Assembly (NCBI GenBank): GCA_002734065.2
Contig: NVXU02000054.1
Coordinates: forward strand, 1 to 64,000
DNA length: 64,000 nt
Direction: 5' to 3'
Source of the DNA: Fluviicola sp.
GTDB lineage: Bacteria > Bacteroidota > Bacteroidia > Flavobacteriales_D > Crocinitomicaceae
In this document: positions 1-64,000 of the stretch, piece by piece
Layout of the letters: each line of letters starts with the position of its first letter
Position numbering within the stretch: the stretch's first letter is position 1
Notes under the pieces: model-generated
What the model was told of the DNA's origin: nothing
Seen by the model: the letters and a program-made list of their open reading frames with translations, nothing else
Database searches by the model: none
Translations under genes and position numbers: made by a program

Positions 1-1
1 T

Positions 2-682
2 ATTGATTATAAATTCTCTGGTCAGAATGAAGAACAGGCAAAAGAAATGGCATTTTTGAGCAAAGCATTGCTTATCGCTGTCTTTTTGATTCTCTTGATT
101 ATCGTGGCACAATTTAATTCATATTCAATGCCAGCTGTGATTATGTTGACTGTTTTGCTATCACTTATTGGCGTTCTTCTTGGTTTACTAATTTCTCGTC
201 AGAATTTTGTGATAATGATGACCATGATTGGAATTATATCCTTGGCAGGAGTGGTGGTAAATAACGCCATCGTCTTGATTGATTATACCAACCTTATTCG
301 AAAGAGAAAACGCAAAGAATTGAACCTTGGAGAATACGACATTCTGCCTTACTCAGAGATTGTCAATTCTGCTATCGAAGGTGGGAAAACCCGTTTACGA
401 CCGGTTTTATTGACAGCAATTACGACTATTCTTGGGCTAATACCCTTGGCTATTGGTTTTAACATAGATTTCTTCAGTTTCTTCACAACCTATGATGCGA
501 AAATCTACATTGGAGGAGACAATAACGTCTTTTTCTCGCCAATGTCTTGGGCTATTATTTACGGATTGACGTTTGCAACCTTCTTGACTTTGATAATTAT
601 CCCAGCGCTTTATTTGTTGATGTTTCAGTTGAAAGTTTGGTTGTACAAGATCTTTAAAGCAGAATTGAGAAGTAATTTGTAG
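2..682 (+). CDS. RND efflux transporter permease, C-terminal part (partial)
   Basis: This is the C-terminal end of an AcrB/HAE1-type resistance-nodulation-division inner-membrane pump, cut by the window start. The frame is open from base 2, so the Met at 47 is internal. Visible hallmarks are hydrophobic helices, the GIISLAGVVVNNAIVLIDY segment and a loop containing GGKTRLRPVLLTAITTILGL, which are the conserved end of the second RND repeat. The last helix ends in a short basic tail. Such pumps use the proton gradient to export drugs or other substrates with a membrane-fusion protein and an outer-membrane channel, whose genes would lie upstream. The substrate cannot be told from this fragment. 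Confidence 0.9.
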   Translation: MDYKFSGQNEEQAKEMAFLSKALLIAVFLILLIIVAQFNSYSMPAVIMLTVLLSLIGVLLGLLISRQNFVIMMTMIGIISLAGVVVNNAIVLIDYTNLIRKRKRKELNLGEYDILPYSEIVNSAIEGGKTRLRPVLLTAITTILGLIPLAIGFNIDFFSFFTTYDAKIYIGGDNNVFFSPMSWAIIYGLTFATFLTLIIIPALYLLMFQLKVWLYKIFKAELRSNL

Positions 683-701
683 CAATGAATGGTCACGAAT
701 A

Positions 702-741
702 GTTAATGTAGTGGTTGGTCGCGACCAACCACTACATTAAC
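702..741. repeat. 40-bp perfect palindrome with TGGTCGCGACCA core
   Basis: The two halves are exact reverse complements with no unpaired loop, centred on TCGCGA. It lies 20 bp after the RND gene. A partial third copy of the right arm (ACCAACC..GCATTAA) follows at 743-758. The same 12-bp core sits at the centre of the palindrome at 47401-47462. It could act as a terminator hairpin, but it lacks a clear T-run. Confidence 0.8.
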
Positions 742-784
742 GACCAACCGTGCATTAAATCAAATTTCTTTCCTATATTAGCCA

Positions 785-1324
785 ATGGCTTTTAACCGTT
801 TAAATCATTCTGTACTTGGAGAAATCCGCCCTCGATTTAAGTTGAAAATCAATTTTGATGCGGAAATGGCGATGGAAAAAGTAAGCGAAGACCTTTTGCA
901 AGACAAGACAGTTGCCGGAGAAAGATCGCAAGCCTATATTTTTGTAAAAACACCTCGACATCATCAACATTATTGGTCGCCCGAGATGAGTGTTCGTATT
1001 GAGCAAGAAGAATACGATGATTACACCACTGTTTCTTGCTTAGTCGGTCCTCGACAAACTGTTTGGGCAATGTTTACTTTTATGTATGCCGTTATTTTTA
1101 TAGCTTCTACCTTTGGCGGAATTTTTAGCATCGTGAAATACACAAACAACGATGACAAAAGTTGGTTATGGATCATTCCTTTAGGAATAATTTGCACTGC
1201 ATCTGTTTTTTTGGTTTCAAAGTTCGGACAGAAAAAAGGACGTGATCAGATGTTGCATCTTGTCAGTTTTATCTATCATTCGCTAGAGAAGTTTACAGAG
1301 GTAAAACGAATCGAAGAGGATTAA
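785..1324 (+). CDS. Hypothetical membrane protein, 179 aa
   Basis: I do not recognise a family. The N-terminal ~90 residues are soluble and mixed alpha/beta, with no signal peptide. Two hydrophobic helices follow, at about residues 94-117 (beginning TVWAMFTFMYAVIFIAS) and 128-146, then a charged C-terminal tail containing KKGRDQ and an amphipathic helix ending KRIEED. It is probably a small inner-membrane protein with a large cytoplasmic N-terminal domain. It stands alone between the RND gene and the convergent polyprenyl synthetase gene, with only 3 bp to the latter's stop. The ATG is the first in frame and is preceded by an AT-rich TATATTAG stretch that could be part of a promoter. Confidence 0.75.
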   Translation: MAFNRLNHSVLGEIRPRFKLKINFDAEMAMEKVSEDLLQDKTVAGERSQAYIFVKTPRHHQHYWSPEMSVRIEQEEYDDYTTVSCLVGPRQTVWAMFTFMYAVIFIASTFGGIFSIVKYTNNDDKSWLWIIPLGIICTASVFLVSKFGQKKGRDQMLHLVSFIYHSLEKFTEVKRIEED

Positions 1325-1327
1325 TTA

Positions 1328-2296
1328 TCAAATGTCTCGTTCCATCAAATAACTGGCAAGCGAAAGTAAATTTTCTTTGTTAGAAGCAGGCACATTGATT
1401 TTTTCTAAATCGCGTTTTGCTTGTTCGAAATAAGACGTCATTTTTTCTTTGCAAAGCTCCTTAACCCCTAATTGGTCTAGTAGTTGCCGAGTACGAGTGA
1501 TTTTCAATTCGATGTTGTTTTCTTTGTGCAATTGACGAAGAATTTCTCGTTGCTCTTTGGTAGAATTAGAAACAGCCGTTAAATAAAGGATGGTTTTTTT
1601 ATTGGCAATCACATCGCCACCGACTTGTTTCCCAAATTTTTCTGGGTCGGCATAGAGGTCCAAAATATCATCTTGTATTTGAAAAGCAATGCCAATATTC
1701 TGTCCGAAAGAAAAAAGATTCTTCTTATCCTCAGAACTTGCATCGGCAACAATTGCCCCAAGATTTAAGGCAGCCCCTAAGAGAACGGAAGTCTTGAGTC
1801 GAATCATTTCAATGTATTCTGCAATGGAAACATCTTCTCTTCCTTCAAAATCCATATCCAATTGCTGCCCTTCGCAAACTTCGATGGCTGTGTTGTTGAA
1901 CAATTCAAGGATTTCTGGCAGTTGTGCAGGGTCAGCTTTGCAAAGAAATTGATAGGCCTTAATCAACATCACATCGCCAGAAAGAACGGCTACGTTTTGG
2001 TTCCATTTTTCGTGAACGGTGGGCCTATTTCTTCGCAATGGTGCTTCGTCCATAATGTCGTCGTGAACCAGCGTAAAGTTGTGAAATACCTCAACAGAAA
2101 GTGCTTGTGAAATGACTTTTTCTTTTGCCATTCCAAACAGTTCTGCACCCAACAAGGTTAGAATAGGGCGAATGCGTTTGCCACCAATGCTCAATAAATA
2201 ACGAAAAGGATCGTACAAACCTGCAGGTTTTGCAGGCATGCTAATTTCATCCAAATGATCTTCGATGAAGGCAGTATATTTTTTTAATTCAAACAT
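1328..2296 (-). CDS. Polyprenyl (trans-isoprenyl) diphosphate synthase
   Basis: This 322-aa all-alpha prenyltransferase condenses isopentenyl diphosphate onto an allylic primer to make a long-chain or geranylgeranyl-type diphosphate for quinones or other isoprenoids. Visible motifs are GGKRIRP near residues 38-44, the first aspartate-rich motif DDIMD at 79-83 and the second, DDILD, at 209-213. Both motifs needed for Mg2+ and diphosphate binding are intact and the length is normal. The start codon overlaps the rfbA stop by one base (TAATG), so the two are probably translationally coupled. The product chain length cannot be assigned confidently from the residues before the first motif. Confidence 0.93.
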   Translation of the reverse strand: MFELKKYTAFIEDHLDEISMPAKPAGLYDPFRYLLSIGGKRIRPILTLLGAELFGMAKEKVISQALSVEVFHNFTLVHDDIMDEAPLRRNRPTVHEKWNQNVAVLSGDVMLIKAYQFLCKADPAQLPEILELFNNTAIEVCEGQQLDMDFEGREDVSIAEYIEMIRLKTSVLLGAALNLGAIVADASSEDKKNLFSFGQNIGIAFQIQDDILDLYADPEKFGKQVGGDVIANKKTILYLTAVSNSTKEQREILRQLHKENNIELKITRTRQLLDQLGVKELCKEKMTSYFEQAKRDLEKINVPASNKENLLSLASYLMERDI

Positions 2297-3159
2297 TAAT
2301 CCTCAATGATACCCAATAAATATTGACCGTAACCACTTTTAACCAAAGGTTCTGCCAATTCTCTTAACTGTTCTGCAGAAATAAAACCATTTCTGTAGGC
2401 AATTTCTTCAATGCAACCTACTTTTAGCCCTTGTCGTTCTTCAATCACCTGCACAAACTGTCCAGCTTGCATCAATGATGAAAATGTTCCCGTGTCTAAC
2501 CACGCAGTACCGCGGCTTAACATCGCAACTTTCAATTTTCCTCTTCGCAAATATTCTGCGTTGATGTCTGTGATCTCATATTCTCCCCGAGGAGAAGGTT
2601 CAAGATTTTTCGCGATTTCTACCACTGAATTATCGTAAAAATACAAACCAGGCACTGCAAAATTTGACTTCGGATTTTCTGGTTTTTCTTCGATAGAAAC
2701 AGCTTTCATGTTCTCATCAAACTCAACTACTCCGTATCTTTCTGGATCGGCGACGTGGTAGGCATAAACGACTCCGCCTTCAGGATTGTTATTCTTTTTC
2801 AGCAATTCTCCCATTCCAACACCGTAGAAAATATTATCCCCTAAAACGAGTGCTACTTTATCGCCTCCAATAAATTCTTCTCCAATGACAAAAGCTTGTG
2901 CAAGACCATTTGGTTCATGTTGTACGGCATATTCAAAATTACAGCCCAATTTTTTACCATCTCCGAGCAATTTCTCAAAATGAGGTAAATCGTGAGGTGT
3001 AGAAATGATGAGAATATCTTTGATTCCTGCATTTAGCAGCAACGACAAAGGATAATAAATCATCGGTTTATCATAAACGGGCATTAATTGCTTACTAACC
3101 GCTAATGTTAACGGGTGTAATCTTGTTCCTGAACCTCCTGCTAAAATAATTCCTTTCAT
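2296..3159 (-). CDS. rfbA: Glucose-1-phosphate thymidylyltransferase
   Basis: This 287-aa nucleotidyltransferase makes dTDP-glucose from glucose-1-phosphate and dTTP, the first step to dTDP-L-rhamnose and other deoxysugars for polysaccharides. The N-terminus has the signature GGSGTRLHP (residues 8-16), followed by [13 protein letters not shown] and, further in, [10 protein letters not shown] and [14 protein letters not shown], all typical of RfbA/RmlA. The length matches the family. rfbB, rfbC and rfbD are not adjacent. It is the upstream partner of the polyprenyl synthase gene in a two-gene unit. Confidence 0.96.
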
Positions 3160-3305
3160 TACTTAATGTTTTAATATTTCGACTTCGCTCAACACAAGTG
3201 TTCTAATGATTCAATGGATGCTCAAAGTATGTTACTTATTTTAAACTCCTCACTCATCACTCATCACTCATCACTGGTTGCCGAGCGTTAGCCGAGGTAC
3301 ACTCC
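3160..3305. repeat. Low-complexity spacer with tandem CACTCATCACT / CACTCCTCACT units
   Basis: The spacer between rfbA and the RND exporter holds several 7-10 bp tandem units (about 3246-3275 and 3300-3320), interrupted by GGTTGCCGAGCGTTAGCCGAGG, a short sequence typical of Bacteroidota intergenic repeats. Related CACTCCT units recur at 52860-52886. No coding potential is seen. Confidence 0.6.
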
Positions 3306-5954
3306 TCACTCCTCACTCTCCACTTTCTTTTTAATTTCTAATTCAACATTTCCCCAATCGAGGTCAGATTCTTCTGCGTAGGCATCAAAATAAGGTTCCT
3401 CGAATGATTTTGTGGTTAATCTTCTTTCTAAGGATAATAATAAGGTGGGCAGGATGACTAAATTGGTTACCATAGCCACCAATAAAGTTAATGAAATGAG
3501 CAGGCCAAGTGCTTGTGTTCCTCCGAATTGTGAGAAGGAGAACATGGAGAATCCACAAAAAAGAACGATAGATGTGTAAAACATTCCTAGACCGGCTTCA
3601 CGAATTGCCATTATGACGCACTCTTTTAAATCCCATTGTTTGGATTTTAATTCTTGTCTGTATTTTGCTAAATAATGAATGGTGTCATCGACAGAAATAC
3701 CAAAAGCGATGCTAAAAACGAGTAAAGTAGAAGGCTTTAAAGGGATTCCGAACCAACCCATCACTCCAGCAGTAAATAGCAAGGGAATAAAGTTGGGAAC
3801 CAATGAAACGAGTACCATTCTCCAAGAACGAAAAAGTATCGCCATTAATAGCGATATCGCTAAAATAGCGAACATTAGACTAGTAAAGAGGTTGATAACC
3901 ATGTATTGCGTTCCGTTGGAAGCAACAATAGAGGTTCCAGTGAGCGTAATGCCAAAATATTCATCATCAATGGCTGTTCTTAAGTTCTCTTTAAATCCTT
4001 TTTTGGAGAAATAACTCTTCACCAAATCAGCATCGGAATCAAACTCAAATTGCTTGTCCTCGTTGCCATCGGATAATATTTTTGTAAGAGAATTATAGAC
4101 CGTAGAATATTCAAAAATGATAGAATCGATGTAGGCATCTTTTCCTTTTTCATCGTAGATAGAAAATAAACGTTCTATCGCTTTTTTATCAGGATTAAGG
4201 ATAGAATCAATCTCCAATTGCATGATTTCTGCTTTGTCCTTGATTTCGTAAGAACCGATGTCTTTCATTTGCGAACGAATTCTCAACACACGATGAGCGG
4301 TGTCTAAAAATTCATTCATCACAATTCCAGAACCTCCAGAATTAACCTCGATAGAATTGTCAATGTATTTTTTTAAGGTCGCTAATTTTCTTTTCTTGGT
4401 GACTAATCTAAACTGCGTGGAATCATTGTCATGATACGCCATGTTCGCTGCTTTCAAGAAATCAATGTAGGAAATAAACTTTGAGAACAGTGTATCGTTC
4501 TTGTATTGATTCTGCACCGCGTTAATTCTCCGTAAAGTAGAAGACTTTGCCAATCGACTTTTCTCTTTGTAATCGACCATAATTTCGAAAGGAATAGAAC
4601 CTCCAAAATTGTCTTGAATAAAGTTAAAATCTCGTGCAATTTGATGGTCTTGTGGTAAATCTCCTGTCAAATTCCCCGTTGCTTTTATTTGCAACATTCC
4701 TGCAATGCTGAAAGCAATAATTCCAACGGTTGCCACGTACACCCATTTTCGATGATTTAGCGTGATATTGATGAGGTTGTTCAACAATCCAACTGCTAAT
4801 TTTCTTTCTAAATGTTTGAGATGCTTCTTTTTGGGAGCACTAGAGAATGACAAGAAAATAGGCAAGATGGTAATCGAAATAACAAAGACTAAAATGATGT
4901 TAATGGCCGCACAGATACCAAATTCCATTAATTTTGGAGAATTCGTCGTTACAAAGGTTAAAAACCCTAATGCGGTGGTAAAATTGGTCAAAAATGTTGC
5001 TGTTCCTATCTTTTTAATGACGCGCGTCAATGCTTTTACTTTGTTGCCGTGGAGCAAATATTCTTGGTGAAATTTTGTAATCAGAAAGATGCAATTGGGA
5101 ATACCAATAACAATCATTAATGGAGGATTCAACGCCATGATAATGGTGATGTTGAAATTCAGCGCACCAATCATTCCCATGGACCAAATTACGGCGATTG
5201 CCACAATAACGTTGGAGATAAAAACGACTCGAAGCGAGCGAAAGAACAAATAAATCAACAAAGACGTCACCAAAATCAGCAAGGCAATGAAGATGTACAT
5301 TTCTTTCATTATTTGCTTGCCAATAACGACGCGAAGATGCGGTAATCCTGCATATTTTGGCTTTCCGAAGTACTTGGAATAAGATTCTGCAACATTTTCA
5401 ATATCGAGGATGAGTTGCGCTTTTTTCTGATCCATGATGAACGTTTCATCCACACCAATCATCATCAGTGAGACGTTTTCGTCAGAATTATAGAGCATTC
5501 CCTCGTAAATGGGGTTGTTTTTTATCTCTCGTTTTATAGAATCAATGGATTTGTCTTGGTAGCGTGTGTCTGCGAAAACAAAATGCACTTTAAATTTTTG
5601 TTCTTCTCTATTGTTGGTAATTCCAAAAAGCGTTGCTTCCGAAACGACAGACTCAATGCCGTCATATTCAAGAATAGAGTCGCTGAGTTCTTTCCATTTC
5701 AGAAAATTTTCTTCTGTATAAAGCGAATCAGTCTGAATGGCAATAACGAGTGTTCCGCCATCTTCGCCAAACATAGACTTGAAGCGGTCGTAATCTTTTT
5801 TTGCATCAGCATTCTTAGGAAGAAGAATCCCGTATTTATTATCGAGCTTAAGACCAGTGATTGCGTGGTAGCCAAAAAACACGGTCATTAAAGTAATGAT
5901 GCCTATAATTAGGAATCGATTACGTAAAATGAACTTTGCTATTTTTTGCCACAT
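3306..5954 (-). CDS. RND superfamily exporter, MMPL/HAE3 type
   Basis: This 882-aa inner-membrane protein has the two-repeat RND layout. There is an N-terminal TM helix, a periplasmic domain of about 180 residues and a block of five or six helices containing the conserved segment LNPPLMIVIGIPNCIFLITKF. A second helix, periplasmic domain and helix block follow, with FGISVDDTIHYLAKYRQE, the HAE3 signature with paired Asp residues used for proton coupling. Members are often linked to hopanoid, lipid or hydrophobe export, but no neighbour identifies a substrate here. The acidic C-terminal tail (EPYFDAYAEESDLDW) is cytoplasmic. It appears monocistronic. Confidence 0.9.
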   Translation of the reverse strand: MWQKIAKFILRNRFLIIGIITLMTVFFGYHAITGLKLDNKYGILLPKNADAKKDYDRFKSMFGEDGGTLVIAIQTDSLYTEENFLKWKELSDSILEYDGIESVVSEATLFGITNNREEQKFKVHFVFADTRYQDKSIDSIKREIKNNPIYEGMLYNSDENVSLMMIGVDETFIMDQKKAQLILDIENVAESYSKYFGKPKYAGLPHLRVVIGKQIMKEMYIFIALLILVTSLLIYLFFRSLRVVFISNVIVAIAVIWSMGMIGALNFNITIIMALNPPLMIVIGIPNCIFLITKFHQEYLLHGNKVKALTRVIKKIGTATFLTNFTTALGFLTFVTTNSPKLMEFGICAAINIILVFVISITILPIFLSFSSAPKKKHLKHLERKLAVGLLNNLINITLNHRKWVYVATVGIIAFSIAGMLQIKATGNLTGDLPQDHQIARDFNFIQDNFGGSIPFEIMVDYKEKSRLAKSSTLRRINAVQNQYKNDTLFSKFISYIDFLKAANMAYHDNDSTQFRLVTKKRKLATLKKYIDNSIEVNSGGSGIVMNEFLDTAHRVLRIRSQMKDIGSYEIKDKAEIMQLEIDSILNPDKKAIERLFSIYDEKGKDAYIDSIIFEYSTVYNSLTKILSDGNEDKQFEFDSDADLVKSYFSKKGFKENLRTAIDDEYFGITLTGTSIVASNGTQYMVINLFTSLMFAILAISLLMAILFRSWRMVLVSLVPNFIPLLFTAGVMGWFGIPLKPSTLLVFSIAFGISVDDTIHYLAKYRQELKSKQWDLKECVIMAIREAGLGMFYTSIVLFCGFSMFSFSQFGGTQALGLLISLTLLVAMVTNLVILPTLLLSLERRLTTKSFEEPYFDAYAEESDLDWGNVELEIKKKVESEE

Positions 5955-6052
5955 GGCTTTCTCTCCTTTTTAGTAAGCGACAAAAGTAAGGTTAATTAGT
6001 GAAAGATAGAAATGGAATGAAAAGGAGTTTTTTTGGAGACTGAGGAGGTAAT

Positions 6053-7162
6053 TTATGAGTTTAAAAATTCTGAATACGAATCGGTTTTCATAATATCAAT
6101 TTTAAAGTCCCCCTTTTTATCCTTTAGAATAATTACACTGTCAAAACCTAATTGATCTAATTTTTCAATTGTTGCTAGTTCTCCTTCTTTTAGTCGTAAA
6201 ACTTTTCTCAATAACCAGTCCGATAACGCTTTGTTTGGGTTAGTCATTAATGCTTTCCTGTTATCCTGACAAACTTTAGCATTAAATTTTTCTCCTGAAG
6301 GTACTTGTAACTTAAAATGTATATCTCGCTCCGGGAAAAAATTCGGAAAATGGTTATGAATTTCTGAAGGTATTCTAATTTCTATTTCACCAAATCCTCT
6401 TCTTTCTTGATTAGGTCTTGGCTTTCCATTCCATTGGTTTATACCACTTTTTTCAGGAACTTGTTTTGGTTTTAAGACCCTACTATATAAAGGAAGAATA
6501 ACATAATTTTTTCCTTTAATAAGAGTATTCGTTGCAGTTCTATAATCTTTACTTGAAAATAGGTCAAGTAATAAACTATAAGGATCTTCAATTATGTCAA
6601 CAGGCAATCTAAAAGCATTTTGTGGAATTATAAATTTTCTAAATAAAGTGCTTTTAGAATAATTAAAAGAATAAAAATTGTGTCCATCTTCAAATTGTAA
6701 ACTTGCTTTATTTTTTTTAACAGAGTGGATATTTGCAATATCTATTTGATTATAATCAGTTTCAAAAAGCAATAATTCCTTTTCTCTTCTTGCTACAATA
6801 TGATAAATAGATGATTTTATATCATAAACCCTATTTGCTAAATCAATTCTTTCATTTCGGTACTCCCCTAATTTAAGAGCAAGTTCTTTTCCTTGATAAT
6901 TTTTTAAATCTCTTGAAAGACTGTTAAATTCTGCAATCTTTTCAGTGCTATTATTGTTTTTAGAAATGAATGTTTTTAGTCCAATTCCTACTGAGTTTAA
7001 ATTTGCGTCAAACGCAGTGTCTGAGCGAGATAAGTTATTTGCGTTGAAACTTCTACAGAATATATTTTCTGCAACTCTGTAGTTTATAATAGGAACAGCA
7101 CTTTTATATTTTTTTGAAGCTATTTCCTGCTTTACGCTACAATCTTTTTATTCATTCTTCAT
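6053..7162 (-). pseudogene. Type II restriction endonuclease-like gene, stop at codon 5
   Basis: The reading frame is open from 7147 to 6053 (about 365 residues) and encodes a restriction-endonuclease-like protein. The N-terminal half has VPIINYRVAENIFC, then SRSDTAFDA and GIGLKTF (about residues 46-65), a plausible PD-(D/E)xK-like core. The C-terminal half has SGINQWN, a B3-like DNA-binding pattern (IHNHFPNFFPERD, AKVCQDNRKALM) and DWLLRKVLRL. No ATG, GTG or TTG precedes the conserved region within the open frame. An ATG at 7160-7162 is in frame but followed by TAA at 7148-7150 (M-K-N-E-stop). The simplest reading is a nonsense mutation at codon 5. Alternatives are a rare start codon or a short product from the TTG at 6772 (239 aa) that would lack the putative catalytic part. 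Family assignment is from remembered patterns. Confidence 0.6.
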
Positions 7163-7191
7163 AAAAAGGATTTCCACTGCAATCAGGGCTA

Positions 7192-7455
7192 TTAACCAAA
7201 TTCGATATAATCAAAAATAATTTCATTAATTTCAAGATCATCTTCTTTCATAACAATTCTTGAAGTTAATTTATCAATCCATTTAATGATTTCTATTTTA
7301 GAATAAAGTTTATTTAAAAAACTCAAAAGTTTATTTTGCTTATTAAAATCACCTATAAAGAATAAAATATCAGTTTTAAAACTATCGGCATAATTATTAG
7401 AAACAGTATCTAATTGTTCCTTTAAATATTCTATTTTATCTTTAATTGTTAGCAT
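7192..7455 (-). CDS. Small helical hypothetical protein in the R-M island, 87 aa
   Basis: I do not recognise the family. The protein is charged, Lys/Asp/Ile-rich and predicted mostly helical, with no signal peptide or TM segment. Its start overlaps the end of the DUF3883-type gene by 7 bp, which suggests translational coupling, and the endonuclease frame begins about 30 bp after its stop. The low GC content matches the other island genes. In this position it could be a controller, an inhibitor or a third subunit, but no helix-turn-helix is evident and this is only inference. Confidence 0.6.
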   Translation of the reverse strand: MLTIKDKIEYLKEQLDTVSNNYADSFKTDILFFIGDFNKQNKLLSFLNKLYSKIEIIKWIDKLTSRIVMKEDDLEINEIIFDYIEFG

Positions 7456-8222
7456 ATATCATTTACTAAATGGTACTCTTTTGAAATTCTGGAAGTAATT
7501 GTTCTTTCTTTAAAAGTTAGATTTTTTATTGGGTTTTCAATTGTTAAAAATGTTGGTAAATCATTTAAATTCATTACTAAAGTGATAATATAGTCATCTT
7601 TATACTCTAATGCTTTCTTATATTCATTCTCTGTCAATCTAAATTTTCCTTTTTTGGCTCTTATTCCTTTCACTTCAGCTAAATAAGAATTGTCATCAAA
7701 ACTAACTTGAAAATCATAACCATCACCAAAAAGTCTTGCATCTTCAATAATTCCATTCTTAAAAAGATCAATAGAGTTATAGTTATTCAAAAAATAAAGT
7801 TCAGCTTCCAAACCTGTTTCTTGTAATTTTTTAAACCTTGATTTCACAATAGGTTTTACATCAACTAAAAGCTCTTTTAATTGATGGTTTTCTTTTAAAA
7901 ATAGTTTAACAATATTAGCATATCCTCTACAGTTTTCAGTTCCAAACAAATTATCTATCAGTAATTTTCTATGTATATATGCATCTCCTTTTTGCCACCA
8001 TCCTTTTCTTCCATTATTTGGAAAAAAATGGTCAAATAAATCCATTCTGTTCTTAACCGTCCCTGTTGTTTCAGCAATGTTATTTTCTACAAAATATTCA
8101 TAAAAGGCAGTTTTAGTAGTAAAATCAAACTCTTTAATAAAATCATTATTAAATTTTGACAATCCATACCCTATCAAATTTAAGATCTCATAATTTTTAT
8201 GTTTATTACCTGATTTATCCAT
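7449..8222 (-). CDS. DUF3883 (Mrr-like nuclease-fold) domain protein of R-M island
   Basis: This 257-aa protein begins with a helical region. Conserved-looking stretches there include LIGYGLSKFN and NGRKGWWQKGDAYIHRK. Its C-terminal half resembles DUF3883, a PD-(D/E)xK-like fold: EAELYFLNNYNSID, then GDGYDFQVSF and YLAEVKGIRAKKGKFRLTENEYKKA. In that fold the D...E-V-K pattern is the putative catalytic core, and E, K and the upstream D are all present here. It begins 3 bp after the methyltransferase stop and overlaps the 87-aa gene. DUF3883 proteins often accompany restriction systems. Whether this is the nuclease, a specificity subunit or an accessory factor cannot be decided from sequence alone. 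Confidence 0.75.
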   Translation of the reverse strand: MDKSGNKHKNYEILNLIGYGLSKFNNDFIKEFDFTTKTAFYEYFVENNIAETTGTVKNRMDLFDHFFPNNGRKGWWQKGDAYIHRKLLIDNLFGTENCRGYANIVKLFLKENHQLKELLVDVKPIVKSRFKKLQETGLEAELYFLNNYNSIDLFKNGIIEDARLFGDGYDFQVSFDDNSYLAEVKGIRAKKGKFRLTENEYKKALEYKDDYIITLVMNLNDLPTFLTIENPIKNLTFKERTITSRISKEYHLVNDIC

Positions 8223-8225
8223 TTC

Positions 8226-9383
8226 TTATGATGCTTGCATATATAATCTTCCATTGGCAAGGTTTGGTAAAACGTAATTTTGTGGATAACCTTGAAAAGA
8301 AAAACATTCTCGTGGCGTTAGTTTTCGTATTCCGTAATTGTCTTTTATTAAAGGAACATTATGTCCACCTGTCCCCATATTTGCGGTTAAAGTAGGACAA
8401 ACATTACTTTTGTTTTCTCTTACATAAACTCTTCTCCATTGATAAACAGTATCTTTAGAAGTCATTGTTTTCTTTAATTCAGGATAGTACTGATGATCTT
8501 TCGGATAGTAATATCTATCTTCTTGTTTTCCATTTTCTAAAATATCGTGAATAGTTTTTGTAAGTGTTATTTTTTCAGGGAATTTAAAGTCTTGAAAATT
8601 TGGCACTTGCTTTTGGTCAAATGCAACAATAAATATACGCTCTCTATTTTGAGGAATATTTGCGTGTGTCATTGAATTTAATACAGAACTAAAAACTTTA
8701 TAGCCTAATTTTTCTTTTAAGACTTCAATTATAACGTCAAAAGTTTTTCCATTGTCGTGTGAAACTAAATTTTTCACATTTTCAAGAAAAACAACTTTTG
8801 GTCTGTGTTTTTCAATGATTTTTTCTACGTCAAAAAATAAAGTTCCTCTTGTGTCTGCAAATCCTTTTCTATTTCCTGCAATGGAAAATGCCTGACAAGG
8901 AAAGCCTGCACATAGAACGTCAAATTTTTTCGGTATATAGTTTTTAGTACTTTCTTTTGTTATATCTCCAAATGGTATTTCTCCAAAATTTTCTCGATAG
9001 GTTTTTTTTGCAACTTTATCCCATTCGCTTGTATAAACACACTTTCCTCCAATATTTTGTAACGCTAATCTAAAACCACCAATTCCTGCAAATAAATCAA
9101 TAAATTTAAAAGTAAAATTTTCAGGTGTTGGGAAAGGTACGTTTTCAACTTCAAAAAGTAATTGTTGCAATGCTTCTTCTTCTACAATTGATATGCTAGC
9201 ATTTTGCTTGTATTTCACAAAGTTTTTGATAACTTTTAATGCATCTTCTTTATAATGTTTTGAAACTCCATTATGAACATTATGTAAATAGTGAGTTAGA
9301 ACTGCTTTATCCTCAGGTTCAACAAGTCTAATTTGATAATTTTTATTATCAAATTCCTCAATACTTATTTTAACATTTTTCAT
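8226..9383 (-). CDS. DNA (cytosine-5-)-methyltransferase, lacking motif X
   Basis: This 385-aa C5-methyltransferase transfers a methyl group from SAM to cytosine within a recognition site. After an N-terminal extension of about 92 residues come motif I (DLFAGIGG, 96-103), motif IV with the catalytic Cys (GFPCQAFSIAG, 160-170), motif VI (ENV, 201-203), motif VIII (QNRERIFIVAF, 245-255) and motif IX (RKLTPRECFSFQGYP). The protein then ends LPNLANGRLYMQAS-stop, where family members continue LY.QAGNS.., which is motif X and part of the SAM pocket. The C-terminus is thus clipped inside motif X, so activity may be lost or reduced. It is the first gene of the island, and the DUF3883 gene follows 3 bp later. 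Confidence 0.92.
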   Translation of the reverse strand: MKNVKISIEEFDNKNYQIRLVEPEDKAVLTHYLHNVHNGVSKHYKEDALKVIKNFVKYKQNASISIVEEEALQQLLFEVENVPFPTPENFTFKFIDLFAGIGGFRLALQNIGGKCVYTSEWDKVAKKTYRENFGEIPFGDITKESTKNYIPKKFDVLCAGFPCQAFSIAGNRKGFADTRGTLFFDVEKIIEKHRPKVVFLENVKNLVSHDNGKTFDVIIEVLKEKLGYKVFSSVLNSMTHANIPQNRERIFIVAFDQKQVPNFQDFKFPEKITLTKTIHDILENGKQEDRYYYPKDHQYYPELKKTMTSKDTVYQWRRVYVRENKSNVCPTLTANMGTGGHNVPLIKDNYGIRKLTPRECFSFQGYPQNYVLPNLANGRLYMQAS

Positions 9384-9433
9384 TTTTTAAATATAAACAA
9401 TTTAGTTGAGAGTATAAGACGGACAAAAACTAT

Positions 9434-10252
9434 TCAAAAACCTCTCTCATCAATAATCACTGCCATCTCTGACTGCATTGCTGCTGCTGCTTCTCCTGCT
9501 TTTGCAGCAAAATCTTTTCCTTGCGAAGCATAAATAATTCCTCTTGAAGAATTGACCAATAACCCACAGTCATCGTTCCAGCCGTATTTTACAACCTCGG
9601 CAAGTGAACCTCCTTGCGCGCCGACTCCCGGTACTAAGAAAAAATTGTTGGGTGCCATTTCTCTCACACGTCCAATGTCTTCTGCGCGGGTTGCTCCAAC
9701 TACAAACATTAAATTATCGGGCGTTCCCCATTCTTGGGATTTCTGCAGAACTTTTGCAAACAATTCTTCGCCTTTCGCATCTTTGAGCATCTGAAAATCC
9801 AAAGCTCCTTTGTTGGACGTCAATGCCAATAATATCACCCATTTATTTTCGTATTCTAAGAATGGCGTGACACTGTCTTCTCCCATATACGGAGCAACGG
9901 TCACAGAATCTGCCCCTAAATAGTTGTAGAATGTATCGGCGTAATAGCGAGAAGTGTTCCCAATATCGCCGCGTTTTGCATCGGCAATGGTAAAAATGTC
10001 TTTTGGAATGTAATCCAAGGTTTTTTTCAAAGATTCCCACCCTTTTGGTCCGTGACATTCGTAGAATGCGGTATTTGGCTTGTAAGCAACGGCAAATTCT
10101 TTGGTCGCATCAATGATGGCCTTGTTGAATTCGAAAATAGGATCTTCTGTATCTAATAAATGCTTAGGAATTTTCTTCAAATCAGTATCTAATCCAACGC
10201 AAAGGAAGGATTTCTTAAGTTTGATTTGTGCTATGAGTTCTTTTCTTGTCAT
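9434..10252 (-). CDS. pyrF: Orotidine 5'-phosphate decarboxylase
   Basis: This 272-aa TIM-barrel enzyme decarboxylates OMP to UMP, the last step of de novo pyrimidine synthesis. Visible features are [14 protein letters not shown] at the N-terminus, the catalytic [15 protein letters not shown] segment (the D-x-K-x-x-D active site), [13 protein letters not shown] and [10 protein letters not shown] in the phosphate-binding loop. The length of about 270 aa and the extra loops fit the type 2 OMP decarboxylase subfamily. The gene lies just upstream of the R-M island, on the same strand, separated by 50 bp. Confidence 0.96.
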
Positions 10253-10267
10253 TGTGCTTTAATTAAA

Positions 10268-10352
10268 TGTGGGCTTCGAGAGCCTCAGCCCACAGGTTAA
10301 TGAACGTAAGTTGAGGCTCTCAAATTGTGGGCTGAGGCTCTCGAAGCCCACA
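10268..10352. repeat. Inverted repeat with 27-bp perfect arms between prfA and pyrF
   Basis: Left arm 10268-10294 and right arm 10326-10352 are exact reverse complements (core GGCTTCGAGAGCCTCAGCCC) around a 31-bp loop. The loop itself repeats TGAGGCTCTC. The right arm ends 2 bp from the prfA stop codon. It may form a terminator or mRNA-stabilising hairpin. A degenerate CTATTCGAGAGCCTCAATGC stretch near 24045 looks related. Confidence 0.8.
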
Positions 10353-10353
10353 A

Positions 10354-11436
10354 TTACACCTCCTCCGAATTTTTCAATTTCTCTGCATTCTCTGCCAGTT
10401 TCAGTGCGTCAATCATGCCTTGTATGTCACCGTTCATAAAAGAACTGAGGTTGTACATCGTTTTTCCAATTCGGTGATCTGTAATTCTCCCTTGAGAATA
10501 ATTATATGTCCTTATTTTTGCCGACCTATCTCCTGTTGATACCAATGATTTTCTATGCTCAGAGCGTTCAGCATTGATTTTGTCCAATTCTATTTGATAC
10601 AATCGAGAACGTAAAATTGACAGTGCTTTGTCGTAATTTTTGTGCTGCGAACGACCGTCTTGACATTCTGAAACCACTCCCGTTGGAATATGCGTCAATC
10701 GAATAGCCGATTCGGTCTTATTAACGTGCTGACCACCTGCGCCAGATGCTCGGTAGGTATCTCTACGAACGTCAGACATGTTTAAGTCGAAATCAACTTC
10801 TTCGGCTTCTGGCAAAACAGCAACCGTGATTGCCGACGTATGCACACGGCCTTGTGATTCTGTTTCAGGAACACGTTGTACACGATGCACACCGGATTCA
10901 AATTTCAAAACACCATAAGCTGCGGGTGCATCAATTTCCATGGATATTTCTCGGTAACCTTTCACAGTTCCTTCGTTGGAATTGACAACCTCGTATTTCC
11001 AACCTCTTTCTTTGAAGAACATCGTGTACATTCTGAAAATATCTTCCACAAAGATGCACGCCTCGTCACCACCCGTTCCTGCTCGGATTTCCATGATGGC
11101 TTTTTTGTCATCCTCTGGGTCTTTTGGAATCAACATCATCTTGATGTCCTCTTCCATTTCTGGTCGTTTCCCTTCCAATTCATCAATTTCCATCTTTGCC
11201 ATTTCTCGCATTTCAGGATCAGTTTCTTCTTTGAGAAGAGCTTTCGAACTTTCTAAATTGTCAATGAGACCTTTGTAATTCTTGTAGATAACAACTAATT
11301 CTTCAAGGTCTTTGTATTCTTTCGTCAATTTTACATATCGCTTCATGTCTGCGATGATATCAGGATCCACGATTAACTTTCCAACCTCGATGAATCGGAT
11401 GTTAATGGCCTCTAATTTCTGTAGTAAATCGTTCAT
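10354..11436 (-). CDS. prfA: Peptide chain release factor 1
   Basis: This 360-aa class I release factor recognises UAA and UAG and triggers peptide release. The universal GGQ motif is present in SGAGGQHVNKTESAIRLTHIP. The stop-codon-reading tripeptide, PAT/PVT in many RF1 proteins, occurs here as PET within RVQRVPETESQGRVHTS. The acidic segment RAGTGGDEA and the length are normal for RF1, and the lack of an RF2-type SPF motif separates it from prfB. It lies 27 bp downstream of the purM-like gene on the same strand, and a long inverted repeat follows its stop codon. Confidence 0.96.
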   Translation of the reverse strand: MNDLLQKLEAINIRFIEVGKLIVDPDIIADMKRYVKLTKEYKDLEELVVIYKNYKGLIDNLESSKALLKEETDPEMREMAKMEIDELEGKRPEMEEDIKMMLIPKDPEDDKKAIMEIRAGTGGDEACIFVEDIFRMYTMFFKERGWKYEVVNSNEGTVKGYREISMEIDAPAAYGVLKFESGVHRVQRVPETESQGRVHTSAITVAVLPEAEEVDFDLNMSDVRRDTYRASGAGGQHVNKTESAIRLTHIPTGVVSECQDGRSQHKNYDKALSILRSRLYQIELDKINAERSEHRKSLVSTGDRSAKIRTYNYSQGRITDHRIGKTMYNLSSFMNGDIQGMIDALKLAENAEKLKNSEEV

Positions 11437-11463
11437 TTCTTTTAATTTTTGGAGAATATTGGT

Positions 11464-12627
11464 TCAATAAACAAACTCTCCGTAAGGCGAATTGATGGTT
11501 AATTTCTTTCCGTCATTCTTTTCAACTCGACCTACAATTTGCGCATCAATATTGAATGATTCTGAAATCGCAATGATTTCATTTGCCAATTCTTGCGGCA
11601 CATAAATTTCCATTCTGTGTCCCATATTGAATACTTTATACATTTCTTTCCATTCTGTTTTCGATTCTTCTTGAATCATCTTAAACAAAGGTGGAATTGG
11701 AAATAAATTGTCTTTTATCACGTGCACATTCTCTACAAAATGCAACACTTTTGTTTGCGCACCGCCAGAGCAGTGAACCATTCCGTGAATTTGCTTTCTG
11801 TATTTGTCCAGGATTTGCTTAATTACTGGCGCGTAAGTTCTTGTTGGAGAAAGGACGAGTTTTCCAGCGTTTAGTGGAGAATCTGTTGCATCCGTTAGTT
11901 TTTTTGTTCCAGAATAGACCAAATCACTTGGCACGGCAGGGTCAAAACTCTCAGGAAATTTGCTTGCTAATTCTTTGCTAAACACATCGTGTCGCGCAGA
12001 AGTTAGACCGTTACTTCCCATTCCTCCGTTGTATTCTGTCTCGTAAGTTGCCTGTCCAAATGACGCCAAACCAACAATGACATCGCCGTCTTGGATAGTA
12101 TGATTGGAAACGACATCTTCCCGCTTCATTCTTGCCACAACTGTCGAATCGACGATGATTGTTCTCACTAAATCGCCGACATCTGCTGTTTCTCCGCCTG
12201 TAGAATTGATGCCAATTCCTTGCGCGCGCAAATCGGTCAGTAATTCTTCCGTTCCATTGATTAATGCCGAAAGAACTTCTCCCGGAATGAGGTTTTTATT
12301 TCTCCCAATCGTTGAAGAAAGCAGAATATTATCCGTTGCTCCGACGCATAATAAATCATCGATATTCATAATCAATGCGTCTTGTGCAATGCCTTTCCAA
12401 ACAGAAACATCGCCCGTTTCTTTCCAATACATGTAGGCGAGGGCAGATTTTGTTCCGGCACCATCGGCGTGCATCACGATGCAATAATCTTCGTCATTGC
12501 TCAAATGATCGGGAACAATTTTGCAAAATGCTTGTGGAAAAAGTCCTTTGTCAACGTTTTTTATTGCGTTGTGCACATCTTCTTTCCCAGCTGAAACTCC
12601 TCGGAGATTATATCTTTCGTCTGCCAT
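11464..12627 (-). CDS. purM: Phosphoribosylformylglycinamidine cyclo-ligase-like (AIR synthase)
   Basis: This 387-aa protein has the AIR-synthase/PurM architecture, which closes the imidazole ring to make 5-aminoimidazole ribotide in purine synthesis. It has RYNLRGVSAGKEDVHNAI at the N-terminus, then HADGAGTKSALAY, DALIMNIDDLLCVGA and GGETADVGDLVRT, matching conserved PurM blocks, and later VHCSGGAQTKVLHF. It is longer than E. coli PurM and belongs to the divergent Bacteroidota form often annotated AIR synthase-related, so the exact reaction is inferred. It is probably cotranscribed with prfA. Confidence 0.85.
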   Translation of the reverse strand: MADERYNLRGVSAGKEDVHNAIKNVDKGLFPQAFCKIVPDHLSNDEDYCIVMHADGAGTKSALAYMYWKETGDVSVWKGIAQDALIMNIDDLLCVGATDNILLSSTIGRNKNLIPGEVLSALINGTEELLTDLRAQGIGINSTGGETADVGDLVRTIIVDSTVVARMKREDVVSNHTIQDGDVIVGLASFGQATYETEYNGGMGSNGLTSARHDVFSKELASKFPESFDPAVPSDLVYSGTKKLTDATDSPLNAGKLVLSPTRTYAPVIKQILDKYRKQIHGMVHCSGGAQTKVLHFVENVHVIKDNLFPIPPLFKMIQEESKTEWKEMYKVFNMGHRMEIYVPQELANEIIAISESFNIDAQIVGRVEKNDGKKLTINSPYGEFVY

Positions 12628-12774
12628 AATGATTTGTAAGGTGCAAAATTAAGAATTCTAACAGCAAGAAGGGGCGAGAAAGAGAAAAGTTTTGAACGGG
12701 TTTTGCACCTCGAAATACGTCAAAAATTGGGTAATTTCGAATTCTAAATAGCTGTCAAATTGGCAGATTTTTAT

Positions 12775-12814
12775 CGATTTTTCGCAAAATTCAATTGAAT
12801 TTTGCGAAAAATCG
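12775..12814. repeat. 40-bp perfect palindrome, AT-rich, no loop
   Basis: The arms CGATTTTTCGCAAAATTCAA and its exact complement meet at CAATTG without a loop. It sits in the 293-bp gene-free stretch between the divergently read purM start and the small lipoprotein gene's end (12628-12920). Nothing else is recognisable in that stretch. It could be a terminator for the lipoprotein gene or a protein-binding palindrome. Confidence 0.8.
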
Positions 12815-12920
12815 GAGTTTTTGAGGAATAATTAGGGGATTTACGTTTAAGTGATGGAAGGTAATTTATGCTATAACTTAGGAGTAATTATTCACTTAAC
12901 TTACGCCAGGGAGAATTAAT

Positions 12921-13331
12921 TTATAGCTTATTTAGAATTCGGTCTTTGAATGTTCTTTTGTAAAAGTCGTTCTCTTTTTTTTCGAAATCATGATTTATTA
13001 ATTTCCAGTTTCCAATTGTATCACCCAAATTAATTTTAACTAGAGAAAATACAACTTTGTTTTTCCCATTTTCTCTAGTTAGGGTGTATACTATTTTTTT
13101 TTCTTCGGGGTAATAGAAATAAACTCTATGACAATGATTTAATAGGGTGTCTTCTAACCCAATCCAATTAGGAACAGTAAATTTTGGGTTGCTAATTTTA
13201 AATATATTTATTTTTTTTATAAGTTCACCTTCTGAAATATCTAGTTCATATTTTTCAGCATAAGGATAGCTCCCGGGATCAAGGTTGCATCCAAATAAGA
13301 GTAATAAAAGAAAGATTACACCTTTATTCAT
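12921..13331 (-). CDS. Small putative lipoprotein, 136 aa
   Basis: I do not recognise a family. The N-terminus is a short lipoprotein signal, MNKGVIFLLLLLFGC, with the lipobox cysteine at residue 15, so the protein is probably lipid-anchored in the periplasm or outer membrane. The remaining ~120 residues are charged, predicted mainly beta, and contain WIGLEDTLLNHCHRVYFYYPEEKK. There is no operon partner. Base composition is AT-rich compared with the flanking housekeeping genes, and spacers on both sides are filled with repeats, so it may be a recent acquisition. Confidence 0.6.
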   Translation of the reverse strand: MNKGVIFLLLLLFGCNLDPGSYPYAEKYELDISEGELIKKINIFKISNPKFTVPNWIGLEDTLLNHCHRVYFYYPEEKKIVYTLTRENGKNKVVFSLVKINLGDTIGNWKLINHDFEKKENDFYKRTFKDRILNKL

Positions 13332-13419
13332 GTTAGAAAGAAAACTACTGGTTTCTGCGAATATACTTGTTTTTCAGAAAACAATATTTGATTGCCAATA
13401 AGGAGTTATCTATAAAAAC

Positions 13420-13447
13420 AAAAAAAGCCTTATCAACTGATAAGGCT
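13420..13447 (-). terminator. Rho-independent terminator of the tRNA
   Basis: GCCTTATCA and its exact complement TGATAAGGC are separated by a 2-nt loop. Read on the minus strand the hairpin is followed by a run of seven T, directly downstream of the tRNA. It also faces the lipoprotein gene start. Confidence 0.75.
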
Positions 13448-13451
13448 TCTG

Positions 13452-13525
13452 TGGTCCCACCAGGACTCGAACCTGGGACCACCTGATTATGAGTCAGGTG
13501 CTCTAACCAACTGAGCTATAGGACC
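13452..13525 (-). tRNA. tRNA with CAT anticodon (elongator Met or Ile2)
   Basis: The RNA reads GGTCCTA...TGGGACC in the acceptor stem. The D-arm is TAGCTCAGTTGGTTAGAGC, the anticodon arm is CCTGA-CTCATAA-TCAGG with anticodon CAT, and the T-arm contains GGTTCGAGTCC. CCA is not encoded (ACAG follows). The absence of the GGG/CCC anticodon-stem pairs argues against initiator tRNA. Elongator Met and lysidine-modified Ile cannot be separated reliably by eye. Confidence 0.92.
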
Positions 13526-13584
13526 AATACTTTTTCAAGTATTTATTTTAATATCATTACTTAAAATTCTTTTACGTTTAAAAG

Positions 13585-13641
13585 AACCTGGGACCATCCC
13601 CGATGTTATCGGGATGCCCTAACCAACTGAGCTATAGGGTT
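13585..13641 (-). pseudogene. Truncated tRNA-like relic
   Basis: This segment repeats the D-arm of the neighbouring tRNA exactly (CTATAGCTCAGTTGGTTAG) and part of its variable/T region (GGTCCCAGGTTC). Its anticodon arm is replaced by the hairpin CCCGATAACATCGGG, and the T-loop and 3' acceptor strand are missing. It cannot fold as a full tRNA. It looks like a partial duplication whose anticodon arm was overwritten by a common Bacteroidota repeat hairpin. Confidence 0.65.
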
Positions 13642-14048
13642 GTGATTCTTCTTGCGAAAAATCAAGTGCGCCTGTCTGCCGACATAAGGCAGGCAAATAT
13701 ACTACAAGGCAAACAATTAGTCAATAAGAAATAACGATTTATTTTCATTCGACTAATAAACAAGAACGAACAATCTTTGTTAAATGTTAGCGACAACTTA
13801 GTTTTTTGTAAATTAACAGGGCTGATATTCCGAAGCGAGGTCCTGCGCATTGATTTTAGAATGACTGAAATAGAAATCAATGTTTTTAGTGAGAAGTTTA
13901 GCGACTATGGAGCTCAAGCGCATTCACTTAACATTGATGAAAATTGAAGGAGTGAGAAAATTGCAGCGCTAGACTTTTTTGCGAACTTTTTGGGGCAATG
14001 CCAAAAAGTGGAAACAATAAGAAATCGAGTAAAAAACAAATTTTATTT
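13642..14048. other. Gene-free stretch with short repeats
   Basis: No convincing gene is seen here. The stretch contains a GCCTG...CAGGC hairpin (about 13671-13694), a CCGAAGCGAGGTCCTGCGCA element near 13831 related to one near 18727, and AT-rich sequence. A hairpin near its end is listed separately. Confidence 0.5.
13985..14009 (-). terminator. Hairpin downstream of TauE/SafE gene
   Basis: Arms ACTTTTTGG and CCAAAAAGT (exact complements) surround a 7-nt loop 40 bp past the stop of the TauE/SafE gene. On the minus strand more AT-rich sequence follows. It also resembles a repeat hairpin seen in many Flavobacteriales, so the terminator role is tentative. Confidence 0.45.
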
Positions 14049-14828
14049 TCACAATTTCCACAAAAGACCTGCGGCAACAAGTAGCAACAAAATACTGAAA
14101 GCCTTTTTTAACCAAAGTGTTGACACTTTCTTTTGGAAAACATTGCCCAAGAAAACACCGAGAACGGTTACGCCAGTAATTGATAAAAGCAAGCTCCAAT
14201 TGATGCCTATTTCTAAAATTTCGGGATTGAAAAAATCGCCAATGAGCGCGATGCTCGACTGAATTGCAATGATAAACATGGAAGTTGCCACCGCTTTTTT
14301 CATATCCAAGCCCATTCCGAGGAGAATAGGAACGATAATAAAGCCACCGCCTGCACCGATAAATCCGCTTAAAAGTCCTGTTAGAATTCCAAAAACAACA
14401 ATGGTGGACGAAGACACTTTATCAGGTCTCGGTGGTTTGTTGTAGAATAATGTGCGGAGTCCGATGTAGGTCATTACGGCAATTAAAAGAATGGTAATAA
14501 TACTTGCGCGAGATGTTGTCGCACCAAACAATGTAAATTCTACAGGAATCAATGGGATTATCCAAAGCCTTACTGCAACTGCCGTCAACATACTAGGCAA
14601 AACAAAAACGACTGCTTTTTGGAAGTCAACTTCTTTTGATTTTATCCGCTGAATGGATCCAAAAGATGCGGATACCGCCACCACAAATAATGAGTAGGTT
14701 GTGGCAATGAGCATTGATTCTCCAAAAACATGATGCACTAAAGGCACCGTCAGAATGGAACCTCCACCACCAACTAAACCTAGAACGATGCCGATTGCCA
14801 AAGAAATAATAAGACCTACAATATACAT
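14049..14828 (-). CDS. TauE/SafE-family sulfite/anion exporter-like membrane protein
   Basis: This 259-aa integral membrane protein has about eight helices arranged as two inverted halves. Each half starts with a glycine-rich motif: GLVGGGGSILTVPLV near residue 20 and GLLSGFIGAGGGFIIVPILL near residue 155, the hallmark of the TauE/SafE (TSUP) family. Members export sulfite, sulfoacetate or other sulfur-containing or organic anions, and the substrate here is unknown. It lies 40 bp downstream of heme A synthase on the same strand and may be cotranscribed with it. Confidence 0.9.
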   Translation of the reverse strand: MYIVGLIISLAIGIVLGLVGGGGSILTVPLVHHVFGESMLIATTYSLFVVAVSASFGSIQRIKSKEVDFQKAVVFVLPSMLTAVAVRLWIIPLIPVEFTLFGATTSRASIITILLIAVMTYIGLRTLFYNKPPRPDKVSSSTIVVFGILTGLLSGFIGAGGGFIIVPILLGMGLDMKKAVATSMFIIAIQSSIALIGDFFNPEILEIGINWSLLLSITGVTVLGVFLGNVFQKKVSTLWLKKAFSILLLLVAAGLLWKL

Positions 14829-14868
14829 GATGACAAAAATACGGTTTGTTTACTTCTCAAGAGGCAAC

Positions 14869-15876
14869 TTAAGTCACACTCTTACTTCTAAATACCATCA
14901 TTGTTAAAATTCCAAAGAGAATGGTCGCAAATACCAAGTGACTTGTTTGAACCAACCCAGGCATGTCAAAATGGGCGAGTAGAATTCCAGAAGCTAATTC
15001 TGCGAGGAGAACAATAAATAAAGAACGAATGATGCTGAATTTTTTCTCTTGCTCATTGCTCCACGCCATGAAAATGATGATGAGAAGCACCAACCAAGAA
15101 AAACTTCGATGAATGTAGAAGGGAAGACCAAGCAATTCTGTCCAGCTTTCTCTGCCGAAACCACTTTTGGTTAACTCGTCAATGGCCTCGCGAACTTGCG
15201 TTCCTAAGAACATTTGATAGATGGTGATTGCGAAAGAAATCCAGATGAGGTAGAGCATCCATTTTTTGTGGAGCAGGGGCTTTTGTTGTACAGGACTGAT
15301 TTCTCGAATAAAATAAATCTGAATTCCGATAATAATCAACGCAAGCAACATGTGCACTGTCAACACCCATGGAACGAGGTTGGAAGCGACCACAATAGAG
15401 CCGAACCAAGCTTCAATTCCCATTAAAATGAGGTTGACTGTTGCGAGAATAATTAGTTTTCGCTTTCTATATCTCCAAATGAGCCAAATAAAACTGATTA
15501 ACATCGCATTGCCAGCAAGAAAGCCAAAAAGACGGTTTGCATACTCTGTCCACGTTTTTCGACCGTTAAAATCTTGTTCCAAACGCAAGGAAGGGTCGTT
15601 TTTTAGCTGTTCTGCCGTTTCTTCAAACCCAATTGAGCTTAAAAACTTGGCAAATTTCTCAATTTTAGCGACTCTTTTTTCAGAATAAATTTCTTTGTAA
15701 TTCTCTGGTAATTCTGATTCTACAGAAGGAGGAACCCATTGTCCAAAACATTTTGGCCAGTCTGGACAACCCATTCCACTGCCAGTGATTCTTACAAAAC
15801 TGCCCGCAATCACGATCAGATAAATGAAAACCAAAGTCCACCAATTGAATCGAATATACGCTTTAGAAAATTGCAT
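14869..15876 (-). CDS. ctaA: Heme A synthase (COX15/CtaA family)
   Basis: This polytopic membrane protein of about 335 aa converts heme O to heme A for cytochrome c oxidase. The N-terminal helix (FNWWTLVFIYLIVIAGSFVRITGSGMGCPDWPKCFGQWVPP) and its following loop are diagnostic of the family, and eight helices are visible in all. Conserved heme-ligating His candidates occur in later helices (TVHMLLAL, YIHRSFSWL, SHLVFATI). The upstream TTG at 15882 is two codons earlier, and the ATG at 15876 is preferred. Oxidase assembly partners are not in this window. Confidence 0.92.
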   Translation of the reverse strand: MQFSKAYIRFNWWTLVFIYLIVIAGSFVRITGSGMGCPDWPKCFGQWVPPSVESELPENYKEIYSEKRVAKIEKFAKFLSSIGFEETAEQLKNDPSLRLEQDFNGRKTWTEYANRLFGFLAGNAMLISFIWLIWRYRKRKLIILATVNLILMGIEAWFGSIVVASNLVPWVLTVHMLLALIIIGIQIYFIREISPVQQKPLLHKKWMLYLIWISFAITIYQMFLGTQVREAIDELTKSGFGRESWTELLGLPFYIHRSFSWLVLLIIIFMAWSNEQEKKFSIIRSLFIVLLAELASGILLAHFDMPGLVQTSHLVFATILFGILTMMVFRSKSVT

Positions 15877-15971
15877 GTTCAAAGATAATTATTCTATTGG
15901 TAAAAAGTTGCACGATGTTTGATAATTTGTTTTTAACTTGTTAAAAAAGAAGGAGAAGCAAACGATTAGCT

Positions 15972-15979
15972 TATTTTTG
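15972..15979 (+). promoter_or_regulatory. Bacteroidota -7 element (TATTTTTG)
   Basis: TATTTTTG fits the Bacteroidota -7 consensus TAnnTTTG and lies 16 bp before the chosen ATG. A TTG about 20 bp further upstream (near 15948) could be the -33 element. Confidence 0.5.
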
Positions 15980-15995
15980 CGTCTTGTTTAAGAGA

Positions 15996-18680
15996 ATGGT
16001 AAAGATTATTTTAATCTTATTGGGATTACTATGCACCACGTCTGCTAACGCGGGTCACATTATTGGTGGTGAAATGTATTATGATTATTTGGGAAATAAT
16101 AATTATAGATTTTATGTTTCCATGTACAAAGATTGTGATCCTTCTGGAAACTGGGCTGATTTTGATACGCAACTTCCATTGGTTGTTTATTCAGGAGGGG
16201 CACAGGTGAAGGTTGTGCAAATTCCTTTTCCAGGAAGCGTTTCAGTTCCAATTACCTATAACAACCCTTGCGTTACACCTCCTCCGGGATTGTGTATTCT
16301 ACAAGCAGTTTACACAACAATCATTAATTTACCCCCCAATAATAACGGTTATACAATTTCCTATCAACGGTGTTGTAGAAAACCTCAAATTTCTAACATC
16401 GTTAACCCAGGAGATGTCGGTTTTACGCTGACATGTAGAGTTCCTCCCCCTACGAATGGAAATAACATCAATAGTAGCCCTCGCTTTGTTGGATACCCTC
16501 CTGGTTTGCTTTGTAACAATGATGATTTGGTGCATGACCAAAGTGCTACAGATCCCGATGGCGATCAACTCATTTACTCATTGGTTACTCCTTATCGTGG
16601 AGGTTCAGGTTTTGACCCTGCGCCAATCGCTGTTGCTCCTCCATATATTCCCGTACCTTGGGTGGGAGGTTTTACGCCGACACAACCTTTAGGTCCAGGA
16701 GCAAGTATTGCCATTAATGCCAACACAGGAGTTCTCACGGCGTCTCCTAACTTAACAGGTTTGTTTGTGATTGGAATACGGGTGCAAGAAGTTCGGAATG
16801 GTGTAGTTATTAATGAAACATTGTTGGACTTTCTCTTGCAAGTCTTTGCCTGTCAAATTACGTTGCAAGCCAATTTGCCAACGCAAGAACAGCTGCCCAC
16901 ATTTGTATCTTACTGTGATGGTTTGACGGTTAATTTTGTAAATAATTCTTGGGGAACCAGTGATTTTGAATGGGATTTTGGAGTGCCCGGAATAACCACT
17001 GATGTCAGCACTGCGACAGCGCCTTCTTATACCTATCCGGCACCGGGAATTTATACAGTTACACTCGTTGCAAATCCATCAGGCGCGCCCTGTACCGACA
17101 CTGCACAAATGATTGTGAACGTCAATAACGTGCTAGAAATTGAATGGGCAACAACCGATTCGGTGTGTTTTATTGACAATAGTTTTGACTTTACTTCGAC
17201 CATTGTTGGCGAACAATCTGCCGATGTTGTGTGGGATTTTGGACCGAATGCAAATCCAACATCTTCTACCCTGCAAAATGTGAATAATGTTGAGTTTTCA
17301 ACTTCTGGATACATCCCGATTACAGTGGATGTGAGCTTTAGTGTCTGTGAGAATACTTTCACGGATTCTATCTATATTTTTGCAGAACCAACTTCAGAAA
17401 TGCAAATTCCAGATGACGTAGAATGTGATGGTTTTACGGTGCAATTTGGCAATAATTCAACCTCATCTATCTTCTATGATTGGGATTTTGGGGTTTTGCC
17501 AATCACAACGGATGTGAGCACTTTAGAAGCACCAATATACACCTACACAACGCCAGGAACTTACACAGTGACGTTGATTGCTGGCTCATCTCCCGTTTGC
17601 GCAGACACCAGTTATGCCACCATTGAAATCAATGAACCCTTGGTCGTTGATTTCACTTCGCAGGATTCTCTGTGTGTAAAAAACAACAGTTTTGACTTCA
17701 TAGGGAATGTCACAGGCCCCGCTGGAGCTGTTTACACATGGGACTTTGGAACGTTTGCAAATCCTACAACATCTATAAACACCACAGAATTAGGAGTGAA
17801 TTTTACAGCAACGGGCTCTTTGCCTATCACTTTAACAGGGACTTACGAGAACTGTATAGAAAGTGCAACTCATTCTATTTACATCTATCAAGAACCTCAG
17901 ATTAACTTTAGAATAGAAGATGGTTTGCAATGCTCGCCTTTCGTTGCTCAATTTACCGATATGAGTTTTGCAGAAACTGGAATTTCCTACCAATGGGATT
18001 TTGGTGACGGTAATACTTCTTCCTTGCAAAACCCAATCAATGTTTATTACACTCCCGGAAATTATCCGATAACTTTGGTTATTTCAACTGCGGCAGGTTG
18101 CATTGACACACTTTCCTTAACAAAGCAAGATTTAGTGATTGTTCGTCCGAAGCCTGTTTCAGATTATTCTGCAACACCACTAACGACTGATATTTGCAAT
18201 TCTTTGGTCGATTTTACAGATAATTCTCAACTGGCGGACAACTATTTTTATTGGTTTGATGACAGTATTGCTTTCAGTTTAGAACAGAATCCGAGTTATC
18301 TATTTCTGCGAGACGGAATGCACAACACTTATCAGGTGGTGACATCAGAATATGGTTGCAAAGACACCTCACGATTGATGATTTACATCGAACCATTTAC
18401 AATCTACGTTCCGAATGCGTTTACACCCAACGAGGATGTTTTTAACAAAGAATTCTTACCAATTGTTTATCATCCAGCAGAGCGATGGTTGTTTCAGATT
18501 TTTAATCGTTGGGGAGAATTGATTTTTGAAACTGAAGACCAAAACGAGGCATGGGATGGGAAAATTCCTTCTGGAGAAATGGCACAAGATGGCGTTTACG
18601 TCTGGAAAATCACTTATACTTCCTGCGAACCGATAAATCCAGAGGAAATTCTGACGGGAACGGTTACGTTGTTGAGGTAA
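15996..18680 (+). CDS. Secreted PKD-domain protein with T9SS type B sorting domain
   Basis: This protein of about 894 aa has a signal peptide (MVKIILILLGLLCTTSANAG). Next comes an N-terminal beta-rich domain beginning HIIGGEMYYDYLG, a start shared by many Bacteroidota gliding-associated surface proteins. Then follow several Ig-like/PKD repeats (FEWDFGVPGITTDVST, FYDWDFGVLPITTDVST, YQWDFGDGNTSS, each followed by a YTYP/TPG-type turn). The last ~90 residues (YVPNAFTPNEDVFNKEF ... FNRWGELIFET ... WDGK...GVYVWKI) are the gliding motility-associated C-terminal domain, the type B signal for T9SS export. It is likely cell-surface or secreted. The frame extends to a TTG at 15984, but the ATG at 15996 gives the cleaner signal peptide. 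Confidence 0.93.
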   Translation: MVKIILILLGLLCTTSANAGHIIGGEMYYDYLGNNNYRFYVSMYKDCDPSGNWADFDTQLPLVVYSGGAQVKVVQIPFPGSVSVPITYNNPCVTPPPGLCILQAVYTTIINLPPNNNGYTISYQRCCRKPQISNIVNPGDVGFTLTCRVPPPTNGNNINSSPRFVGYPPGLLCNNDDLVHDQSATDPDGDQLIYSLVTPYRGGSGFDPAPIAVAPPYIPVPWVGGFTPTQPLGPGASIAINANTGVLTASPNLTGLFVIGIRVQEVRNGVVINETLLDFLLQVFACQITLQANLPTQEQLPTFVSYCDGLTVNFVNNSWGTSDFEWDFGVPGITTDVSTATAPSYTYPAPGIYTVTLVANPSGAPCTDTAQMIVNVNNVLEIEWATTDSVCFIDNSFDFTSTIVGEQSADVVWDFGPNANPTSSTLQNVNNVEFSTSGYIPITVDVSFSVCENTFTDSIYIFAEPTSEMQIPDDVECDGFTVQFGNNSTSSIFYDWDFGVLPITTDVSTLEAPIYTYTTPGTYTVTLIAGSSPVCADTSYATIEINEPLVVDFTSQDSLCVKNNSFDFIGNVTGPAGAVYTWDFGTFANPTTSINTTELGVNFTATGSLPITLTGTYENCIESATHSIYIYQEPQINFRIEDGLQCSPFVAQFTDMSFAETGISYQWDFGDGNTSSLQNPINVYYTPGNYPITLVISTAAGCIDTLSLTKQDLVIVRPKPVSDYSATPLTTDICNSLVDFTDNSQLADNYFYWFDDSIAFSLEQNPSYLFLRDGMHNTYQVVTSEYGCKDTSRLMIYIEPFTIYVPNAFTPNEDVFNKEFLPIVYHPAERWLFQIFNRWGELIFETEDQNEAWDGKIPSGEMAQDGVYVWKITYTSCEPINPEEILTGTVTLLR

Positions 18681-18755
18681 GTAATGTATAGTGTAGAATG
18701 TTATAATGTATAATAGAAATTATTATTTCGAAGTCGGATTCTGCGCATCATTTTT

Positions 18756-21209
18756 CTAGTCTAAGGTAACAGCAATCGAAATCTTCGGAACAATATTCTT
18801 CTTCCAATCAGCATCGGCATACGCTCCGTATCGATAAAAACCACCCAAACCGATGGAAACGAATGAAGTTGTTAGTATTCCATCAAGAATTAATCCCCCT
18901 TCGTAGAATCCTTGCTCCATTGTCTTAAAAATCACCAATTGTTCATTTGGTCGTGCGAATTCTCCATAACCAATGGCGTGGTGCAAAGTAAAACGAGGTT
19001 CGTTCCATTTCGCTTTTGTATGAATTTTCTTGAAGGTGAAATGCGTAAACAATGCCGCTTGCGAGTTGGAGTAAAATTCTGACGGCAACATCGTTTGAAA
19101 AGTTTGATTCGCGCTCACTGCCCAATTAAGACCTGTGGCATTCCCTACCTGATTTAAGAATAAAGGCACGTCTCCAACGGTCATTCCGCCTTCTATTTTC
19201 CAGGAGAACTTGCCTAAACTAATCATGGATATAGTCTGAGAAATTTCAGCATTGAACCGGTAATAATCATAGTTACTCTCGAACCAATTCTTCCATCCTT
19301 TAATGGCTTTTATTTTTATTCTTGGATATTTCGTACCTAAAGATACTTTTTTATCGCCCAACATCATGTTTTGTTCACGAATATCCCACTGCAACTCGAC
19401 GCCCGTTTCTGCCAAATCAACATCATTGAGGGGAGAATAAACAGAAGGATTCGTCGGTGCGTATTGATAGAGGTTGGTGAACCAAATACGTTGGTAATTG
19501 CCGAAAAATCGTGCTGTAATGTTGGATTTTATATCATAAGAGAAAGAAACTTCACCCAAACGCTGTCTTTCCATATTCGTAATGAAAAAATCGCGGTAGG
19601 CAGACTGACTGGTCAGACTGAAACCTTCAGGGGTGAATGAAACTCCACCTCGTTCCAAAACGTCTTGCTGGTATTTCAAATCGATTTTCATGCCTCGCTG
19701 CTTATTGAGGTGTATGGTTGAACTTCCTCCAAATTTCCAATCTTTGTCATTGAACCCATAGGCTCCGTAACCTCGAATGACTACTTTTTTCATTAATTTC
19801 TTGGAAGTTTCCAGTCCCAATCCTAAACGAAAGCCTTCGTAGAGGTTATAATCAGCAATTCTACCTAAATCAAGGTTAAAATTGCCTAAAGGGACTTTTC
19901 CGTTGAGTAATTCTGTCAAAAGACCTAATTTGTAGTCCAAATTGTTCTTTTCTGAAATACTGTCAATCATTTCGTAAGTTCTTTCTTCTTGGTCAGTGAG
20001 CTTGTACCTTCTCAAGGTGTCCCAATCTTCGTCTTTTATGTCAACAGAATTATCGGCGGTGTAAACAGCAATATTGTTGTTGTTTTTGTGTTTTATTTTC
20101 TCTTTAGAAAATCGAATATTCTCAATGTAAGAAGAACCTTGTCCTTTTATGTAGCCTGTCGCAGTTGTTTTACTACTCGCTTCTGTGCTGTCACTAGCTA
20201 ACATGACCGTTAATTCCTCCATAGCAACAACTGTGCTTAATTTCACAGGAAACCATTTTTTATTGTCAATAAATTCATATTCTTGAACGATGTTCATTGC
20301 GAACACACCGGCATCTCCATAAGGTGCAGCAGTTACTTTTTCTATTGCCCAGCCATTGGAGTTGATGTACATGTGTCCCGTCATCCCGTTGAAGGAGCGT
20401 CCTTTTCTTGGGCGATAAAAAATGGTATAAGTCGTGTCTGTTTTATTAACAAGAGAATCTTCCAGAATGAATAAGTAGCGATCTGTTCCTCCACGAGCAA
20501 GCGGATTGATGTAACTGGTGCCGAGCAATTCTATTTGCACATCGTAAAAACTAAAAGATTGCATCGAGTTGGCAAAGGTTGAAAACATAGGGTTCTTTGA
20601 GCCCGAAACTTTGTAGGCCGTGATTTCTTCTTTATCATAATTAGGAGGATCAACCGTTCTTTTAGAAGCAGATTCTAGCATGAAAAGATGCTGGTCATCT
20701 AAGAATTTTTGCATGGCAACTGTGGAAGAATCTTTCTCCTCTAATTTTCTTGTATAGAGAGAATCTTTCTCGGGAACAATATCGAACCAAAACTTGCTGT
20801 AACTTGTATAAGTAAACGCATCGTTTTTCAGAGGATGGTTTTTCTTTCTGTTTTTAATCGCTTGAGCAACAATTCGATGTGCAGGGTTTTCTCCAGCAAC
20901 CGCCGTCACTTCTTGTACATTTTGCACAGAAAACTGCATGTAAATAATAGAATCGGTGAGTGAATTTTTCTGAATCAATGTATCTTTAAAACCAGAATAG
21001 CGGAGCACAAAAGCATTTACGCTGTCGGGGATAGAAATAATTCCATCGATGTCACTTAAAAAGGGAGAGCCGTTTTTTGGTAGAACTTTAACAAATGGAA
21101 TCACTTTTTCAGTCAAATCCTCTTTGATATAGTACGTTTCTTGGGAAAAAAGAGAGTTATTGATGCCCGCAATGGCAATCAGTAAAAATACGAGGTGTTT
21201 TACGTTCAT
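18756..21209 (-). CDS. DUF5686/carboxypeptidase-like regulatory domain outer-membrane protein
   Basis: This protein of about 817 aa has a signal peptide (MNVKHLVFLLIAIAGINNSLFSQ). A short carboxypeptidase-regulatory-like beta sandwich follows (KVIPFVKVLPKNGSPFLSDIDGIISIP). Then comes a long DUF5686-type region with INPLARGGTDRYLFILEDSL and RPRKGRSFNGMTGHMYINSNGWAIEKV, and a C-terminal third of alternating aromatic beta strands that is probably an outer-membrane barrel. DUF5686 proteins are widespread Bacteroidota envelope proteins without a defined biochemical role. The ATG at 21209 is preferred over a TTG seven codons upstream because it opens the signal peptide. Confidence 0.85.
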   Translation of the reverse strand: MNVKHLVFLLIAIAGINNSLFSQETYYIKEDLTEKVIPFVKVLPKNGSPFLSDIDGIISIPDSVNAFVLRYSGFKDTLIQKNSLTDSIIYMQFSVQNVQEVTAVAGENPAHRIVAQAIKNRKKNHPLKNDAFTYTSYSKFWFDIVPEKDSLYTRKLEEKDSSTVAMQKFLDDQHLFMLESASKRTVDPPNYDKEEITAYKVSGSKNPMFSTFANSMQSFSFYDVQIELLGTSYINPLARGGTDRYLFILEDSLVNKTDTTYTIFYRPRKGRSFNGMTGHMYINSNGWAIEKVTAAPYGDAGVFAMNIVQEYEFIDNKKWFPVKLSTVVAMEELTVMLASDSTEASSKTTATGYIKGQGSSYIENIRFSKEKIKHKNNNNIAVYTADNSVDIKDEDWDTLRRYKLTDQEERTYEMIDSISEKNNLDYKLGLLTELLNGKVPLGNFNLDLGRIADYNLYEGFRLGLGLETSKKLMKKVVIRGYGAYGFNDKDWKFGGSSTIHLNKQRGMKIDLKYQQDVLERGGVSFTPEGFSLTSQSAYRDFFITNMERQRLGEVSFSYDIKSNITARFFGNYQRIWFTNLYQYAPTNPSVYSPLNDVDLAETGVELQWDIREQNMMLGDKKVSLGTKYPRIKIKAIKGWKNWFESNYDYYRFNAEISQTISMISLGKFSWKIEGGMTVGDVPLFLNQVGNATGLNWAVSANQTFQTMLPSEFYSNSQAALFTHFTFKKIHTKAKWNEPRFTLHHAIGYGEFARPNEQLVIFKTMEQGFYEGGLILDGILTTSFVSIGLGGFYRYGAYADADWKKNIVPKISIAVTLD

Positions 21210-21288
21210 TTGTTCTTCTTTTAGTATCAAAATTCTTTTGGTAAGACCATAAACTCAATAAAAAGTTACAATTTGCCGTGTAATTAAT

Positions 21289-22329
21289 TTGCATCCACTA
21301 CATTTGAGCATCTTGAAAACCAAAGACACCATAAATATTCTAAGACACCTGACCTTTTTCAGAGTGTGGAATCTTTTGGTGTTGAGATTAAGTTACCTGC
21401 TTTCAAAAGTACTAAAAAAAGACAAACACAAAGGGCTTCCGTTCTCATTGAGTATCGAACCGACAACGGCGTGCAATTTAGGCTGCCCAGAATGTCCGAG
21501 TGGTCTGAAACAGTTTACCCGCCCAACGGGGAAGTTGGATTTACTTTTGCATCAGAAAATGATTTCAGAATTAAAAAGGTCTGTTTTTTACATCAATTAT
21601 TACTTTCAAGGCGAGCCATTTTTGCATCCTCAGTTTTTAGAATTAATAAAAGAAGCCAAAAAGAATAGGATTTACACAGCAACTTCCACAAACGCACACT
21701 TTATTGATGCCGAAAAAGCGAGAGAAATTGTTAATTCTGGTTTGGACCGACTGATTATTTCCATAGATGGTTTAACGCAGAAAACATACGAGAATTATCG
21801 AATCAATGGGCAGTTAGAAAAGGTAATTCAAGGAACAGAATTCTTAATTGAAGCAAAAAAACAAGCAAAATCGAGCACTCCACATCTTATTTTTCAATTC
21901 TTAGCGGTAAAACCCAACGAGCATGAAATAGACGAGGTTTTTGTTCTAGGAAAAAAAATGGGCATTGATGAGGTGAGAATAAAGTCGGCGCAACTCTATG
22001 ATTATAAGAATGGCAATCCACTTATGCCGGAGAATGAAAAGTATTCTCGGTACAAATTGCAAGCAGACGGCACGTATAAATTAAAGTACAAAACGGGCAA
22101 TCATTGCTGGCGAATGTGGTCTTCCTCCGTTCTCACTTGGGATGGAAAAGTAGTGCCTTGTTGCTTTGACAAAGATGCGAAACATGTACTCGGCTCACTA
22201 GAGAGCGAAAGCTTTGCAAAGCTCTGGAGGTCTCGTGAATACTCGTCTTTCAGACAGGCTGTGATTTCGGGTAGGAACCAAATTGACATCTGCCAGAACT
22301 GCTCGGAAGGAGCGAAAGTTTGGGTGTAA
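21289..22329 (+). CDS. Radical SAM protein with SPASM domain
   Basis: This protein of about 346 aa starts with a hydrophobic N-terminal stretch. A radical SAM core follows with CNLGCPEC (CxxxCxxC, binding the SAM 4Fe-4S cluster) near residue 62, the GEPFLHP motif and SIDGLTQKTYENYR. The C-terminal SPASM region carries Cys at CWRMW, WDGKVVPCCFD and CQNCSEG, which hold auxiliary Fe-S clusters. Related proteins modify peptides or anaerobically mature enzymes, and the target is unknown. There is no ATG before the conserved core, so the start must be one of several TTG codons (21289, 21304, 21313). The first overlaps a possible -7 box. Confidence 0.88.
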   Translation: MHPLHLSILKTKDTINILRHLTFFRVWNLLVLRLSYLLSKVLKKDKHKGLPFSLSIEPTTACNLGCPECPSGLKQFTRPTGKLDLLLHQKMISELKRSVFYINYYFQGEPFLHPQFLELIKEAKKNRIYTATSTNAHFIDAEKAREIVNSGLDRLIISIDGLTQKTYENYRINGQLEKVIQGTEFLIEAKKQAKSSTPHLIFQFLAVKPNEHEIDEVFVLGKKMGIDEVRIKSAQLYDYKNGNPLMPENEKYSRYKLQADGTYKLKYKTGNHCWRMWSSSVLTWDGKVVPCCFDKDAKHVLGSLESESFAKLWRSREYSSFRQAVISGRNQIDICQNCSEGAKVWV

Positions 22330-22384
22330 AAAAACAGGACAACATAGGTCATCCTGCTACAATATTTTTAAAAGCAAACTGTGT

Positions 22385-22537
22385 TTACTCCTCTTCGTCG
22401 AAAATTCTTTTTGGCTTCATCATTTCGAATGCACCAATGGTAATCCAGAAAGGTAAAATGAACCCCATTAAGAATAAAAGCATCCAAAATGCCATTCCAC
22501 CAAATAAAAGAAACAATACTACACCGAAAATACCCAT
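22385..22537 (-). CDS. 50-aa membrane protein
   Basis: A small complete frame runs on the minus strand from ATG (22535-22537) to TAA (22385-22387). The protein begins MGIFGVVLFLLFGGMAFWML and has two closely spaced hydrophobic segments (residues 3-24 and 26-38). It ends in a charged KPKRIFDEEE tail that is probably cytoplasmic. A hydrophobic protein of this form with an acidic end fits a genuine small membrane protein. It occupies the otherwise empty 280-bp spacer between the convergent radical SAM gene and the divergent fumC. The function is unknown. Confidence 0.65.
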   Translation of the reverse strand: MGIFGVVLFLLFGGMAFWMLLFLMGFILPFWITIGAFEMMKPKRIFDEEE

Positions 22538-22544
22538 GACTTGT

Positions 22545-22552
22545 TATTTTTG
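22545..22552 (+). promoter_or_regulatory. Bacteroidota -7 element (TATTTTTG) for fumC
   Basis: TATTTTTG matches TAnnTTTG and lies 61 bp before the fumC ATG in the spacer shared with the divergent 50-aa gene. No clear -33 element is visible. Confidence 0.4.
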
Positions 22553-22613
22553 TAATCTACAATACTAATTTGAATGTAAAAATAAATAAATTATTCATAT
22601 CAAAGACTAAATT

Positions 22614-24011
22614 ATGAAATATCGTATAGAAAAAGATACAATTGGCGAAGTTAAAGTGCCTGCAGACAAATATTGGGGACCGCAAACAGAGCGTTCTCGC
22701 AATAATTTTAAAATTGGACCTTCTGCTTCTATGCCGATAGAGATTGTTCACGCGTTTGCCTATCTAAAGAAGGCTGCAGCACATGCTAATTGTGATTTAG
22801 GAGTTCTTTCTGTAGAAAAAAGAGACCATATTTCAAAAGCTGCCGACGATATCATCGCAGGAAATTTAGACGACCAATTTCCTTTGGTTATTTGGCAAAC
22901 AGGCTCGGGAACACAAAGCAATATGAACGTCAATGAGGTAATCGCCAATCGTGCGCACGTTTTGGCAGGCAATGAAATTGGTCAAGGAGAGAAAACACTT
23001 GCTCCCAATGACGATGTCAATAAATCGCAATCGAGCAACGATACCTTTCCGACGGGTATGCACATTGCGTGTTATAAAAAATTGATTGAGAATACCATAC
23101 CTGGTATTGAGCAACTGCGCGATACTTTGCAAGCAAAATCAACGGAGTTTAAAGATGTTGTGAAAATTGGGAGAACGCATTTAATGGATGCAACTCCACT
23201 CACCTTGGGACAAGAATTTTCCGGTTATGTTTCTCAATTAAATCACGGATTAAAAGCTTTGCAGAATACCTTGGCGCATCTTTCAGAATTGGCACTCGGC
23301 GGAACTGCTGTTGGAACGGGGTTGAACACACCAAAAGGTTACGATGTTTTGGTCGCAAAGAAAATTGCAGAATTCACAGGTCTTCCTTTTATTACGGCAG
23401 ATAATAAATTTGAAGCATTGGCAGCACACGATGCTATTGTAGAATCACACGGCGCGTTGAAGCAAATTGCGGTTTCATTGAATAAAATTGGCAATGACAT
23501 CCGCTTACTGGCGTCAGGACCTCGGTCTGGTATCGGAGAAATATCAATTCCTGCGAATGAACCCGGTTCTTCTATCATGCCAGGAAAAGTGAATCCAACA
23601 CAAGCCGAAGCGTTGACAATGGTTTGCGCACAAGTAATGGGCAATGATGTTGCTATTGGAATAGGAGGGATGCAAGGTCATTACGAATTGAACGTTTTTA
23701 AACCTGTTATGGCTTCCAATTTCTTGCAAAGTGCTCAATTAATCGGCGATGCTTGCCGTTCTTTTGACGAGAATTGCGCAAAAGGTATAGAACCGAATCA
23801 AGAAAGAATCGATGATTTACTCAATAACTCACTGATGCTCGTTACAGCCTTGAATACAAAAATTGGTTATTACAAAGCGGCAGAAATTGCAAATACTGCG
23901 CATAAAAATGGAACAACGCTAAGAGAAGAAGCTGTTCGTTTGGGTTATGTTCCAGCAGAAGAGTATGACAATTGGGTGGATCCGAAGAAAATGATTGGGA
24001 CGTTGGATTGA
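22614..24011 (+). CDS. fumC: Fumarate hydratase, class II
   Basis: This 465-aa TCA-cycle enzyme interconverts fumarate and malate. The family signature [13 protein letters not shown], with the catalytic flexible loop, is intact. Other conserved blocks are [32 protein letters not shown] and [21 protein letters not shown], which bind substrate across subunits of the homotetramer. The length is standard. It stands alone, with a divergent small gene upstream and a degenerate repeat-rich spacer downstream. Confidence 0.97.
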
Positions 24012-24180
24012 TAGTTGGACCGCTTCGCTATTCGAGCTTTCGATGCGCTATTCGAGAGCCTCAATGCTCACCTTGCTGTTCGAGTTTTCGACTGAAGAGG
24101 TTTGTTTTAATGTATAATGTTATAATGTATAGCGTATAAATAGGATGGTAGGTGGTAGAATGAAAAAACGAACCTAAAAA

Positions 24181-24205
24181 GGCGTTTTGATACTATCAAA
24201 ACGCC
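24181..24205 (-). terminator. Strong hairpin terminator of tonB
   Basis: GGCGTTTTGA and TCAAAACGCC form a 10-bp perfect stem with a 5-nt loop. On the minus strand it is followed by a T-run, 23 bp past the tonB stop. On the plus strand it may also end fumC transcription. The spacer 24012-24180 otherwise holds degenerate CTATTCGAG-type and TATAATGTATA-type repeats. Confidence 0.8.
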
Positions 24206-24227
24206 CTTTGCTATTCAAAACGAGTGT

Positions 24228-24944
24228 TTATCCTCCCAACTCACAATTAATTGGCAAGCGAACTCTCGTTCTCACTTTGCCTCTTATATTTTCAGCGGGT
24301 TTCCATTTTGGAAATAGACGCACCACTCGTTTCGCTTCGCGATCAATAGTTTTAGAAACGCCTCGTTCTATTTTAATGTTAGAAACAGAACCGTCTTTTT
24401 CTATGATAAACGATAGGTAAACTTTTCCTTCAATATCAAACTCTCTATCTATTTGCGGATACCTAAAATTATCGGCAATAAATTCTTGCATAGCCGTATA
24501 ACCACCAATATATTCTGTTGGAATCGGTGGCCATTCTTCTATGATGTCCGGATCGATTTTAACAATCCCATCGTCACCTCCAGGTCCTTCAGGAATTCCT
24601 AATTCACCTGTTATTCCGGATTCAATTTCTTTCCCAGAATTATCAACTTTTACGATGTCATCTGACGGTGGAACATCTTTCTGTGTGAGAAGGTCAACAA
24701 CTTCGTCTTGTTGTTGCTGTTCAACGACTGGAGTGTCTTTCACTTCTGGCTTTTCAGGAGGCTCCTCCATGGTGACAATGTCTATCATGTGAGAGCTAAC
24801 CCTCGTTTTTTCTAACTCCAAATCTAGAGGAGTTTTGTAAGTAAATGCTGCCAGCGTTAGCGACCCTACGGTCAACAAACCTATGTGAAATAGGGCAGTT
24901 CTTTTTCGTTCGAGGTCGAACCTCGAATTTTTCTTTGCGATCAT
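24228..24944 (-). CDS. tonB: Energy transducer TonB
   Basis: This 238-aa protein has one N-terminal TM helix (FHIGLLTVGSLTLAAFTY), then an acidic and proline-containing periplasmic linker (MEEPPEKPEVKDTP, EGPGGDDG). The C-terminal domain contains GGYTAMQEFIADNFRYPQID, KVYLSFIIEKDGSVSNIKIERGV, a downstream R/LFPKWKPA motif and RTRVRLPINCEL, a classic Bacteroidota TonB fold. It would couple the ExbBD motor to TonB-dependent outer-membrane receptors. No exbB or exbD is nearby, so it is probably one of several TonB paralogs. Confidence 0.92.
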   Translation of the reverse strand: MIAKKNSRFDLERKRTALFHIGLLTVGSLTLAAFTYKTPLDLELEKTRVSSHMIDIVTMEEPPEKPEVKDTPVVEQQQQDEVVDLLTQKDVPPSDDIVKVDNSGKEIESGITGELGIPEGPGGDDGIVKIDPDIIEEWPPIPTEYIGGYTAMQEFIADNFRYPQIDREFDIEGKVYLSFIIEKDGSVSNIKIERGVSKTIDREAKRVVRLFPKWKPAENIRGKVRTRVRLPINCELGG

Positions 24945-25124
24945 AATTAAAAAATTTATATGTTTATACTTACTTACAATTCAAAAGACATGCCAAAAAT
25001 ATAAGCAACTGATAATAAACATGTTAAATGACTGCTTTGTGTTAATTTTTTGTTAAGTTTTAGAGAATTAACCTTTAGTTCATTAATTTTAAAAGGCAAT
25101 TTTTAGTACCTTCGTCAAAGTAAA

Positions 25125-25550
25125 ATGGCAAAAAAAAAGAAACACATATTATCCTTTGAAGAAGCAGTTGAATTTGACATGATTGGAATTTGTTCTCACC
25201 ACAGTGATTACAGATTGGCATGGAATATCAACACAAGCTTAAATATTCACCTTAATAAGATAGAGAATTATCTACTTTCGGGCAAAAAAGGCATTGAAAC
25301 AGCACATTCCATGTATGAATTCTCCGATGAAGAGGACAGATTGACCTATTTTTTGATTAAAAATAAGCAAGATGGGCATTATTTGATACCAGAAAAATCG
25401 GCAATCGATTACTTTTTGTTTCTTTGTGATAATTGTGCGGTAGAAATTAGTGATGTTTTAGCAAAATTAAAGACGGCCTCAAGTGTTTTAGGAGCCTATC
25501 AGTTTGCACCGAAAGACATTGCTTCAGCACAAAATGTAGTATTGACATAG
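25125..25550 (+). CDS. IPExxxVDY family protein
   Basis: This 141-aa soluble protein carries the family motif in the form HYLIPEKSAIDYFLF (about residues 85-100). It begins with a lysine-rich MAKKKKH and has no signal peptide. This family is small, largely confined to Bacteroidota, of unknown function, and recurrently encoded just before pyruvate kinase, as here (5 bp gap, so probably one transcript). A possible -7 box (TACCTTCG) lies just upstream of the ATG. Confidence 0.85.
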   Translation: MAKKKKHILSFEEAVEFDMIGICSHHSDYRLAWNINTSLNIHLNKIENYLLSGKKGIETAHSMYEFSDEEDRLTYFLIKNKQDGHYLIPEKSAIDYFLFLCDNCAVEISDVLAKLKTASSVLGAYQFAPKDIASAQNVVLT

Positions 25551-25555
25551 ATAGA

Positions 25556-26974
25556 ATGAAGAAAACAAAAATAATAGCAACGATGGGACCTGCTTCCATC
25601 AATAAAGAGGTCTTGAAGCAAATGTTTGAAGAAGGCGTGAATGTTTGCCGACTCAACTTTTCTCATGGTTCTCACGAAGTTCACGAAGAAACCATAAAAA
25701 TTATTCGTGAATTGAATAACGAAACAGGATTGAGCATTGCCATTCTTGGAGATTTGCAAGGTCCTAAAATTAGAACAGGCAAAATCAAAGATAATGGCGT
25801 TGAGTTAATTGAAGGTTCGACAGTAAGCATCGTAACGGATGATTTATTAGGAACAGCATCAAAATTCTCCATCAATTATTCGCAACTTCCAAGAGATGTC
25901 AAAGAAGGCGAGAGAATATTGTTAGACGATGGTAAATTGTCCCTTGAAATAATTAAAAGCAACGGAACTGACGAAATTACGGCAAAAGTCATTTTTGGTG
26001 GTATATTATCTTCTCATAAAGGAGTGAATTTGCCCAATACCAAGATATCAATGCCTTGCCTAACGGAGAAAGATTTAGTTGATTTGGATTTTGCTATTTC
26101 GCAAAAAATTGACTGGATTGGACTTTCTTTCGTGCGTTCTTCAGAAGATATTAAGGAATTAAAAGGCATTATTGAGAAAAATAACGCCAAAGCTAAAGTA
26201 ATTGCAAAAATTGAGAAGCCCGAAGCGCTTGAAGATATTGATGAAATTATCAAAGAATGCGATGCAATAATGGTTGCCCGTGGAGATCTAGGTGTTGAGA
26301 TTCCATTTCAAAATGTTCCACTGATTCAGAAGATGCTGATTAACAAGTGTATCCTCAGTGCAAAGCCTGTCATCGTAGCTACTCAAATGATGGAAAGTAT
26401 GATTACAGCGAGTTCTCCGACTCGAGCAGAGGTCAATGATGTAGCTAATGCAGTTCTTGATGGCGCAGATGCTGTGATGCTTTCTGGAGAAACTTCTGTT
26501 GGTAAATATCCGGTAGAAGTCATCCGAGCAATGGCAAATATTGTGAAAGAAATAGAAAGCTTTGATGGTATTTATCATAAGGAAGAATTACCTGAGAAAA
26601 ATCAAGCAAGATTCATCACAGATTCCATTTGTTTTAACGCCTGCAGACTTTCACGAAGAGTAGATGCCAAAGCGATTCTGACCATGTCTTTTTCAGGTTA
26701 TACGGCCTATAAAATTGCGTCGCAACGACCAAACTCATTGATTTATGTCTTTACGAGTAATAAGAAAATTTTGACGCAATTGAGTTTGATTTGGGGCGTA
26801 AAAGGCTTTTATTACAACAAAAGAGTGAGTACAGATGACACGATTTCTGACATCAAGAATTTCTTAAAAGAAAAAGGATTGGTAGAATCAGGAGACATGG
26901 TGATCAACATCGCGTCTATGCCAATTGAAGCTCTTGGAAACTCCAATATGTTAAAATTGAGCACAATTGATTGA
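25556..26974 (+). CDS. pyk: Pyruvate kinase
   Basis: This 472-aa glycolytic enzyme makes ATP and pyruvate from phosphoenolpyruvate and ADP. Hallmarks are MKKTKIIATMGPAS and CRLNFSHGSHEVH at the N-terminus, the ILGDLQGPKIRTG loop, the active-site IAKIEKPEALEDIDEI and MVARGDLGVEIP, and the B-domain insertion. The C-terminal allosteric domain is present. It is likely cotranscribed with the IPExxxVDY gene, and the T9SS protein gene follows within about 30 bp. Confidence 0.97.
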   Translation: MKKTKIIATMGPASINKEVLKQMFEEGVNVCRLNFSHGSHEVHEETIKIIRELNNETGLSIAILGDLQGPKIRTGKIKDNGVELIEGSTVSIVTDDLLGTASKFSINYSQLPRDVKEGERILLDDGKLSLEIIKSNGTDEITAKVIFGGILSSHKGVNLPNTKISMPCLTEKDLVDLDFAISQKIDWIGLSFVRSSEDIKELKGIIEKNNAKAKVIAKIEKPEALEDIDEIIKECDAIMVARGDLGVEIPFQNVPLIQKMLINKCILSAKPVIVATQMMESMITASSPTRAEVNDVANAVLDGADAVMLSGETSVGKYPVEVIRAMANIVKEIESFDGIYHKEELPEKNQARFITDSICFNACRLSRRVDAKAILTMSFSGYTAYKIASQRPNSLIYVFTSNKKILTQLSLIWGVKGFYYNKRVSTDDTISDIKNFLKEKGLVESGDMVINIASMPIEALGNSNMLKLSTID

Positions 26975-27007
26975 TTTTAACTATCTTTGAATCCTAATTT
27001 TAGCACA

Positions 27008-28231
27008 GTGAGATTTTACAAGTACATTTATTCTCTGATATTTTTTGGCGCTTCTTTTGGAGTAAACGCACAAATTCAGTGTGCTTTGGACATCAGCATT
27101 AATGAAGGAGCATCAGTTACGATGTGTTCAAATGCGTTAACGACTGTTTCTGGAGCAAGTGGTTTTGTTGCCTACAACTGGTCAGGCCCAGAGACGCTAA
27201 CAGGACAAACAATTACGCCTCAATTTTCTGGAACTTATACTTTATCGGCAACAGACGGGGTTGCTTGTGTCTCTACAACATCTATTCTTGTAACAATTAA
27301 TGCAGCACCAACGCCAATAATCATTTCTTCAGAAGGTGCAGTGATTTGCCCTTCGGTTGGTACAACTTTAAGTACTTCTACATCTTATTCTTCATATGTT
27401 TGGAGTAATGGAGACACTTCACCAACAAGCTTTGTGACGACAACAAACACTTATTCGGTAACAGTGACAGATGCAAATTCTTGTTCTGGACAAAGCAATA
27501 TTCTTATTAGCACTTTTCCTTTTTCGTTGACATCTTCAGCTGTTTCTGGATGTACAAGTACAGCGATTGCGTTAACGGCTACTGGAGGAACAAGTTATTC
27601 ATGGTCTACTGGAGAATTTGGAAATACGATTGTGGTTAACCCATCTTCAACAACAAATTATTCTGTAGATATCACCGCGGGGACTTGCGTGGAAACCATG
27701 TCTTTAACTGTTCAGCCGCTTGAATTGCTCGATTTTGAACTAGCCGACACGATATATGTGAAGGCAGGAGAGAATGTTTTCATTCCAGGGCCGGATGGTT
27801 TTTCTGCATACAGCTGGTCGCCGACAAATCAAATTGATAGCCCCTTTTCGCAAGGAGTTAATTTCTCCGGAACAGAATCTCAAATTCTCACAATCAATGC
27901 AACGCACCCAACAGGTTGTGTTTTATCTGACAGCGTTGTTATGATTGTTGTTGATTTGTCTGTTCCAAACGGATTTTCTCCCAACGGCGATAGTTACAAT
28001 GAGTTTTTTGTGATTCCCGAGTTAGAAAGGGATAGCCTCACAGCTGAGATTACTATTTGGAATCGTTGGGGAGAATTAGTCCTGCAACAGCAAAATTATC
28101 AAAATGATTGGAGAGGTGAATGCAGAACAGACCTATGCCTTGGTAAAGGAGATTTACCTGAAGGAACTTATTTTTACCATATTGATGTGCACGGTATTAC
28201 TTTTCGAGGATATGTAACTCTTAAACGCTAG
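27008..28231 (+). CDS. Secreted protein with T9SS type B sorting domain
   Basis: A signal peptide (MRFYKYIYSLIFFGASFGVNAQ) starts at a GTG at 27008. A TTG at 26987 is in frame but would give a poorer signal. The body is made of Ser/Thr-rich Ig-like beta repeats (YNWSGPETLTG, YVWSNGDTSPTSF, YSWSTGEFGN) spaced about 80 residues apart, similar to PKD/SprB-type repeats. The C-terminus (VPNGFSPNGDSYNEFF ... IWNRWGELVLQQ ... GTYFYHIDV) is the gliding motility-associated type B sorting domain. The PorP/SprF gene follows 3 bp later; such pairing of a T9SS type B substrate with its own PorP/SprF is typical and implies they work together. Confidence 0.9.
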   Translation: MRFYKYIYSLIFFGASFGVNAQIQCALDISINEGASVTMCSNALTTVSGASGFVAYNWSGPETLTGQTITPQFSGTYTLSATDGVACVSTTSILVTINAAPTPIIISSEGAVICPSVGTTLSTSTSYSSYVWSNGDTSPTSFVTTTNTYSVTVTDANSCSGQSNILISTFPFSLTSSAVSGCTSTAIALTATGGTSYSWSTGEFGNTIVVNPSSTTNYSVDITAGTCVETMSLTVQPLELLDFELADTIYVKAGENVFIPGPDGFSAYSWSPTNQIDSPFSQGVNFSGTESQILTINATHPTGCVLSDSVVMIVVDLSVPNGFSPNGDSYNEFFVIPELERDSLTAEITIWNRWGELVLQQQNYQNDWRGECRTDLCLGKGDLPEGTYFYHIDVHGITFRGYVTLKR

Positions 28232-28234
28232 ATC

Positions 28235-29230
28235 ATGAAGAATCTCATTCTATTACTTGTTGTTTTTGTTTCTGCGAATGTATCGTCACAGAATACGATT
28301 CGATTTTCTCAACTTAATTTTGCGCAAGGTGTAAACAATCCTGCAGCAATTGCATTTGATGGTGCAATCATGGGAGATCTCATTGCCAGAAATCAATGGT
28401 TGGGTGTTGAAGGAGCACCAACAACAATAGCATTTAACGGTCAGTACGAGATTAACGAAGACATGGCGGTGGGGCTCAATATGTTTCACGATAGAATTGG
28501 TGCTGAAATGACCAATTCTTTTGCCGCGCAGTTTGCTTACAGAGCCAAAATTGATTATGAACGCCTTTTCTCCTTCGGGATTAGTGCCGGTTTAGACAAC
28601 AGCGTGTTGAATTTTTCTGGTGCACAAACAACAGATTTTCAAGACCCAACATTCGCAAGATCAGGTTATTCACGTGTGTTTTTTAACGCGTCAATCGGTA
28701 TTTTTTACAACGCTCCAAAATTTTATGCAGGATTAAGTGTTCCAAAATTGTTTCAAAATACACGAGACGGCGCAGAGAAAGGCTTCCGTGTGGATAGATG
28801 GCACTACTATGTTTCTACGGGTTTTTATTTAGGAGAAGGAAAGTACGTTTTTAACCCACACATCCAAGTGAAATTAACACAATATGCTCCAGTGGCAGCA
28901 GATTTGATACTGAGAAACACTTTTATGAATAGATTCAGTATCGTTGTTGGCTACCGCACAGAAAACTCACTTATTGCAGGGGTTGATTTTTTAGTTTCAG
29001 AAAATTTACGAATCGGTTATTCTTTTAATTATGATTTAGGGCCATTGTCTCGAGTGAAAGGTGCTTCTAATGAATTGTATATTGGTGTCGCTTTTCCGTA
29101 TAATAGTGACAGATACAACTTCTCCAAAAGAAGATATGTTAATAAAGGTCGTTCTAAGACTGATTACAGTAAGAACTCTCGCAGAAAACAGCGAAAAAGT
29201 GGCCGAAAATACGGTAGAAAATGGAGTTAG
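28235..29230 (+). CDS. PorP/SprF family type IX secretion membrane protein
   Basis: This 331-aa protein has a signal peptide (MKNLILLLVVFVSANVSSQ) followed by the family start FSQLNFAQGVNNPAAIAF and alternating beta strands of an outer-membrane barrel. PorP/SprF proteins are needed for export or surface display of their partner T9SS type B adhesins, here the upstream gene. Unusually, the last ~35 residues are strongly basic (KRRYVNKGRSKTDYSKNSRRKQRKSGRKYGRKW), beyond the barrel. The coupling to the partner gene is tight (3 bp). Confidence 0.9.
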   Translation: MKNLILLLVVFVSANVSSQNTIRFSQLNFAQGVNNPAAIAFDGAIMGDLIARNQWLGVEGAPTTIAFNGQYEINEDMAVGLNMFHDRIGAEMTNSFAAQFAYRAKIDYERLFSFGISAGLDNSVLNFSGAQTTDFQDPTFARSGYSRVFFNASIGIFYNAPKFYAGLSVPKLFQNTRDGAEKGFRVDRWHYYVSTGFYLGEGKYVFNPHIQVKLTQYAPVAADLILRNTFMNRFSIVVGYRTENSLIAGVDFLVSENLRIGYSFNYDLGPLSRVKGASNELYIGVAFPYNSDRYNFSKRRYVNKGRSKTDYSKNSRRKQRKSGRKYGRKWS

Positions 29231-29500
29231 CTTCGCAGAATTCCTAAAATTTGTTTTACAATTACCCATAGTTTTATAGAACACTGATACTTCGACAGGC
29301 TCAGTACAAGTTCGCTGATTTAGCTGATAAAACATGATTGATATAGGTTATGATTATCGTCAACCAGGTTGAAGTTGATAGTACCATGATTTTTTTCGTG
29401 AGCTGTCCAACGCTCTAATGCTCTAAAACTCGAACGCTCCAAAACTCCAATTCTCTAACACAGATATTTCTTCTTATTGCTCTCTAAACAAAACGTTTTG
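29231..29500. other. Gene-free spacer with Bacteroidota repeats
   Basis: No gene is seen. It contains the common repeat TTCGACAGGCTCAGTACAAG (about 29291-29310) and a degenerate run of CGCTCTAATGCTCTAAAAC-like units (29407-29459) that is related to an inverted pair at 45341-45478. Confidence 0.55.
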
Positions 29501-29501
29501 G

Positions 29502-29509
29502 TATATTTG
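29502..29509 (+). promoter_or_regulatory. Bacteroidota -7 element (TATATTTG) for gcvP
   Basis: TATATTTG matches TAnnTTTG exactly and lies 21 bp upstream of the gcvP ATG. TTATTG near 29475 is a weak candidate for the -33 region. Confidence 0.55.
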
Positions 29510-29530
29510 CCTACACAAATTTTGTAGCAA

Positions 29531-32377
29531 ATGAATACTTTTTCTAAACGACACATTGGTCCAAATGCATCAGAGAAATCTGCAATGCTGAAAACAATTG
29601 GAGTGAATTCAATTGATGAATTGATTGACAAAACAATCCCAGCACATATTCGATTGAATAAGAACCTCGATGTTAGTCCTGGACTTTCTGAACAAGAATA
29701 TTTAGAGCATATCGCAGAATTGGCGGCAAAAAACAGTGTGTACAAGTCATTTATTGGCTTAGGTTATAACGAAACAATCGTTCCTTCTGTTATTCTCCGT
29801 AATGTTTTGGAGAATCCGGGATGGTACACCGCATATACTCCCTACCAAGCAGAAATTTCGCAAGGAAGGTTAGAAGCGCTGTTGAATTTTCAGACGATGG
29901 TTTTGGACTTAACAGGAATGGAGTTGACAAATGCATCCTTGCTCGATGAAGGAACTGCAGCTTCCGAAGCAATGATTATGTTCTACAATTCTCGCTCGAG
30001 AAAAGACGTAAAAGCAGGGAAAAATAAGTTCTTTATTGCAGAGGATTGTTTTCCACAAACCATAGATGTCGTAGAAGGAAAAGCAAACAACTTAGGCATA
30101 GATTTAATTATTGGCAATCCTGCGAGCTTCGAACCTACGGAAGAATTCTTCGGTACAATTATTCAATATCCAAATCAGTTTGGTTCTATTGATGGTGTGG
30201 AAGAGTTCGTTGCGAAAATGAATGCAGCGGAAGTGAGTGTTGCCGTTGGAGCAGATATTCTGTCGTTGGTATTACTTAAATCGCCTGGTTCTTTCGGTGC
30301 AGATGTCGTTTTTGGTTCTACGCAACGTTTTGGTGTTCCAATGGGAGCAGGTGGGCCGCATGCAGCTTACTTTGCAACGAAAGAATCCTATAAAAGACAT
30401 ATTCCAGGTAGAATTATCGGTGTTTCTAAAGATACAGATGAGAATGTTGCTTTAAGAATGGCATTGCAAACAAGAGAACAACATATTAAAAGAGCGAGAG
30501 CAACATCAAATATTTGCACGGCGCAAGCTTTGTTGGCTGTCATGGCAAGTATGTATGTTGTGTATCACGGACCTGATGGGATGAAAACAATTGCCAATCA
30601 TGTTCATTCTTTGGCGAGCAAAACGGCAAATAAATTGAAAGCTGCTGGTATTTCGGTCAATGAGAATCAGTTCTTTGATACCATCCATATTACAGGGGTC
30701 GATGCAAAAGCAATCAAAGAGAGTGCTGAACATGCAGAAATGAACTTTAGAATAATCAATGACTCTGAATTGACGGTTAGTTTTGGAGAACCTCACACCC
30801 TTGCAGATGTCGCATTGGTCGTGGCAATAATTACTGGAGAAGAAATAACAGTTGAAGATGAGGTAGAATCAATGCTCTCAAATTCTTCATTAAGAACAGA
30901 TGCCATTTTTACGCATCCTACATTTAATAGTTTTCATTCTGAATCTAAAATGATGCGCTATTTGAAGCGTTTGGAGAATAAAGATTTATCGCTCGTTCAC
31001 AGTATGATTCCTTTAGGATCTTGTACCATGAAATTAAATGCAGCGTCAGAATTAATGGCAATTACCAATCCTCAGTTTGCAAATATGCATCCTTTTGCGC
31101 CGCTTGACCAAGCAGAAGGCTACCATGAAATGTTCAGAGGTTTGGAGGCTGATTTATGCGCTTGTACAGGATTTGCTGCGATGTCTTTGCAACCTAATTC
31201 TGGTGCACAAGGAGAATACACAGGTCTGATGGTTATTAAGGCATATCATGAATCGAATGGTGATTTTAATCGAAAAGTAATTCTCATACCATCTTCTGCA
31301 CACGGTACCAATCCTGCATCTGCGGTGATGGCAGGTTTTGACATTGTCGTAACAGATTGCGATGAACAAGGAAATATTGACATCAATGAACTGCGAGGAA
31401 AAGCGGTAGAATTGAAAGATACATTAGCCGGACTGATGGTGACTTATCCATCTACTCACGGAGTTTACGAAGAAGGGATTAAAGAAATCACAGACATCAT
31501 TCATGAGAATGGCGGGCAAGTTTATATGGACGGTGCCAACATGAATGCGCAAGTTGGATTAACTAATCCAGGAAATATTGGAGCAGATGTTTGCCACCTA
31601 AACTTACACAAGACATTTGCCATTCCTCACGGAGGGGGCGGACCAGGAATGGGACCAATCGGTGTTGCAAAACACTTAGCGCCTTTCTTACCAGGTTCTC
31701 GTTTGGTAAAATCGGGTGGAGAAAAAGCAATTAATGCTGTTTCTTCTGCGCCTTACGGTTCTGCATTGATTCTGCTAATTTCTTACGGATACATTAAAAT
31801 GCTGGGGGCAGAAGGATTAAGAGAATCAACAGAAATGGCAATCATGAATGCGAATTACATTGCTGCTTCTTTGAAAAATGATTACGACATCCTCTATTCT
31901 GGGAAAAACGGAACCGTTGCTCACGAAATGATTTTAGACTGCCGTGACTTTAAGAAAACAGCAGGCGTTGAGGTGGCAGACATTGCAAAACGACTAATTG
32001 ATTACGGTTTTCATGCGCCAACAGTTTCTTTTCCTGTTGCTGGAACGCTGATGGTTGAACCAACAGAAAGCGAGGACAAAGGGGAAATTGATAGGTTTAT
32101 TGAGGCAATGATTTCAATAAGAAAAGAAATCAAGGCAATTGTGGATGGCAATGCTGATCAAGAGAATAACTTATTGAAGAACGCACCCCATACCGCAAAT
32201 TGCATCATCAATCAAGAATGGAATTATCCATATTCTGCAAAAGAAGCGGCTTATCCAGTATCTTATTTGCAAGATTGGAAATATTGGGTACCTGTTAGAA
32301 GAATTGATGACGCTTACGGTGATAGAAATTTAATTTGTTCTTGCCCGAGTGTAGAAAGTTATATGGTGGAGGCTTAA
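29531..32377 (+). CDS. gcvP: Glycine dehydrogenase (decarboxylating), P-protein
   Basis: This 948-aa PLP enzyme of the glycine cleavage system decarboxylates glycine and passes the aminomethyl group to lipoyl-GcvH. It is the long, fused form, with an N-terminal half beginning RHIGPNASEKSAML and a C-terminal half with the PLP-lysine site (HLNLHKTFAIPHGGGGPGMGP). Blocks such as PLGSCTMKLNAASEL and PNSGAQGEYTGL are intact. gcvT and gcvH are elsewhere. It has its own -7 box and a hairpin follows the stop, so it is probably monocistronic. Confidence 0.97.
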   Translation: MNTFSKRHIGPNASEKSAMLKTIGVNSIDELIDKTIPAHIRLNKNLDVSPGLSEQEYLEHIAELAAKNSVYKSFIGLGYNETIVPSVILRNVLENPGWYTAYTPYQAEISQGRLEALLNFQTMVLDLTGMELTNASLLDEGTAASEAMIMFYNSRSRKDVKAGKNKFFIAEDCFPQTIDVVEGKANNLGIDLIIGNPASFEPTEEFFGTIIQYPNQFGSIDGVEEFVAKMNAAEVSVAVGADILSLVLLKSPGSFGADVVFGSTQRFGVPMGAGGPHAAYFATKESYKRHIPGRIIGVSKDTDENVALRMALQTREQHIKRARATSNICTAQALLAVMASMYVVYHGPDGMKTIANHVHSLASKTANKLKAAGISVNENQFFDTIHITGVDAKAIKESAEHAEMNFRIINDSELTVSFGEPHTLADVALVVAIITGEEITVEDEVESMLSNSSLRTDAIFTHPTFNSFHSESKMMRYLKRLENKDLSLVHSMIPLGSCTMKLNAASELMAITNPQFANMHPFAPLDQAEGYHEMFRGLEADLCACTGFAAMSLQPNSGAQGEYTGLMVIKAYHESNGDFNRKVILIPSSAHGTNPASAVMAGFDIVVTDCDEQGNIDINELRGKAVELKDTLAGLMVTYPSTHGVYEEGIKEITDIIHENGGQVYMDGANMNAQVGLTNPGNIGADVCHLNLHKTFAIPHGGGGPGMGPIGVAKHLAPFLPGSRLVKSGGEKAINAVSSAPYGSALILLISYGYIKMLGAEGLRESTEMAIMNANYIAASLKNDYDILYSGKNGTVAHEMILDCRDFKKTAGVEVADIAKRLIDYGFHAPTVSFPVAGTLMVEPTESEDKGEIDRFIEAMISIRKEIKAIVDGNADQENNLLKNAPHTANCIINQEWNYPYSAKEAAYPVSYLQDWKYWVPVRRIDDAYGDRNLICSCPSVESYMVEA

Positions 32378-32400
32378 ATTAGCTTTATCCACTTCTATTT

Positions 32401-32436
32401 AAAGTCTGGATTTCAATCATGAAATGTGGACTTTTT
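32401..32436 (+). terminator. Imperfect hairpin terminator after gcvP
   Basis: AAAGTC...ATTTCA pairs with TGAAAT...GACTTT across a 3-nt internal mismatch, followed by TTTTTATG. It lies 24 bp past the gcvP stop. Confidence 0.6.
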
Positions 32437-32467
32437 ATGTTTTATTACTTACTTTAACCAAAAAACA

Positions 32468-32788
32468 ATGAAAATGATAGTTACAAACACCGAAAACATT
32501 CCCAACAAACAAGTCGTCGAAATTCTAGGTATTGCTAGAGGAAGTACCGTTAGAGCTAGAAGCATAGGACGTGATATTTTTGCAGGTTTTAAGAACATTG
32601 TTGGAGGAGAAATTAGCGAATACACAAAATTACAAGCGCAATCGAGAGAAGAAGCTTTGGAAAGAATGATAAAGGATGCAGAACAATTAGGCGCAGATGC
32701 TATTGTCAATGTTCGATTTTCTACAAGTACAATCATGCAAGGTGCATCTGAAGTTTTGGCTTATGGAACGGCTGTAAAACTTTCGTAA
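32468..32788 (+). CDS. YbjQ/UPF0145 (heavy-metal-binding-domain-like) family protein
   Basis: This small protein of about 106 aa is recognisable by VVEILGIARGSTVRARSIGRD, the ..YTKLQAQSREEALERM helix and GADAIVNVRFSTSTI, the consensus of the YbjQ/DUF74 family. Members form pentameric beta-barrel-like assemblies and are often annotated as heavy-metal-binding, without a firm role. The ATG at 32468 is chosen over upstream in-frame alternatives because homology begins there. The next gene's ATG overlaps its stop (TAATG). Confidence 0.88.
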   Translation: MKMIVTNTENIPNKQVVEILGIARGSTVRARSIGRDIFAGFKNIVGGEISEYTKLQAQSREEALERMIKDAEQLGADAIVNVRFSTSTIMQGASEVLAYGTAVKLS

Positions 32789-32931
32789 TGATACTTGACA
32801 TTAACAATCCACTTCCATTTTTACTGTTCAACGGTCTTATTTGGGTTACATTAATCGGACTCATCATCTATTTTATTACCAAAAGAATAAAAGACAAGAA
32901 AAAAGAAACTTTCGAAGATAGAGATAACTAA
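32788..32931 (+). CDS. 47-aa membrane protein coupled to the YbjQ-like gene
   Basis: The ATG overlaps the last base of the preceding stop codon (TAATG), and the frame ends at TAA 32929-32931. The product has one TM helix (about residues 10-30, FLLFNGLIWVTLIGLIIYF) and a strongly charged tail (TKRIKDKKKETFEDRDN). The overlap and the terminator immediately after it support a real gene. The function is unknown, and it may anchor or assist the YbjQ-like protein. Confidence 0.65.
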   Translation: MILDINNPLPFLLFNGLIWVTLIGLIIYFITKRIKDKKKETFEDRDN

Positions 32932-32940
32932 GCATAAAAA

Positions 32941-32974
32941 AGCACCCTTCGAGAACCTCGGGGTGCTTTTTTTT
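32941..32974. terminator. Bidirectional hairpin terminator
   Basis: AGCACCC and GGGTGCT, strengthened by an inner CGAG/CTCG pairing, are flanked by an A-run before and an 8-T run after. It ends the YbjQ-like operon on the plus strand and the large T9SS gene on the minus strand. Confidence 0.85.
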
Positions 32975-32992
32975 ATACTTTATTTTTTTCTC

Positions 32993-35900
32993 CTATTGCT
33001 TCACTATTCTATACGTTCTATCAGTCACTTGATTTGATAATCGTAGGATGTAAATTCCATCTTCCAAATTCTCAACGTTAACTTCAACATCTGACGAGCC
33101 AATAAGAACATCTGATTCAGCGTATAAAACTTTACCTTTTAAGTCGTACAAAGTAACATTGAATTGATTCTCACTGATGAGATTTCTAATGAAAATTGAT
33201 GATGCCGTAGGGTTTGGATAAATTTCAATGTAGTCAGCATCAACTTCTAGTAAACCAAGATAATCACAAGCAGGGGATACGTCAATCACGATGTTTGCTG
33301 TATCATCCGGGCATGAAGTACTGGTAGTAATATATGTATAGTTATAAAAACCAGAAAGGTTACTTGTTGTGATAAACGAGCCTCCAACAGCCACATCAAA
33401 TTGATCGTACCAATCTCCTCCTAAATTAGCACCTGTCGTCAAGCTGTTATTCAAATCAATTGGCTCATTTTTACATGCAGAAAGAGAATTATCACCTCCA
33501 GCGTAAGATTGTCCTGAAAGAGAGTCAAGACTCAGAGAGAATGTTCCACTTGAGAAAGTACTTGCAGCATCGTGCATAATGTAATAAGTATTGCCAGTTA
33601 CCAATCCGCAGACAATAAACTTAGGAGCTAAGGAACTACCATCAGTTGCATCATCATTTGCACCTATTAATGTGTAGGTGTTAAAATCTGTACAATCCCC
33701 CACTTCATAAACCGCTACTTGACCATTGAATCCTTGGTCCGTCCCTGATATTTCCACCATTCCTGTATTCGGAGCAACAAAGGTAAACCAAGTTGAGAAG
33801 GATATAATTGTATCACACCAACCTGTTGTAGTCATGCACCCTGTTGCTGGTGGCGAAATGATATCTTCTCCAACAGCTACGGTCGCTGTTGAACCATCTA
33901 TTGTATAAATACTTCCATCGACTAATAATGGGTCAGCAAAACAAGGTTCATCATTTGTCAAAGGAGTCAAGACAGTAATTGGACCTACCCAGCCAGATGT
34001 ATCTGAACCACAAACGGCTTGTACATAGATGTCATAGATCGTAGCAGAACCTAAAGTTGCATCGAATGTTGTATCAGTGAAGTTATTATCTGCATTCACG
34101 ACAGCTCCCGAACCTATTGGGAAGCCAGATAAGCCGTACTGAACATTAAATCCAGTTGAAGGATAGGTTCCAACACCACTGCTCTCTGTCCAGTTCCATG
34201 CTGTAAACAGTGAGTCTATCGCCGTTAAACCTCCCAAACCTGTTACATCAGAACAGTTGGGCAAGGTTGTATATGTTCCCATAAATCCTTCACTTTGAAT
34301 AATTCCCGGATTACAATCCGCATAGATATAGATATCATAGGTTGTTAGTTGAGATAACCCTGGAATAATTATAGCAGTAACTGTAGTTGTGACCGTTGTC
34401 CCTGAAGTAAGAGGGTCAAAACCCGTTGGTCCATAGATTACTGTCCAGTTGGTTTCCCCAGAAATACCCGCTGTCCATGACAAGCCAAATTCATCAGTTG
34501 TTGCATACGTCAATGATAGATTCTTCGGTGAAGGACAATCTGTGTAAAAGAAACGAACACAAGAATTATTCTCTAAATAAGTAGGATCATTTGTAGAAAC
34601 GGTGTAATCTTGGTTAGGACCAGATATACCAATATCAGCATTATTTCCATAATCATCGCTAACATTATTATTCCCAAATACAACATCGTCATAGACATAG
34701 AAAATTTCTCCTGTCGCTTCGTGAATTTGAATTTGAAAAGTTATATCAGAGGTATTGTTACAGCAGTTTGAATACGTATCCCATTGAGCGATGAAGACCT
34801 GATTGGGAGCAGTACCGGTAACTTCAGTATAAGCCGCCCCATCACCAGGGAATAAATCATCCCCCCAGGGTAACATTGTCCCATTTGCTAGTGTGTTCAA
34901 ATTACCTCCGAAACCTACATTTCCTGTCGATGTTCCAAGGATAGCCCCGCCGTTATCTCCAATGGTAATAGAATTCATTAATAATCCTTGAAACAAAACG
35001 GGAAAAGGTAAAGGTGTAATTCCAGCTTCTGAATCATCGGTTAGCAACATATCTGTACCTGTTCCAGAGATGTCAATAAACCCAGCTGTTGGACAAGCTG
35101 TATTCCAATCCATGTAAGTTGGTTGATCATAGGTGTTAAAGCTAACTGCGCCAGTATAAAATGACGTGTCTCCAGGTGTGCAAATTGCTCTTACGTAAAC
35201 GTCATAGAATTGATTTGATGTCAATCCAGTGATAGTTGATGGATTCGTCGCTGTTAAAACCGATGTTCCTGTTCCTGGTGTAAACCCAACAGGACCGTAT
35301 TCTAGCGCCCATTCACTTTCTCCACCACCATTCGTCCAAGAGAATGTTCCCGAAGTTAAGTCTGATGCTGTAACGATAAAATTACTTGGTTGCGGGCAAG
35401 TTGGAGCCTCGAATATTGAAACATCATCAATAGAAATATCACCAGCAAAAGTTCCTGCGCTAACTGCTCTAAATCGAATTTGAATTACACCCGTATAGCC
35501 AGGTAAGGTTATATCTCTCATCAACCAAGGGTCTGCTTGAGTGCCTTGTTGTTGACCTGTAATCACGTCAACAGTATTCCAAACCGTTCCGTCCCATGCC
35601 TCCACGTTCAGTGTTCCAATTTGAGCACCAGTCATGTGGTAGTAGAAGCGTATCATAGGAAGTGTTAAGGCTGTAACATCAATATTAGGACTTGTTAAAG
35701 TTGCTTCGTCCCCTGTTGTGCCACTTGACGCTTCTGTGTAAAAATAATTAGTTCCACTATTCGCAACATTCGGACCTGTACCTCCCGACGGAGTTGTTCC
35801 TGTACCAGTAATATTCCAGTCATAAGCTGTAGTTGATGTTGCATCCCAACAAAGTGAGCTTGTTAAATTAACATTGGCAAGATGAGCTTCAACATCATCT

Positions 35901-37642
35901 GTCCATGGTGAGGTGGAAGTTGCACAAGCTGTAGTAAAAGAAAACGGACCGGCCCAAAAGCTGACACCATCGATAGCACCACAGTTAGTCATTACATAAA
36001 ATTCATAGGTTGTAATAGGTGTTAATCCTGTCGCTGTGGTAGTTAATCCAACAACTCCTGTTGCAGAACCAACTTCAGTACCTGTTCCAGGCGTAAAGCC
36101 AGGAACACCCCATTCTACCGAGTAATCCACTGCGTTTCCAATTGCATCCCAATTTAAGTTAGCAGAAACATCCGTAATAGATGTAACACTTAAGTTTGTT
36201 GGCTGTTGACAAGTAGGAGTTTCGAAAATAGAAATATCATCAATAGAAATATCACCAGCAATAGTTCCAGCGCTTACTGCTCTAAATCGTACTTGAATCA
36301 CTCCTGTATAACCTGGTAATGAAACATCTCTCATCAACCAAGGGTCTGCTTGAGCGGCTTGTTGTTGACCTGTAATCACGTCAACAGTATTCCAAACCGT
36401 TCCGTCCCATGCCTCCACGTTCAATGTTCCAATTTGAGCACCCGTCATGTGATAATAAAAACGAATCATTGGAACAGCCAAAGCGGTAACGTCAATGTTT
36501 GGACTTGTTAATGTAGCTTCATCTCCAATCACACCACTCGATGCTTCTATATAAAAATAATTAGTTCCACTATTCGCAACATTTGGACCTGTTCCACCTG
36601 AAGGGGTTGTTCCTGTTCCTGTAATGTTCCAGTCATAAAAAGAAGTAGACGTAGCATCCCAACACATGGAGTTCGTGAGGTTTACATTTGCAGGATGTGC
36701 TTCCACATCATCTATCCAAGGAGCAGTGAAAGTTGCGCATGCTGTTAAGAAAGAAAAAGGACCAGCCCAATTACTTGTGCCGTCTGTAGCTCCACAGTCT
36801 GTCATAACGTAAAACTCGTAGGTAGTTATAGGTGTTAATCCAGTTGCAGGAGTTGTTAAACCCGCAATATTTGTAGCCGTTCCAGTTTGAGCGCCTGTAC
36901 CAGGAGCAAACCCGGGAGTGCCCCATTCTACTGTGTAATCAACAGCATTTGCAACAGCATTCCAGTTAAGATCAACGCTTGTTGCAAGAATATTTGTTGC
37001 TCCAAGATTGGTGGGTTGCGGACAGGTAACATTATAAACATTAATATCATCAAACCCAAAACCGTCATAACTAGTTACAGAACCGTCAGAACCGAAAGCG
37101 ATTCGTAAAATGACACTTGCTTGACCTCCTAAGCCTGTTAAAAACTGCGTTGCAGAAATCCAACCACCAGAACCAGGCCCTCCTGTCCAACCTATTTGTT
37201 GACCTCCAGGGTTACCATTAATTGTTCCATCGTTGAACCAATTCGGGTCTCCTAATGCTCCTATATTTTGCCAAGATATACCTCCATCAATTGAGGATTG
37301 AATAACGGTACCATCCCAACTGTTTTCTGAATTGTACCAAAAAGAAAACGTTAGTGATGGGTTTGCAACTAAAGTAAAATCAAAAATTGGACTCTCTACA
37401 GAACCTGTTTCATTATTGTTGTAGTTTCCTGCTAAGTTTGTTACCCAAGCATTCGTTCCAGAAGCGGCGCTGTTAATAACAGTCCCCGTAGGCGCGCCTA
37501 ACGCCCATGTTCCTCCGGCAATAGCTGTCCAGCCTCCGGCCCCTGCTTCAAAATCTTCAAGATAGGGATATACCGTGATTTGAGAATTCGCTGAGAACAA
37601 CATCAATATGCTTGCTCCTAAACTTAGTAGTAATTTTTTCAT
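32993..37642 (-). CDS. Giant secreted MAM/fibronectin III protein with T9SS type A sorting domain
   Basis: This protein of about 1549 aa starts at the ATG at 37642 (MKKLLLSLGASILMLFSANSQ, signal peptide); the 90 codons of open frame upstream are not expected to be translated. A MAM/concanavalin-like domain (FSFWYNSENSWDGTVIQSS) is followed by alternating fibronectin III-like modules (YEFYVMTDCGA) and MAM-like modules (WIDDVEAHPANVNLTNSMCWD). Further modules include one with TPLPFPVLFQGLLMNSITIGDNG and a late bacterial Ig/pre-peptidase-like region. The end (EIYPNPTASSIFIRN ... YDLKGKVLY ... GIYILRL) is the type A (Por secretion tail) sorting domain. Two modules are near-identical tandem copies. 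It is likely a surface adhesin or secreted binding protein. Confidence 0.92.
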   Translation of the reverse strand: MKKLLLSLGASILMLFSANSQITVYPYLEDFEAGAGGWTAIAGGTWALGAPTGTVINSAASGTNAWVTNLAGNYNNNETGSVESPIFDFTLVANPSLTFSFWYNSENSWDGTVIQSSIDGGISWQNIGALGDPNWFNDGTINGNPGGQQIGWTGGPGSGGWISATQFLTGLGGQASVILRIAFGSDGSVTSYDGFGFDDINVYNVTCPQPTNLGATNILATSVDLNWNAVANAVDYTVEWGTPGFAPGTGAQTGTATNIAGLTTPATGLTPITTYEFYVMTDCGATDGTSNWAGPFSFLTACATFTAPWIDDVEAHPANVNLTNSMCWDATSTSFYDWNITGTGTTPSGGTGPNVANSGTNYFYIEASSGVIGDEATLTSPNIDVTALAVPMIRFYYHMTGAQIGTLNVEAWDGTVWNTVDVITGQQQAAQADPWLMRDVSLPGYTGVIQVRFRAVSAGTIAGDISIDDISIFETPTCQQPTNLSVTSITDVSANLNWDAIGNAVDYSVEWGVPGFTPGTGTEVGSATGVVGLTTTATGLTPITTYEFYVMTNCGAIDGVSFWAGPFSFTTACATSTSPWTDDVEAHLANVNLTSSLCWDATSTTAYDWNITGTGTTPSGGTGPNVANSGTNYFYTEASSGTTGDEATLTSPNIDVTALTLPMIRFYYHMTGAQIGTLNVEAWDGTVWNTVDVITGQQQGTQADPWLMRDITLPGYTGVIQIRFRAVSAGTFAGDISIDDVSIFEAPTCPQPSNFIVTASDLTSGTFSWTNGGGESEWALEYGPVGFTPGTGTSVLTATNPSTITGLTSNQFYDVYVRAICTPGDTSFYTGAVSFNTYDQPTYMDWNTACPTAGFIDISGTGTDMLLTDDSEAGITPLPFPVLFQGLLMNSITIGDNGGAILGTSTGNVGFGGNLNTLANGTMLPWGDDLFPGDGAAYTEVTGTAPNQVFIAQWDTYSNCCNNTSDITFQIQIHEATGEIFYVYDDVVFGNNNVSDDYGNNADIGISGPNQDYTVSTNDPTYLENNSCVRFFYTDCPSPKNLSLTYATTDEFGLSWTAGISGETNWTVIYGPTGFDPLTSGTTVTTTVTAIIIPGLSQLTTYDIYIYADCNPGIIQSEGFMGTYTTLPNCSDVTGLGGLTAIDSLFTAWNWTESSGVGTYPSTGFNVQYGLSGFPIGSGAVVNADNNFTDTTFDATLGSATIYDIYVQAVCGSDTSGWVGPITVLTPLTNDEPCFADPLLVDGSIYTIDGSTATVAVGEDIISPPATGCMTTTGWCDTIISFSTWFTFVAPNTGMVEISGTDQGFNGQVAVYEVGDCTDFNTYTLIGANDDATDGSSLAPKFIVCGLVTGNTYYIMHDAASTFSSGTFSLSLDSLSGQSYAGGDNSLSACKNEPIDLNNSLTTGANLGGDWYDQFDVAVGGSFITTSNLSGFYNYTYITTSTSCPDDTANIVIDVSPACDYLGLLEVDADYIEIYPNPTASSIFIRNLISENQFNVTLYDLKGKVLYAESDVLIGSSDVEVNVENLEDGIYILRLSNQVTDRTYRIVKQ
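35400..36740 (-). repeat. Tandem ~813-bp intragenic MAM-FN3 repeat
   Basis: Two successive modules of the giant T9SS gene repeat with an offset of about 813 bp (271 codons). Stretches such as the run from ATCACGTCAACAGTATTCCA at about 35562 and 36375 are identical for tens of bases. It is an internal duplication prone to unequal recombination. Confidence 0.8.
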
Positions 37643-37741
37643 TTGGGGTGTGTTAATTATTGTAGGTGTAAAAATAAAGCATTTGAAATTCATAATGAAA
37701 TAAAAATGTACTTTTAACATCGAAAATATAAGATAGAAAAA

Positions 37742-38524
37742 ATGGAATTGAATAATATTAAGGCATTGGTATGTGGAAGTACACAAGGAATTGGGCTTGA
37801 AACCGCTATTCTTCTTGCCAAAAGAGGTGCAGAAGTCACTCTTCTGGCAAGAAATGAGCAAAAACTTAAGAATTGCGTTGCAAAACTTGAAACTTCCAAT
37901 CGGCAAACGCATAATTATTTAGTGGCTGACTTTTCTAAACCAGAAGAGTTGAAAACGATTATTGCTAATTATGTAAGCGAAGGAAATAAGCCCCATGTTT
38001 TAGTCAACAATACAGGAGGTCCAAAGGGAGGTCCTATTATTGATGCGGATATTTCAGAATTCACAAACACCTTTAACCAACACCTTATTTGCAATCACAT
38101 TCTTGTTCAAGCATTGTATAAAGGAATGATTGAGAATGAATACGGACGAATAATCAACGTGATTTCGACAAGCGTTAAGCAGCCGTTGAATGGTCTAGGT
38201 GTTTCTAATACAATTCGTGGTGCAGTTGCTAATTGGAGCAAAACTTTAGCGAACGAACTAGGTCATTATAACATTACCGTAAACAATGTTCTTCCAGGAG
38301 CAACAAATACAGGAAGGTTAAATGAGATAGCAAAAGCCAAAGAGGCAAAAACGGGACAATCAACAGAGCAGTTTTTTAAAGCGATGGCGGAACTTTCTCC
38401 CATGCAAAGAATAGCAGAACCAAACGAAATAGCAGAGGCAATTTGCTTCCTTGCTTCTCCAAGGGCATCTTATATTAATGGAATCAATGTGCCTGTTGAT
38501 GGAGGGAGAACGAAATCTCTTTAG
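37742..38524 (+). CDS. SDR family oxidoreductase with non-canonical active site
   Basis: This 260-aa Rossmann-fold protein has the cofactor motif CGSTQGIG (TGxxxGxG type, residues 11-18), LLARNEQKL, VNNTGGPKGGP and a C-terminal PVDGGRTKSL. The serine of the catalytic triad is present in INVISTSVKQP, but the usual YxxxK is replaced by SNTIR, so Tyr is Ser and Lys is Arg. The NTGGP plus SNTxR pattern recurs in a subset of SDRs annotated as 3-oxoacyl-ACP reductase homologs, so this may be a lineage feature. Activity and substrate are uncertain. It is divergent from the giant T9SS gene and convergent with the next gene. Confidence 0.87.
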   Translation: MELNNIKALVCGSTQGIGLETAILLAKRGAEVTLLARNEQKLKNCVAKLETSNRQTHNYLVADFSKPEELKTIIANYVSEGNKPHVLVNNTGGPKGGPIIDADISEFTNTFNQHLICNHILVQALYKGMIENEYGRIINVISTSVKQPLNGLGVSNTIRGAVANWSKTLANELGHYNITVNNVLPGATNTGRLNEIAKAKEAKTGQSTEQFFKAMAELSPMQRIAEPNEIAEAICFLASPRASYINGINVPVDGGRTKSL

Positions 38525-38526
38525 TA

Positions 38527-40893
38527 TTACTTAAGGACGTTAACGTGACCGACTAATTTCTTTTGGCGCCCAGAATTAGTCAGTAAATCAATAGACCAAG
38601 TATAAGTTCCATCAGGAACATACTTACCTTTATAGGTTCCGTCCCATGCAAAGCGAGGTTCATTAGAACTGAAGACAACTTCTCCCCAGCGGTTAAAAAT
38701 GTTCACAGTAAGCTCTCGAATTCCAATCACACTTGGTGTAAAAACAGTATTGATTCTGCCTCCGTTGGGTAAAAAGGTATTTGGAATGTAAACGTACCAT
38801 TCTTCTTCAATGTTGATTGCTTTTGTAATGGAATCAAGGCATCCTTTATCGTCAAAAGCAATCAATGTGATGTAATACAGTCCTGGGTCAGAATAAGTAT
38901 TCTGAGGATGTACAACAGTCGATTGGTTTCCATCACCAAAGTACCACTGATATGTAGTTGCATCTTGCGATAAATTTTGAAACTGAATAGGCAAATTATT
39001 AAATATCGTTTGACTGGTGATTGTAAAGTCCGCCGTTGGGGCAATAACAATTACTTGTGTACTACCTTCTACAGTAAAAGTCTGACATTCATCCGATACA
39101 CTGACCGTATAAGTTGTTGTTTGATTTGGTTTTACCCAAACAGTAGGCGTCGTTTCACCACTGTGCCACCATTGATAAAAATGTTGACCAAAACCGCCTT
39201 GTGATGCAACAGAAATTTGAATAGAATCGCCAGGGCATATTTCAACGGGCGGACTCATTGTGAGTGTTAACGGAGGACTGGTAATCGTGTAAACAATATC
39301 TGCCGTTGCCGTTAAGCCACAAAAATCAGTAACATTAACCGTGTATGTCGTCGTTGTTGAAGGAAGTACGTTAACGGAAGAATCCGTTCCTATATTTGGT
39401 TCAAAATTAGAAGACCATTGGTAAGAGTATGGGGCAAGTCCACCTGTGACATTTGATTCTAACAATGCTGGTATATAAGGACAAATTTCTGTTATGTCTG
39501 CTGTTTCGCTGATTACGAGTGGAGGATATACAGGCACAACTATTTCATCCATATCAGAAGCGGATTCATTGAGGCAGTTGTCTGTAACGGTAACTGAATA
39601 AGTTTGAGTCGTTGTTGGAGTGACAAATATGGATTGAGTTGTTTCTCCTGTACTCCATAAATAAGTATAAGGCAATCCTCCACCAGCTGCATTTGCAACT
39701 AGCTCAATTTCTTCCCCAGGGCAAACAATAACTTCTGCTAAAATCTCAACCTCTACTGGGGCAATATCATTGATAAATATTTCTAATATTAGATTATTAG
39801 TATTACCACATGGATCTACAACAGGGAAGGAGAAGATGATGTTTTCCTGTCCTTCGGCAAGCCCGTCTTGAAACGCATTAAAAGTAAATTGAACTTGAGA
39901 AACACCTGCGGGAAATGTAATTGAAGCTGGAATATCAGTATAATCTACTAATTCAATTGCACTACCAGATAAGTTGATAGGGAGGGTTAATGGTAAGGCA
40001 ATATTGTTGCTCCCTCTATTTAAAGTAACGGTTGCAGTGACACAATCTTCGGCAATTACAGAAGGATTGTTAAATAAGTCTTGAGAAATAGTATGTGCTA
40101 AAGTAACAGCTCCATTAGATTCTAAACTATTGGCTTCTAAAAATATCCCAGAATCCCATGCTGCATCCCCGGCATCTGCAATCGCGATAATAAGATGGTA
40201 AGTTTCTCCACATTGCACCGCAGACTCTGCAGTTAATACACTTGTGAAGCCATCGTACTGTATGGTTGCTCCATTATTATTGTTGACATAAAATGCGGGG
40301 TTTACAGGTCCGAAGTTAGCTCCGTTAACATTTGTACCTGACGTGTGGACATTGTCAATTTCAACTGTTTGTCCACTTGGAAGCAGCGCCATATTTTGCT
40401 GTCCTGCTATGCCAGGTCCTGATATGAAAAAAGCAAAAGCATCGTTAAAACCAGTATTAACATATTCTAACCATTCTTCTGAAGCGAAGATGTAATTAAA
40501 TTTCACAGAATCAGAGAAAGGAACAAAATCAAATTGAAGAACCGCAGCGTTGAAAGTGTTTGCGCCAGCGATACCATTGAGAGGGCCATAACCAGGAGCG
40601 TTATTATCCATCCCTGCTCCTGCCTGGTTGTTCGGGCCATGAGGGCCATCATTTGTATTGAGAACAGTACCAGTCGTCATCACTATCCCAGAGGTTAGAC
40701 CAAGATTGGTGCCAGCGGCTGTAAAAGACCCAATTGAAATTGGAGCACCATTAAAAGTAATGTTGGAAACAGTAACACCGTTTCCAAGTAAAACATTTTG
40801 AACAAGAGAAACAGGACTCGCTGCTGTAGTGACTAATTGTCCCACCGAAAATATCGGTAGAGCAAATAGAAGTATGACAATCAAGTATCTCAT
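38527..40893 (-). CDS. Choice-of-anchor L domain protein with T9SS type B sorting domain
   Basis: This protein of about 788 aa starts at ATG 40893 (signal peptide MRYLIVILLFALPIFSVGQ). The N-terminal choice-of-anchor L domain is recognisable by GLTSGIVMTTG, FDFVPFSDSVKFNYIFASEEWLEYV and FNDAFAFFISGPG. Calx-beta-like and Ig/PKD-type repeats follow (YTYLWSTGETTQS, YSYQWSSN, YQWYFGDGNQS). The end (YIPNTFLPNGGRINTVF ... IFNRWGEVVFSS ... WDGTYKG ... GTYTWSI) is a type B T9SS sorting domain. A homologous protein is cut by the window's right edge. It is probably a surface protein of the gliding or adhesion machinery. Confidence 0.93.
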   Translation of the reverse strand: MRYLIVILLFALPIFSVGQLVTTAASPVSLVQNVLLGNGVTVSNITFNGAPISIGSFTAAGTNLGLTSGIVMTTGTVLNTNDGPHGPNNQAGAGMDNNAPGYGPLNGIAGANTFNAAVLQFDFVPFSDSVKFNYIFASEEWLEYVNTGFNDAFAFFISGPGIAGQQNMALLPSGQTVEIDNVHTSGTNVNGANFGPVNPAFYVNNNNGATIQYDGFTSVLTAESAVQCGETYHLIIAIADAGDAAWDSGIFLEANSLESNGAVTLAHTISQDLFNNPSVIAEDCVTATVTLNRGSNNIALPLTLPINLSGSAIELVDYTDIPASITFPAGVSQVQFTFNAFQDGLAEGQENIIFSFPVVDPCGNTNNLILEIFINDIAPVEVEILAEVIVCPGEEIELVANAAGGGLPYTYLWSTGETTQSIFVTPTTTQTYSVTVTDNCLNESASDMDEIVVPVYPPLVISETADITEICPYIPALLESNVTGGLAPYSYQWSSNFEPNIGTDSSVNVLPSTTTTYTVNVTDFCGLTATADIVYTITSPPLTLTMSPPVEICPGDSIQISVASQGGFGQHFYQWWHSGETTPTVWVKPNQTTTYTVSVSDECQTFTVEGSTQVIVIAPTADFTITSQTIFNNLPIQFQNLSQDATTYQWYFGDGNQSTVVHPQNTYSDPGLYYITLIAFDDKGCLDSITKAINIEEEWYVYIPNTFLPNGGRINTVFTPSVIGIRELTVNIFNRWGEVVFSSNEPRFAWDGTYKGKYVPDGTYTWSIDLLTNSGRQKKLVGHVNVLK

Positions 40894-41034
40894 TATATAT
40901 ATATAACGTAAAAAAAACAAATTAGTTTGCCTTTGCCATGCAAAAATAGTTCCAAGATGTCACTTTATTGATTAAAACGTGATATTTGTCTATTTATTTG
41001 CAAGAATCATTGAAAATAATCAGCTTTGTAGCGT

Positions 41035-41889
41035 ATGAATTTTTTTAAAAGAACATATTTACGTTTAAAGAAAGAAGTTAAATTCTCAGCTTCTAATCCA
41101 AAATCCTTTGAAGAGGTTTGGAGTTTTAACAGTACAGGGGTTAGAGTAATTAGTTTAAGTCTTATAGTTCTCGTTTTATTTACGGTTTTAATCGGCTTTT
41201 TATTAAGAACAAGCTTTATGCAAGAGTACTTGGATTCTGATAATAAATCTATCAATAGAGAATTGTTAGAGGATCAAGAAGAACAGATACTTCAACTTTC
41301 TCAACAAATTGAAGCACAAGATACTTATTTGGAGAATATAAAAATGATTTTATCTGGTGAAGTTCCTGTTGCTACACCAATAGATTCTATTCATGCAAAG
41401 ACAGATTCTCTTGCAGAATTACAGTTCAATTCTAAAATGACGCCCACTGAACAAAAAATAGCTCAGCAAGTAAAAAATGACATGTCCACCTTCGCAACGG
41501 ATGAAGATTCAAAGACAACTATTTATTTTGCAAGTCCGGTTAGAGGAGTTGTTAGTCAGAAGTTCGACAAGAAATCACATGAAGGGATAGATGTTGTAAC
41601 CACTAAAAACACCGTTGTGAAAGCCTGTCTTTCTGGCGTGATTATTTATTCGGGTTACACGCACAAAGACGGTCACATTTTAATCATTGAACATTTGGAA
41701 GGAGTAATTTCTGTTTACAAACATAACCAGAGAGTTATGAAAAAAGTGGGAGCAAAAGTGCAAATAGGTGATCCAATAGCAATTGTTGGCAATACTGGAG
41801 AAAATTCAGACGGACCTCACTTGCATTTTGAGTTATGGATAGATCAACAGTCCGTAAATCCAGAAAAACACATAAAGTTTACTCGTTAA
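41035..41889 (+). CDS. M23 family metallopeptidase (LytM-type)
   Basis: This 284-aa protein has one N-terminal TM helix (VISLSLIVLVLFTVLIGFLL, about residues 37-57), a coiled-coil segment (LLEDQEEQILQLSQQIEAQD) and a C-terminal peptidase M23 domain. The Zn ligands are visible as H in KKSHEGIDVV (H..D) and in GPHLHFELW (HxH). It would act in the periplasm on peptidoglycan cross-bridges or as a regulator of cell separation. Topology and length resemble other Bacteroidota M23 proteins. It converges with the ABC transporter gene, overlapping it by 11 bp at the 3' ends. Confidence 0.93.
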   Translation: MNFFKRTYLRLKKEVKFSASNPKSFEEVWSFNSTGVRVISLSLIVLVLFTVLIGFLLRTSFMQEYLDSDNKSINRELLEDQEEQILQLSQQIEAQDTYLENIKMILSGEVPVATPIDSIHAKTDSLAELQFNSKMTPTEQKIAQQVKNDMSTFATDEDSKTTIYFASPVRGVVSQKFDKKSHEGIDVVTTKNTVVKACLSGVIIYSGYTHKDGHILIIEHLEGVISVYKHNQRVMKKVGAKVQIGDPIAIVGNTGENSDGPHLHFELWIDQQSVNPEKHIKFTR

Positions 41890-43717
41890 TTCCCTGCAAG
41901 GTAGAAAGCTTGTAATAAGTACCTTTCTGTTCCATCAATTGAAGGTGCGTTCCTTGCTCAACGATTTCCCCTTTGGACAATACAATGATTGTATCTGCTT
42001 TTTTGATGGTAGAAAGTCGATGGGCAATAACCAAACTGGTTCTATTCTCCATGAGGTTATCCAATGCTTCTTGAACCAGCTTTTCAGATTCTGTGTCCAA
42101 AGCTGAGGTTGCTTCATCAAGTATGAGAATAGACGGATTCTTCAAAATTGCTCGGGCAATACTCACTCGTTGCTTTTGACCGCCAGAAAGTTTATTGCCT
42201 CGTTCTCCGATGTTGGTGTCGTAGCCACTTTCCAATTCTTCAATGAATTTATGTGCGTTGGCAATTTTTGCAGCGGCGCGAATTTCTTCATCTGAGGCAT
42301 TCGGCATTCCAAAAGCAATGTTGTCACGAACAGTTGTGTTGAATAAGATAGATTCTTGCGAAACAATGCCAATGTGATTTCTTAAATCTAAAATAGAAGC
42401 ATCTTTGATGTTAACAGAGTCATAAAGAATGTCTCCTTCTTGCACATCGTAGAACCTTGGTAGTAAATCAGCGATGGTTGATTTTCCACTTCCGGATTCT
42501 CCAACCAAAGCGACCGTTTTTCCTGCTTCAATGGTAAAGGAGATGTTTTTAAGAACGTTTTCATCTTTGTATTTAAAAAAGATGTTCTTGTATTCAATGC
42601 TGCTGGTTAATTCTGACAAAGCAATAGGACTTTCAGCCTCATAAATTTTCTCATCTGCATCGAGAACCTCATTGATTCTGTCTTGTGATGCCGCAGATTT
42701 GTTCAGATTGGCCATTGCTTTTGCAATACCTCCAATCGGCCGTGTAAGTTGTGAGAAAACTAGAATAAAGCCTAAAAATTGTGTTCCTGTTAGACTACTT
42801 CCTGCAGAAGGGTCAAGGACTAAAACACCTCCGTACCAAACGATAACCAACATGACTAAAGTGACCAGTAGTTCATTGAGAGGAGAGGATAAATCACGTT
42901 TTCTAAATGCTTTGGTGATGAGCTTTTGGTGTTTTAAATTCTCATGCTTAAAAGATTTAATAATCTGCGGAATGGCATTAAATGCTTTGATGACTCTAAT
43001 TCCACCCAAACCTTCATCCATGTCAGAATATAAACGCCCCATTTGTTCTTGCCCTTGCTTTGCTGTTCTTTTTAGGCTTTTCCCAATTACGGCAATAATC
43101 AATGCGATGAAAGGTAAAAGAATTAAAGCAAACAAGGTTAAATCAGGACTCCAATAAATCAGGACTGTAAGATGCAGAAGTATAGAAACCGGTTCTCTAA
43201 AAAACAGTTCCAACATAGAAACAACACCGTTTTCAATTTCTCCAACATCACTTTGCATACGAGAAATCAAGTCTCCTTTTCGTTCATTGGTGTAGTAGGA
43301 AATGGGCAAATTCATGGCTTTTTCAAAGAGTGAATCCCTGATGTCGCGAACCACTGACATTCTCAATTGGGATTGAAACCAGATTGCCAAATAGCGAAAA
43401 AGTGTTTTCCCAAAGAAAGCCAAGCCTATAGAAATGCACGCCAAAAACAAAGCTCCTTTTGGATCGTCTTGCGCCAAAACCCCCATTTTATAATTGAAAG
43501 ACTCTCCTGCATAAGAGAAATAATCAGAAAAATGACCGCTGTAAACAGGTTCTATCAATTCTTCCTGTGTTTCTTTGAATAGAACTTGCAAAAATGGAAC
43601 GAAAAGAGCAATCGAAATTAAGTTGAAAACAACGTATAGAATATTGAACAAAATAACCAATAGTGCGGTTGCTCTGTACTTAAAAGTATATCTAAAAAGT
43701 TCTAAAATTGACTTCAT
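41879..43717 (-). CDS. ABC transporter, fused permease and ATPase (MsbA-like)
   Basis: This 612-aa half-transporter has an N-terminal six-helix type I exporter membrane domain. Its ATPase domain carries Walker A GESGSGKST, the signature LSGGQKQR, Walker B ILILDEATSALD and the H-loop VIAHRLSTI. It would homodimerise to export lipid or another hydrophobic substrate across the inner membrane. MsbA-like lipid A flippase activity is plausible in this lineage, but the sequence alone does not fix the substrate. It is monocistronic, with its start 70 bp from the divergent rbfA. Confidence 0.93.
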   Translation of the reverse strand: MKSILELFRYTFKYRATALLVILFNILYVVFNLISIALFVPFLQVLFKETQEELIEPVYSGHFSDYFSYAGESFNYKMGVLAQDDPKGALFLACISIGLAFFGKTLFRYLAIWFQSQLRMSVVRDIRDSLFEKAMNLPISYYTNERKGDLISRMQSDVGEIENGVVSMLELFFREPVSILLHLTVLIYWSPDLTLFALILLPFIALIIAVIGKSLKRTAKQGQEQMGRLYSDMDEGLGGIRVIKAFNAIPQIIKSFKHENLKHQKLITKAFRKRDLSSPLNELLVTLVMLVIVWYGGVLVLDPSAGSSLTGTQFLGFILVFSQLTRPIGGIAKAMANLNKSAASQDRINEVLDADEKIYEAESPIALSELTSSIEYKNIFFKYKDENVLKNISFTIEAGKTVALVGESGSGKSTIADLLPRFYDVQEGDILYDSVNIKDASILDLRNHIGIVSQESILFNTTVRDNIAFGMPNASDEEIRAAAKIANAHKFIEELESGYDTNIGERGNKLSGGQKQRVSIARAILKNPSILILDEATSALDTESEKLVQEALDNLMENRTSLVIAHRLSTIKKADTIIVLSKGEIVEQGTHLQLMEQKGTYYKLSTLQGINE

Positions 43718-43787
43718 TTCAAGTACAAATATAGTTTTTGTTTCTATGCGAGTGAAAACAGACGGAACAATTCTTACTTTTGTCGTT

Positions 43788-44123
43788 ATGAGTTCAATTA
43801 GACAGAGTAGAATAGAAGGAGTAATTCAAGAAGAATTATCATTGTTTTTTCAACGCAATGCGAGGGAGATTTGCCTTGGAGCAATGGTAACGGTAACGGT
43901 TGTTCGGGTTTCTCCGGATTTATCTTCTGCAAAATGTTACGTGAGTATTTTTGCAGGACCTCCCAAAGATGAGGTTTTGGAGAATATCAAAGCAAACGCA
44001 CCAAGAATTAGAGGAGAAGTAGGTAGAAGACTCAAAAACATGAAACATATTCCAAGTTTGACTTATTTTATCGATGATTCTCTCGATTACGCAAATAAAA
44101 TAGACGAATTACTAAAAAAATAG
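43788..44123 (+). CDS. rbfA: 30S ribosome-binding factor A
   Basis: This 111-aa KH-like protein matures the 16S rRNA 5' end at the 30S subunit. It has the N-terminal SSIRQSRIEGVIQEELSLFF, VTVVRVSPDLSSAKCYVSIF in the beta sheet and PRIRGEVGRRLKNMKHIPSLTYFIDDSLDYANKI at the C-terminus, typical of RbfA. The frame is open further upstream, but the ATG at 43788 matches family length. The downstream permease begins 5 bp after the stop, a pairing common in Bacteroidota. Confidence 0.94.
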   Translation: MSSIRQSRIEGVIQEELSLFFQRNAREICLGAMVTVTVVRVSPDLSSAKCYVSIFAGPPKDEVLENIKANAPRIRGEVGRRLKNMKHIPSLTYFIDDSLDYANKIDELLKK

Positions 44124-44127
44124 AAAT

Positions 44128-45336
44128 ATTAACGTTCCTTTTTTAATAGCAAAACGATACCTTTCTGCCAAACGAAAGAAAAATGTAATTAATTTAATTA
44201 CACGCGTTTCTGTGGTCGGAATTGCTGCAATTACTGCATCTATGATTATTTTGCTTTCGGCTTTTAATGGCATCGAAGCAATGATCGAACAACTGTATTC
44301 AGAGTTTGATGCAGACATCACTATTCATGTAAAAAAAGGAAAAAGTTTTACGGAAAACAGGATAGATTTTGTGGCAATTTCTTCTCTTGAAGAGGTTAAA
44401 AATACTTCCAGAGCAATTGAGGAGGTTGTTATTCTCAAGCACGAAAAAAAGTGGGTAAATGCCAACCTCATTGGCGTCGATTCTTCCTTTCTGGAAATGA
44501 CCAACATGCAAAAACATCGAATTGACGGTGAAATGATTCTTCAAAGAGAAGGAGATCAATTCGGGATCATTGGCGCCACGCTTTTGGATAAGCTAGACGG
44601 GTACATTCCCGAATCTTATGGTTATGAGTCGCTTGTTTGTTATGTGCCGAAACGAAAAATTAAAATTAGACCGGGCAAAAGTCCTTTTCGTTCAAAATTG
44701 GTTAAAGTTGCCGGGAGAATGAACTTCAACAAAGAAGTCAATGCTTCAAGTTTTATTGTTTCTCTTTCTCTGGCCAAAGAATTATTGAACTATAAGAAGC
44801 AAATATCTGCTGTTTACGTTGATTGCGACAAAACCACCGACAAAGAAGAACTAAAAGCGAAGATTCAAAAAATTGTTGGCAATGATTTTAAAGTAAAAAC
44901 CAGTTATGAAAAAAACGAGTTGGTTTATCAGACCAGTAAGTCAGAAAAAGTGATTGTAATGATTATTTTAGTGTTCATTTTTATTTTGGCTGCCTTTAAC
45001 CTTGTTGCGTCGTTGACCATGCTTTTTGTTGAGAAATTAGACAATGTAAAAACGATGCAAAGCTTTGGGGCGAGCACGCAATTTGTTTTTAAAATCTTCT
45101 TCTTAGAAGGTTTGCTAATCGCTGGAAAGGGCATCCTTATTGGTGTTGCGCTTGGCTATTTAGTTTGCATTCTCCAGATAGAATTTGACTTAATCACCAT
45201 GCCTAATTCTGGTGGAGAACCTTTTCCTATGAAGATTTCTTGGAAAGATGGAGCATTGATTGTCTTTTTAGTGTCCGTTTTGAGCGTTATATTGTCTTAT
45301 TTACCAGTGAAGTATTTAATTGGGAGAAATCTGTAA
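44128..45336 (+). CDS. LolC/LolE-FtsX-like ABC permease, apparent ATT start
   Basis: This protein of about 402 aa has an FtsX-type membrane domain and resembles LolC/E lipoprotein-releasing permeases. The N-terminus NVPFLIAKRYLSAKRKKNVINLITRVSVVG is the conserved first helix region. A periplasmic domain follows, then three C-terminal helices (VIVMIILVFIFILAAFNLVASLTML, KTMQSFGAS, GKGILIGVALGYLVCI). No ATG, GTG or TTG precedes this N-terminus in frame; the first conventional start, GTG at 44212, would remove it. The only reasonable initiator is ATT at 44128, 5 bp after the rbfA stop, as in infC-type ATT starts. It should pair with a LolD-like ATPase encoded elsewhere to move lipoproteins towards the outer membrane. 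Confidence 0.82.
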   Translation: MNVPFLIAKRYLSAKRKKNVINLITRVSVVGIAAITASMIILLSAFNGIEAMIEQLYSEFDADITIHVKKGKSFTENRIDFVAISSLEEVKNTSRAIEEVVILKHEKKWVNANLIGVDSSFLEMTNMQKHRIDGEMILQREGDQFGIIGATLLDKLDGYIPESYGYESLVCYVPKRKIKIRPGKSPFRSKLVKVAGRMNFNKEVNASSFIVSLSLAKELLNYKKQISAVYVDCDKTTDKEELKAKIQKIVGNDFKVKTSYEKNELVYQTSKSEKVIVMIILVFIFILAAFNLVASLTMLFVEKLDNVKTMQSFGASTQFVFKIFFLEGLLIAGKGILIGVALGYLVCILQIEFDLITMPNSGGEPFPMKISWKDGALIVFLVSVLSVILSYLPVKYLIGRNL

Positions 45337-45340
45337 GATT

Positions 45341-45478
45341 TGGAGCGTTAGAGCTTTGGATTGTTGGAGCTTTAGATTGAAGTTGTTGGTAGGTTGTATT
45401 TGCTGAAAAGAGTCATTTTTCTTACCCAGTTGTTACTCCAAAACTCTATTACTCGAACACTCTAAAGCTCTAAACAAA
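45341..45478. repeat. Imperfect inverted repeat of GAGCGTTAGAGCTTTGG-type units
   Basis: TTTGGAGCGTTAGAGCTTTG (from about 45342) and a reversed set, CTCCAAAACTCTATTACTCG to CTAAAGCTCTAAAC (about 45435-45475), face each other. A one-sided relative occurs at 29407-29459. It is probably a lineage repeat and is non-coding. Confidence 0.55.
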
Positions 45479-45530
45479 AACTATTCTAAAAAAAAGATTA
45501 ACTATGCATTATTCTTTCCTATAAAAGCTA

Positions 45531-45538
45531 TATATTTG
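45531..45538 (+). promoter_or_regulatory. Bacteroidota -7 element (TATATTTG) for atpD
   Basis: TATATTTG fits TAnnTTTG exactly and sits 40 bp upstream of the atpD ATG. It is the best promoter candidate for atpD-atpC. Confidence 0.6.
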
Positions 45539-45578
45539 CACCCAAAATTGGAATTTTAATTTCTAAAAAGACGTTTAA

Positions 45579-47084
<1,506 letters not shown>

Positions 47085-47099
47085 TTAAAAGAACGCAAG

Positions 47100-47387
47100 A
47101 TGCAATTAGAAATTATAACACCAGAGTCAAAAGTTTTTACAGGAGAAGCAGAAGCAGTTCAGTTTCCAGGTTTAGACGGTTCTTTTCAAGTAATGGAAAA
47201 TCACGCAGCAATTATTTCTGCACTTTCTAAAGGAGTCCTTAAGGCGAATTTAAAAGAAAACTTCGATGCGCTTGACCAAAATGATTCAATTAAAGTGGAT
47301 GCTTCTGATAAAAAAGTAATCCGAATTGATATCAAAGGTGGAGTAATGGAAATGATGAACAATAAGATTATTGTTTTAGCAGAGTAA
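47100..47387 (+). CDS. atpC: F1F0 ATP synthase subunit epsilon
   Basis: This 95-aa protein consists of the N-terminal beta-sandwich domain of subunit epsilon (MQLEIITPESKVFTGEAEAVQFPGLDGSFQVMENHAAIISAL). The C-terminal helical hairpin found in proteobacterial epsilon is absent, as in other Bacteroidota. It links the c-ring rotor to F1. It lies 15 bp after atpD on the same transcript and is followed by a long perfect palindrome that may terminate the operon. Confidence 0.93.
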   Translation: MQLEIITPESKVFTGEAEAVQFPGLDGSFQVMENHAAIISALSKGVLKANLKENFDALDQNDSIKVDASDKKVIRIDIKGGVMEMMNNKIIVLAE

Positions 47388-47400
47388 TATTACAAGATTT

Positions 47401-47462
47401 AAAAGTATATATAAAAAGTACGGGCTGGTCGCGACCAGCCCGTACTTTTTATATATACTTTT
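47401..47462. repeat. 62-bp perfect palindrome with TGGTCGCGACCA core
   Basis: Two exactly complementary 30-bp arms meet at a central GC, and the palindrome starts 13 bp past the atpC stop. The centre, CTGGTCGCGACCAG, shares 12 bp with the palindrome at 702-741. The outer arms are AT-rich (AAAAGTATATATAAAAAGTA) and end in a T-run on the plus strand, so it could act as a strong terminator. Confidence 0.85.
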
Positions 47463-47559
47463 TTATAATTTATTTTGTTAACAATAGTTAACTCTCCCCC
47501 CCAAAACCATTGGCATGTACTTTACTTTCATTACTTTCGTTGTTTAGTAAAAACTAAGA

Positions 47560-48309
47560 ATGAGCGCGTTAGAAAAAATAGACATTAATAACACCCCTGA
47601 ACACATCGCTATTATCATGGATGGTAACGGAAGGTGGGCGAAGCAGCAAGGTGAAGACCGCTTGTTTGGTCACAATATTGGTGTGGAGTCTGTGCGTGAA
47701 GTCCTAAAAGGTGCTCAGCAAGCAAACGTTAAATACTTAACGCTCTATGCTTTTTCTACAGAAAATTGGAACAGACCGAAAGAAGAAGTAGAAGGACTGA
47801 TGAATTTATTAGTCCATACCATCAGTAATGAGGTTGAAGAATTGAATAAAAACAACGTCTGTATTTCTACAATAGGAAATCTAGACGGTCTCCCAGGCGA
47901 TTGTAAGGCAGAAATGCAGAACGCTTATGAGCAAACAAAGAAAAATACGGGCGTTCAACTCATTTTGGCGCTCAATTACAGCGCAAAGTGGGAATTGATG
48001 AATGCCGTTAAGTCCATTGCCAATAAAGTGAAAGAAAATTCGTTAACTATTAACGAAATAACAGAGCAAGTCTTTGCAGACGAGCTAACAACGAAAAACA
48101 TTCCTGATCCAGAATTACTGATTAGAACAAGCGGAGAACATAGAGTTAGCAACTTCTTGTTGTGGCAAATAGCCTATTCCGAATTCTATTTCACGGAAAT
48201 TCTTTGGCCAGACTTTAAACGAGACAACTTATACGAAGCAATTTTAGATTATCAATCGAGAGAAAGACGATTTGGAATGGTTTCAGAACAAATAGAAAAA
48301 ACTTCATGA
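47560..48309 (+). CDS. uppS: Isoprenyl transferase (undecaprenyl diphosphate synthase)
   Basis: This 249-aa cis-prenyltransferase makes the C55 undecaprenyl diphosphate lipid carrier for peptidoglycan and polysaccharide assembly. The family start IIMDGNGRWAKQQGEDRLFGH contains the catalytic Asp and the RW pair; LYAFSTENWNRPKEEV and DLLIRTSGEHR-like PELLIRTSGEHRVSNFLLWQIAYSEFYF are intact. It heads the bamA-ompH run, overlapping bamA by 4 bp, the classic Bacteroidota envelope cluster. Confidence 0.97.
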   Translation: MSALEKIDINNTPEHIAIIMDGNGRWAKQQGEDRLFGHNIGVESVREVLKGAQQANVKYLTLYAFSTENWNRPKEEVEGLMNLLVHTISNEVEELNKNNVCISTIGNLDGLPGDCKAEMQNAYEQTKKNTGVQLILALNYSAKWELMNAVKSIANKVKENSLTINEITEQVFADELTTKNIPDPELLIRTSGEHRVSNFLLWQIAYSEFYFTEILWPDFKRDNLYEAILDYQSRERRFGMVSEQIEKTS

Positions 48310-50870
48310 GCGTACTAAAACAATTATTTTTTGTTTGCGGAATACTGCTACTATCATTTTCCTCTTATGCACAACCAACATCTATTGGTGGTATTAAAAT
48401 TGATTTTAAGAATCCTAAAACCTACGAAATCGGACCGATTAGAGTCGTTGGCGCTGATAATTACGACCATAATGCCATCAAACTTTTAGCAGGTTTGCGA
48501 CAGGGGCAGTCCATTACTATTCCGGGGCAAAAAATATCAAAAGCAATCAATAATTTATGGGACGAAGGACTTTTTTCTAACGTAGAAATTTTAGCAGAAA
48601 AAGAAGTGGCTGGAGTTATATACATGGTCATAAAGGTGAAGCCAAGACCAAAACTTTCACGTTTTAGGTTTATTGGTGTAAACAAACGAGAAGCAGATAA
48701 AATTAGAGAAGAAATCTCATTATTCTCCGGGAAAACAATCACAGAGAACCTCATTTTTGCAACGAAGAACCAGATCAAAGGGTACTTTATGGAGAAAGGG
48801 CACTATTCTATCAAAGTTAGTATAGAAAAAGAGTTAGACCCATTAATGAATAACTCCGAGATTTTTGTCATTGACGTAGATAAAGGGCCAAAAGTTAAAA
48901 TCGGAGAATTAAATATCACAGGAAACACGACTGTGAAAACATGGAAATTGAAAATGGCCATGAAAGATACGAAGCAAAAAGTGTTTTGGAGATTTTTTAA
49001 ACGTTCTAAATTCAATGCTACAGCATACAAACGTGACAAGGCGCTAATGATGGCTAAGTTTGGGAAAGACGGTTTGAGAGATGCAGAAATTTCGTTTGAC
49101 ACCATTTTTCTTGCAGATAATAAGAACATGGTTATTAATATTACCGTCGATGAGGGAGAAAAATACTTTTTTGGAGACATTGAATGGATAGGGAACACCA
49201 AATTTCGTTCAACATTCTTGGATACTGTTTTAGGAATAAAAAGAGGTGATGTTTACAATAAAGAATTGCTTGATCAACGACTATTTATGAGTCAAGATAA
49301 CAGAGATATATCTTCGCTTTACATGGATAGAGGTTATCTTTTTTTCCAAGTAATACCTGTAGAAATGCATGTAGAAAAAAACCATATTTCTTACCAAATG
49401 AGAATTATTGAAGGCAAGGAAGCGCGTATAAAACGAATCATAATCAAAGGAAACACAAAAACCAACGAGTATGTGATTCGTCGTGAAATTAGAACAAAAC
49501 CAGGCGATTTATTCAACAGAAACGATATTATTAGAACGCAAAGAGAATTGGCTCAACTGGGTTATTTTAACGAGCAAGCTTTTCAAATTAATCCAATTCC
49601 AAACCCGCAGGATGGAACCGTGGATATTGAATATACAGTAGAAGAAAAATCTTCCGACCAAATTGAACTTTCCGGAGGTTACGGTGGAGCCGGTTTAGGT
49701 GGTAGAGGTAGAATAATCGGGACACTTGGACTAACATTCAATAATTTTTCTATCCAGAATTTATTTAAAAAAGGAGCATGGACCCCCCTGCCCGGTGGAG
49801 ATGGTCAGCGTCTGTCTATTAGAGCACAGACCAATGGTAAATTCTATCAAGGGTATAATTTTTCTTTTACTGAGCCTTGGTTGGGAGGTAAGAAACCAAC
49901 TTCATTGACCATGTGGATGAATCACACCGCACTTGGAAATGGGAGATTGAATTCTGACCCTCTATACACGGGTTTAGGAATTACAGGTGTCGGTGTTGGA
50001 ATAGGAAGACGTAAAAAATTCCCAGACAACTGGTTTCAGGCGTATTATGAACTAAGTTACCAATACTATGATGTAAATGATTATGTGAATTTCGGAATTT
50101 TCACCAATGGTTATGCAAATGACATTGCTTTGAAATATGTACTGCAAAGAAATTCTGTAAGTGCTCCAATTTATCCGCAAGGAGGTTCTAACATTAAGTT
50201 TACAGCGAAAGGAACTTTGCCATACTCCGCCTTTGATGGGGTAGATGATTATTCTGGGTACACAAATCAAGAACGCTATAAATATTTAGAGTACTATAAA
50301 ATAAAGTTTACAGCGGAGTGGTATTTTCCTCTGACGAAGGATAAAAAATTGGTTTTAATGCCTAGAATCGGGTTTGGATTCATGGGGGCTTACAACAAAG
50401 GAAAAGGTGTGACACCCTTTGAACGATTTAACCTTGGAGGTTCTGGTTTAACGGGAGTGAATCAAATTGGCGGACAAGAAATTATTGCGCTTAGAGGTTA
50501 TGAAGACGGCTCTGGAGGTCTGAATTCTCAAGGAGGTGATCCATTCATTGCGAAATATACTTTAGAATTACGTTACCCAATTTCACTGAATCCATCAGCT
50601 ACTTTTTACGGTTTGATATTCGCAGAAGCAGGAAATACTTTCCCAGATGCGGCTCGATTTAACCCATTTAACGTAAAAAGAGCAGCCGGAATTGGTGTTA
50701 GAGTATTCTTACCCATGTTTGGAATGCTTGGCTTGGATTACGGTTTCGGCTTCGATACTTTGGATCCTTGGTCTGGCGGCTATACACGAGCATCTGATCA
50801 AAGTGTCCTCGAAAAAGGATTCTATCCGAAGTTGAATTTCACAATTGGTATGAACCTTGGAGAGCTTTAA
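48306..50870 (+). CDS. bamA: Outer membrane protein assembly factor BamA
   Basis: This 854-aa protein has a signal peptide (MSVLKQLFFVCGILLLSFSSYAQ). Consecutive POTRA domains follow (visible as VEGxxRF.. equivalents: IRVVGADNYDHNAIK, FRFIGVNKREADKI, GELNITGNTTVKTWK, KRIIIKGNTKTNEYVIRREI). The C-terminal 16-strand barrel carries GYGGAGLGGRGR and GVNQIGGQEIIALRGYED. It inserts beta-barrel proteins into the outer membrane. Gene order uppS-bamA-ompH-ompH supports the call. Its start overlaps the uppS stop, so translation is likely coupled. Confidence 0.95.
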   Translation: MSVLKQLFFVCGILLLSFSSYAQPTSIGGIKIDFKNPKTYEIGPIRVVGADNYDHNAIKLLAGLRQGQSITIPGQKISKAINNLWDEGLFSNVEILAEKEVAGVIYMVIKVKPRPKLSRFRFIGVNKREADKIREEISLFSGKTITENLIFATKNQIKGYFMEKGHYSIKVSIEKELDPLMNNSEIFVIDVDKGPKVKIGELNITGNTTVKTWKLKMAMKDTKQKVFWRFFKRSKFNATAYKRDKALMMAKFGKDGLRDAEISFDTIFLADNKNMVINITVDEGEKYFFGDIEWIGNTKFRSTFLDTVLGIKRGDVYNKELLDQRLFMSQDNRDISSLYMDRGYLFFQVIPVEMHVEKNHISYQMRIIEGKEARIKRIIIKGNTKTNEYVIRREIRTKPGDLFNRNDIIRTQRELAQLGYFNEQAFQINPIPNPQDGTVDIEYTVEEKSSDQIELSGGYGGAGLGGRGRIIGTLGLTFNNFSIQNLFKKGAWTPLPGGDGQRLSIRAQTNGKFYQGYNFSFTEPWLGGKKPTSLTMWMNHTALGNGRLNSDPLYTGLGITGVGVGIGRRKKFPDNWFQAYYELSYQYYDVNDYVNFGIFTNGYANDIALKYVLQRNSVSAPIYPQGGSNIKFTAKGTLPYSAFDGVDDYSGYTNQERYKYLEYYKIKFTAEWYFPLTKDKKLVLMPRIGFGFMGAYNKGKGVTPFERFNLGGSGLTGVNQIGGQEIIALRGYEDGSGGLNSQGGDPFIAKYTLELRYPISLNPSATFYGLIFAEAGNTFPDAARFNPFNVKRAAGIGVRVFLPMFGMLGLDYGFGFDTLDPWSGGYTRASDQSVLEKGFYPKLNFTIGMNLGEL

Positions 50871-50927
50871 TTATAAAAATTGTAATAAAAGTAGTAAATT
50901 CGCCGTTGAGCAAACAAAGATAATTAT

Positions 50928-51443
50928 ATGAAAGCACTTATTTTTGCACTATTATTCACTTTTGGCACAGGGTTTGTCAATGCTCAGAAGTATGCGTATA
51001 TTGATTCGGATTATATTTTAGAAAATATTCCAGCCTATACAGCGGCAAAAGAGAAATTAGATAAGTTGGCAGATCGTTGGACCAAAGAGATTGAAAAACG
51101 ATACGAGGTTTTATCTAAGAAGAAAGAAAACTTTGCGAGAGAAGAAGTTCTTTTACCAAAAGAGGAAAAGAAAAAACGTAAAGAAGAAATTGAAAAATTA
51201 GAATTAGAAGCGATGCAAATGCAGAAGTTGCGTTTCGGTGTAAAAGGAGATTATTTCTCTAAACGTCAAGAATTAATAAAACCAATTCAAGATGATGTGT
51301 ATGATGCCATGCAAAAAGTCGCTTCCAAGAGAAATTATAGCTTTGTATTTGATAAAGCGAATCAGAGTAATTTGGTTTATGCAGACAGCAAATACGATAT
51401 CAGTAACAGTGTTTTAAAAGAATTAGGAATCACTGTTCGTTAA
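50928..51443 (+). CDS. OmpH/Skp-family periplasmic chaperone
   Basis: This 171-aa protein has a signal peptide (MKALIFALLFTFGTGFVNAQ) and an OmpH family start (KYAYIDSDYILENIPAY). A long charged coiled-coil middle (EKKKRKEEIEKLELEAMQMQ) and a C-terminal beta segment (NYSFVFDKANQSNLVYADSKYDISNSVL) complete it. Skp-like proteins trimerise and hold unfolded outer-membrane proteins on the way to BamA, encoded just upstream. A paralog follows directly. Confidence 0.92.
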   Translation: MKALIFALLFTFGTGFVNAQKYAYIDSDYILENIPAYTAAKEKLDKLADRWTKEIEKRYEVLSKKKENFAREEVLLPKEEKKKRKEEIEKLELEAMQMQKLRFGVKGDYFSKRQELIKPIQDDVYDAMQKVASKRNYSFVFDKANQSNLVYADSKYDISNSVLKELGITVR

Positions 51444-51467
51444 GTAAGAATAAACAAAAAAAAGAAA

Positions 51468-51971
51468 ATGAAAAAGTTAATTTTAGCAATTTTAGTAGTA
51501 GTAAGTGCAGGAACGATGTCTGCTCAAACAAATATCGCACACGTTAATTCTCAAGCATTATTAGATACGTTACCATCTCGTAAAGCTGCAATTGTACAAT
51601 TGCAAAAATTTGAGCAAGATGGAATGTTAGAATTGCAAGAAATGGAGCAAGATTTTAATGCAGCATTGGCAAAATATCAAGCAGCTCTTGCAGGAATGTC
51701 TCCTGTAATTCAAAAAATTGAAGAAGAGAAGTTGATGAAAAAACAACAAGGACTGCAAGAAAGAGAACAAGGTTTACAACAAGAAATGCAAGTTGTCTCT
51801 AACGAATTGAACGCACCGATTCTCTCATTGGTTCAAAAAGCAGTGAAGATTGTTTCTGAAAGAAATAAAATCAACTATGTGATTGATGAGTCTGTTACCT
51901 TATATTTTGGAGGCGGCACTGATATCACAGATGAGGTAATTAAAGAATTGCTTAAAATGGACAAGCAATAG
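51468..51971 (+). CDS. OmpH/Skp-family periplasmic chaperone, second copy
   Basis: This 167-aa paralog of the preceding gene has a signal peptide (MKKLILAILVVVSAGTMSAQ), then NIAHVNSQALLDTLPSRKAAI. Its coiled coil is rich in Gln/Glu (EEEKLMKKQQGLQEREQGLQQEMQVV) and the C-terminal strand ends VIDESVTLYFGGGTDITDEVI. The tandem arrangement of two OmpH genes behind bamA is typical of Bacteroidota. The two copies differ enough in the coiled coil to suggest division of labour. It is the last gene of the unit, before a hairpin terminator. Confidence 0.92.
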   Translation: MKKLILAILVVVSAGTMSAQTNIAHVNSQALLDTLPSRKAAIVQLQKFEQDGMLELQEMEQDFNAALAKYQAALAGMSPVIQKIEEEKLMKKQQGLQEREQGLQQEMQVVSNELNAPILSLVQKAVKIVSERNKINYVIDESVTLYFGGGTDITDEVIKELLKMDKQ

Positions 51972-51992
51972 CAAAATTATTTATATATTGAG

Positions 51993-52025
51993 AAGGGTAA
52001 TCTAACGTTAGATTACCCTTTTTTT
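51993..52025 (+). terminator. Palindromic terminator after ompH
   Basis: AAGGGTAATCTAAC and its exact complement form a 28-bp palindrome followed by TTTTT. It sits 22 bp past the second ompH stop and ends the uppS-bamA-ompH unit. The murI ATG is only 12 bp further. Confidence 0.85.
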
Positions 52026-52036
52026 AGACACAATAA

Positions 52037-52852
52037 ATGGGACCAATAGGTATTTTTGATTCAGGCTATGGAGGATTGACTATCCTCAATGATATTCGCA
52101 AGAAATTGCCTGAATACGACTACCTATACCTTGGTGACAACGCGCGAGCTCCTTATGGCACTCGTTCTTTTGAGGTGGTTTATGAGTTTACCTTGCAAGC
52201 TGTTAATGAATTATTCAACCGAGGATGTGAATTGGTCATTGTTGCATGTAATACAGCCTCTGCGAAAGCATTGCGAACAATTCAACAGGAAGATTTAGTA
52301 AAGATTGATGCTCAAAAACGAGTGCTCGGCGTTATTCGCCCCAGTTCAGAAATTATTGGTCAATACACGCAAAGCAACCACATCGGAATTCTAGCAACAC
52401 AAGGCACGGTAGATTCGGAGTCCTACCTCATAGAAATCAATAAATTCTCTCCGCAATGTGACGTTTACCAGCAAGCTTGCCCAATGTGGGTGCCATTGAT
52501 TGAGAACAATGAACAGGACACAAAAGCAGGTCGTGAATTCATCAAAAAAGATATTGAAGCCTTGTTGGCAATGAACAAAAGAATAGACACCATTTTATTG
52601 GGATGTACACATTACCCTGTGATAAAGGAATACATTGAGTCTGTTGTTCCCGAGAATGTTGAAATAATTGCTCAGGGAAACATTGTGGCAAACAGTTTAG
52701 CAGATTATCTTTTGAGGCATCCGCTGATGAATTCTCAATGCACAAAAAATGGGACGGTTCACTTTCTCACCACAGAGAATGCAGAAGAATTTAATAAAAA
52801 CGCGTCTAATTATTTTGGAGAAAAGGTGTACTCTGAGCACATTCGATTTTAA
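52037..52852 (+). CDS. murI: Glutamate racemase
   Basis: This 271-aa cofactor-independent racemase supplies D-glutamate for peptidoglycan. The start GPIGIFDSGYGGLTIL, the first catalytic cysteine in IVACNTASAKALR and the second in LLGCTHYPVI are present, along with LGDNARAPYG. The last ~100 bp are duplicated at 58274-58375, beyond the adjacent island. The two copies are identical over 59 bp and then diverge, so this gene's 3' end may have been exchanged when the island formed. The coding frame itself is intact. Confidence 0.96.
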   Translation: MGPIGIFDSGYGGLTILNDIRKKLPEYDYLYLGDNARAPYGTRSFEVVYEFTLQAVNELFNRGCELVIVACNTASAKALRTIQQEDLVKIDAQKRVLGVIRPSSEIIGQYTQSNHIGILATQGTVDSESYLIEINKFSPQCDVYQQACPMWVPLIENNEQDTKAGREFIKKDIEALLAMNKRIDTILLGCTHYPVIKEYIESVVPENVEIIAQGNIVANSLADYLLRHPLMNSQCTKNGTVHFLTTENAEEFNKNASNYFGEKVYSEHIRF

Positions 52853-52859
52853 TTTTACC

Positions 52860-52886
52860 TCACTCCTCACTCCTCACTCCTCACTT
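52860..52886. repeat. Tandem CACTCCT repeats after murI
   Basis: About three and a half direct copies of a 7-10 bp CACTCCTCACT-type unit lie immediately after murI, at the boundary of the island. Related units occur at 3246-3320. Confidence 0.6.
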
Positions 52887-53592
52887 CCTTCACTGCTCTA
52901 TTCTCGCAGCGATCGCAGATGTCAGTGATGTTTTTCAGTTCTCTTGCTTCAGCAACGGTTCCTTGAAATATTCCGGTTGTTCTCTTGCCATTAATGTATC
53001 CGCAATCACTAAAAAGGTGATAACTTTTTCCCGATTTGGTCCAGAAAACTTGATTAACTCCCACTAAATTTTCTACTTGGGCTGTTTGTTCAGTGTATTG
53101 TTCAACAGATGGAGGATTAAAATCTGTTCCAACCAATCCTGCAATGACCAAAGCAACTGCGGCAATAGATCCCGCAATTCCTTTTTGCTTGCCTGTCATA
53201 TTCTTGTTGGTAAAAATAAGGATGATCAAGGGTAAGAATGCAATCACAGCGATAATCATTCCCAGTTGATTTTGCACAAAGAATTTAAACTTATTTTTCT
53301 CCGAAGCAGGATCTAAACGGTTGGCTTTTTTCCAAATAATAGAGCCTGTAACTGCAAAAATTAGAATGGCAACAATCATTACAATCAACCAAGTCATGTT
53401 AACGGGGTCTTCTCTTAGAAGAAAAATTGCTCCGACTTCTAAACCAATTGCAATCACGAATGCAATGACAGCGAAAATTCTCATTTGATTCGATTTTGAT
53501 TGAGCAGATTCCGTTGGTTGCCAAGGTTGGTTAGAAGAGGTGTTCGCACTTTCTCCCGTGCTTACTTTTGTTATTTTTTTTGAAGTTGCCAT
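52867..53592 (-). CDS. Membrane protein with C-terminal zinc-ribbon-like domain
   Basis: This 241-aa protein starts with a polar Ser/Gln-rich tail, followed by four TM helices (about residues 38-60, 67-90, 112-130 and 139-158). A soluble C-terminal domain with VFWTKSGKSYHLFSDCGYING and ITDICDRCE follows. The HxxxxDC...CDxC spacing resembles the small Ada-type/zinc-ribbon-like tail seen in several uncharacterised membrane proteins, so it may bind Zn. The function is unknown. It lies between the murI 3' end and the partial carbonic-anhydrase copy. A fragment homologous to its MTWLIVM region is fused to that copy. Confidence 0.7.
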   Translation of the reverse strand: MATSKKITKVSTGESANTSSNQPWQPTESAQSKSNQMRIFAVIAFVIAIGLEVGAIFLLREDPVNMTWLIVMIVAILIFAVTGSIIWKKANRLDPASEKNKFKFFVQNQLGMIIAVIAFLPLIILIFTNKNMTGKQKGIAGSIAAVALVIAGLVGTDFNPPSVEQYTEQTAQVENLVGVNQVFWTKSGKSYHLFSDCGYINGKRTTGIFQGTVAEARELKNITDICDRCENRAVKEVRSEE

Positions 53593-53691
53593 GATGTTTT
53601 TCTTTTGGAATTGCTAAAATAACGGATTTAACTCGGTTATTCTGCTGAAATTCTCGAAAATAATGCACAAAGCAATGTTAATCAGAATGAT

Positions 53692-53988
53692 TTAACTTTC
53701 TTCCTCCTTAAACCAACCTGCATAGGTCACATAATTGTCTGCGATTCTTTGTACTTCTCCGTTAAAGAGCTCTGGAGAAAGCGTTTTTACTTTCTTTGCG
53801 GGCACTCCTGCATAAACACTCCAAGACTCAACTCTTGTTCCTTGTAACAAAACTGCGCCAGCTGCAATGATGCAATTGGATTCGATATAGCAATCATCCA
53901 TCACAATTAACCAAGTCATGTTCACGAGGTCATCTTTTAGTATGGACATCAAACCGAACAGCATTCTTGTTTTATTTTTTAGATGCAT
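53692..53988 (-). pseudogene. Chimeric pseudogene: membrane-protein fragment fused to carbonic-anhydrase tail
   Basis: The 98-codon frame has two origins. From 53702 to 53906 it is about 98% identical to the 3' part of the full gamma-carbonic-anhydrase gene at 58423-58627 (only about three substitutions). Beyond about 53900, DNA and protein instead match the neighbouring membrane-protein gene (VNMTWLIVM, compare bases 53380-53420). The join lies at shared ACAATyAACCAAGTCATG-like sequence, suggesting microhomology-mediated recombination. The product would lack the carbonic-anhydrase N-terminal half and is unlikely to be functional, although the frame is open. Confidence 0.75.
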
Positions 53989-54050
53989 AAGGTACTATTT
54001 TTAACTAAATAATACCTACCTTTATTAGCTAATTCGTTTAGGAACAGCTT

Positions 54051-56219
54051 ATGAAGCCATCTTTATTACTAATTTATTCTTTATTTTCTTTATTTTCTTT
54101 ATTGAGTTATGGTCAGCAGTTTGATGATTATAAGCCATTAAAGGCGAAAGGTTCATTACCAGTGGATATTACCCAAAGAACTTTTTTAAAGGTTCAATCT
54201 GGTTATGATAAAACGATTGAAGAACAAGATTCAAAACAGACGAAGAAAGTAAAATCAAAGTTTATACTTCAATCAAATTACGCGTTGGATGAATTATTAA
54301 CAAGTGGCATTGTTTTGTTTGGAGACACTATCACTAACTATATTAATAAAATCGCCTCGAAACTATTAAATAACAATCAAAAGCTCAGAGATGAACTAAG
54401 ATTTTACTCTATTAAAACAGATGTAACAAATGCATTTTCCACAGACCAAGGAATGATTTTTGTCACTTTGGGATTAATTAGTCAACTAGAGAATGAAGAT
54501 CAACTTGCATTCGTTCTTGCTCACGAAATAGTACACTACATCAAGAAACATTCTATTACAAAGGCAATTATTTCTGATGAGGTGTTCAGAGGTAAAAATG
54601 AATATTACAAGAACAATAGTACGGATAACAATATAAAGATACTAAGCACTTTCTCTAAGCAATATGAATTAGAAGCAGACTCTCTAGCCATTAATTTAAT
54701 AGCTAATTCAGGTTATAATTTAAAGAAGGCTAAAGGAATATTTACCGTGTTAGAGTACTCATATTTACCTTTCGAAGAAGAATCGGTCAATTTTTCATTT
54801 TTAGAGTCAGATGGTTTTGAAATAGATAAATATTATGTATTAGACTCTATTAGTCCCATTATTTTTAAAGAAACTAAAGATGACAAATATGGCTCTCATC
54901 CCAATATTGATAGGAGAAGAGAGCAGTTTGATAGAATAACATCATCACTTTCGGTTTTGGAAGTTAAATACAATCAAAAACCATTTCAATATATCAAAAA
55001 GATAAGCCGCTTTGAAATTGTTCGGATTAATTTAGATGAATTCGATTATTCAAGAGCATTGTATAATTCTCATATTCTATTGAAAAACGATCCGAATAGT
55101 TTTTATCTAAGAAAAAGTGTTGCTCAAGCATTGTACGGGATCTCAAAATTTAATCTAATTAAGAAAGGAAGGTTACTTAATAGACGTTCAAAAGAAGATT
55201 CAGAAGGCGAAATTAGTGCAATGCATTATTTTATTGAAAAATTAGACACAAAGACTTCCTCTTCTTTATTTATAAGATATACATGGGAATTAAACACTCA
55301 ACATACAGATTCAATTTTACTTAGGTTATTGGAGGACGTCATTTTAGAATTAAAAAAAGATTACCACATTAGCTTCTCAAACTATTTAAGTAAACCAGTT
55401 TCAATTGCTGACTCTAGTGTCTTGAGAAAATCAAAAACTCAAAAAATTAAAGACGCTCAACAGTCTGGTTCTGATAGTTCTCCAAATTATAGAACTTTTT
55501 TAATTGGAGTCAATGAGAGAGATGAGCTAAAAAAAACCTTCAATAAAGTAAAGTATTATTCTAAAACGGAGGGTATTGTTGTTGAGGAGGGTTTAGGAAA
55601 GCACGAAATTGCTATTTCAGAACCAATAGGGAGTGTTTTGTTTGTAGATCCCAAGTATTATTTCATTGATAAAAGGAAGGGGTTAAAATTGATTAATTCA
55701 GAAAAAAAGAAGTACATTTTCTACAAACAAATAGAAGACAACTCATCGAGAGCGGAGCTAAAAACAGATATTCTTTCTTTCAAAGAAATGACATCTGGAG
55801 ATGTTAATTCATACAATAAATTAAACGACTTTAATAGTTGGATTAAAGATAATTTTATTTGTCACTCCATTAAAGAAAAGTGGAAGTTTATAACACCTAG
55901 GTCGAATGATGTAATCAATGAACTTAAAGAGTATAACACAAATTATTTAGCTTATTCTGGTGTTTTTGTTTATAATGAAAACAGACCGTTTTTTAACGAG
56001 CCTTTATCATTCACAATTCTTTTCCCTTATACACTCCCTGTTGGAATAGCTGTAGCATTGACCCCTAAGCACTATACATACTATTATACAATTATTTATA
56101 ATGTTACAACGGGAGAAATAGTCTTAGACAAGATTTATGATGTTGGAATTAAAGCTAACTCAGCGACGGTTAATTCTTTTATGTATGATTTAATGAAGCA
56201 AATAGTAAAAAAGAAATGA
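54051..56219 (+). CDS. M48-family metalloprotease, 722 aa
   Basis: A signal peptide (MKPSLLLIYSLFSLFSLLSYGQ), encoded in part by three perfect 9-bp tandem units, precedes a zinc-protease domain. That domain has the HEIVH motif (residues 158-162, Zn ligands plus catalytic Glu) and the downstream Glu ligand in ELEADSLAIN (about 206-215), the M48/Oma1/HtpX-type arrangement. The remaining ~480 residues contain TPR-like helices and then a beta-rich domain of unknown family. It probably acts in the periplasm or at the cell surface. It heads a three-gene operon, overlapping the next start by 4 bp (ATGA). The region is AT-rich relative to murI. Confidence 0.82.
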   Translation: MKPSLLLIYSLFSLFSLLSYGQQFDDYKPLKAKGSLPVDITQRTFLKVQSGYDKTIEEQDSKQTKKVKSKFILQSNYALDELLTSGIVLFGDTITNYINKIASKLLNNNQKLRDELRFYSIKTDVTNAFSTDQGMIFVTLGLISQLENEDQLAFVLAHEIVHYIKKHSITKAIISDEVFRGKNEYYKNNSTDNNIKILSTFSKQYELEADSLAINLIANSGYNLKKAKGIFTVLEYSYLPFEEESVNFSFLESDGFEIDKYYVLDSISPIIFKETKDDKYGSHPNIDRRREQFDRITSSLSVLEVKYNQKPFQYIKKISRFEIVRINLDEFDYSRALYNSHILLKNDPNSFYLRKSVAQALYGISKFNLIKKGRLLNRRSKEDSEGEISAMHYFIEKLDTKTSSSLFIRYTWELNTQHTDSILLRLLEDVILELKKDYHISFSNYLSKPVSIADSSVLRKSKTQKIKDAQQSGSDSSPNYRTFLIGVNERDELKKTFNKVKYYSKTEGIVVEEGLGKHEIAISEPIGSVLFVDPKYYFIDKRKGLKLINSEKKKYIFYKQIEDNSSRAELKTDILSFKEMTSGDVNSYNKLNDFNSWIKDNFICHSIKEKWKFITPRSNDVINELKEYNTNYLAYSGVFVYNENRPFFNEPLSFTILFPYTLPVGIAVALTPKHYTYYYTIIYNVTTGEIVLDKIYDVGIKANSATVNSFMYDLMKQIVKKK

Positions 56220-57031
56220 GAGGATTATTGATTATCGTTTTCTTGTTAAAAGCATATACTCTTTTACATGCTCAAAATCCAGGATACCTAGGTAAAAAAA
56301 TCTCGATTGAAATAAATGGATTGTTTTCAATTTCTAATGCAAATAGAGCGTTTAATTCTGTTCGCTCCTCGACCGATGAGAGTAAAGCTAAAAGAATTTT
56401 AAAGGATAGAAAATACAGTTTTAGGACGGAAATTCATTTTGACTATTCAATAACAAGACGTCTATCGTTAGGTGTTTTTGGATCTGTGTCTCAACACAAA
56501 TTTACATATAATAACTTTTCTGTATTGATGGGTGAACAAGGTGATGGTGTTACGGGTAGGTATAAGACATTTATTTCAAATGAAGATATCTATATGATGA
56601 TGGTAAAAGAAGCTGGGCTATCATTAAGGGTTTATGGTAAAAAACACATTTCTCCCGTTGGATTTTACAATGAGTTTAGGATTGGTGTTATACAATCTGT
56701 TTTATCAAAATCTGTAGATGGTATTATGACCGAATCTAGTCTTTCAATTATTGTAAATGATTTAAGTTATGAGTATACAGTCCCTAACAGACCATTTAAC
56801 TTTCTTAAAATCGGATATTCTTTAGGTAGGAAAATAGTTTTTAAGCACGGATTTTATTTGAATTTATCTGCATCGTTAAATTTAGTATTGGGGAGATACA
56901 AATTTAAAGGTCGCGGGGAATTGGACAAAACTTCTTGGTATTACCATTACAACATGGGATATACAGAGCGAAAATTTTTATTTAAAGATAACTTTTTTCA
57001 GTATAAAGCTGGATTTGGTCTTATATTTTGA
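56216..57031 (+). CDS. Putative outer-membrane beta-barrel protein, 271 aa
   Basis: I do not recognise a specific family. A signal peptide (MRGLLIIVFLLKAYTLLHAQ) is followed by alternating amphipathic beta strands rich in Tyr/Phe, with turns of charged residues and a C-terminal strand ending FFQYKAGFGLIF. This is consistent with a small outer-membrane barrel whose terminal aromatic residue is recognised by BamA. It overlaps the M48 gene by ATGA and is followed by the lipoprotein gene within 4 bp, so the three are one translational unit. Confidence 0.65.
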   Translation: MRGLLIIVFLLKAYTLLHAQNPGYLGKKISIEINGLFSISNANRAFNSVRSSTDESKAKRILKDRKYSFRTEIHFDYSITRRLSLGVFGSVSQHKFTYNNFSVLMGEQGDGVTGRYKTFISNEDIYMMMVKEAGLSLRVYGKKHISPVGFYNEFRIGVIQSVLSKSVDGIMTESSLSIIVNDLSYEYTVPNRPFNFLKIGYSLGRKIVFKHGFYLNLSASLNLVLGRYKFKGRGELDKTSWYYHYNMGYTERKFLFKDNFFQYKAGFGLIF

Positions 57032-57034
57032 TTT

Positions 57035-58243
57035 ATGAAACACCTTTTTTTTTGTTTATTATTGGTCTTAATTGCTTCTTGTAAAAGAGAAGGATGTACG
57101 GATCCTAAAGCCGTTAATTACGATTACAAAGTTAAAATTGCAGATAATTCAAAATGTATTTACAAAGAGTATACTGCTGATAATAATACAGTTGTGATTG
57201 ATTTTGGTCAATATTCATGCTCCTCTTTTGCGGACTTTCATTTTAAAAAAATACCTGGAGCAACAGTAGATTATAGAATCAAGTGCTTTGTGCGATTTGG
57301 GGGCAAAATTATCATTGATCCTGGTGTAACGATAGAGTTTACAGAAGATGCCGGGATGAGGTTTGACAAGGTTGTGAGTATTAACGGTACTATCGACAGT
57401 GTGATAAACTTTATTCCTGTAAACTCGTATTGGAGAGGCTTAGAATTTTTCGGTTATTCTTTTCCAGATACCGTTAATGTCCACTACTTAAATGTTAAAA
57501 ATGCAGGCAATCCGCAAACGACAAGTGATCTTAGTTTCAAGTATTGGGGGATCACGTTTATTACTAATGGGAATTATAATATAACTAATATTCAAGTTGA
57601 TAATTGTATTAATGGAGGGGTGCTTTTTCATACAACTTCCTTTGATAATGATGTTTACAGTATCATATTTGATTCTGTAACTATCAGTAATTGTGAAGTC
57701 CCTTTGAAAATTAATCACTATGCGTTAGCTAACAAGTTTAATTCATTATCCTTGGGTAATAATACTTCTCCAGAAGTTATTCTGCCTTTAAGATCCATGG
57801 GTTTAGATTCTAATATTTTTTTTAGCAATTATGGAGTTCCATTTCACCTTACAACGCATGAATCTTCAAATAATTCAATAACTTTAAGTTCCGTCGACTT
57901 GAATATTAGCGCAGGATGTGACTTTGTAATGGGTCAAAATGCTGCAATCACTTGTAATAGCAGTTTCAATTGTATTGGTAATGTTACCGATTCTATAACA
58001 TTCATTGGAGAACAAAACACAAGTAATTTTTGGAAAGGGTTTATATTAAGCTTTCCCTCAATTGATTTTGTCAGGCAAGAAAATGTGACTAATTCTAACA
58101 ATAGTAATATGATTTTGGGTTCTGGTTTTATCACAAATTCCATTATTAAAAATGGTTCAACCAATTGTGGTATTTGGTCTACACAACCTATTAATGTCAC
58201 AGGAACTCAGGCAATTGGAGTGACAACTTTAATTTGTCCATAA
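57035..58243 (+). CDS. Lipoprotein with right-handed beta-helix-like repeats, 402 aa
   Basis: The signal MKHLFFCLLLVLIASC has a lipobox cysteine at residue 16. It is followed by GCTDPKAVNYDYKVKIADNSKCIY, a small Bacteroidota module of the form CTDP.A.NYD......D...C.Y. The rest is Asn/Thr/Ser-rich, with periodic short strands such as INGTIDSVINFIPVNSYWRGLEFFG and NNSNMILGSGFITNSIIKNG, typical of a parallel beta-helix. It is probably tethered to the outer membrane. It is the last gene of the island operon. Fifteen to thirty bp after its stop, the second murI tail copy begins. Confidence 0.72.
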   Translation: MKHLFFCLLLVLIASCKREGCTDPKAVNYDYKVKIADNSKCIYKEYTADNNTVVIDFGQYSCSSFADFHFKKIPGATVDYRIKCFVRFGGKIIIDPGVTIEFTEDAGMRFDKVVSINGTIDSVINFIPVNSYWRGLEFFGYSFPDTVNVHYLNVKNAGNPQTTSDLSFKYWGITFITNGNYNITNIQVDNCINGGVLFHTTSFDNDVYSIIFDSVTISNCEVPLKINHYALANKFNSLSLGNNTSPEVILPLRSMGLDSNIFFSNYGVPFHLTTHESSNNSITLSSVDLNISAGCDFVMGQNAAITCNSSFNCIGNVTDSITFIGEQNTSNFWKGFILSFPSIDFVRQENVTNSNNSNMILGSGFITNSIIKNGSTNCGIWSTQPINVTGTQAIGVTTLICP

Positions 58244-58273
58244 TTATAATTTTAGCAAGTGATAATTTGAAAT

Positions 58274-58375
58274 ACGGTTCACTTTCTCACCACAGAGAAT
58301 GCAGAAGAATTTAATAAAAACGCGTCTAATTACTTCGGTGAAAAGGTTCATTCTGAGCAAATTCGGCTAAGTTAG
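58274..58375 (+). pseudogene. Second copy of the murI 3' end
   Basis: The sequence repeats the last ~100 bp of murI. Bases 58274-58332 are identical to 52754-52812, after which the two differ at several positions yet both still encode a murI-like tail (NYFGEKVHSEQIRLS-stop here, NYFGEKVYSEHIRF-stop there). It has no upstream coding part, so it is a remnant. It marks the right border of the island. Confidence 0.85.
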
Positions 58376-58391
58376 ATGAGTCTAATAAAAT

Positions 58392-58411
58392 AAGTTAGAC
58401 AAATCTAACTT
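58392..58411 (-). terminator. Hairpin after carbonic anhydrase gene
   Basis: AAGTTAGA and TCTAACTT form an 8-bp perfect stem with a CAAA loop, 2 bp past the carbonic anhydrase stop. The following minus-strand sequence is T-rich but without a clean run. Confidence 0.55.
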
Positions 58412-58412
58412 T

Positions 58413-58937
58413 TTAATCCTCCTCCTCCTTAAACCAACCTGCATAGGTCACATAATTATCTGCGATTCTTTGTACTTCTCCGTTAAATAGCTCTGGAGAA
58501 AGCGTTTTTACTTTCTTTGCGGGCACTCCTGCATAAACACTCCAAGACTCAACTCTTGTTCCTTGTAACAAAACTGCGCCAGCTGCAATGATGCAATTGG
58601 ATTCGATGTAGCAATCATCCATCACAACTGACCCCATTCCAATAAGAACGTTGTCTTCTACTGTGCAGCCATGAACATTGGCGTTGTGACCGACAGAAAC
58701 ATTGTTGCCCAAAGTCGTTTTTGCCTTTTCGAAGGTTGCGTGAATCACAGCACCGTCTTGTATGTTGACTTTATTGCCAAAAACAATGGAATTAACATCT
58801 CCACGAACGACTGCGCTGAACCAAACGGAACACTGATCGCCCATTGTTACATCGCCAACGATGGTTGCGTTTTCTGCAAACCAGCAATCTTTTCCGTTAG
58901 AGGGGGAGAATCCTCTGCATTTTTTAATGAGTGCCAT
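58413..58937 (-). CDS. Gamma carbonic anhydrase family protein
   Basis: This 174-aa left-handed beta-helix protein has hexapeptide repeats (GDVTMGDQCSVWFSAVVRGD, IQDGAVIHATFEKAKTTLG, GHNANVHGCTVEDNVLIGMGS). The predicted metal-binding His residues occur in VIHAT and VGHNANVHG. Bacterial members of this group are called CamH/PaaY-like; some have carbonic anhydrase activity and others are of unknown function. A near-identical copy of its 3' third lies at 53702-53906 on the far side of the island. The native neighbour before the insertion was presumably murI (convergent). Confidence 0.92.
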   Translation of the reverse strand: MALIKKCRGFSPSNGKDCWFAENATIVGDVTMGDQCSVWFSAVVRGDVNSIVFGNKVNIQDGAVIHATFEKAKTTLGNNVSVGHNANVHGCTVEDNVLIGMGSVVMDDCYIESNCIIAAGAVLLQGTRVESWSVYAGVPAKKVKTLSPELFNGEVQRIADNYVTYAGWFKEEED

Positions 58938-58941
58938 AGTG

Positions 58942-59622
58942 TTATATTTTTATTGTTGTTCCAATGTTTAATAATGAGCCGCTAATCAGTCCGACTTCTA
59001 CAAATCCTCCGATTCGATTATAAAAAACAAATTGATAGCCTAAATAAACTCGTGCTGAAACAGGAATAGAATATTTTTCCAGAAAGGTTTCAATAACAGT
59101 GTATGGCTGAAGAAACTTTTTATAGGAATATGGACTTCTTTTAATTCTAATCTTACCACCTAATGCGAAATTAAATCCGGCGGCGACCCCTAAATAAATA
59201 GTAGATAATTTTGTGTGGTAAAGACTTTTTTGGAATCGAGCGAGTATGCGTATTTTTTCTTCTGTCCACGCAACGGTTGAGTCTTGGGTCGTCGTTACAT
59301 AATAACCATAGGGATAATTGTAATAATAAGAGGTAGAGCTTAGGGTGTATTTTTTAAGGTATTCATCTTTCTGATAGGTGATATCAATCCCCCAGGAAGT
59401 TTTTTTTGCGCTGTTCTCTCTCATGATTTTAAGGCCAAGCAAAATTGGTGTTCCAGTTCTTGAGAAACTAAAACTGTCTAATTGATTGGTAAATAAATTC
59501 TCCTTCAACTGATTCGCTTGAGGGATACCGACATACGGTTCAATAAAACAGGAAACTTCATTGTCCTGAGAAGAGGCATCAAAGAAAAAGAAAAGTGAAA
59601 CGATAATCAGCAGTAATTTCAT
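58942..59622 (-). CDS. Putative outer-membrane beta-barrel protein, 226 aa
   Basis: I do not recognise a specific family. There is a signal peptide (MKLLLIIVSLFFFFDASSQ). Then come beta strands with aromatic residues and a Tyr-rich segment (SSTSYYYNYPYGYYVTT), ending in strands compatible with a porin-like or OmpW-like barrel. It lies 4 bp before the carbonic anhydrase start on the same strand and may be cotranscribed with it; kbl precedes it with a 19-bp gap. Confidence 0.65.
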   Translation of the reverse strand: MKLLLIIVSLFFFFDASSQDNEVSCFIEPYVGIPQANQLKENLFTNQLDSFSFSRTGTPILLGLKIMRENSAKKTSWGIDITYQKDEYLKKYTLSSTSYYYNYPYGYYVTTTQDSTVAWTEEKIRILARFQKSLYHTKLSTIYLGVAAGFNFALGGKIRIKRSPYSYKKFLQPYTVIETFLEKYSIPVSARVYLGYQFVFYNRIGGFVEVGLISGSLLNIGTTIKI

Positions 59623-59641
59623 TTTTCAATTTACAACAAAA

Positions 59642-60832
59642 TTATTTAATCACTTCTAGTTCCTTCCCGATTTTAATAAATGCGGCCGCGGCTTTGTCTA
59701 AATTAGCTTTAGAATGTGCTGCAGAAATTTGAGTTCTTATTCTCGCTGCACCTTTTGCCACAACAGGGTAGAAGAAGCCAATTGCATAGATTCCTTCTTC
59801 TAATAATCTGTCAGCAAATTTCTGAGAAAGTGCTGCATCGTACAGCATTATTGGAATGATTGGAGAGTCTCCCTCTTTGATGTCAAATCCGGCTGCTACA
59901 ATTTTCGCTTTGAAGTATTTGGTGTTTTCTTCCAATTTATCGCGCAATTCTGTGGTAGAACTCAAAATTTCAAACACTTTATTAGACGCTCCAACGATAG
60001 AAGGGGCTAACGAATTGGAGAATAAATAAGGTCTTGATTTCTGACGAAGCATGTCAATGATTTCTTTCTTACCGGTTGTGTAACCACCCATTGCACCGCC
60101 GAGAGCTTTGCCCAAAGTTCCTGTAATGATGTCAACCTTGTCTAAAACTCCGCAATGTTCTGGAACACCACGACCTGTTTTTCCAATAAATCCGGCAGAA
60201 TGACATTCATCTGTCATGACGAGCGCATCGTATTGGTCAGCGAGTGCACAGATTTCGTCCATTTTTGCTAAATCACCGTCCATGGAGAATACACCATCGG
60301 TAACGATGACTCTAAAGCGTTGATCTTGCGCTTTTTTCAGTTGTTCTTCCAAATCATTCATGTCAGAATGCTTGAAACGGTAACGCTGCGCTTTGCATAA
60401 ACGAACCCCGTCAATGATAGATGCGTGGTTCAATTCATCAGAAATAATCGCATCTTCTGCTGTGAATAGAGGTTCAAATACACCCCCATTTGCATCAAAT
60501 GCAGCCGCATATAAGATAGTATCTTCCGTTCCGTAGAATTTTGCAATTTTTGCTTCCAATTCTTTGTGAATATCTTGTGTTCCGCAAATAAATCGTACAG
60601 ATGACATACCAAATCCGTGAGAATCGAGGGTGTCTTTTGCTGCTTGTATCACGTCTGGATGTGAAGAAAGCCCCAAATAGTTGTTTGCACACATAATGAC
60701 GACATCTTCTCCAGTATTTACCTTAACGGTTGCTCCTTGTGGAGATGTAATAATTCGCTCTCGCTTGTAGATTCCTGCTGCATCAATCGCTTGCAGTTCA
60801 GATTGTAAATGGTCTTTGATTTTGCCGTACAT
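59642..60832 (-). CDS. kbl: Glycine C-acetyltransferase (2-amino-3-ketobutyrate CoA ligase)
   Basis: This PLP enzyme of about 396 aa cleaves 2-amino-3-oxobutyrate with CoA to glycine and acetyl-CoA, the second step of threonine breakdown. Hallmarks are VIMCANNYLGLSSHPDVIQAA, SSVRFICGTQDIHKELEAKIA, MTDECHSAGFIGKTGRG and the PLP-lysine motif TGTLGKALGG. The ATG at 60832 (MYGKIKDHLQSEL) fits homologs better than the TTG eight codons upstream. The glycine product could feed the GcvP pathway encoded at 29.5 kb. tdh is not adjacent. Confidence 0.95.
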   Translation of the reverse strand: MYGKIKDHLQSELQAIDAAGIYKRERIITSPQGATVKVNTGEDVVIMCANNYLGLSSHPDVIQAAKDTLDSHGFGMSSVRFICGTQDIHKELEAKIAKFYGTEDTILYAAAFDANGGVFEPLFTAEDAIISDELNHASIIDGVRLCKAQRYRFKHSDMNDLEEQLKKAQDQRFRVIVTDGVFSMDGDLAKMDEICALADQYDALVMTDECHSAGFIGKTGRGVPEHCGVLDKVDIITGTLGKALGGAMGGYTTGKKEIIDMLRQKSRPYLFSNSLAPSIVGASNKVFEILSSTTELRDKLEENTKYFKAKIVAAGFDIKEGDSPIIPIMLYDAALSQKFADRLLEEGIYAIGFFYPVVAKGAARIRTQISAAHSKANLDKAAAAFIKIGKELEVIK

Positions 60833-60913
60833 GTGCTTAAAATTTCGTTCAAGCAAAGTTAACAGAAATAGAATAGAATTCTAAAAATGCAGGCTTTAGT
60901 TCTTTAGTAAAAA

Positions 60914-60947
60914 TCCCCTGCTCTAGTTTTGAATTCAAAGCAGGGGA
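60914..60947 (-). terminator. Hairpin terminator of the padR operon
   Basis: TCCCCTGCT and AGCAGGGGA form a 9-bp perfect stem. On the minus strand it is followed by TTTTT, 7 bp past the stop of the GldL-like gene. Confidence 0.8.
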
Positions 60948-60953
60948 GCTATT

Positions 60954-61991
60954 CTAATTGTTATTGGCTAAACATAAATACGCATTCTCGTTACTTATTA
61001 TTTGCAACTTAAGAATGTATGAGTTTTCAGGAAGGTAATCAACAGATTTTTTATCCATTGACTTTAAAGATGTGTCTCCAATTTCTGAAATCTTTTCATT
61101 GTATTCATTTATACTTGACAACAGTGCAGTTGGCGCATTATTTTCATCCAATTGAGCAAGTAATTGCTTACTTATTTTGATGAAATTAGCATGCTCGGCA
61201 CTTTTTACTTCTTGACTTAGCAACAGTTGTTTATTGGTGTTCTTTAACTGTTGCATCACGAAAGATTGTGTCTCAATCATCATCTTCTCTTTGTTTTCTG
61301 TATGGTGAGAAGGGCGTAATTGCAATAAAGTAAAAAGCATTCCAGCTGCAGCAACCATAAAAGTTGTGTTGATGATAGCGTTGAATTTAGTCTCCGGATT
61401 TCTTGTTTTTATAAAGAAATACAAAGGAATGAAAACCAGACCAAACACAGCTAAACTTCCTTGAAATAAAATATTCGCTAGTGGCCAATGCATGACTTTA
61501 AAGAGCAATCCAAATATTCCAGTTGTGGTTAGAATCATTCCCAAGGTTATCACCAACCTGTTTGTTGCCTTTTTGTCATCCCTAAAGGTCAAAATAATAT
61601 TGAGAGGGATGAAGATAAAGCAAAAGAAGAAAAATCCAGAGACAATAATTACACCAGCCCCTGGCCAATGCATCGCTTTGAATACTGCTCCTAATAATAT
61701 GAAAATGACTGATAATAATCCGATAATTTTTAATGTACGTTTCATGGCAAAATAATATTTAAATGTTAGTAAATTTTCTGTCTCACGCTCGATTTCAAGC
61801 AATTCTTTCTTGTAAAATCGGGCAATAGTATTCCTATAGAACTCCTTAAAGTTCCCATTTTGGGGCAGTTCATTTTCTATGATACAGCAGACGTGATCCA
61901 AAATATTATACCTGACGTCTTCAGTCACAATACCTTTTCTCTCTATATCAGCAAGAATGAAATCTATTTCATCATCCGTTATGCTACGCAT
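60954..61991 (-). CDS. Membrane protein with HAAS-like N-terminus and duplicated GldL-like helices, partner of PadR
   Basis: This 345-aa protein starts with a helical cytoplasmic domain (residues 1-70, MRSITDDEIDFILADIERKG ... ILDHVCCIIENEL) that resembles the all-alpha domains associated with PadR regulators. Two homologous helical hairpins follow, each with the motif FKxMHWPxA: VFKAMHWPGAGVIIVSGFF and LFKVMHWPLANILFQGSLA. The first strongly resembles the GldL gliding-motor start. More helices and a C-terminal periplasmic coiled domain (about residues 225-345) complete it. It overlaps padR by 8 bp, so the two work together. I infer that it is a membrane sensor or target of PadR. It is not itself GldL, since it is longer and differently arranged. 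Confidence 0.6.
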   Translation of the reverse strand: MRSITDDEIDFILADIERKGIVTEDVRYNILDHVCCIIENELPQNGNFKEFYRNTIARFYKKELLEIERETENLLTFKYYFAMKRTLKIIGLLSVIFILLGAVFKAMHWPGAGVIIVSGFFFFCFIFIPLNIILTFRDDKKATNRLVITLGMILTTTGIFGLLFKVMHWPLANILFQGSLAVFGLVFIPLYFFIKTRNPETKFNAIINTTFMVAAAGMLFTLLQLRPSHHTENKEKMMIETQSFVMQQLKNTNKQLLLSQEVKSAEHANFIKISKQLLAQLDENNAPTALLSSINEYNEKISEIGDTSLKSMDKKSVDYLPENSYILKLQIISNENAYLCLANNN

Positions 61992-62328
61992 TTTGAACAG
62001 TTGAATCTAGATCCAGTAAAAACCGCATCGTTTTCATGAAATCAGCGAATTCATTTACACGGTCAGTCATTGTAACTTTTCCTTGATCTGTGAGAATGTA
62101 ATATTTGCGAACGCGTTTCCCAATATAGACTTTCTCAGTAATCAAATCTCCTTGCTTCTCGAGTGCATGAAGAGTTGGATACAATGCTCCTTCCGTAATC
62201 TGAATTTTATCACTGGTCATCTTTTTGACCTCCTGTGTGATTTCATAACCATACATTTTCCTATTGTCTTTCAATAAGTTGAGGACGATGGTTTTTAATG
62301 TCCCTTTTATAAGTTCTGATGAATACAT
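61984..62328 (-). CDS. PadR-family transcriptional regulator
   Basis: This regulator of about 114 aa has the winged-helix PadR pattern: MYSSELIKGTLKTIVLNLLKDNRKMYGYEITQEVKK, then ITEGALYPTLHALEKQGDLI, then the beta wing YIGKRVRKYYILTDQGKVTM. The ATG at 62328 is chosen because homologs start there; five codons of open frame lie upstream. Its 3' end overlaps the GldL-like membrane gene by 8 bp, a PadR plus membrane-partner pairing. It probably autoregulates from the palindromic upstream region. Confidence 0.9.
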   Translation of the reverse strand: MYSSELIKGTLKTIVLNLLKDNRKMYGYEITQEVKKMTSDKIQITEGALYPTLHALEKQGDLITEKVYIGKRVRKYYILTDQGKVTMTDRVNEFADFMKTMRFLLDLDSTVQNA

Positions 62329-62333
62329 AGAAC

Positions 62334-62341
62334 AAATATAC
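62334..62341 (-). promoter_or_regulatory. Bacteroidota -7 element (TATATTTG) upstream of padR
   Basis: On the minus strand TATATTTG lies 5 bp before the padR ATG. An imperfect palindrome, ATACTTAGGTAT (about 62347-62358), sits just upstream and could be an operator. Confidence 0.45.
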
Positions 62342-62357
62342 ATTAGATACTTAGGTA

Positions 62358-62398
62358 TTCCAAATTAATACATAAGAAAATTATGTATTAATTTGGAA
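62358..62398. repeat. Inverted repeat with 17-bp perfect arms upstream of padR
   Basis: TTCCAAATTAATACATA and its exact complement surround a 7-nt loop AGAAAAT. It lies 30 bp upstream of padR and contains ACAT...ATGT half-sites. It may be an operator for PadR or a terminator for the gene to the right. Confidence 0.65.
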
Positions 62399-62546
62399 AT
62401 AGCAAATAACCACCTGTAAAACAAGGTTTTAGTTATTAAAGTAAAAGTAAGTTTATTTCTGTAAATTAGTAAAACGGTAAAATAGTTTACATTTATCTAC
62501 TAGAAGTTGGAAGTTTTGGAAGAGAAAAATTAATGTAATAAGTATC

Positions 62547-64000
62547 TTAACGTATGACATTTACCGTTCCGTGATACATTTTTCGCTCATCATTTCTGAG
62601 CATTTTGAAGGATGTTTTCCATACGTAGCCCCCAACAGGAACAAGCTTTCCATTGTAGGTGCCATCCCATCCTATTTCAGGGTCATGGCTTTCCCAAACA
62701 ACTTCTCCCCATCTGTTGAACACAAACAATTCAAAATCGTAGATGTCAATTCCTCGGATGAAAGGTCTCCATGTTTGGTTAAACTCATCACCATCAGGGG
62801 TAAAGGTATTTGGAATAAAAATGGTGTAAATAGGTTTAATTTCGATGACTAGGAGTGTTGTGTCAACGCATCCTTCATTGTTGTAGGCAATTAGCATAAC
62901 GCTATAATTTTGAGCTACATAATACACTGTTGAAGGATTTTCATAGGTAGAAGAAATACCATTCCCAAGATCCCAATAATAAGCATCGCCGCCAATAGAG
63001 TTGTTGTTAAAAAAGACTTGGCCTTCTTCTTCAAGGTTTCCACTTACTCCGAAGTTCGCATCCAATGGATTAATATATACAAAAATCGTATCCCATTTTT
63101 TTACATAACCACACCCATCTGAAATTTCTACAGTGTACATTGTAGGTGTACCAGGAGTAACCGTGATTGTTGAATCAGTTTCTCCAGTGTTCCATTGGTA
63201 TGTGAAGTTACCAAAACCACCGCTTGGTGTTACAAAGAGTTGAGTTGTATCCCATCGACAAATCGTTGGGTCTTCCGTGAGTTGCGTGAATATCTCAGGT
63301 TCTACAATCGTAATCATAGCAGAATTGATGGCTGTGTTTCCACATTCATCAGTAACTGATACAGAATAAGAATCTGTTTGACTGGCTGTAACTGTTAGTG
63401 TATTATTCTGTGAGCCATCAAACCATGTGAGAACATGTCCAGCGGCTCCACCATTCGATACTGCGGTTAAATCTACAACAGCATCAATACATGGAACAAT
63501 TGTATCACTCAATACATCTATTGTTAAGGGTGCATAATTGGTAATATTTACGGTTACAGAAGCATCAACGGTTTGACCACAGACATCCGTTACAGTAACG
63601 TTATAAGTAGTCGTTACGAGCGGAGTAACGTCAATTATCTCCGTTGTTTCTCCCGTAGCCCATAAATAGGTGTATCCAGGGTTTCCTCCAGTGACATTCA
63701 CAGAAACAGGAATAGCATCGCCAGGACAAACAACAATGGTATCGTTCGGAGTGAATTGCATCGTTTCAGTATCTTGAATGTAAATACGCAGACTGTCTGA
63801 GGTGTTTGTACCGCATGCATTTGGTAGTCTAACAAGAATTTGCAAGAATTCAAGTCCTTCAATATTTCCATCTAAAAATGCGTTAAAAGTAATGGAAACA
63901 GAATCTTCTCCTGGTAAAAAGTCAATACTGTTTGGAAGGTTATTAAAATCCACTCCTTCTATAGCAGAACCGGTAACAGTGATTGGTAAAGATTGATTAA
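62547..64000 (-). CDS. Choice-of-anchor-L/PKD protein with T9SS type B sorting domain, C-terminal part
   Basis: The gene is cut by the right edge of the window; the GTG at 63953 is internal, since the frame continues to base 64000. The visible part starts in the Calx-beta-like domain (SAIEGVDFNNLPNSIDFLPG), homologous to the one in the 38.5-kb gene (SAIELVDYTDIPASITFPAG). Ig/PKD-like repeats follow (YTYLWATGETTE, FTYQWNTGETDST, YYWDLGNGISST). The end (FIPNTFTPDGDEFNQTWRP ... VFNRWGEVVWES ... WDGTYNGKLVP ... YVWKTSF) is a type B T9SS sorting domain. It is a second member of the surface-protein family. Confidence 0.92.
   Translation of the reverse strand, partial: NQSLPITVTGSAIEGVDFNNLPNSIDFLPGEDSVSITFNAFLDGNIEGLEFLQILVRLPNACGTNTSDSLRIYIQDTETMQFTPNDTIVVCPGDAIPVSVNVTGGNPGYTYLWATGETTEIIDVTPLVTTTYNVTVTDVCGQTVDASVTVNITNYAPLTIDVLSDTIVPCIDAVVDLTAVSNGGAAGHVLTWFDGSQNNTLTVTASQTDSYSVSVTDECGNTAINSAMITIVEPEIFTQLTEDPTICRWDTTQLFVTPSGGFGNFTYQWNTGETDSTITVTPGTPTMYTVEISDGCGYVKKWDTIFVYINPLDANFGVSGNLEEEGQVFFNNNSIGGDAYYWDLGNGISSTYENPSTVYYVAQNYSVMLIAYNNEGCVDTTLLVIEIKPIYTIFIPNTFTPDGDEFNQTWRPFIRGIDIYDFELFVFNRWGEVVWESHDPEIGWDGTYNGKLVPVGGYVWKTSFKMLRNDERKMYHGTVNVIR

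Follow-up and report, generated by a model that had tools for sequence, protein, structure and literature searches.

In Campbell-type single crossover and in homology-facilitated illegitimate recombination, chromosomal ends become duplicated on both sides of foreign DNA. Prophage e14 integrates at the 3' end of icd. In Streptococcus pneumoniae, transformation with partly repeated DNA leads to tandem duplications, producing merodiploidy without a transposase, according to the available text of one study (PMC3784515). Integrons have been reported in Bacteroidota, including a complete one in Salinibacter ruber, in the available parts of two further reports (PMC9024848, PMC8618304).

The locus described here lies in the window, that is, the whole stretch of 64,000 nucleotides that was analysed, which comes from a 3.49-Mb draft genome in 62 contigs (G000) of a genus of uncultured Flavobacteriales. 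Here a gene gain that shows no recognisable mobile element can be read from the sequence: displaced gene ends preserve its history at both boundaries, and the site is free of cargo in relatives. The layout is murI - memb - (CA tail) - cargo - (murI tail) - CA, where memb is a membrane-protein gene and CA a carbonic anhydrase gene, and the cargo is flanked on either side by ends of murI and CA. We propose that the island is probably an additive insertion at the variable murI/CA junction, made by homology on one side and microhomology on the other, with a foreign three-gene block at the joint. The features, in order along the window, are:

52037..52852, plus strand: murI, complete, glutamate racemase of 271 aa (open reading frame; Pfam Asp_Glu_race, 59.5 bits, cut-off 31)
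52754..52812, plus strand: 59 bp from the murI 3' end, found again at 58274-58332 (sequence repeat)
52867..53592, minus strand: memb, membrane protein of 241 aa, native neighbour (open reading frame; order in relatives)
53692..53988, minus strand: 98-aa open reading frame, a memb fragment plus a displaced CA 3' end (open reading frame, repeats)
53899..53940, minus strand: memb fragment, 86% over 42 nt to 53377-53418, with a TTGTrATG joint to the CA tail (repeats)
54051..56219, plus strand: cargo gene 1, M48-family metalloprotease of 722 aa (Pfam Peptidase_M48, 67.2 bits, cut-off 20.3)
56216..57031, plus strand: cargo gene 2, probable outer-membrane protein of 271 aa (open reading frame; named from its look, without a family match)
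57035..58243, plus strand: cargo gene 3, putative lipoprotein of 402 aa (open reading frame; named from its N-terminus)
58274..58375, plus strand: displaced murI 3' end, 59 bp identical and then a different end (sequence repeat)
58369..58412, no strand: inverted repeat with a T-run between the murI tail and CA (by eye)
58413..58937, minus strand: CA, complete, gamma-carbonic-anhydrase-like protein of 174 aa (open reading frame; Pfam Hexapep, 67 bits, cut-off 27)

Repeat search and alignment show that the two murI 3' ends are the same over exactly 59 bp without a difference, followed by 13 differences in 40 positions; an exact repeat of this length inside 6 kb would not be expected by chance. 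The displaced end finishes in RLS and the complete murI in RF. The CA tail at 53702-53906 differs from that at 58423-58627 at 3 of 205 bp (53737, 53767 and 53887, all synonymous), and 119 bp is the longest run without a mismatch. An earlier sequence-only reading had reported both repeats at these positions, with the CA tails about 98% identical, and both stand as it gave them. A third repeat, which that reading missed, is that of memb. Here the memb fragment and the left CA tail are joined in frame, thus forming the 98-aa frame; the motif TTGTrATG at the joint is common to both genes, as is AGAAGACnnCGTT slightly upstream (by eye). Because memb and CA share these two sequences, the joint looks like a product of microhomology joining. 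On the right side, the inverted repeat with its T-run is probably a terminator, and similar copies of it occur elsewhere among the genome's own matches.

Gene order was compared in a genus set of 34 genomes, one genome per species, with the best 8 candidates per genome in the junction search. murI and CA are directly adjacent and convergent in G043 and G046, which bears out the earlier suggestion that they are former convergent neighbours. The order murI-memb-CA occurs in G014 and G041, with a small open reading frame separating memb from CA; G024 has the order CA-memb, and G048 has murI-memb with CA on another contig. By CA sequence, the nearest genomes to the window are G014 (84.3% and 83.3% for the 5' and 3' parts) and G041 (83.3% and 80.7%). 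Since these two nearest genomes have murI-memb-CA, gene order marks memb as a native neighbour of murI and CA, not as cargo. The two parts of CA are about equally close to G014, and a foreign origin of the complete CA 3' part was rejected on this ground. The check for a site without cargo in relatives thus came out positive in both forms of the junction, in other species only.

The earlier reading had counted four genes in between. The three cargo genes stand, and memb drops out, being found between murI and CA in G014 and G041 as well; the gained DNA would therefore be three genes, for an M48 protease, a probable outer-membrane protein and a putative lipoprotein, together with the extra murI tail. 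The M48 protein has its best solved-structure match in 3c37 (8.8e-11); 34 of 40 genomes have M48 matches, in many cases confined to the M48 domain, and the top non-self match by score has 37% identity. The 271-aa cargo protein has no match in Pfam, NCBIfam, PHROGs or PADLOC, and none outside the island among the loci compared. For the 402-aa lipoprotein, as for memb, no Pfam family scores above its cut-off, and among the loci compared its only match elsewhere covers 39 residues at another locus of G000. The G+C content of the cargo genes (0.299, 0.310 and 0.327) lies below that of murI (0.403), memb (0.391) and CA (0.441); however, it is weak evidence of foreign origin, since the nearby ompH genes are likewise low (0.331 and 0.345). 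A phage origin was rejected: two phage records matched just the start of murI, and PHROGs gave the cargo one match, which links the M48 protein to a family without known function. A defence island was rejected as well, the sole match being that of the M48 protein to capP at 17.7 bits.

In the additive insertion that we propose, two junction versions, murI-memb-CA and murI-CA, would have come to lie next to each other, with the gene ends duplicated in tandem. Incoming or sister-chromosome DNA would recombine by homology on one side, in the murI tail or the CA tail, and the other side would be joined through the short memb/CA match. A Campbell-type single crossover, or an unequal transformation-type crossover, would leave such a layout, with murI and CA still complete and the displaced ends as relics. 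A crossover in the murI tail would predict an abrupt end of identity, and one in CA would predict near-identical CA tails; both are seen. A site-specific core is compatible with the abrupt end of the murI identity, too. At 86%, the memb fragment has diverged much more than the CA tail (98.5%), which calls for more than one step or for gene conversion afterwards. In this model the order of events, the route of DNA entry and the source of the cargo are inferred; the earlier proposal of a junction duplication with new DNA at its joint fits the anatomy.

That reading had also invoked exchange with a diverged relative, and this part is not supported: no donor is visible, and in both pairs each copy in the window resembles the other more than it does any relative compared. 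The murI ends are 76% identical to each other over 37 nt versus at most 65% to five relatives, and the CA tails 98.4% over 192 nt versus at most 83.3% to other genomes (17 full CA genes compared). For this reason, the recombination partner may have been of the same lineage, or the copies may have been homogenised later by conversion. Neither a donor nor a same-species empty site was found in the searched set, which holds one genome per species.

As in pneumococcal merodiploidy, duplicated segments border new DNA by way of homology and without a transposase; however, the available text of that study gives duplications of about 100-900 kb between long repeats, whereas the ends here measure about 100 and 220 bp, with microhomology at one of the joints (PMC3784515). 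Pneumococcal transformation may serve as a precedent for the island, not as proof. G000 encodes ComEC- and DprA-family proteins, which say little about competence because most control genomes have them too (ComEC family in 10 of 14, DprA family in 11 of 14). The island also resembles the outcome of homology-facilitated illegitimate recombination, in that there is homology on one side and little on the other, but unlike in that model or the Campbell-type one, no circular or linear donor is seen here.

Signs of a mobile element were looked for in the island. No transposase or integrase domain was found by Pfam in the 8 proteins scanned, and no integrase remnant was found in the island, the only match in the window being at 30077-30247 with E 0.34; the earlier observation that no transposase or integrase is visible therefore holds. 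No inverted repeats bound the island, the three weak inverted pairs (71-78%) included. No attC-like site was found in the window at a score of 12, a threshold that gives about 1.5 chance matches per 64 kb, and no attC 3'-half motif either; an integron array in the window was rejected, the site being absent by both scans. The genome's integron-type integrase copy is on another contig, C44, not at the island. The wider idea that integron arrays generally make up the murI-CA intervals of this genus was given up, as the longer intervals examined gave at most one match per locus in each scan. The island is like chromosomal integron cassette arrays in that accessory genes were gained at a fixed chromosomal place, but unlike them it has neither an attC-like site nor an integrase.

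The neighbourhood of CA is variable across the genus. CA neighbourhoods were read in 19 of the 31 genomes having a CA-tail match, and the genes following CA differ widely among them: murI in two, memb in one, a 128-aa open reading frame in three, besides recombinases, large proteins and others. A tyrosine recombinase follows CA in G042 (386 aa) and in G048 (383 aa), and a recombinase remnant does so in G017. In G040, a CA-tail array extends over 7699-14463 of locus L192 (G040:C163), where four displaced CA 3' ends follow CA (8958-9067, 11797-12040, 13543-13786 and 14373-14463), with accessory genes between them, two of whose encoded proteins have a Por secretion tail. In G047, which is 72% complete, the CA tail is truncated and frameshifted (L193 5932-6173, G047:C94), and no complete CA was found in this partial genome. 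By eye, a non-CA 5' flank, RACTACGYAA, stands in the same register in two G040 fragments and in that of G047.

The CA tail was found in 31 of the 34 genomes, three of which (G000, G040 and G047) have extra or truncated copies; this count omits a further weak match in six genomes, at 33-51% identity and E values from 8e-5 to 5e-4 in open frames of 177-250 aa, taken by us for other hexapeptide proteins. As controls, the kbl tail is single in all 34 genomes, and the murI tail, found in 33 of 34, is doubled in G000 only. Set against these controls, the G040 and G047 copies indicate that displaced CA tails are a recurring feature of the genus rather than an oddity of a single assembly, which suggests that one housekeeping gene end, that of CA, may be a repeated point of gene gain.

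Among the rival explanations, the one that survives best, though we consider it unlikely, is an integrative element with the murI 3' end as its attachment site. Here a 59-bp core would have been used, and a 5,520-bp unit would have given murI a new end, with the old one displaced to the right. The identical core followed by diverged ends, and the intact murI with an exchanged 3' end, are as expected from such an element; like e14 in icd, it would keep the gene whole by a substitute 3' end while the original end is displaced to the far side. The recombinase genes beside CA in G042 and G048, the remnant in G017 and the recurrence of displaced CA ends in G040 and G047 point the same way. However, the unit carries no recombinase gene or remnant, the second murI tail occurs in G000 only among the 33 of 34 genus genomes with a match, and the element would also have to carry a CA tail and a memb copy, requiring an extra step. 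Unlike e14-type elements, therefore, the window unit lacks a recombinase and has the tail of a second gene displaced as well.

A more far-reaching proposal, to which we give little credence, is that the CA 3' part is a recurrent docking site in the genus. Units beginning with a CA 3' end would restore the gene and push the old end downstream, thus building CA-tail arrays with cargo as in G040; the agent would be the Xer-like integron-type recombinase that lies beside CA in G042 and G048 and of which G017 keeps a remnant, and the window island would be a decayed relic. As in integron arrays, the displaced CA tails of G040 lie near a stretch with attC-like motifs. The ends of the G040 fragments, compared by eye, may correspond to attC halves, which is a lead in view of the weak likeness. 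We regard the locus as a clear and instructive but fairly ordinary example of genes being added at a variable junction; there is a modest chance that it is part of a less usual process that recurs around the end of the CA gene.

A chimeric assembly, in which the assembler joined two strain versions of the junction, is also improbable, and less likely than additive recombination. The genome is a 62-contig draft, just two versions of the junction are present, and exact repeats of 59 and 119 bp could mislead short-read assembly. However, the memb/CA joint has far too little common sequence for an overlap join, and the island lies inside a contig of 126,956 bp in a genome with an estimated contamination of 0.76%. 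No second copy was found in its own genome beyond matches of at most 62 bp among the best 40 of 90 candidates, and another assembly, that of G040, has displaced CA tails as well. Finally, an old tandem duplication in murI-memb-CA by a memb x CA microhomology crossover, with cargo added later and gene conversion keeping the CA tails and the 59 bp of murI alike, would give the observed order of memb fragment, CA tail and memb, and fits a memb fragment that drifted while the CA tails did not, but it seems doubtful, as alone it leaves unexplained a murI tail directly before the complete CA without memb between.

Relatives of the 381-aa recombinase on C44 of G000 occur in 21 of 34 genus genomes (E <= 1e-60), and both copies scanned contain PF13495 and PF00589. 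The best structure matches of the G000 protein are of the XerC/XerA type (4a8e, 8.3e-42; 5hxy, 3.4e-38); IntI4 (2a3v) is matched at 1.7e-29 in two pieces, IntI residues 190-242 being without a counterpart. The structure matches begin near residue 106, so that about 105 residues form an N-terminal extension. Of the 17 recombinase contigs examined, 13 have the C-terminal end of the recombinase gene at most 1.5 kb from a contig end, and attC-like intergenic sequences occur on the C-terminal side of the gene in G042, G046 and G040. Judged by sequence, the cassette arrays, which combine attC-like sites with an unusual Xer-like recombinase of about 380 aa, appear to be integron-like. The integron-like recombinase loci are:

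G000:C44:151-1293 (L214)
G042:C8 (L211) and G042:C7 (L218)
G046:C8 (L219)
G040:C131 (L215)
G048:C58 (L198)

On L192 of G040, two attC 3'-half motifs lie at 16.3 and 17.6 kb.

In a self-repeat scan of 141 sequences (2.2 Mb, with some overlap), 33 had direct repeats; the window and L192 were the ones studied closely, and the scan yields no background rate. In other genera, direct repeats lie at or just after murI (L125 10832-10911 and 16764-16847; L147 10832-13551; L186 8997-9062 and 14158-14223). In the window, a simple CTCACTCC repeat at 52859-52887 lies at the memb 3' end and stands in place of the memb C-terminus seen in G014 and G041, with matches of 26-32 bp at several other places in the genome; as a simple sequence that also occurs elsewhere in G000, it was rejected as an att site. 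Further to the left, the window holds an adjacent 786-bp direct repeat (35369-36154 and 36182-36967) of 79% identity, which is perhaps a duplicated gene.
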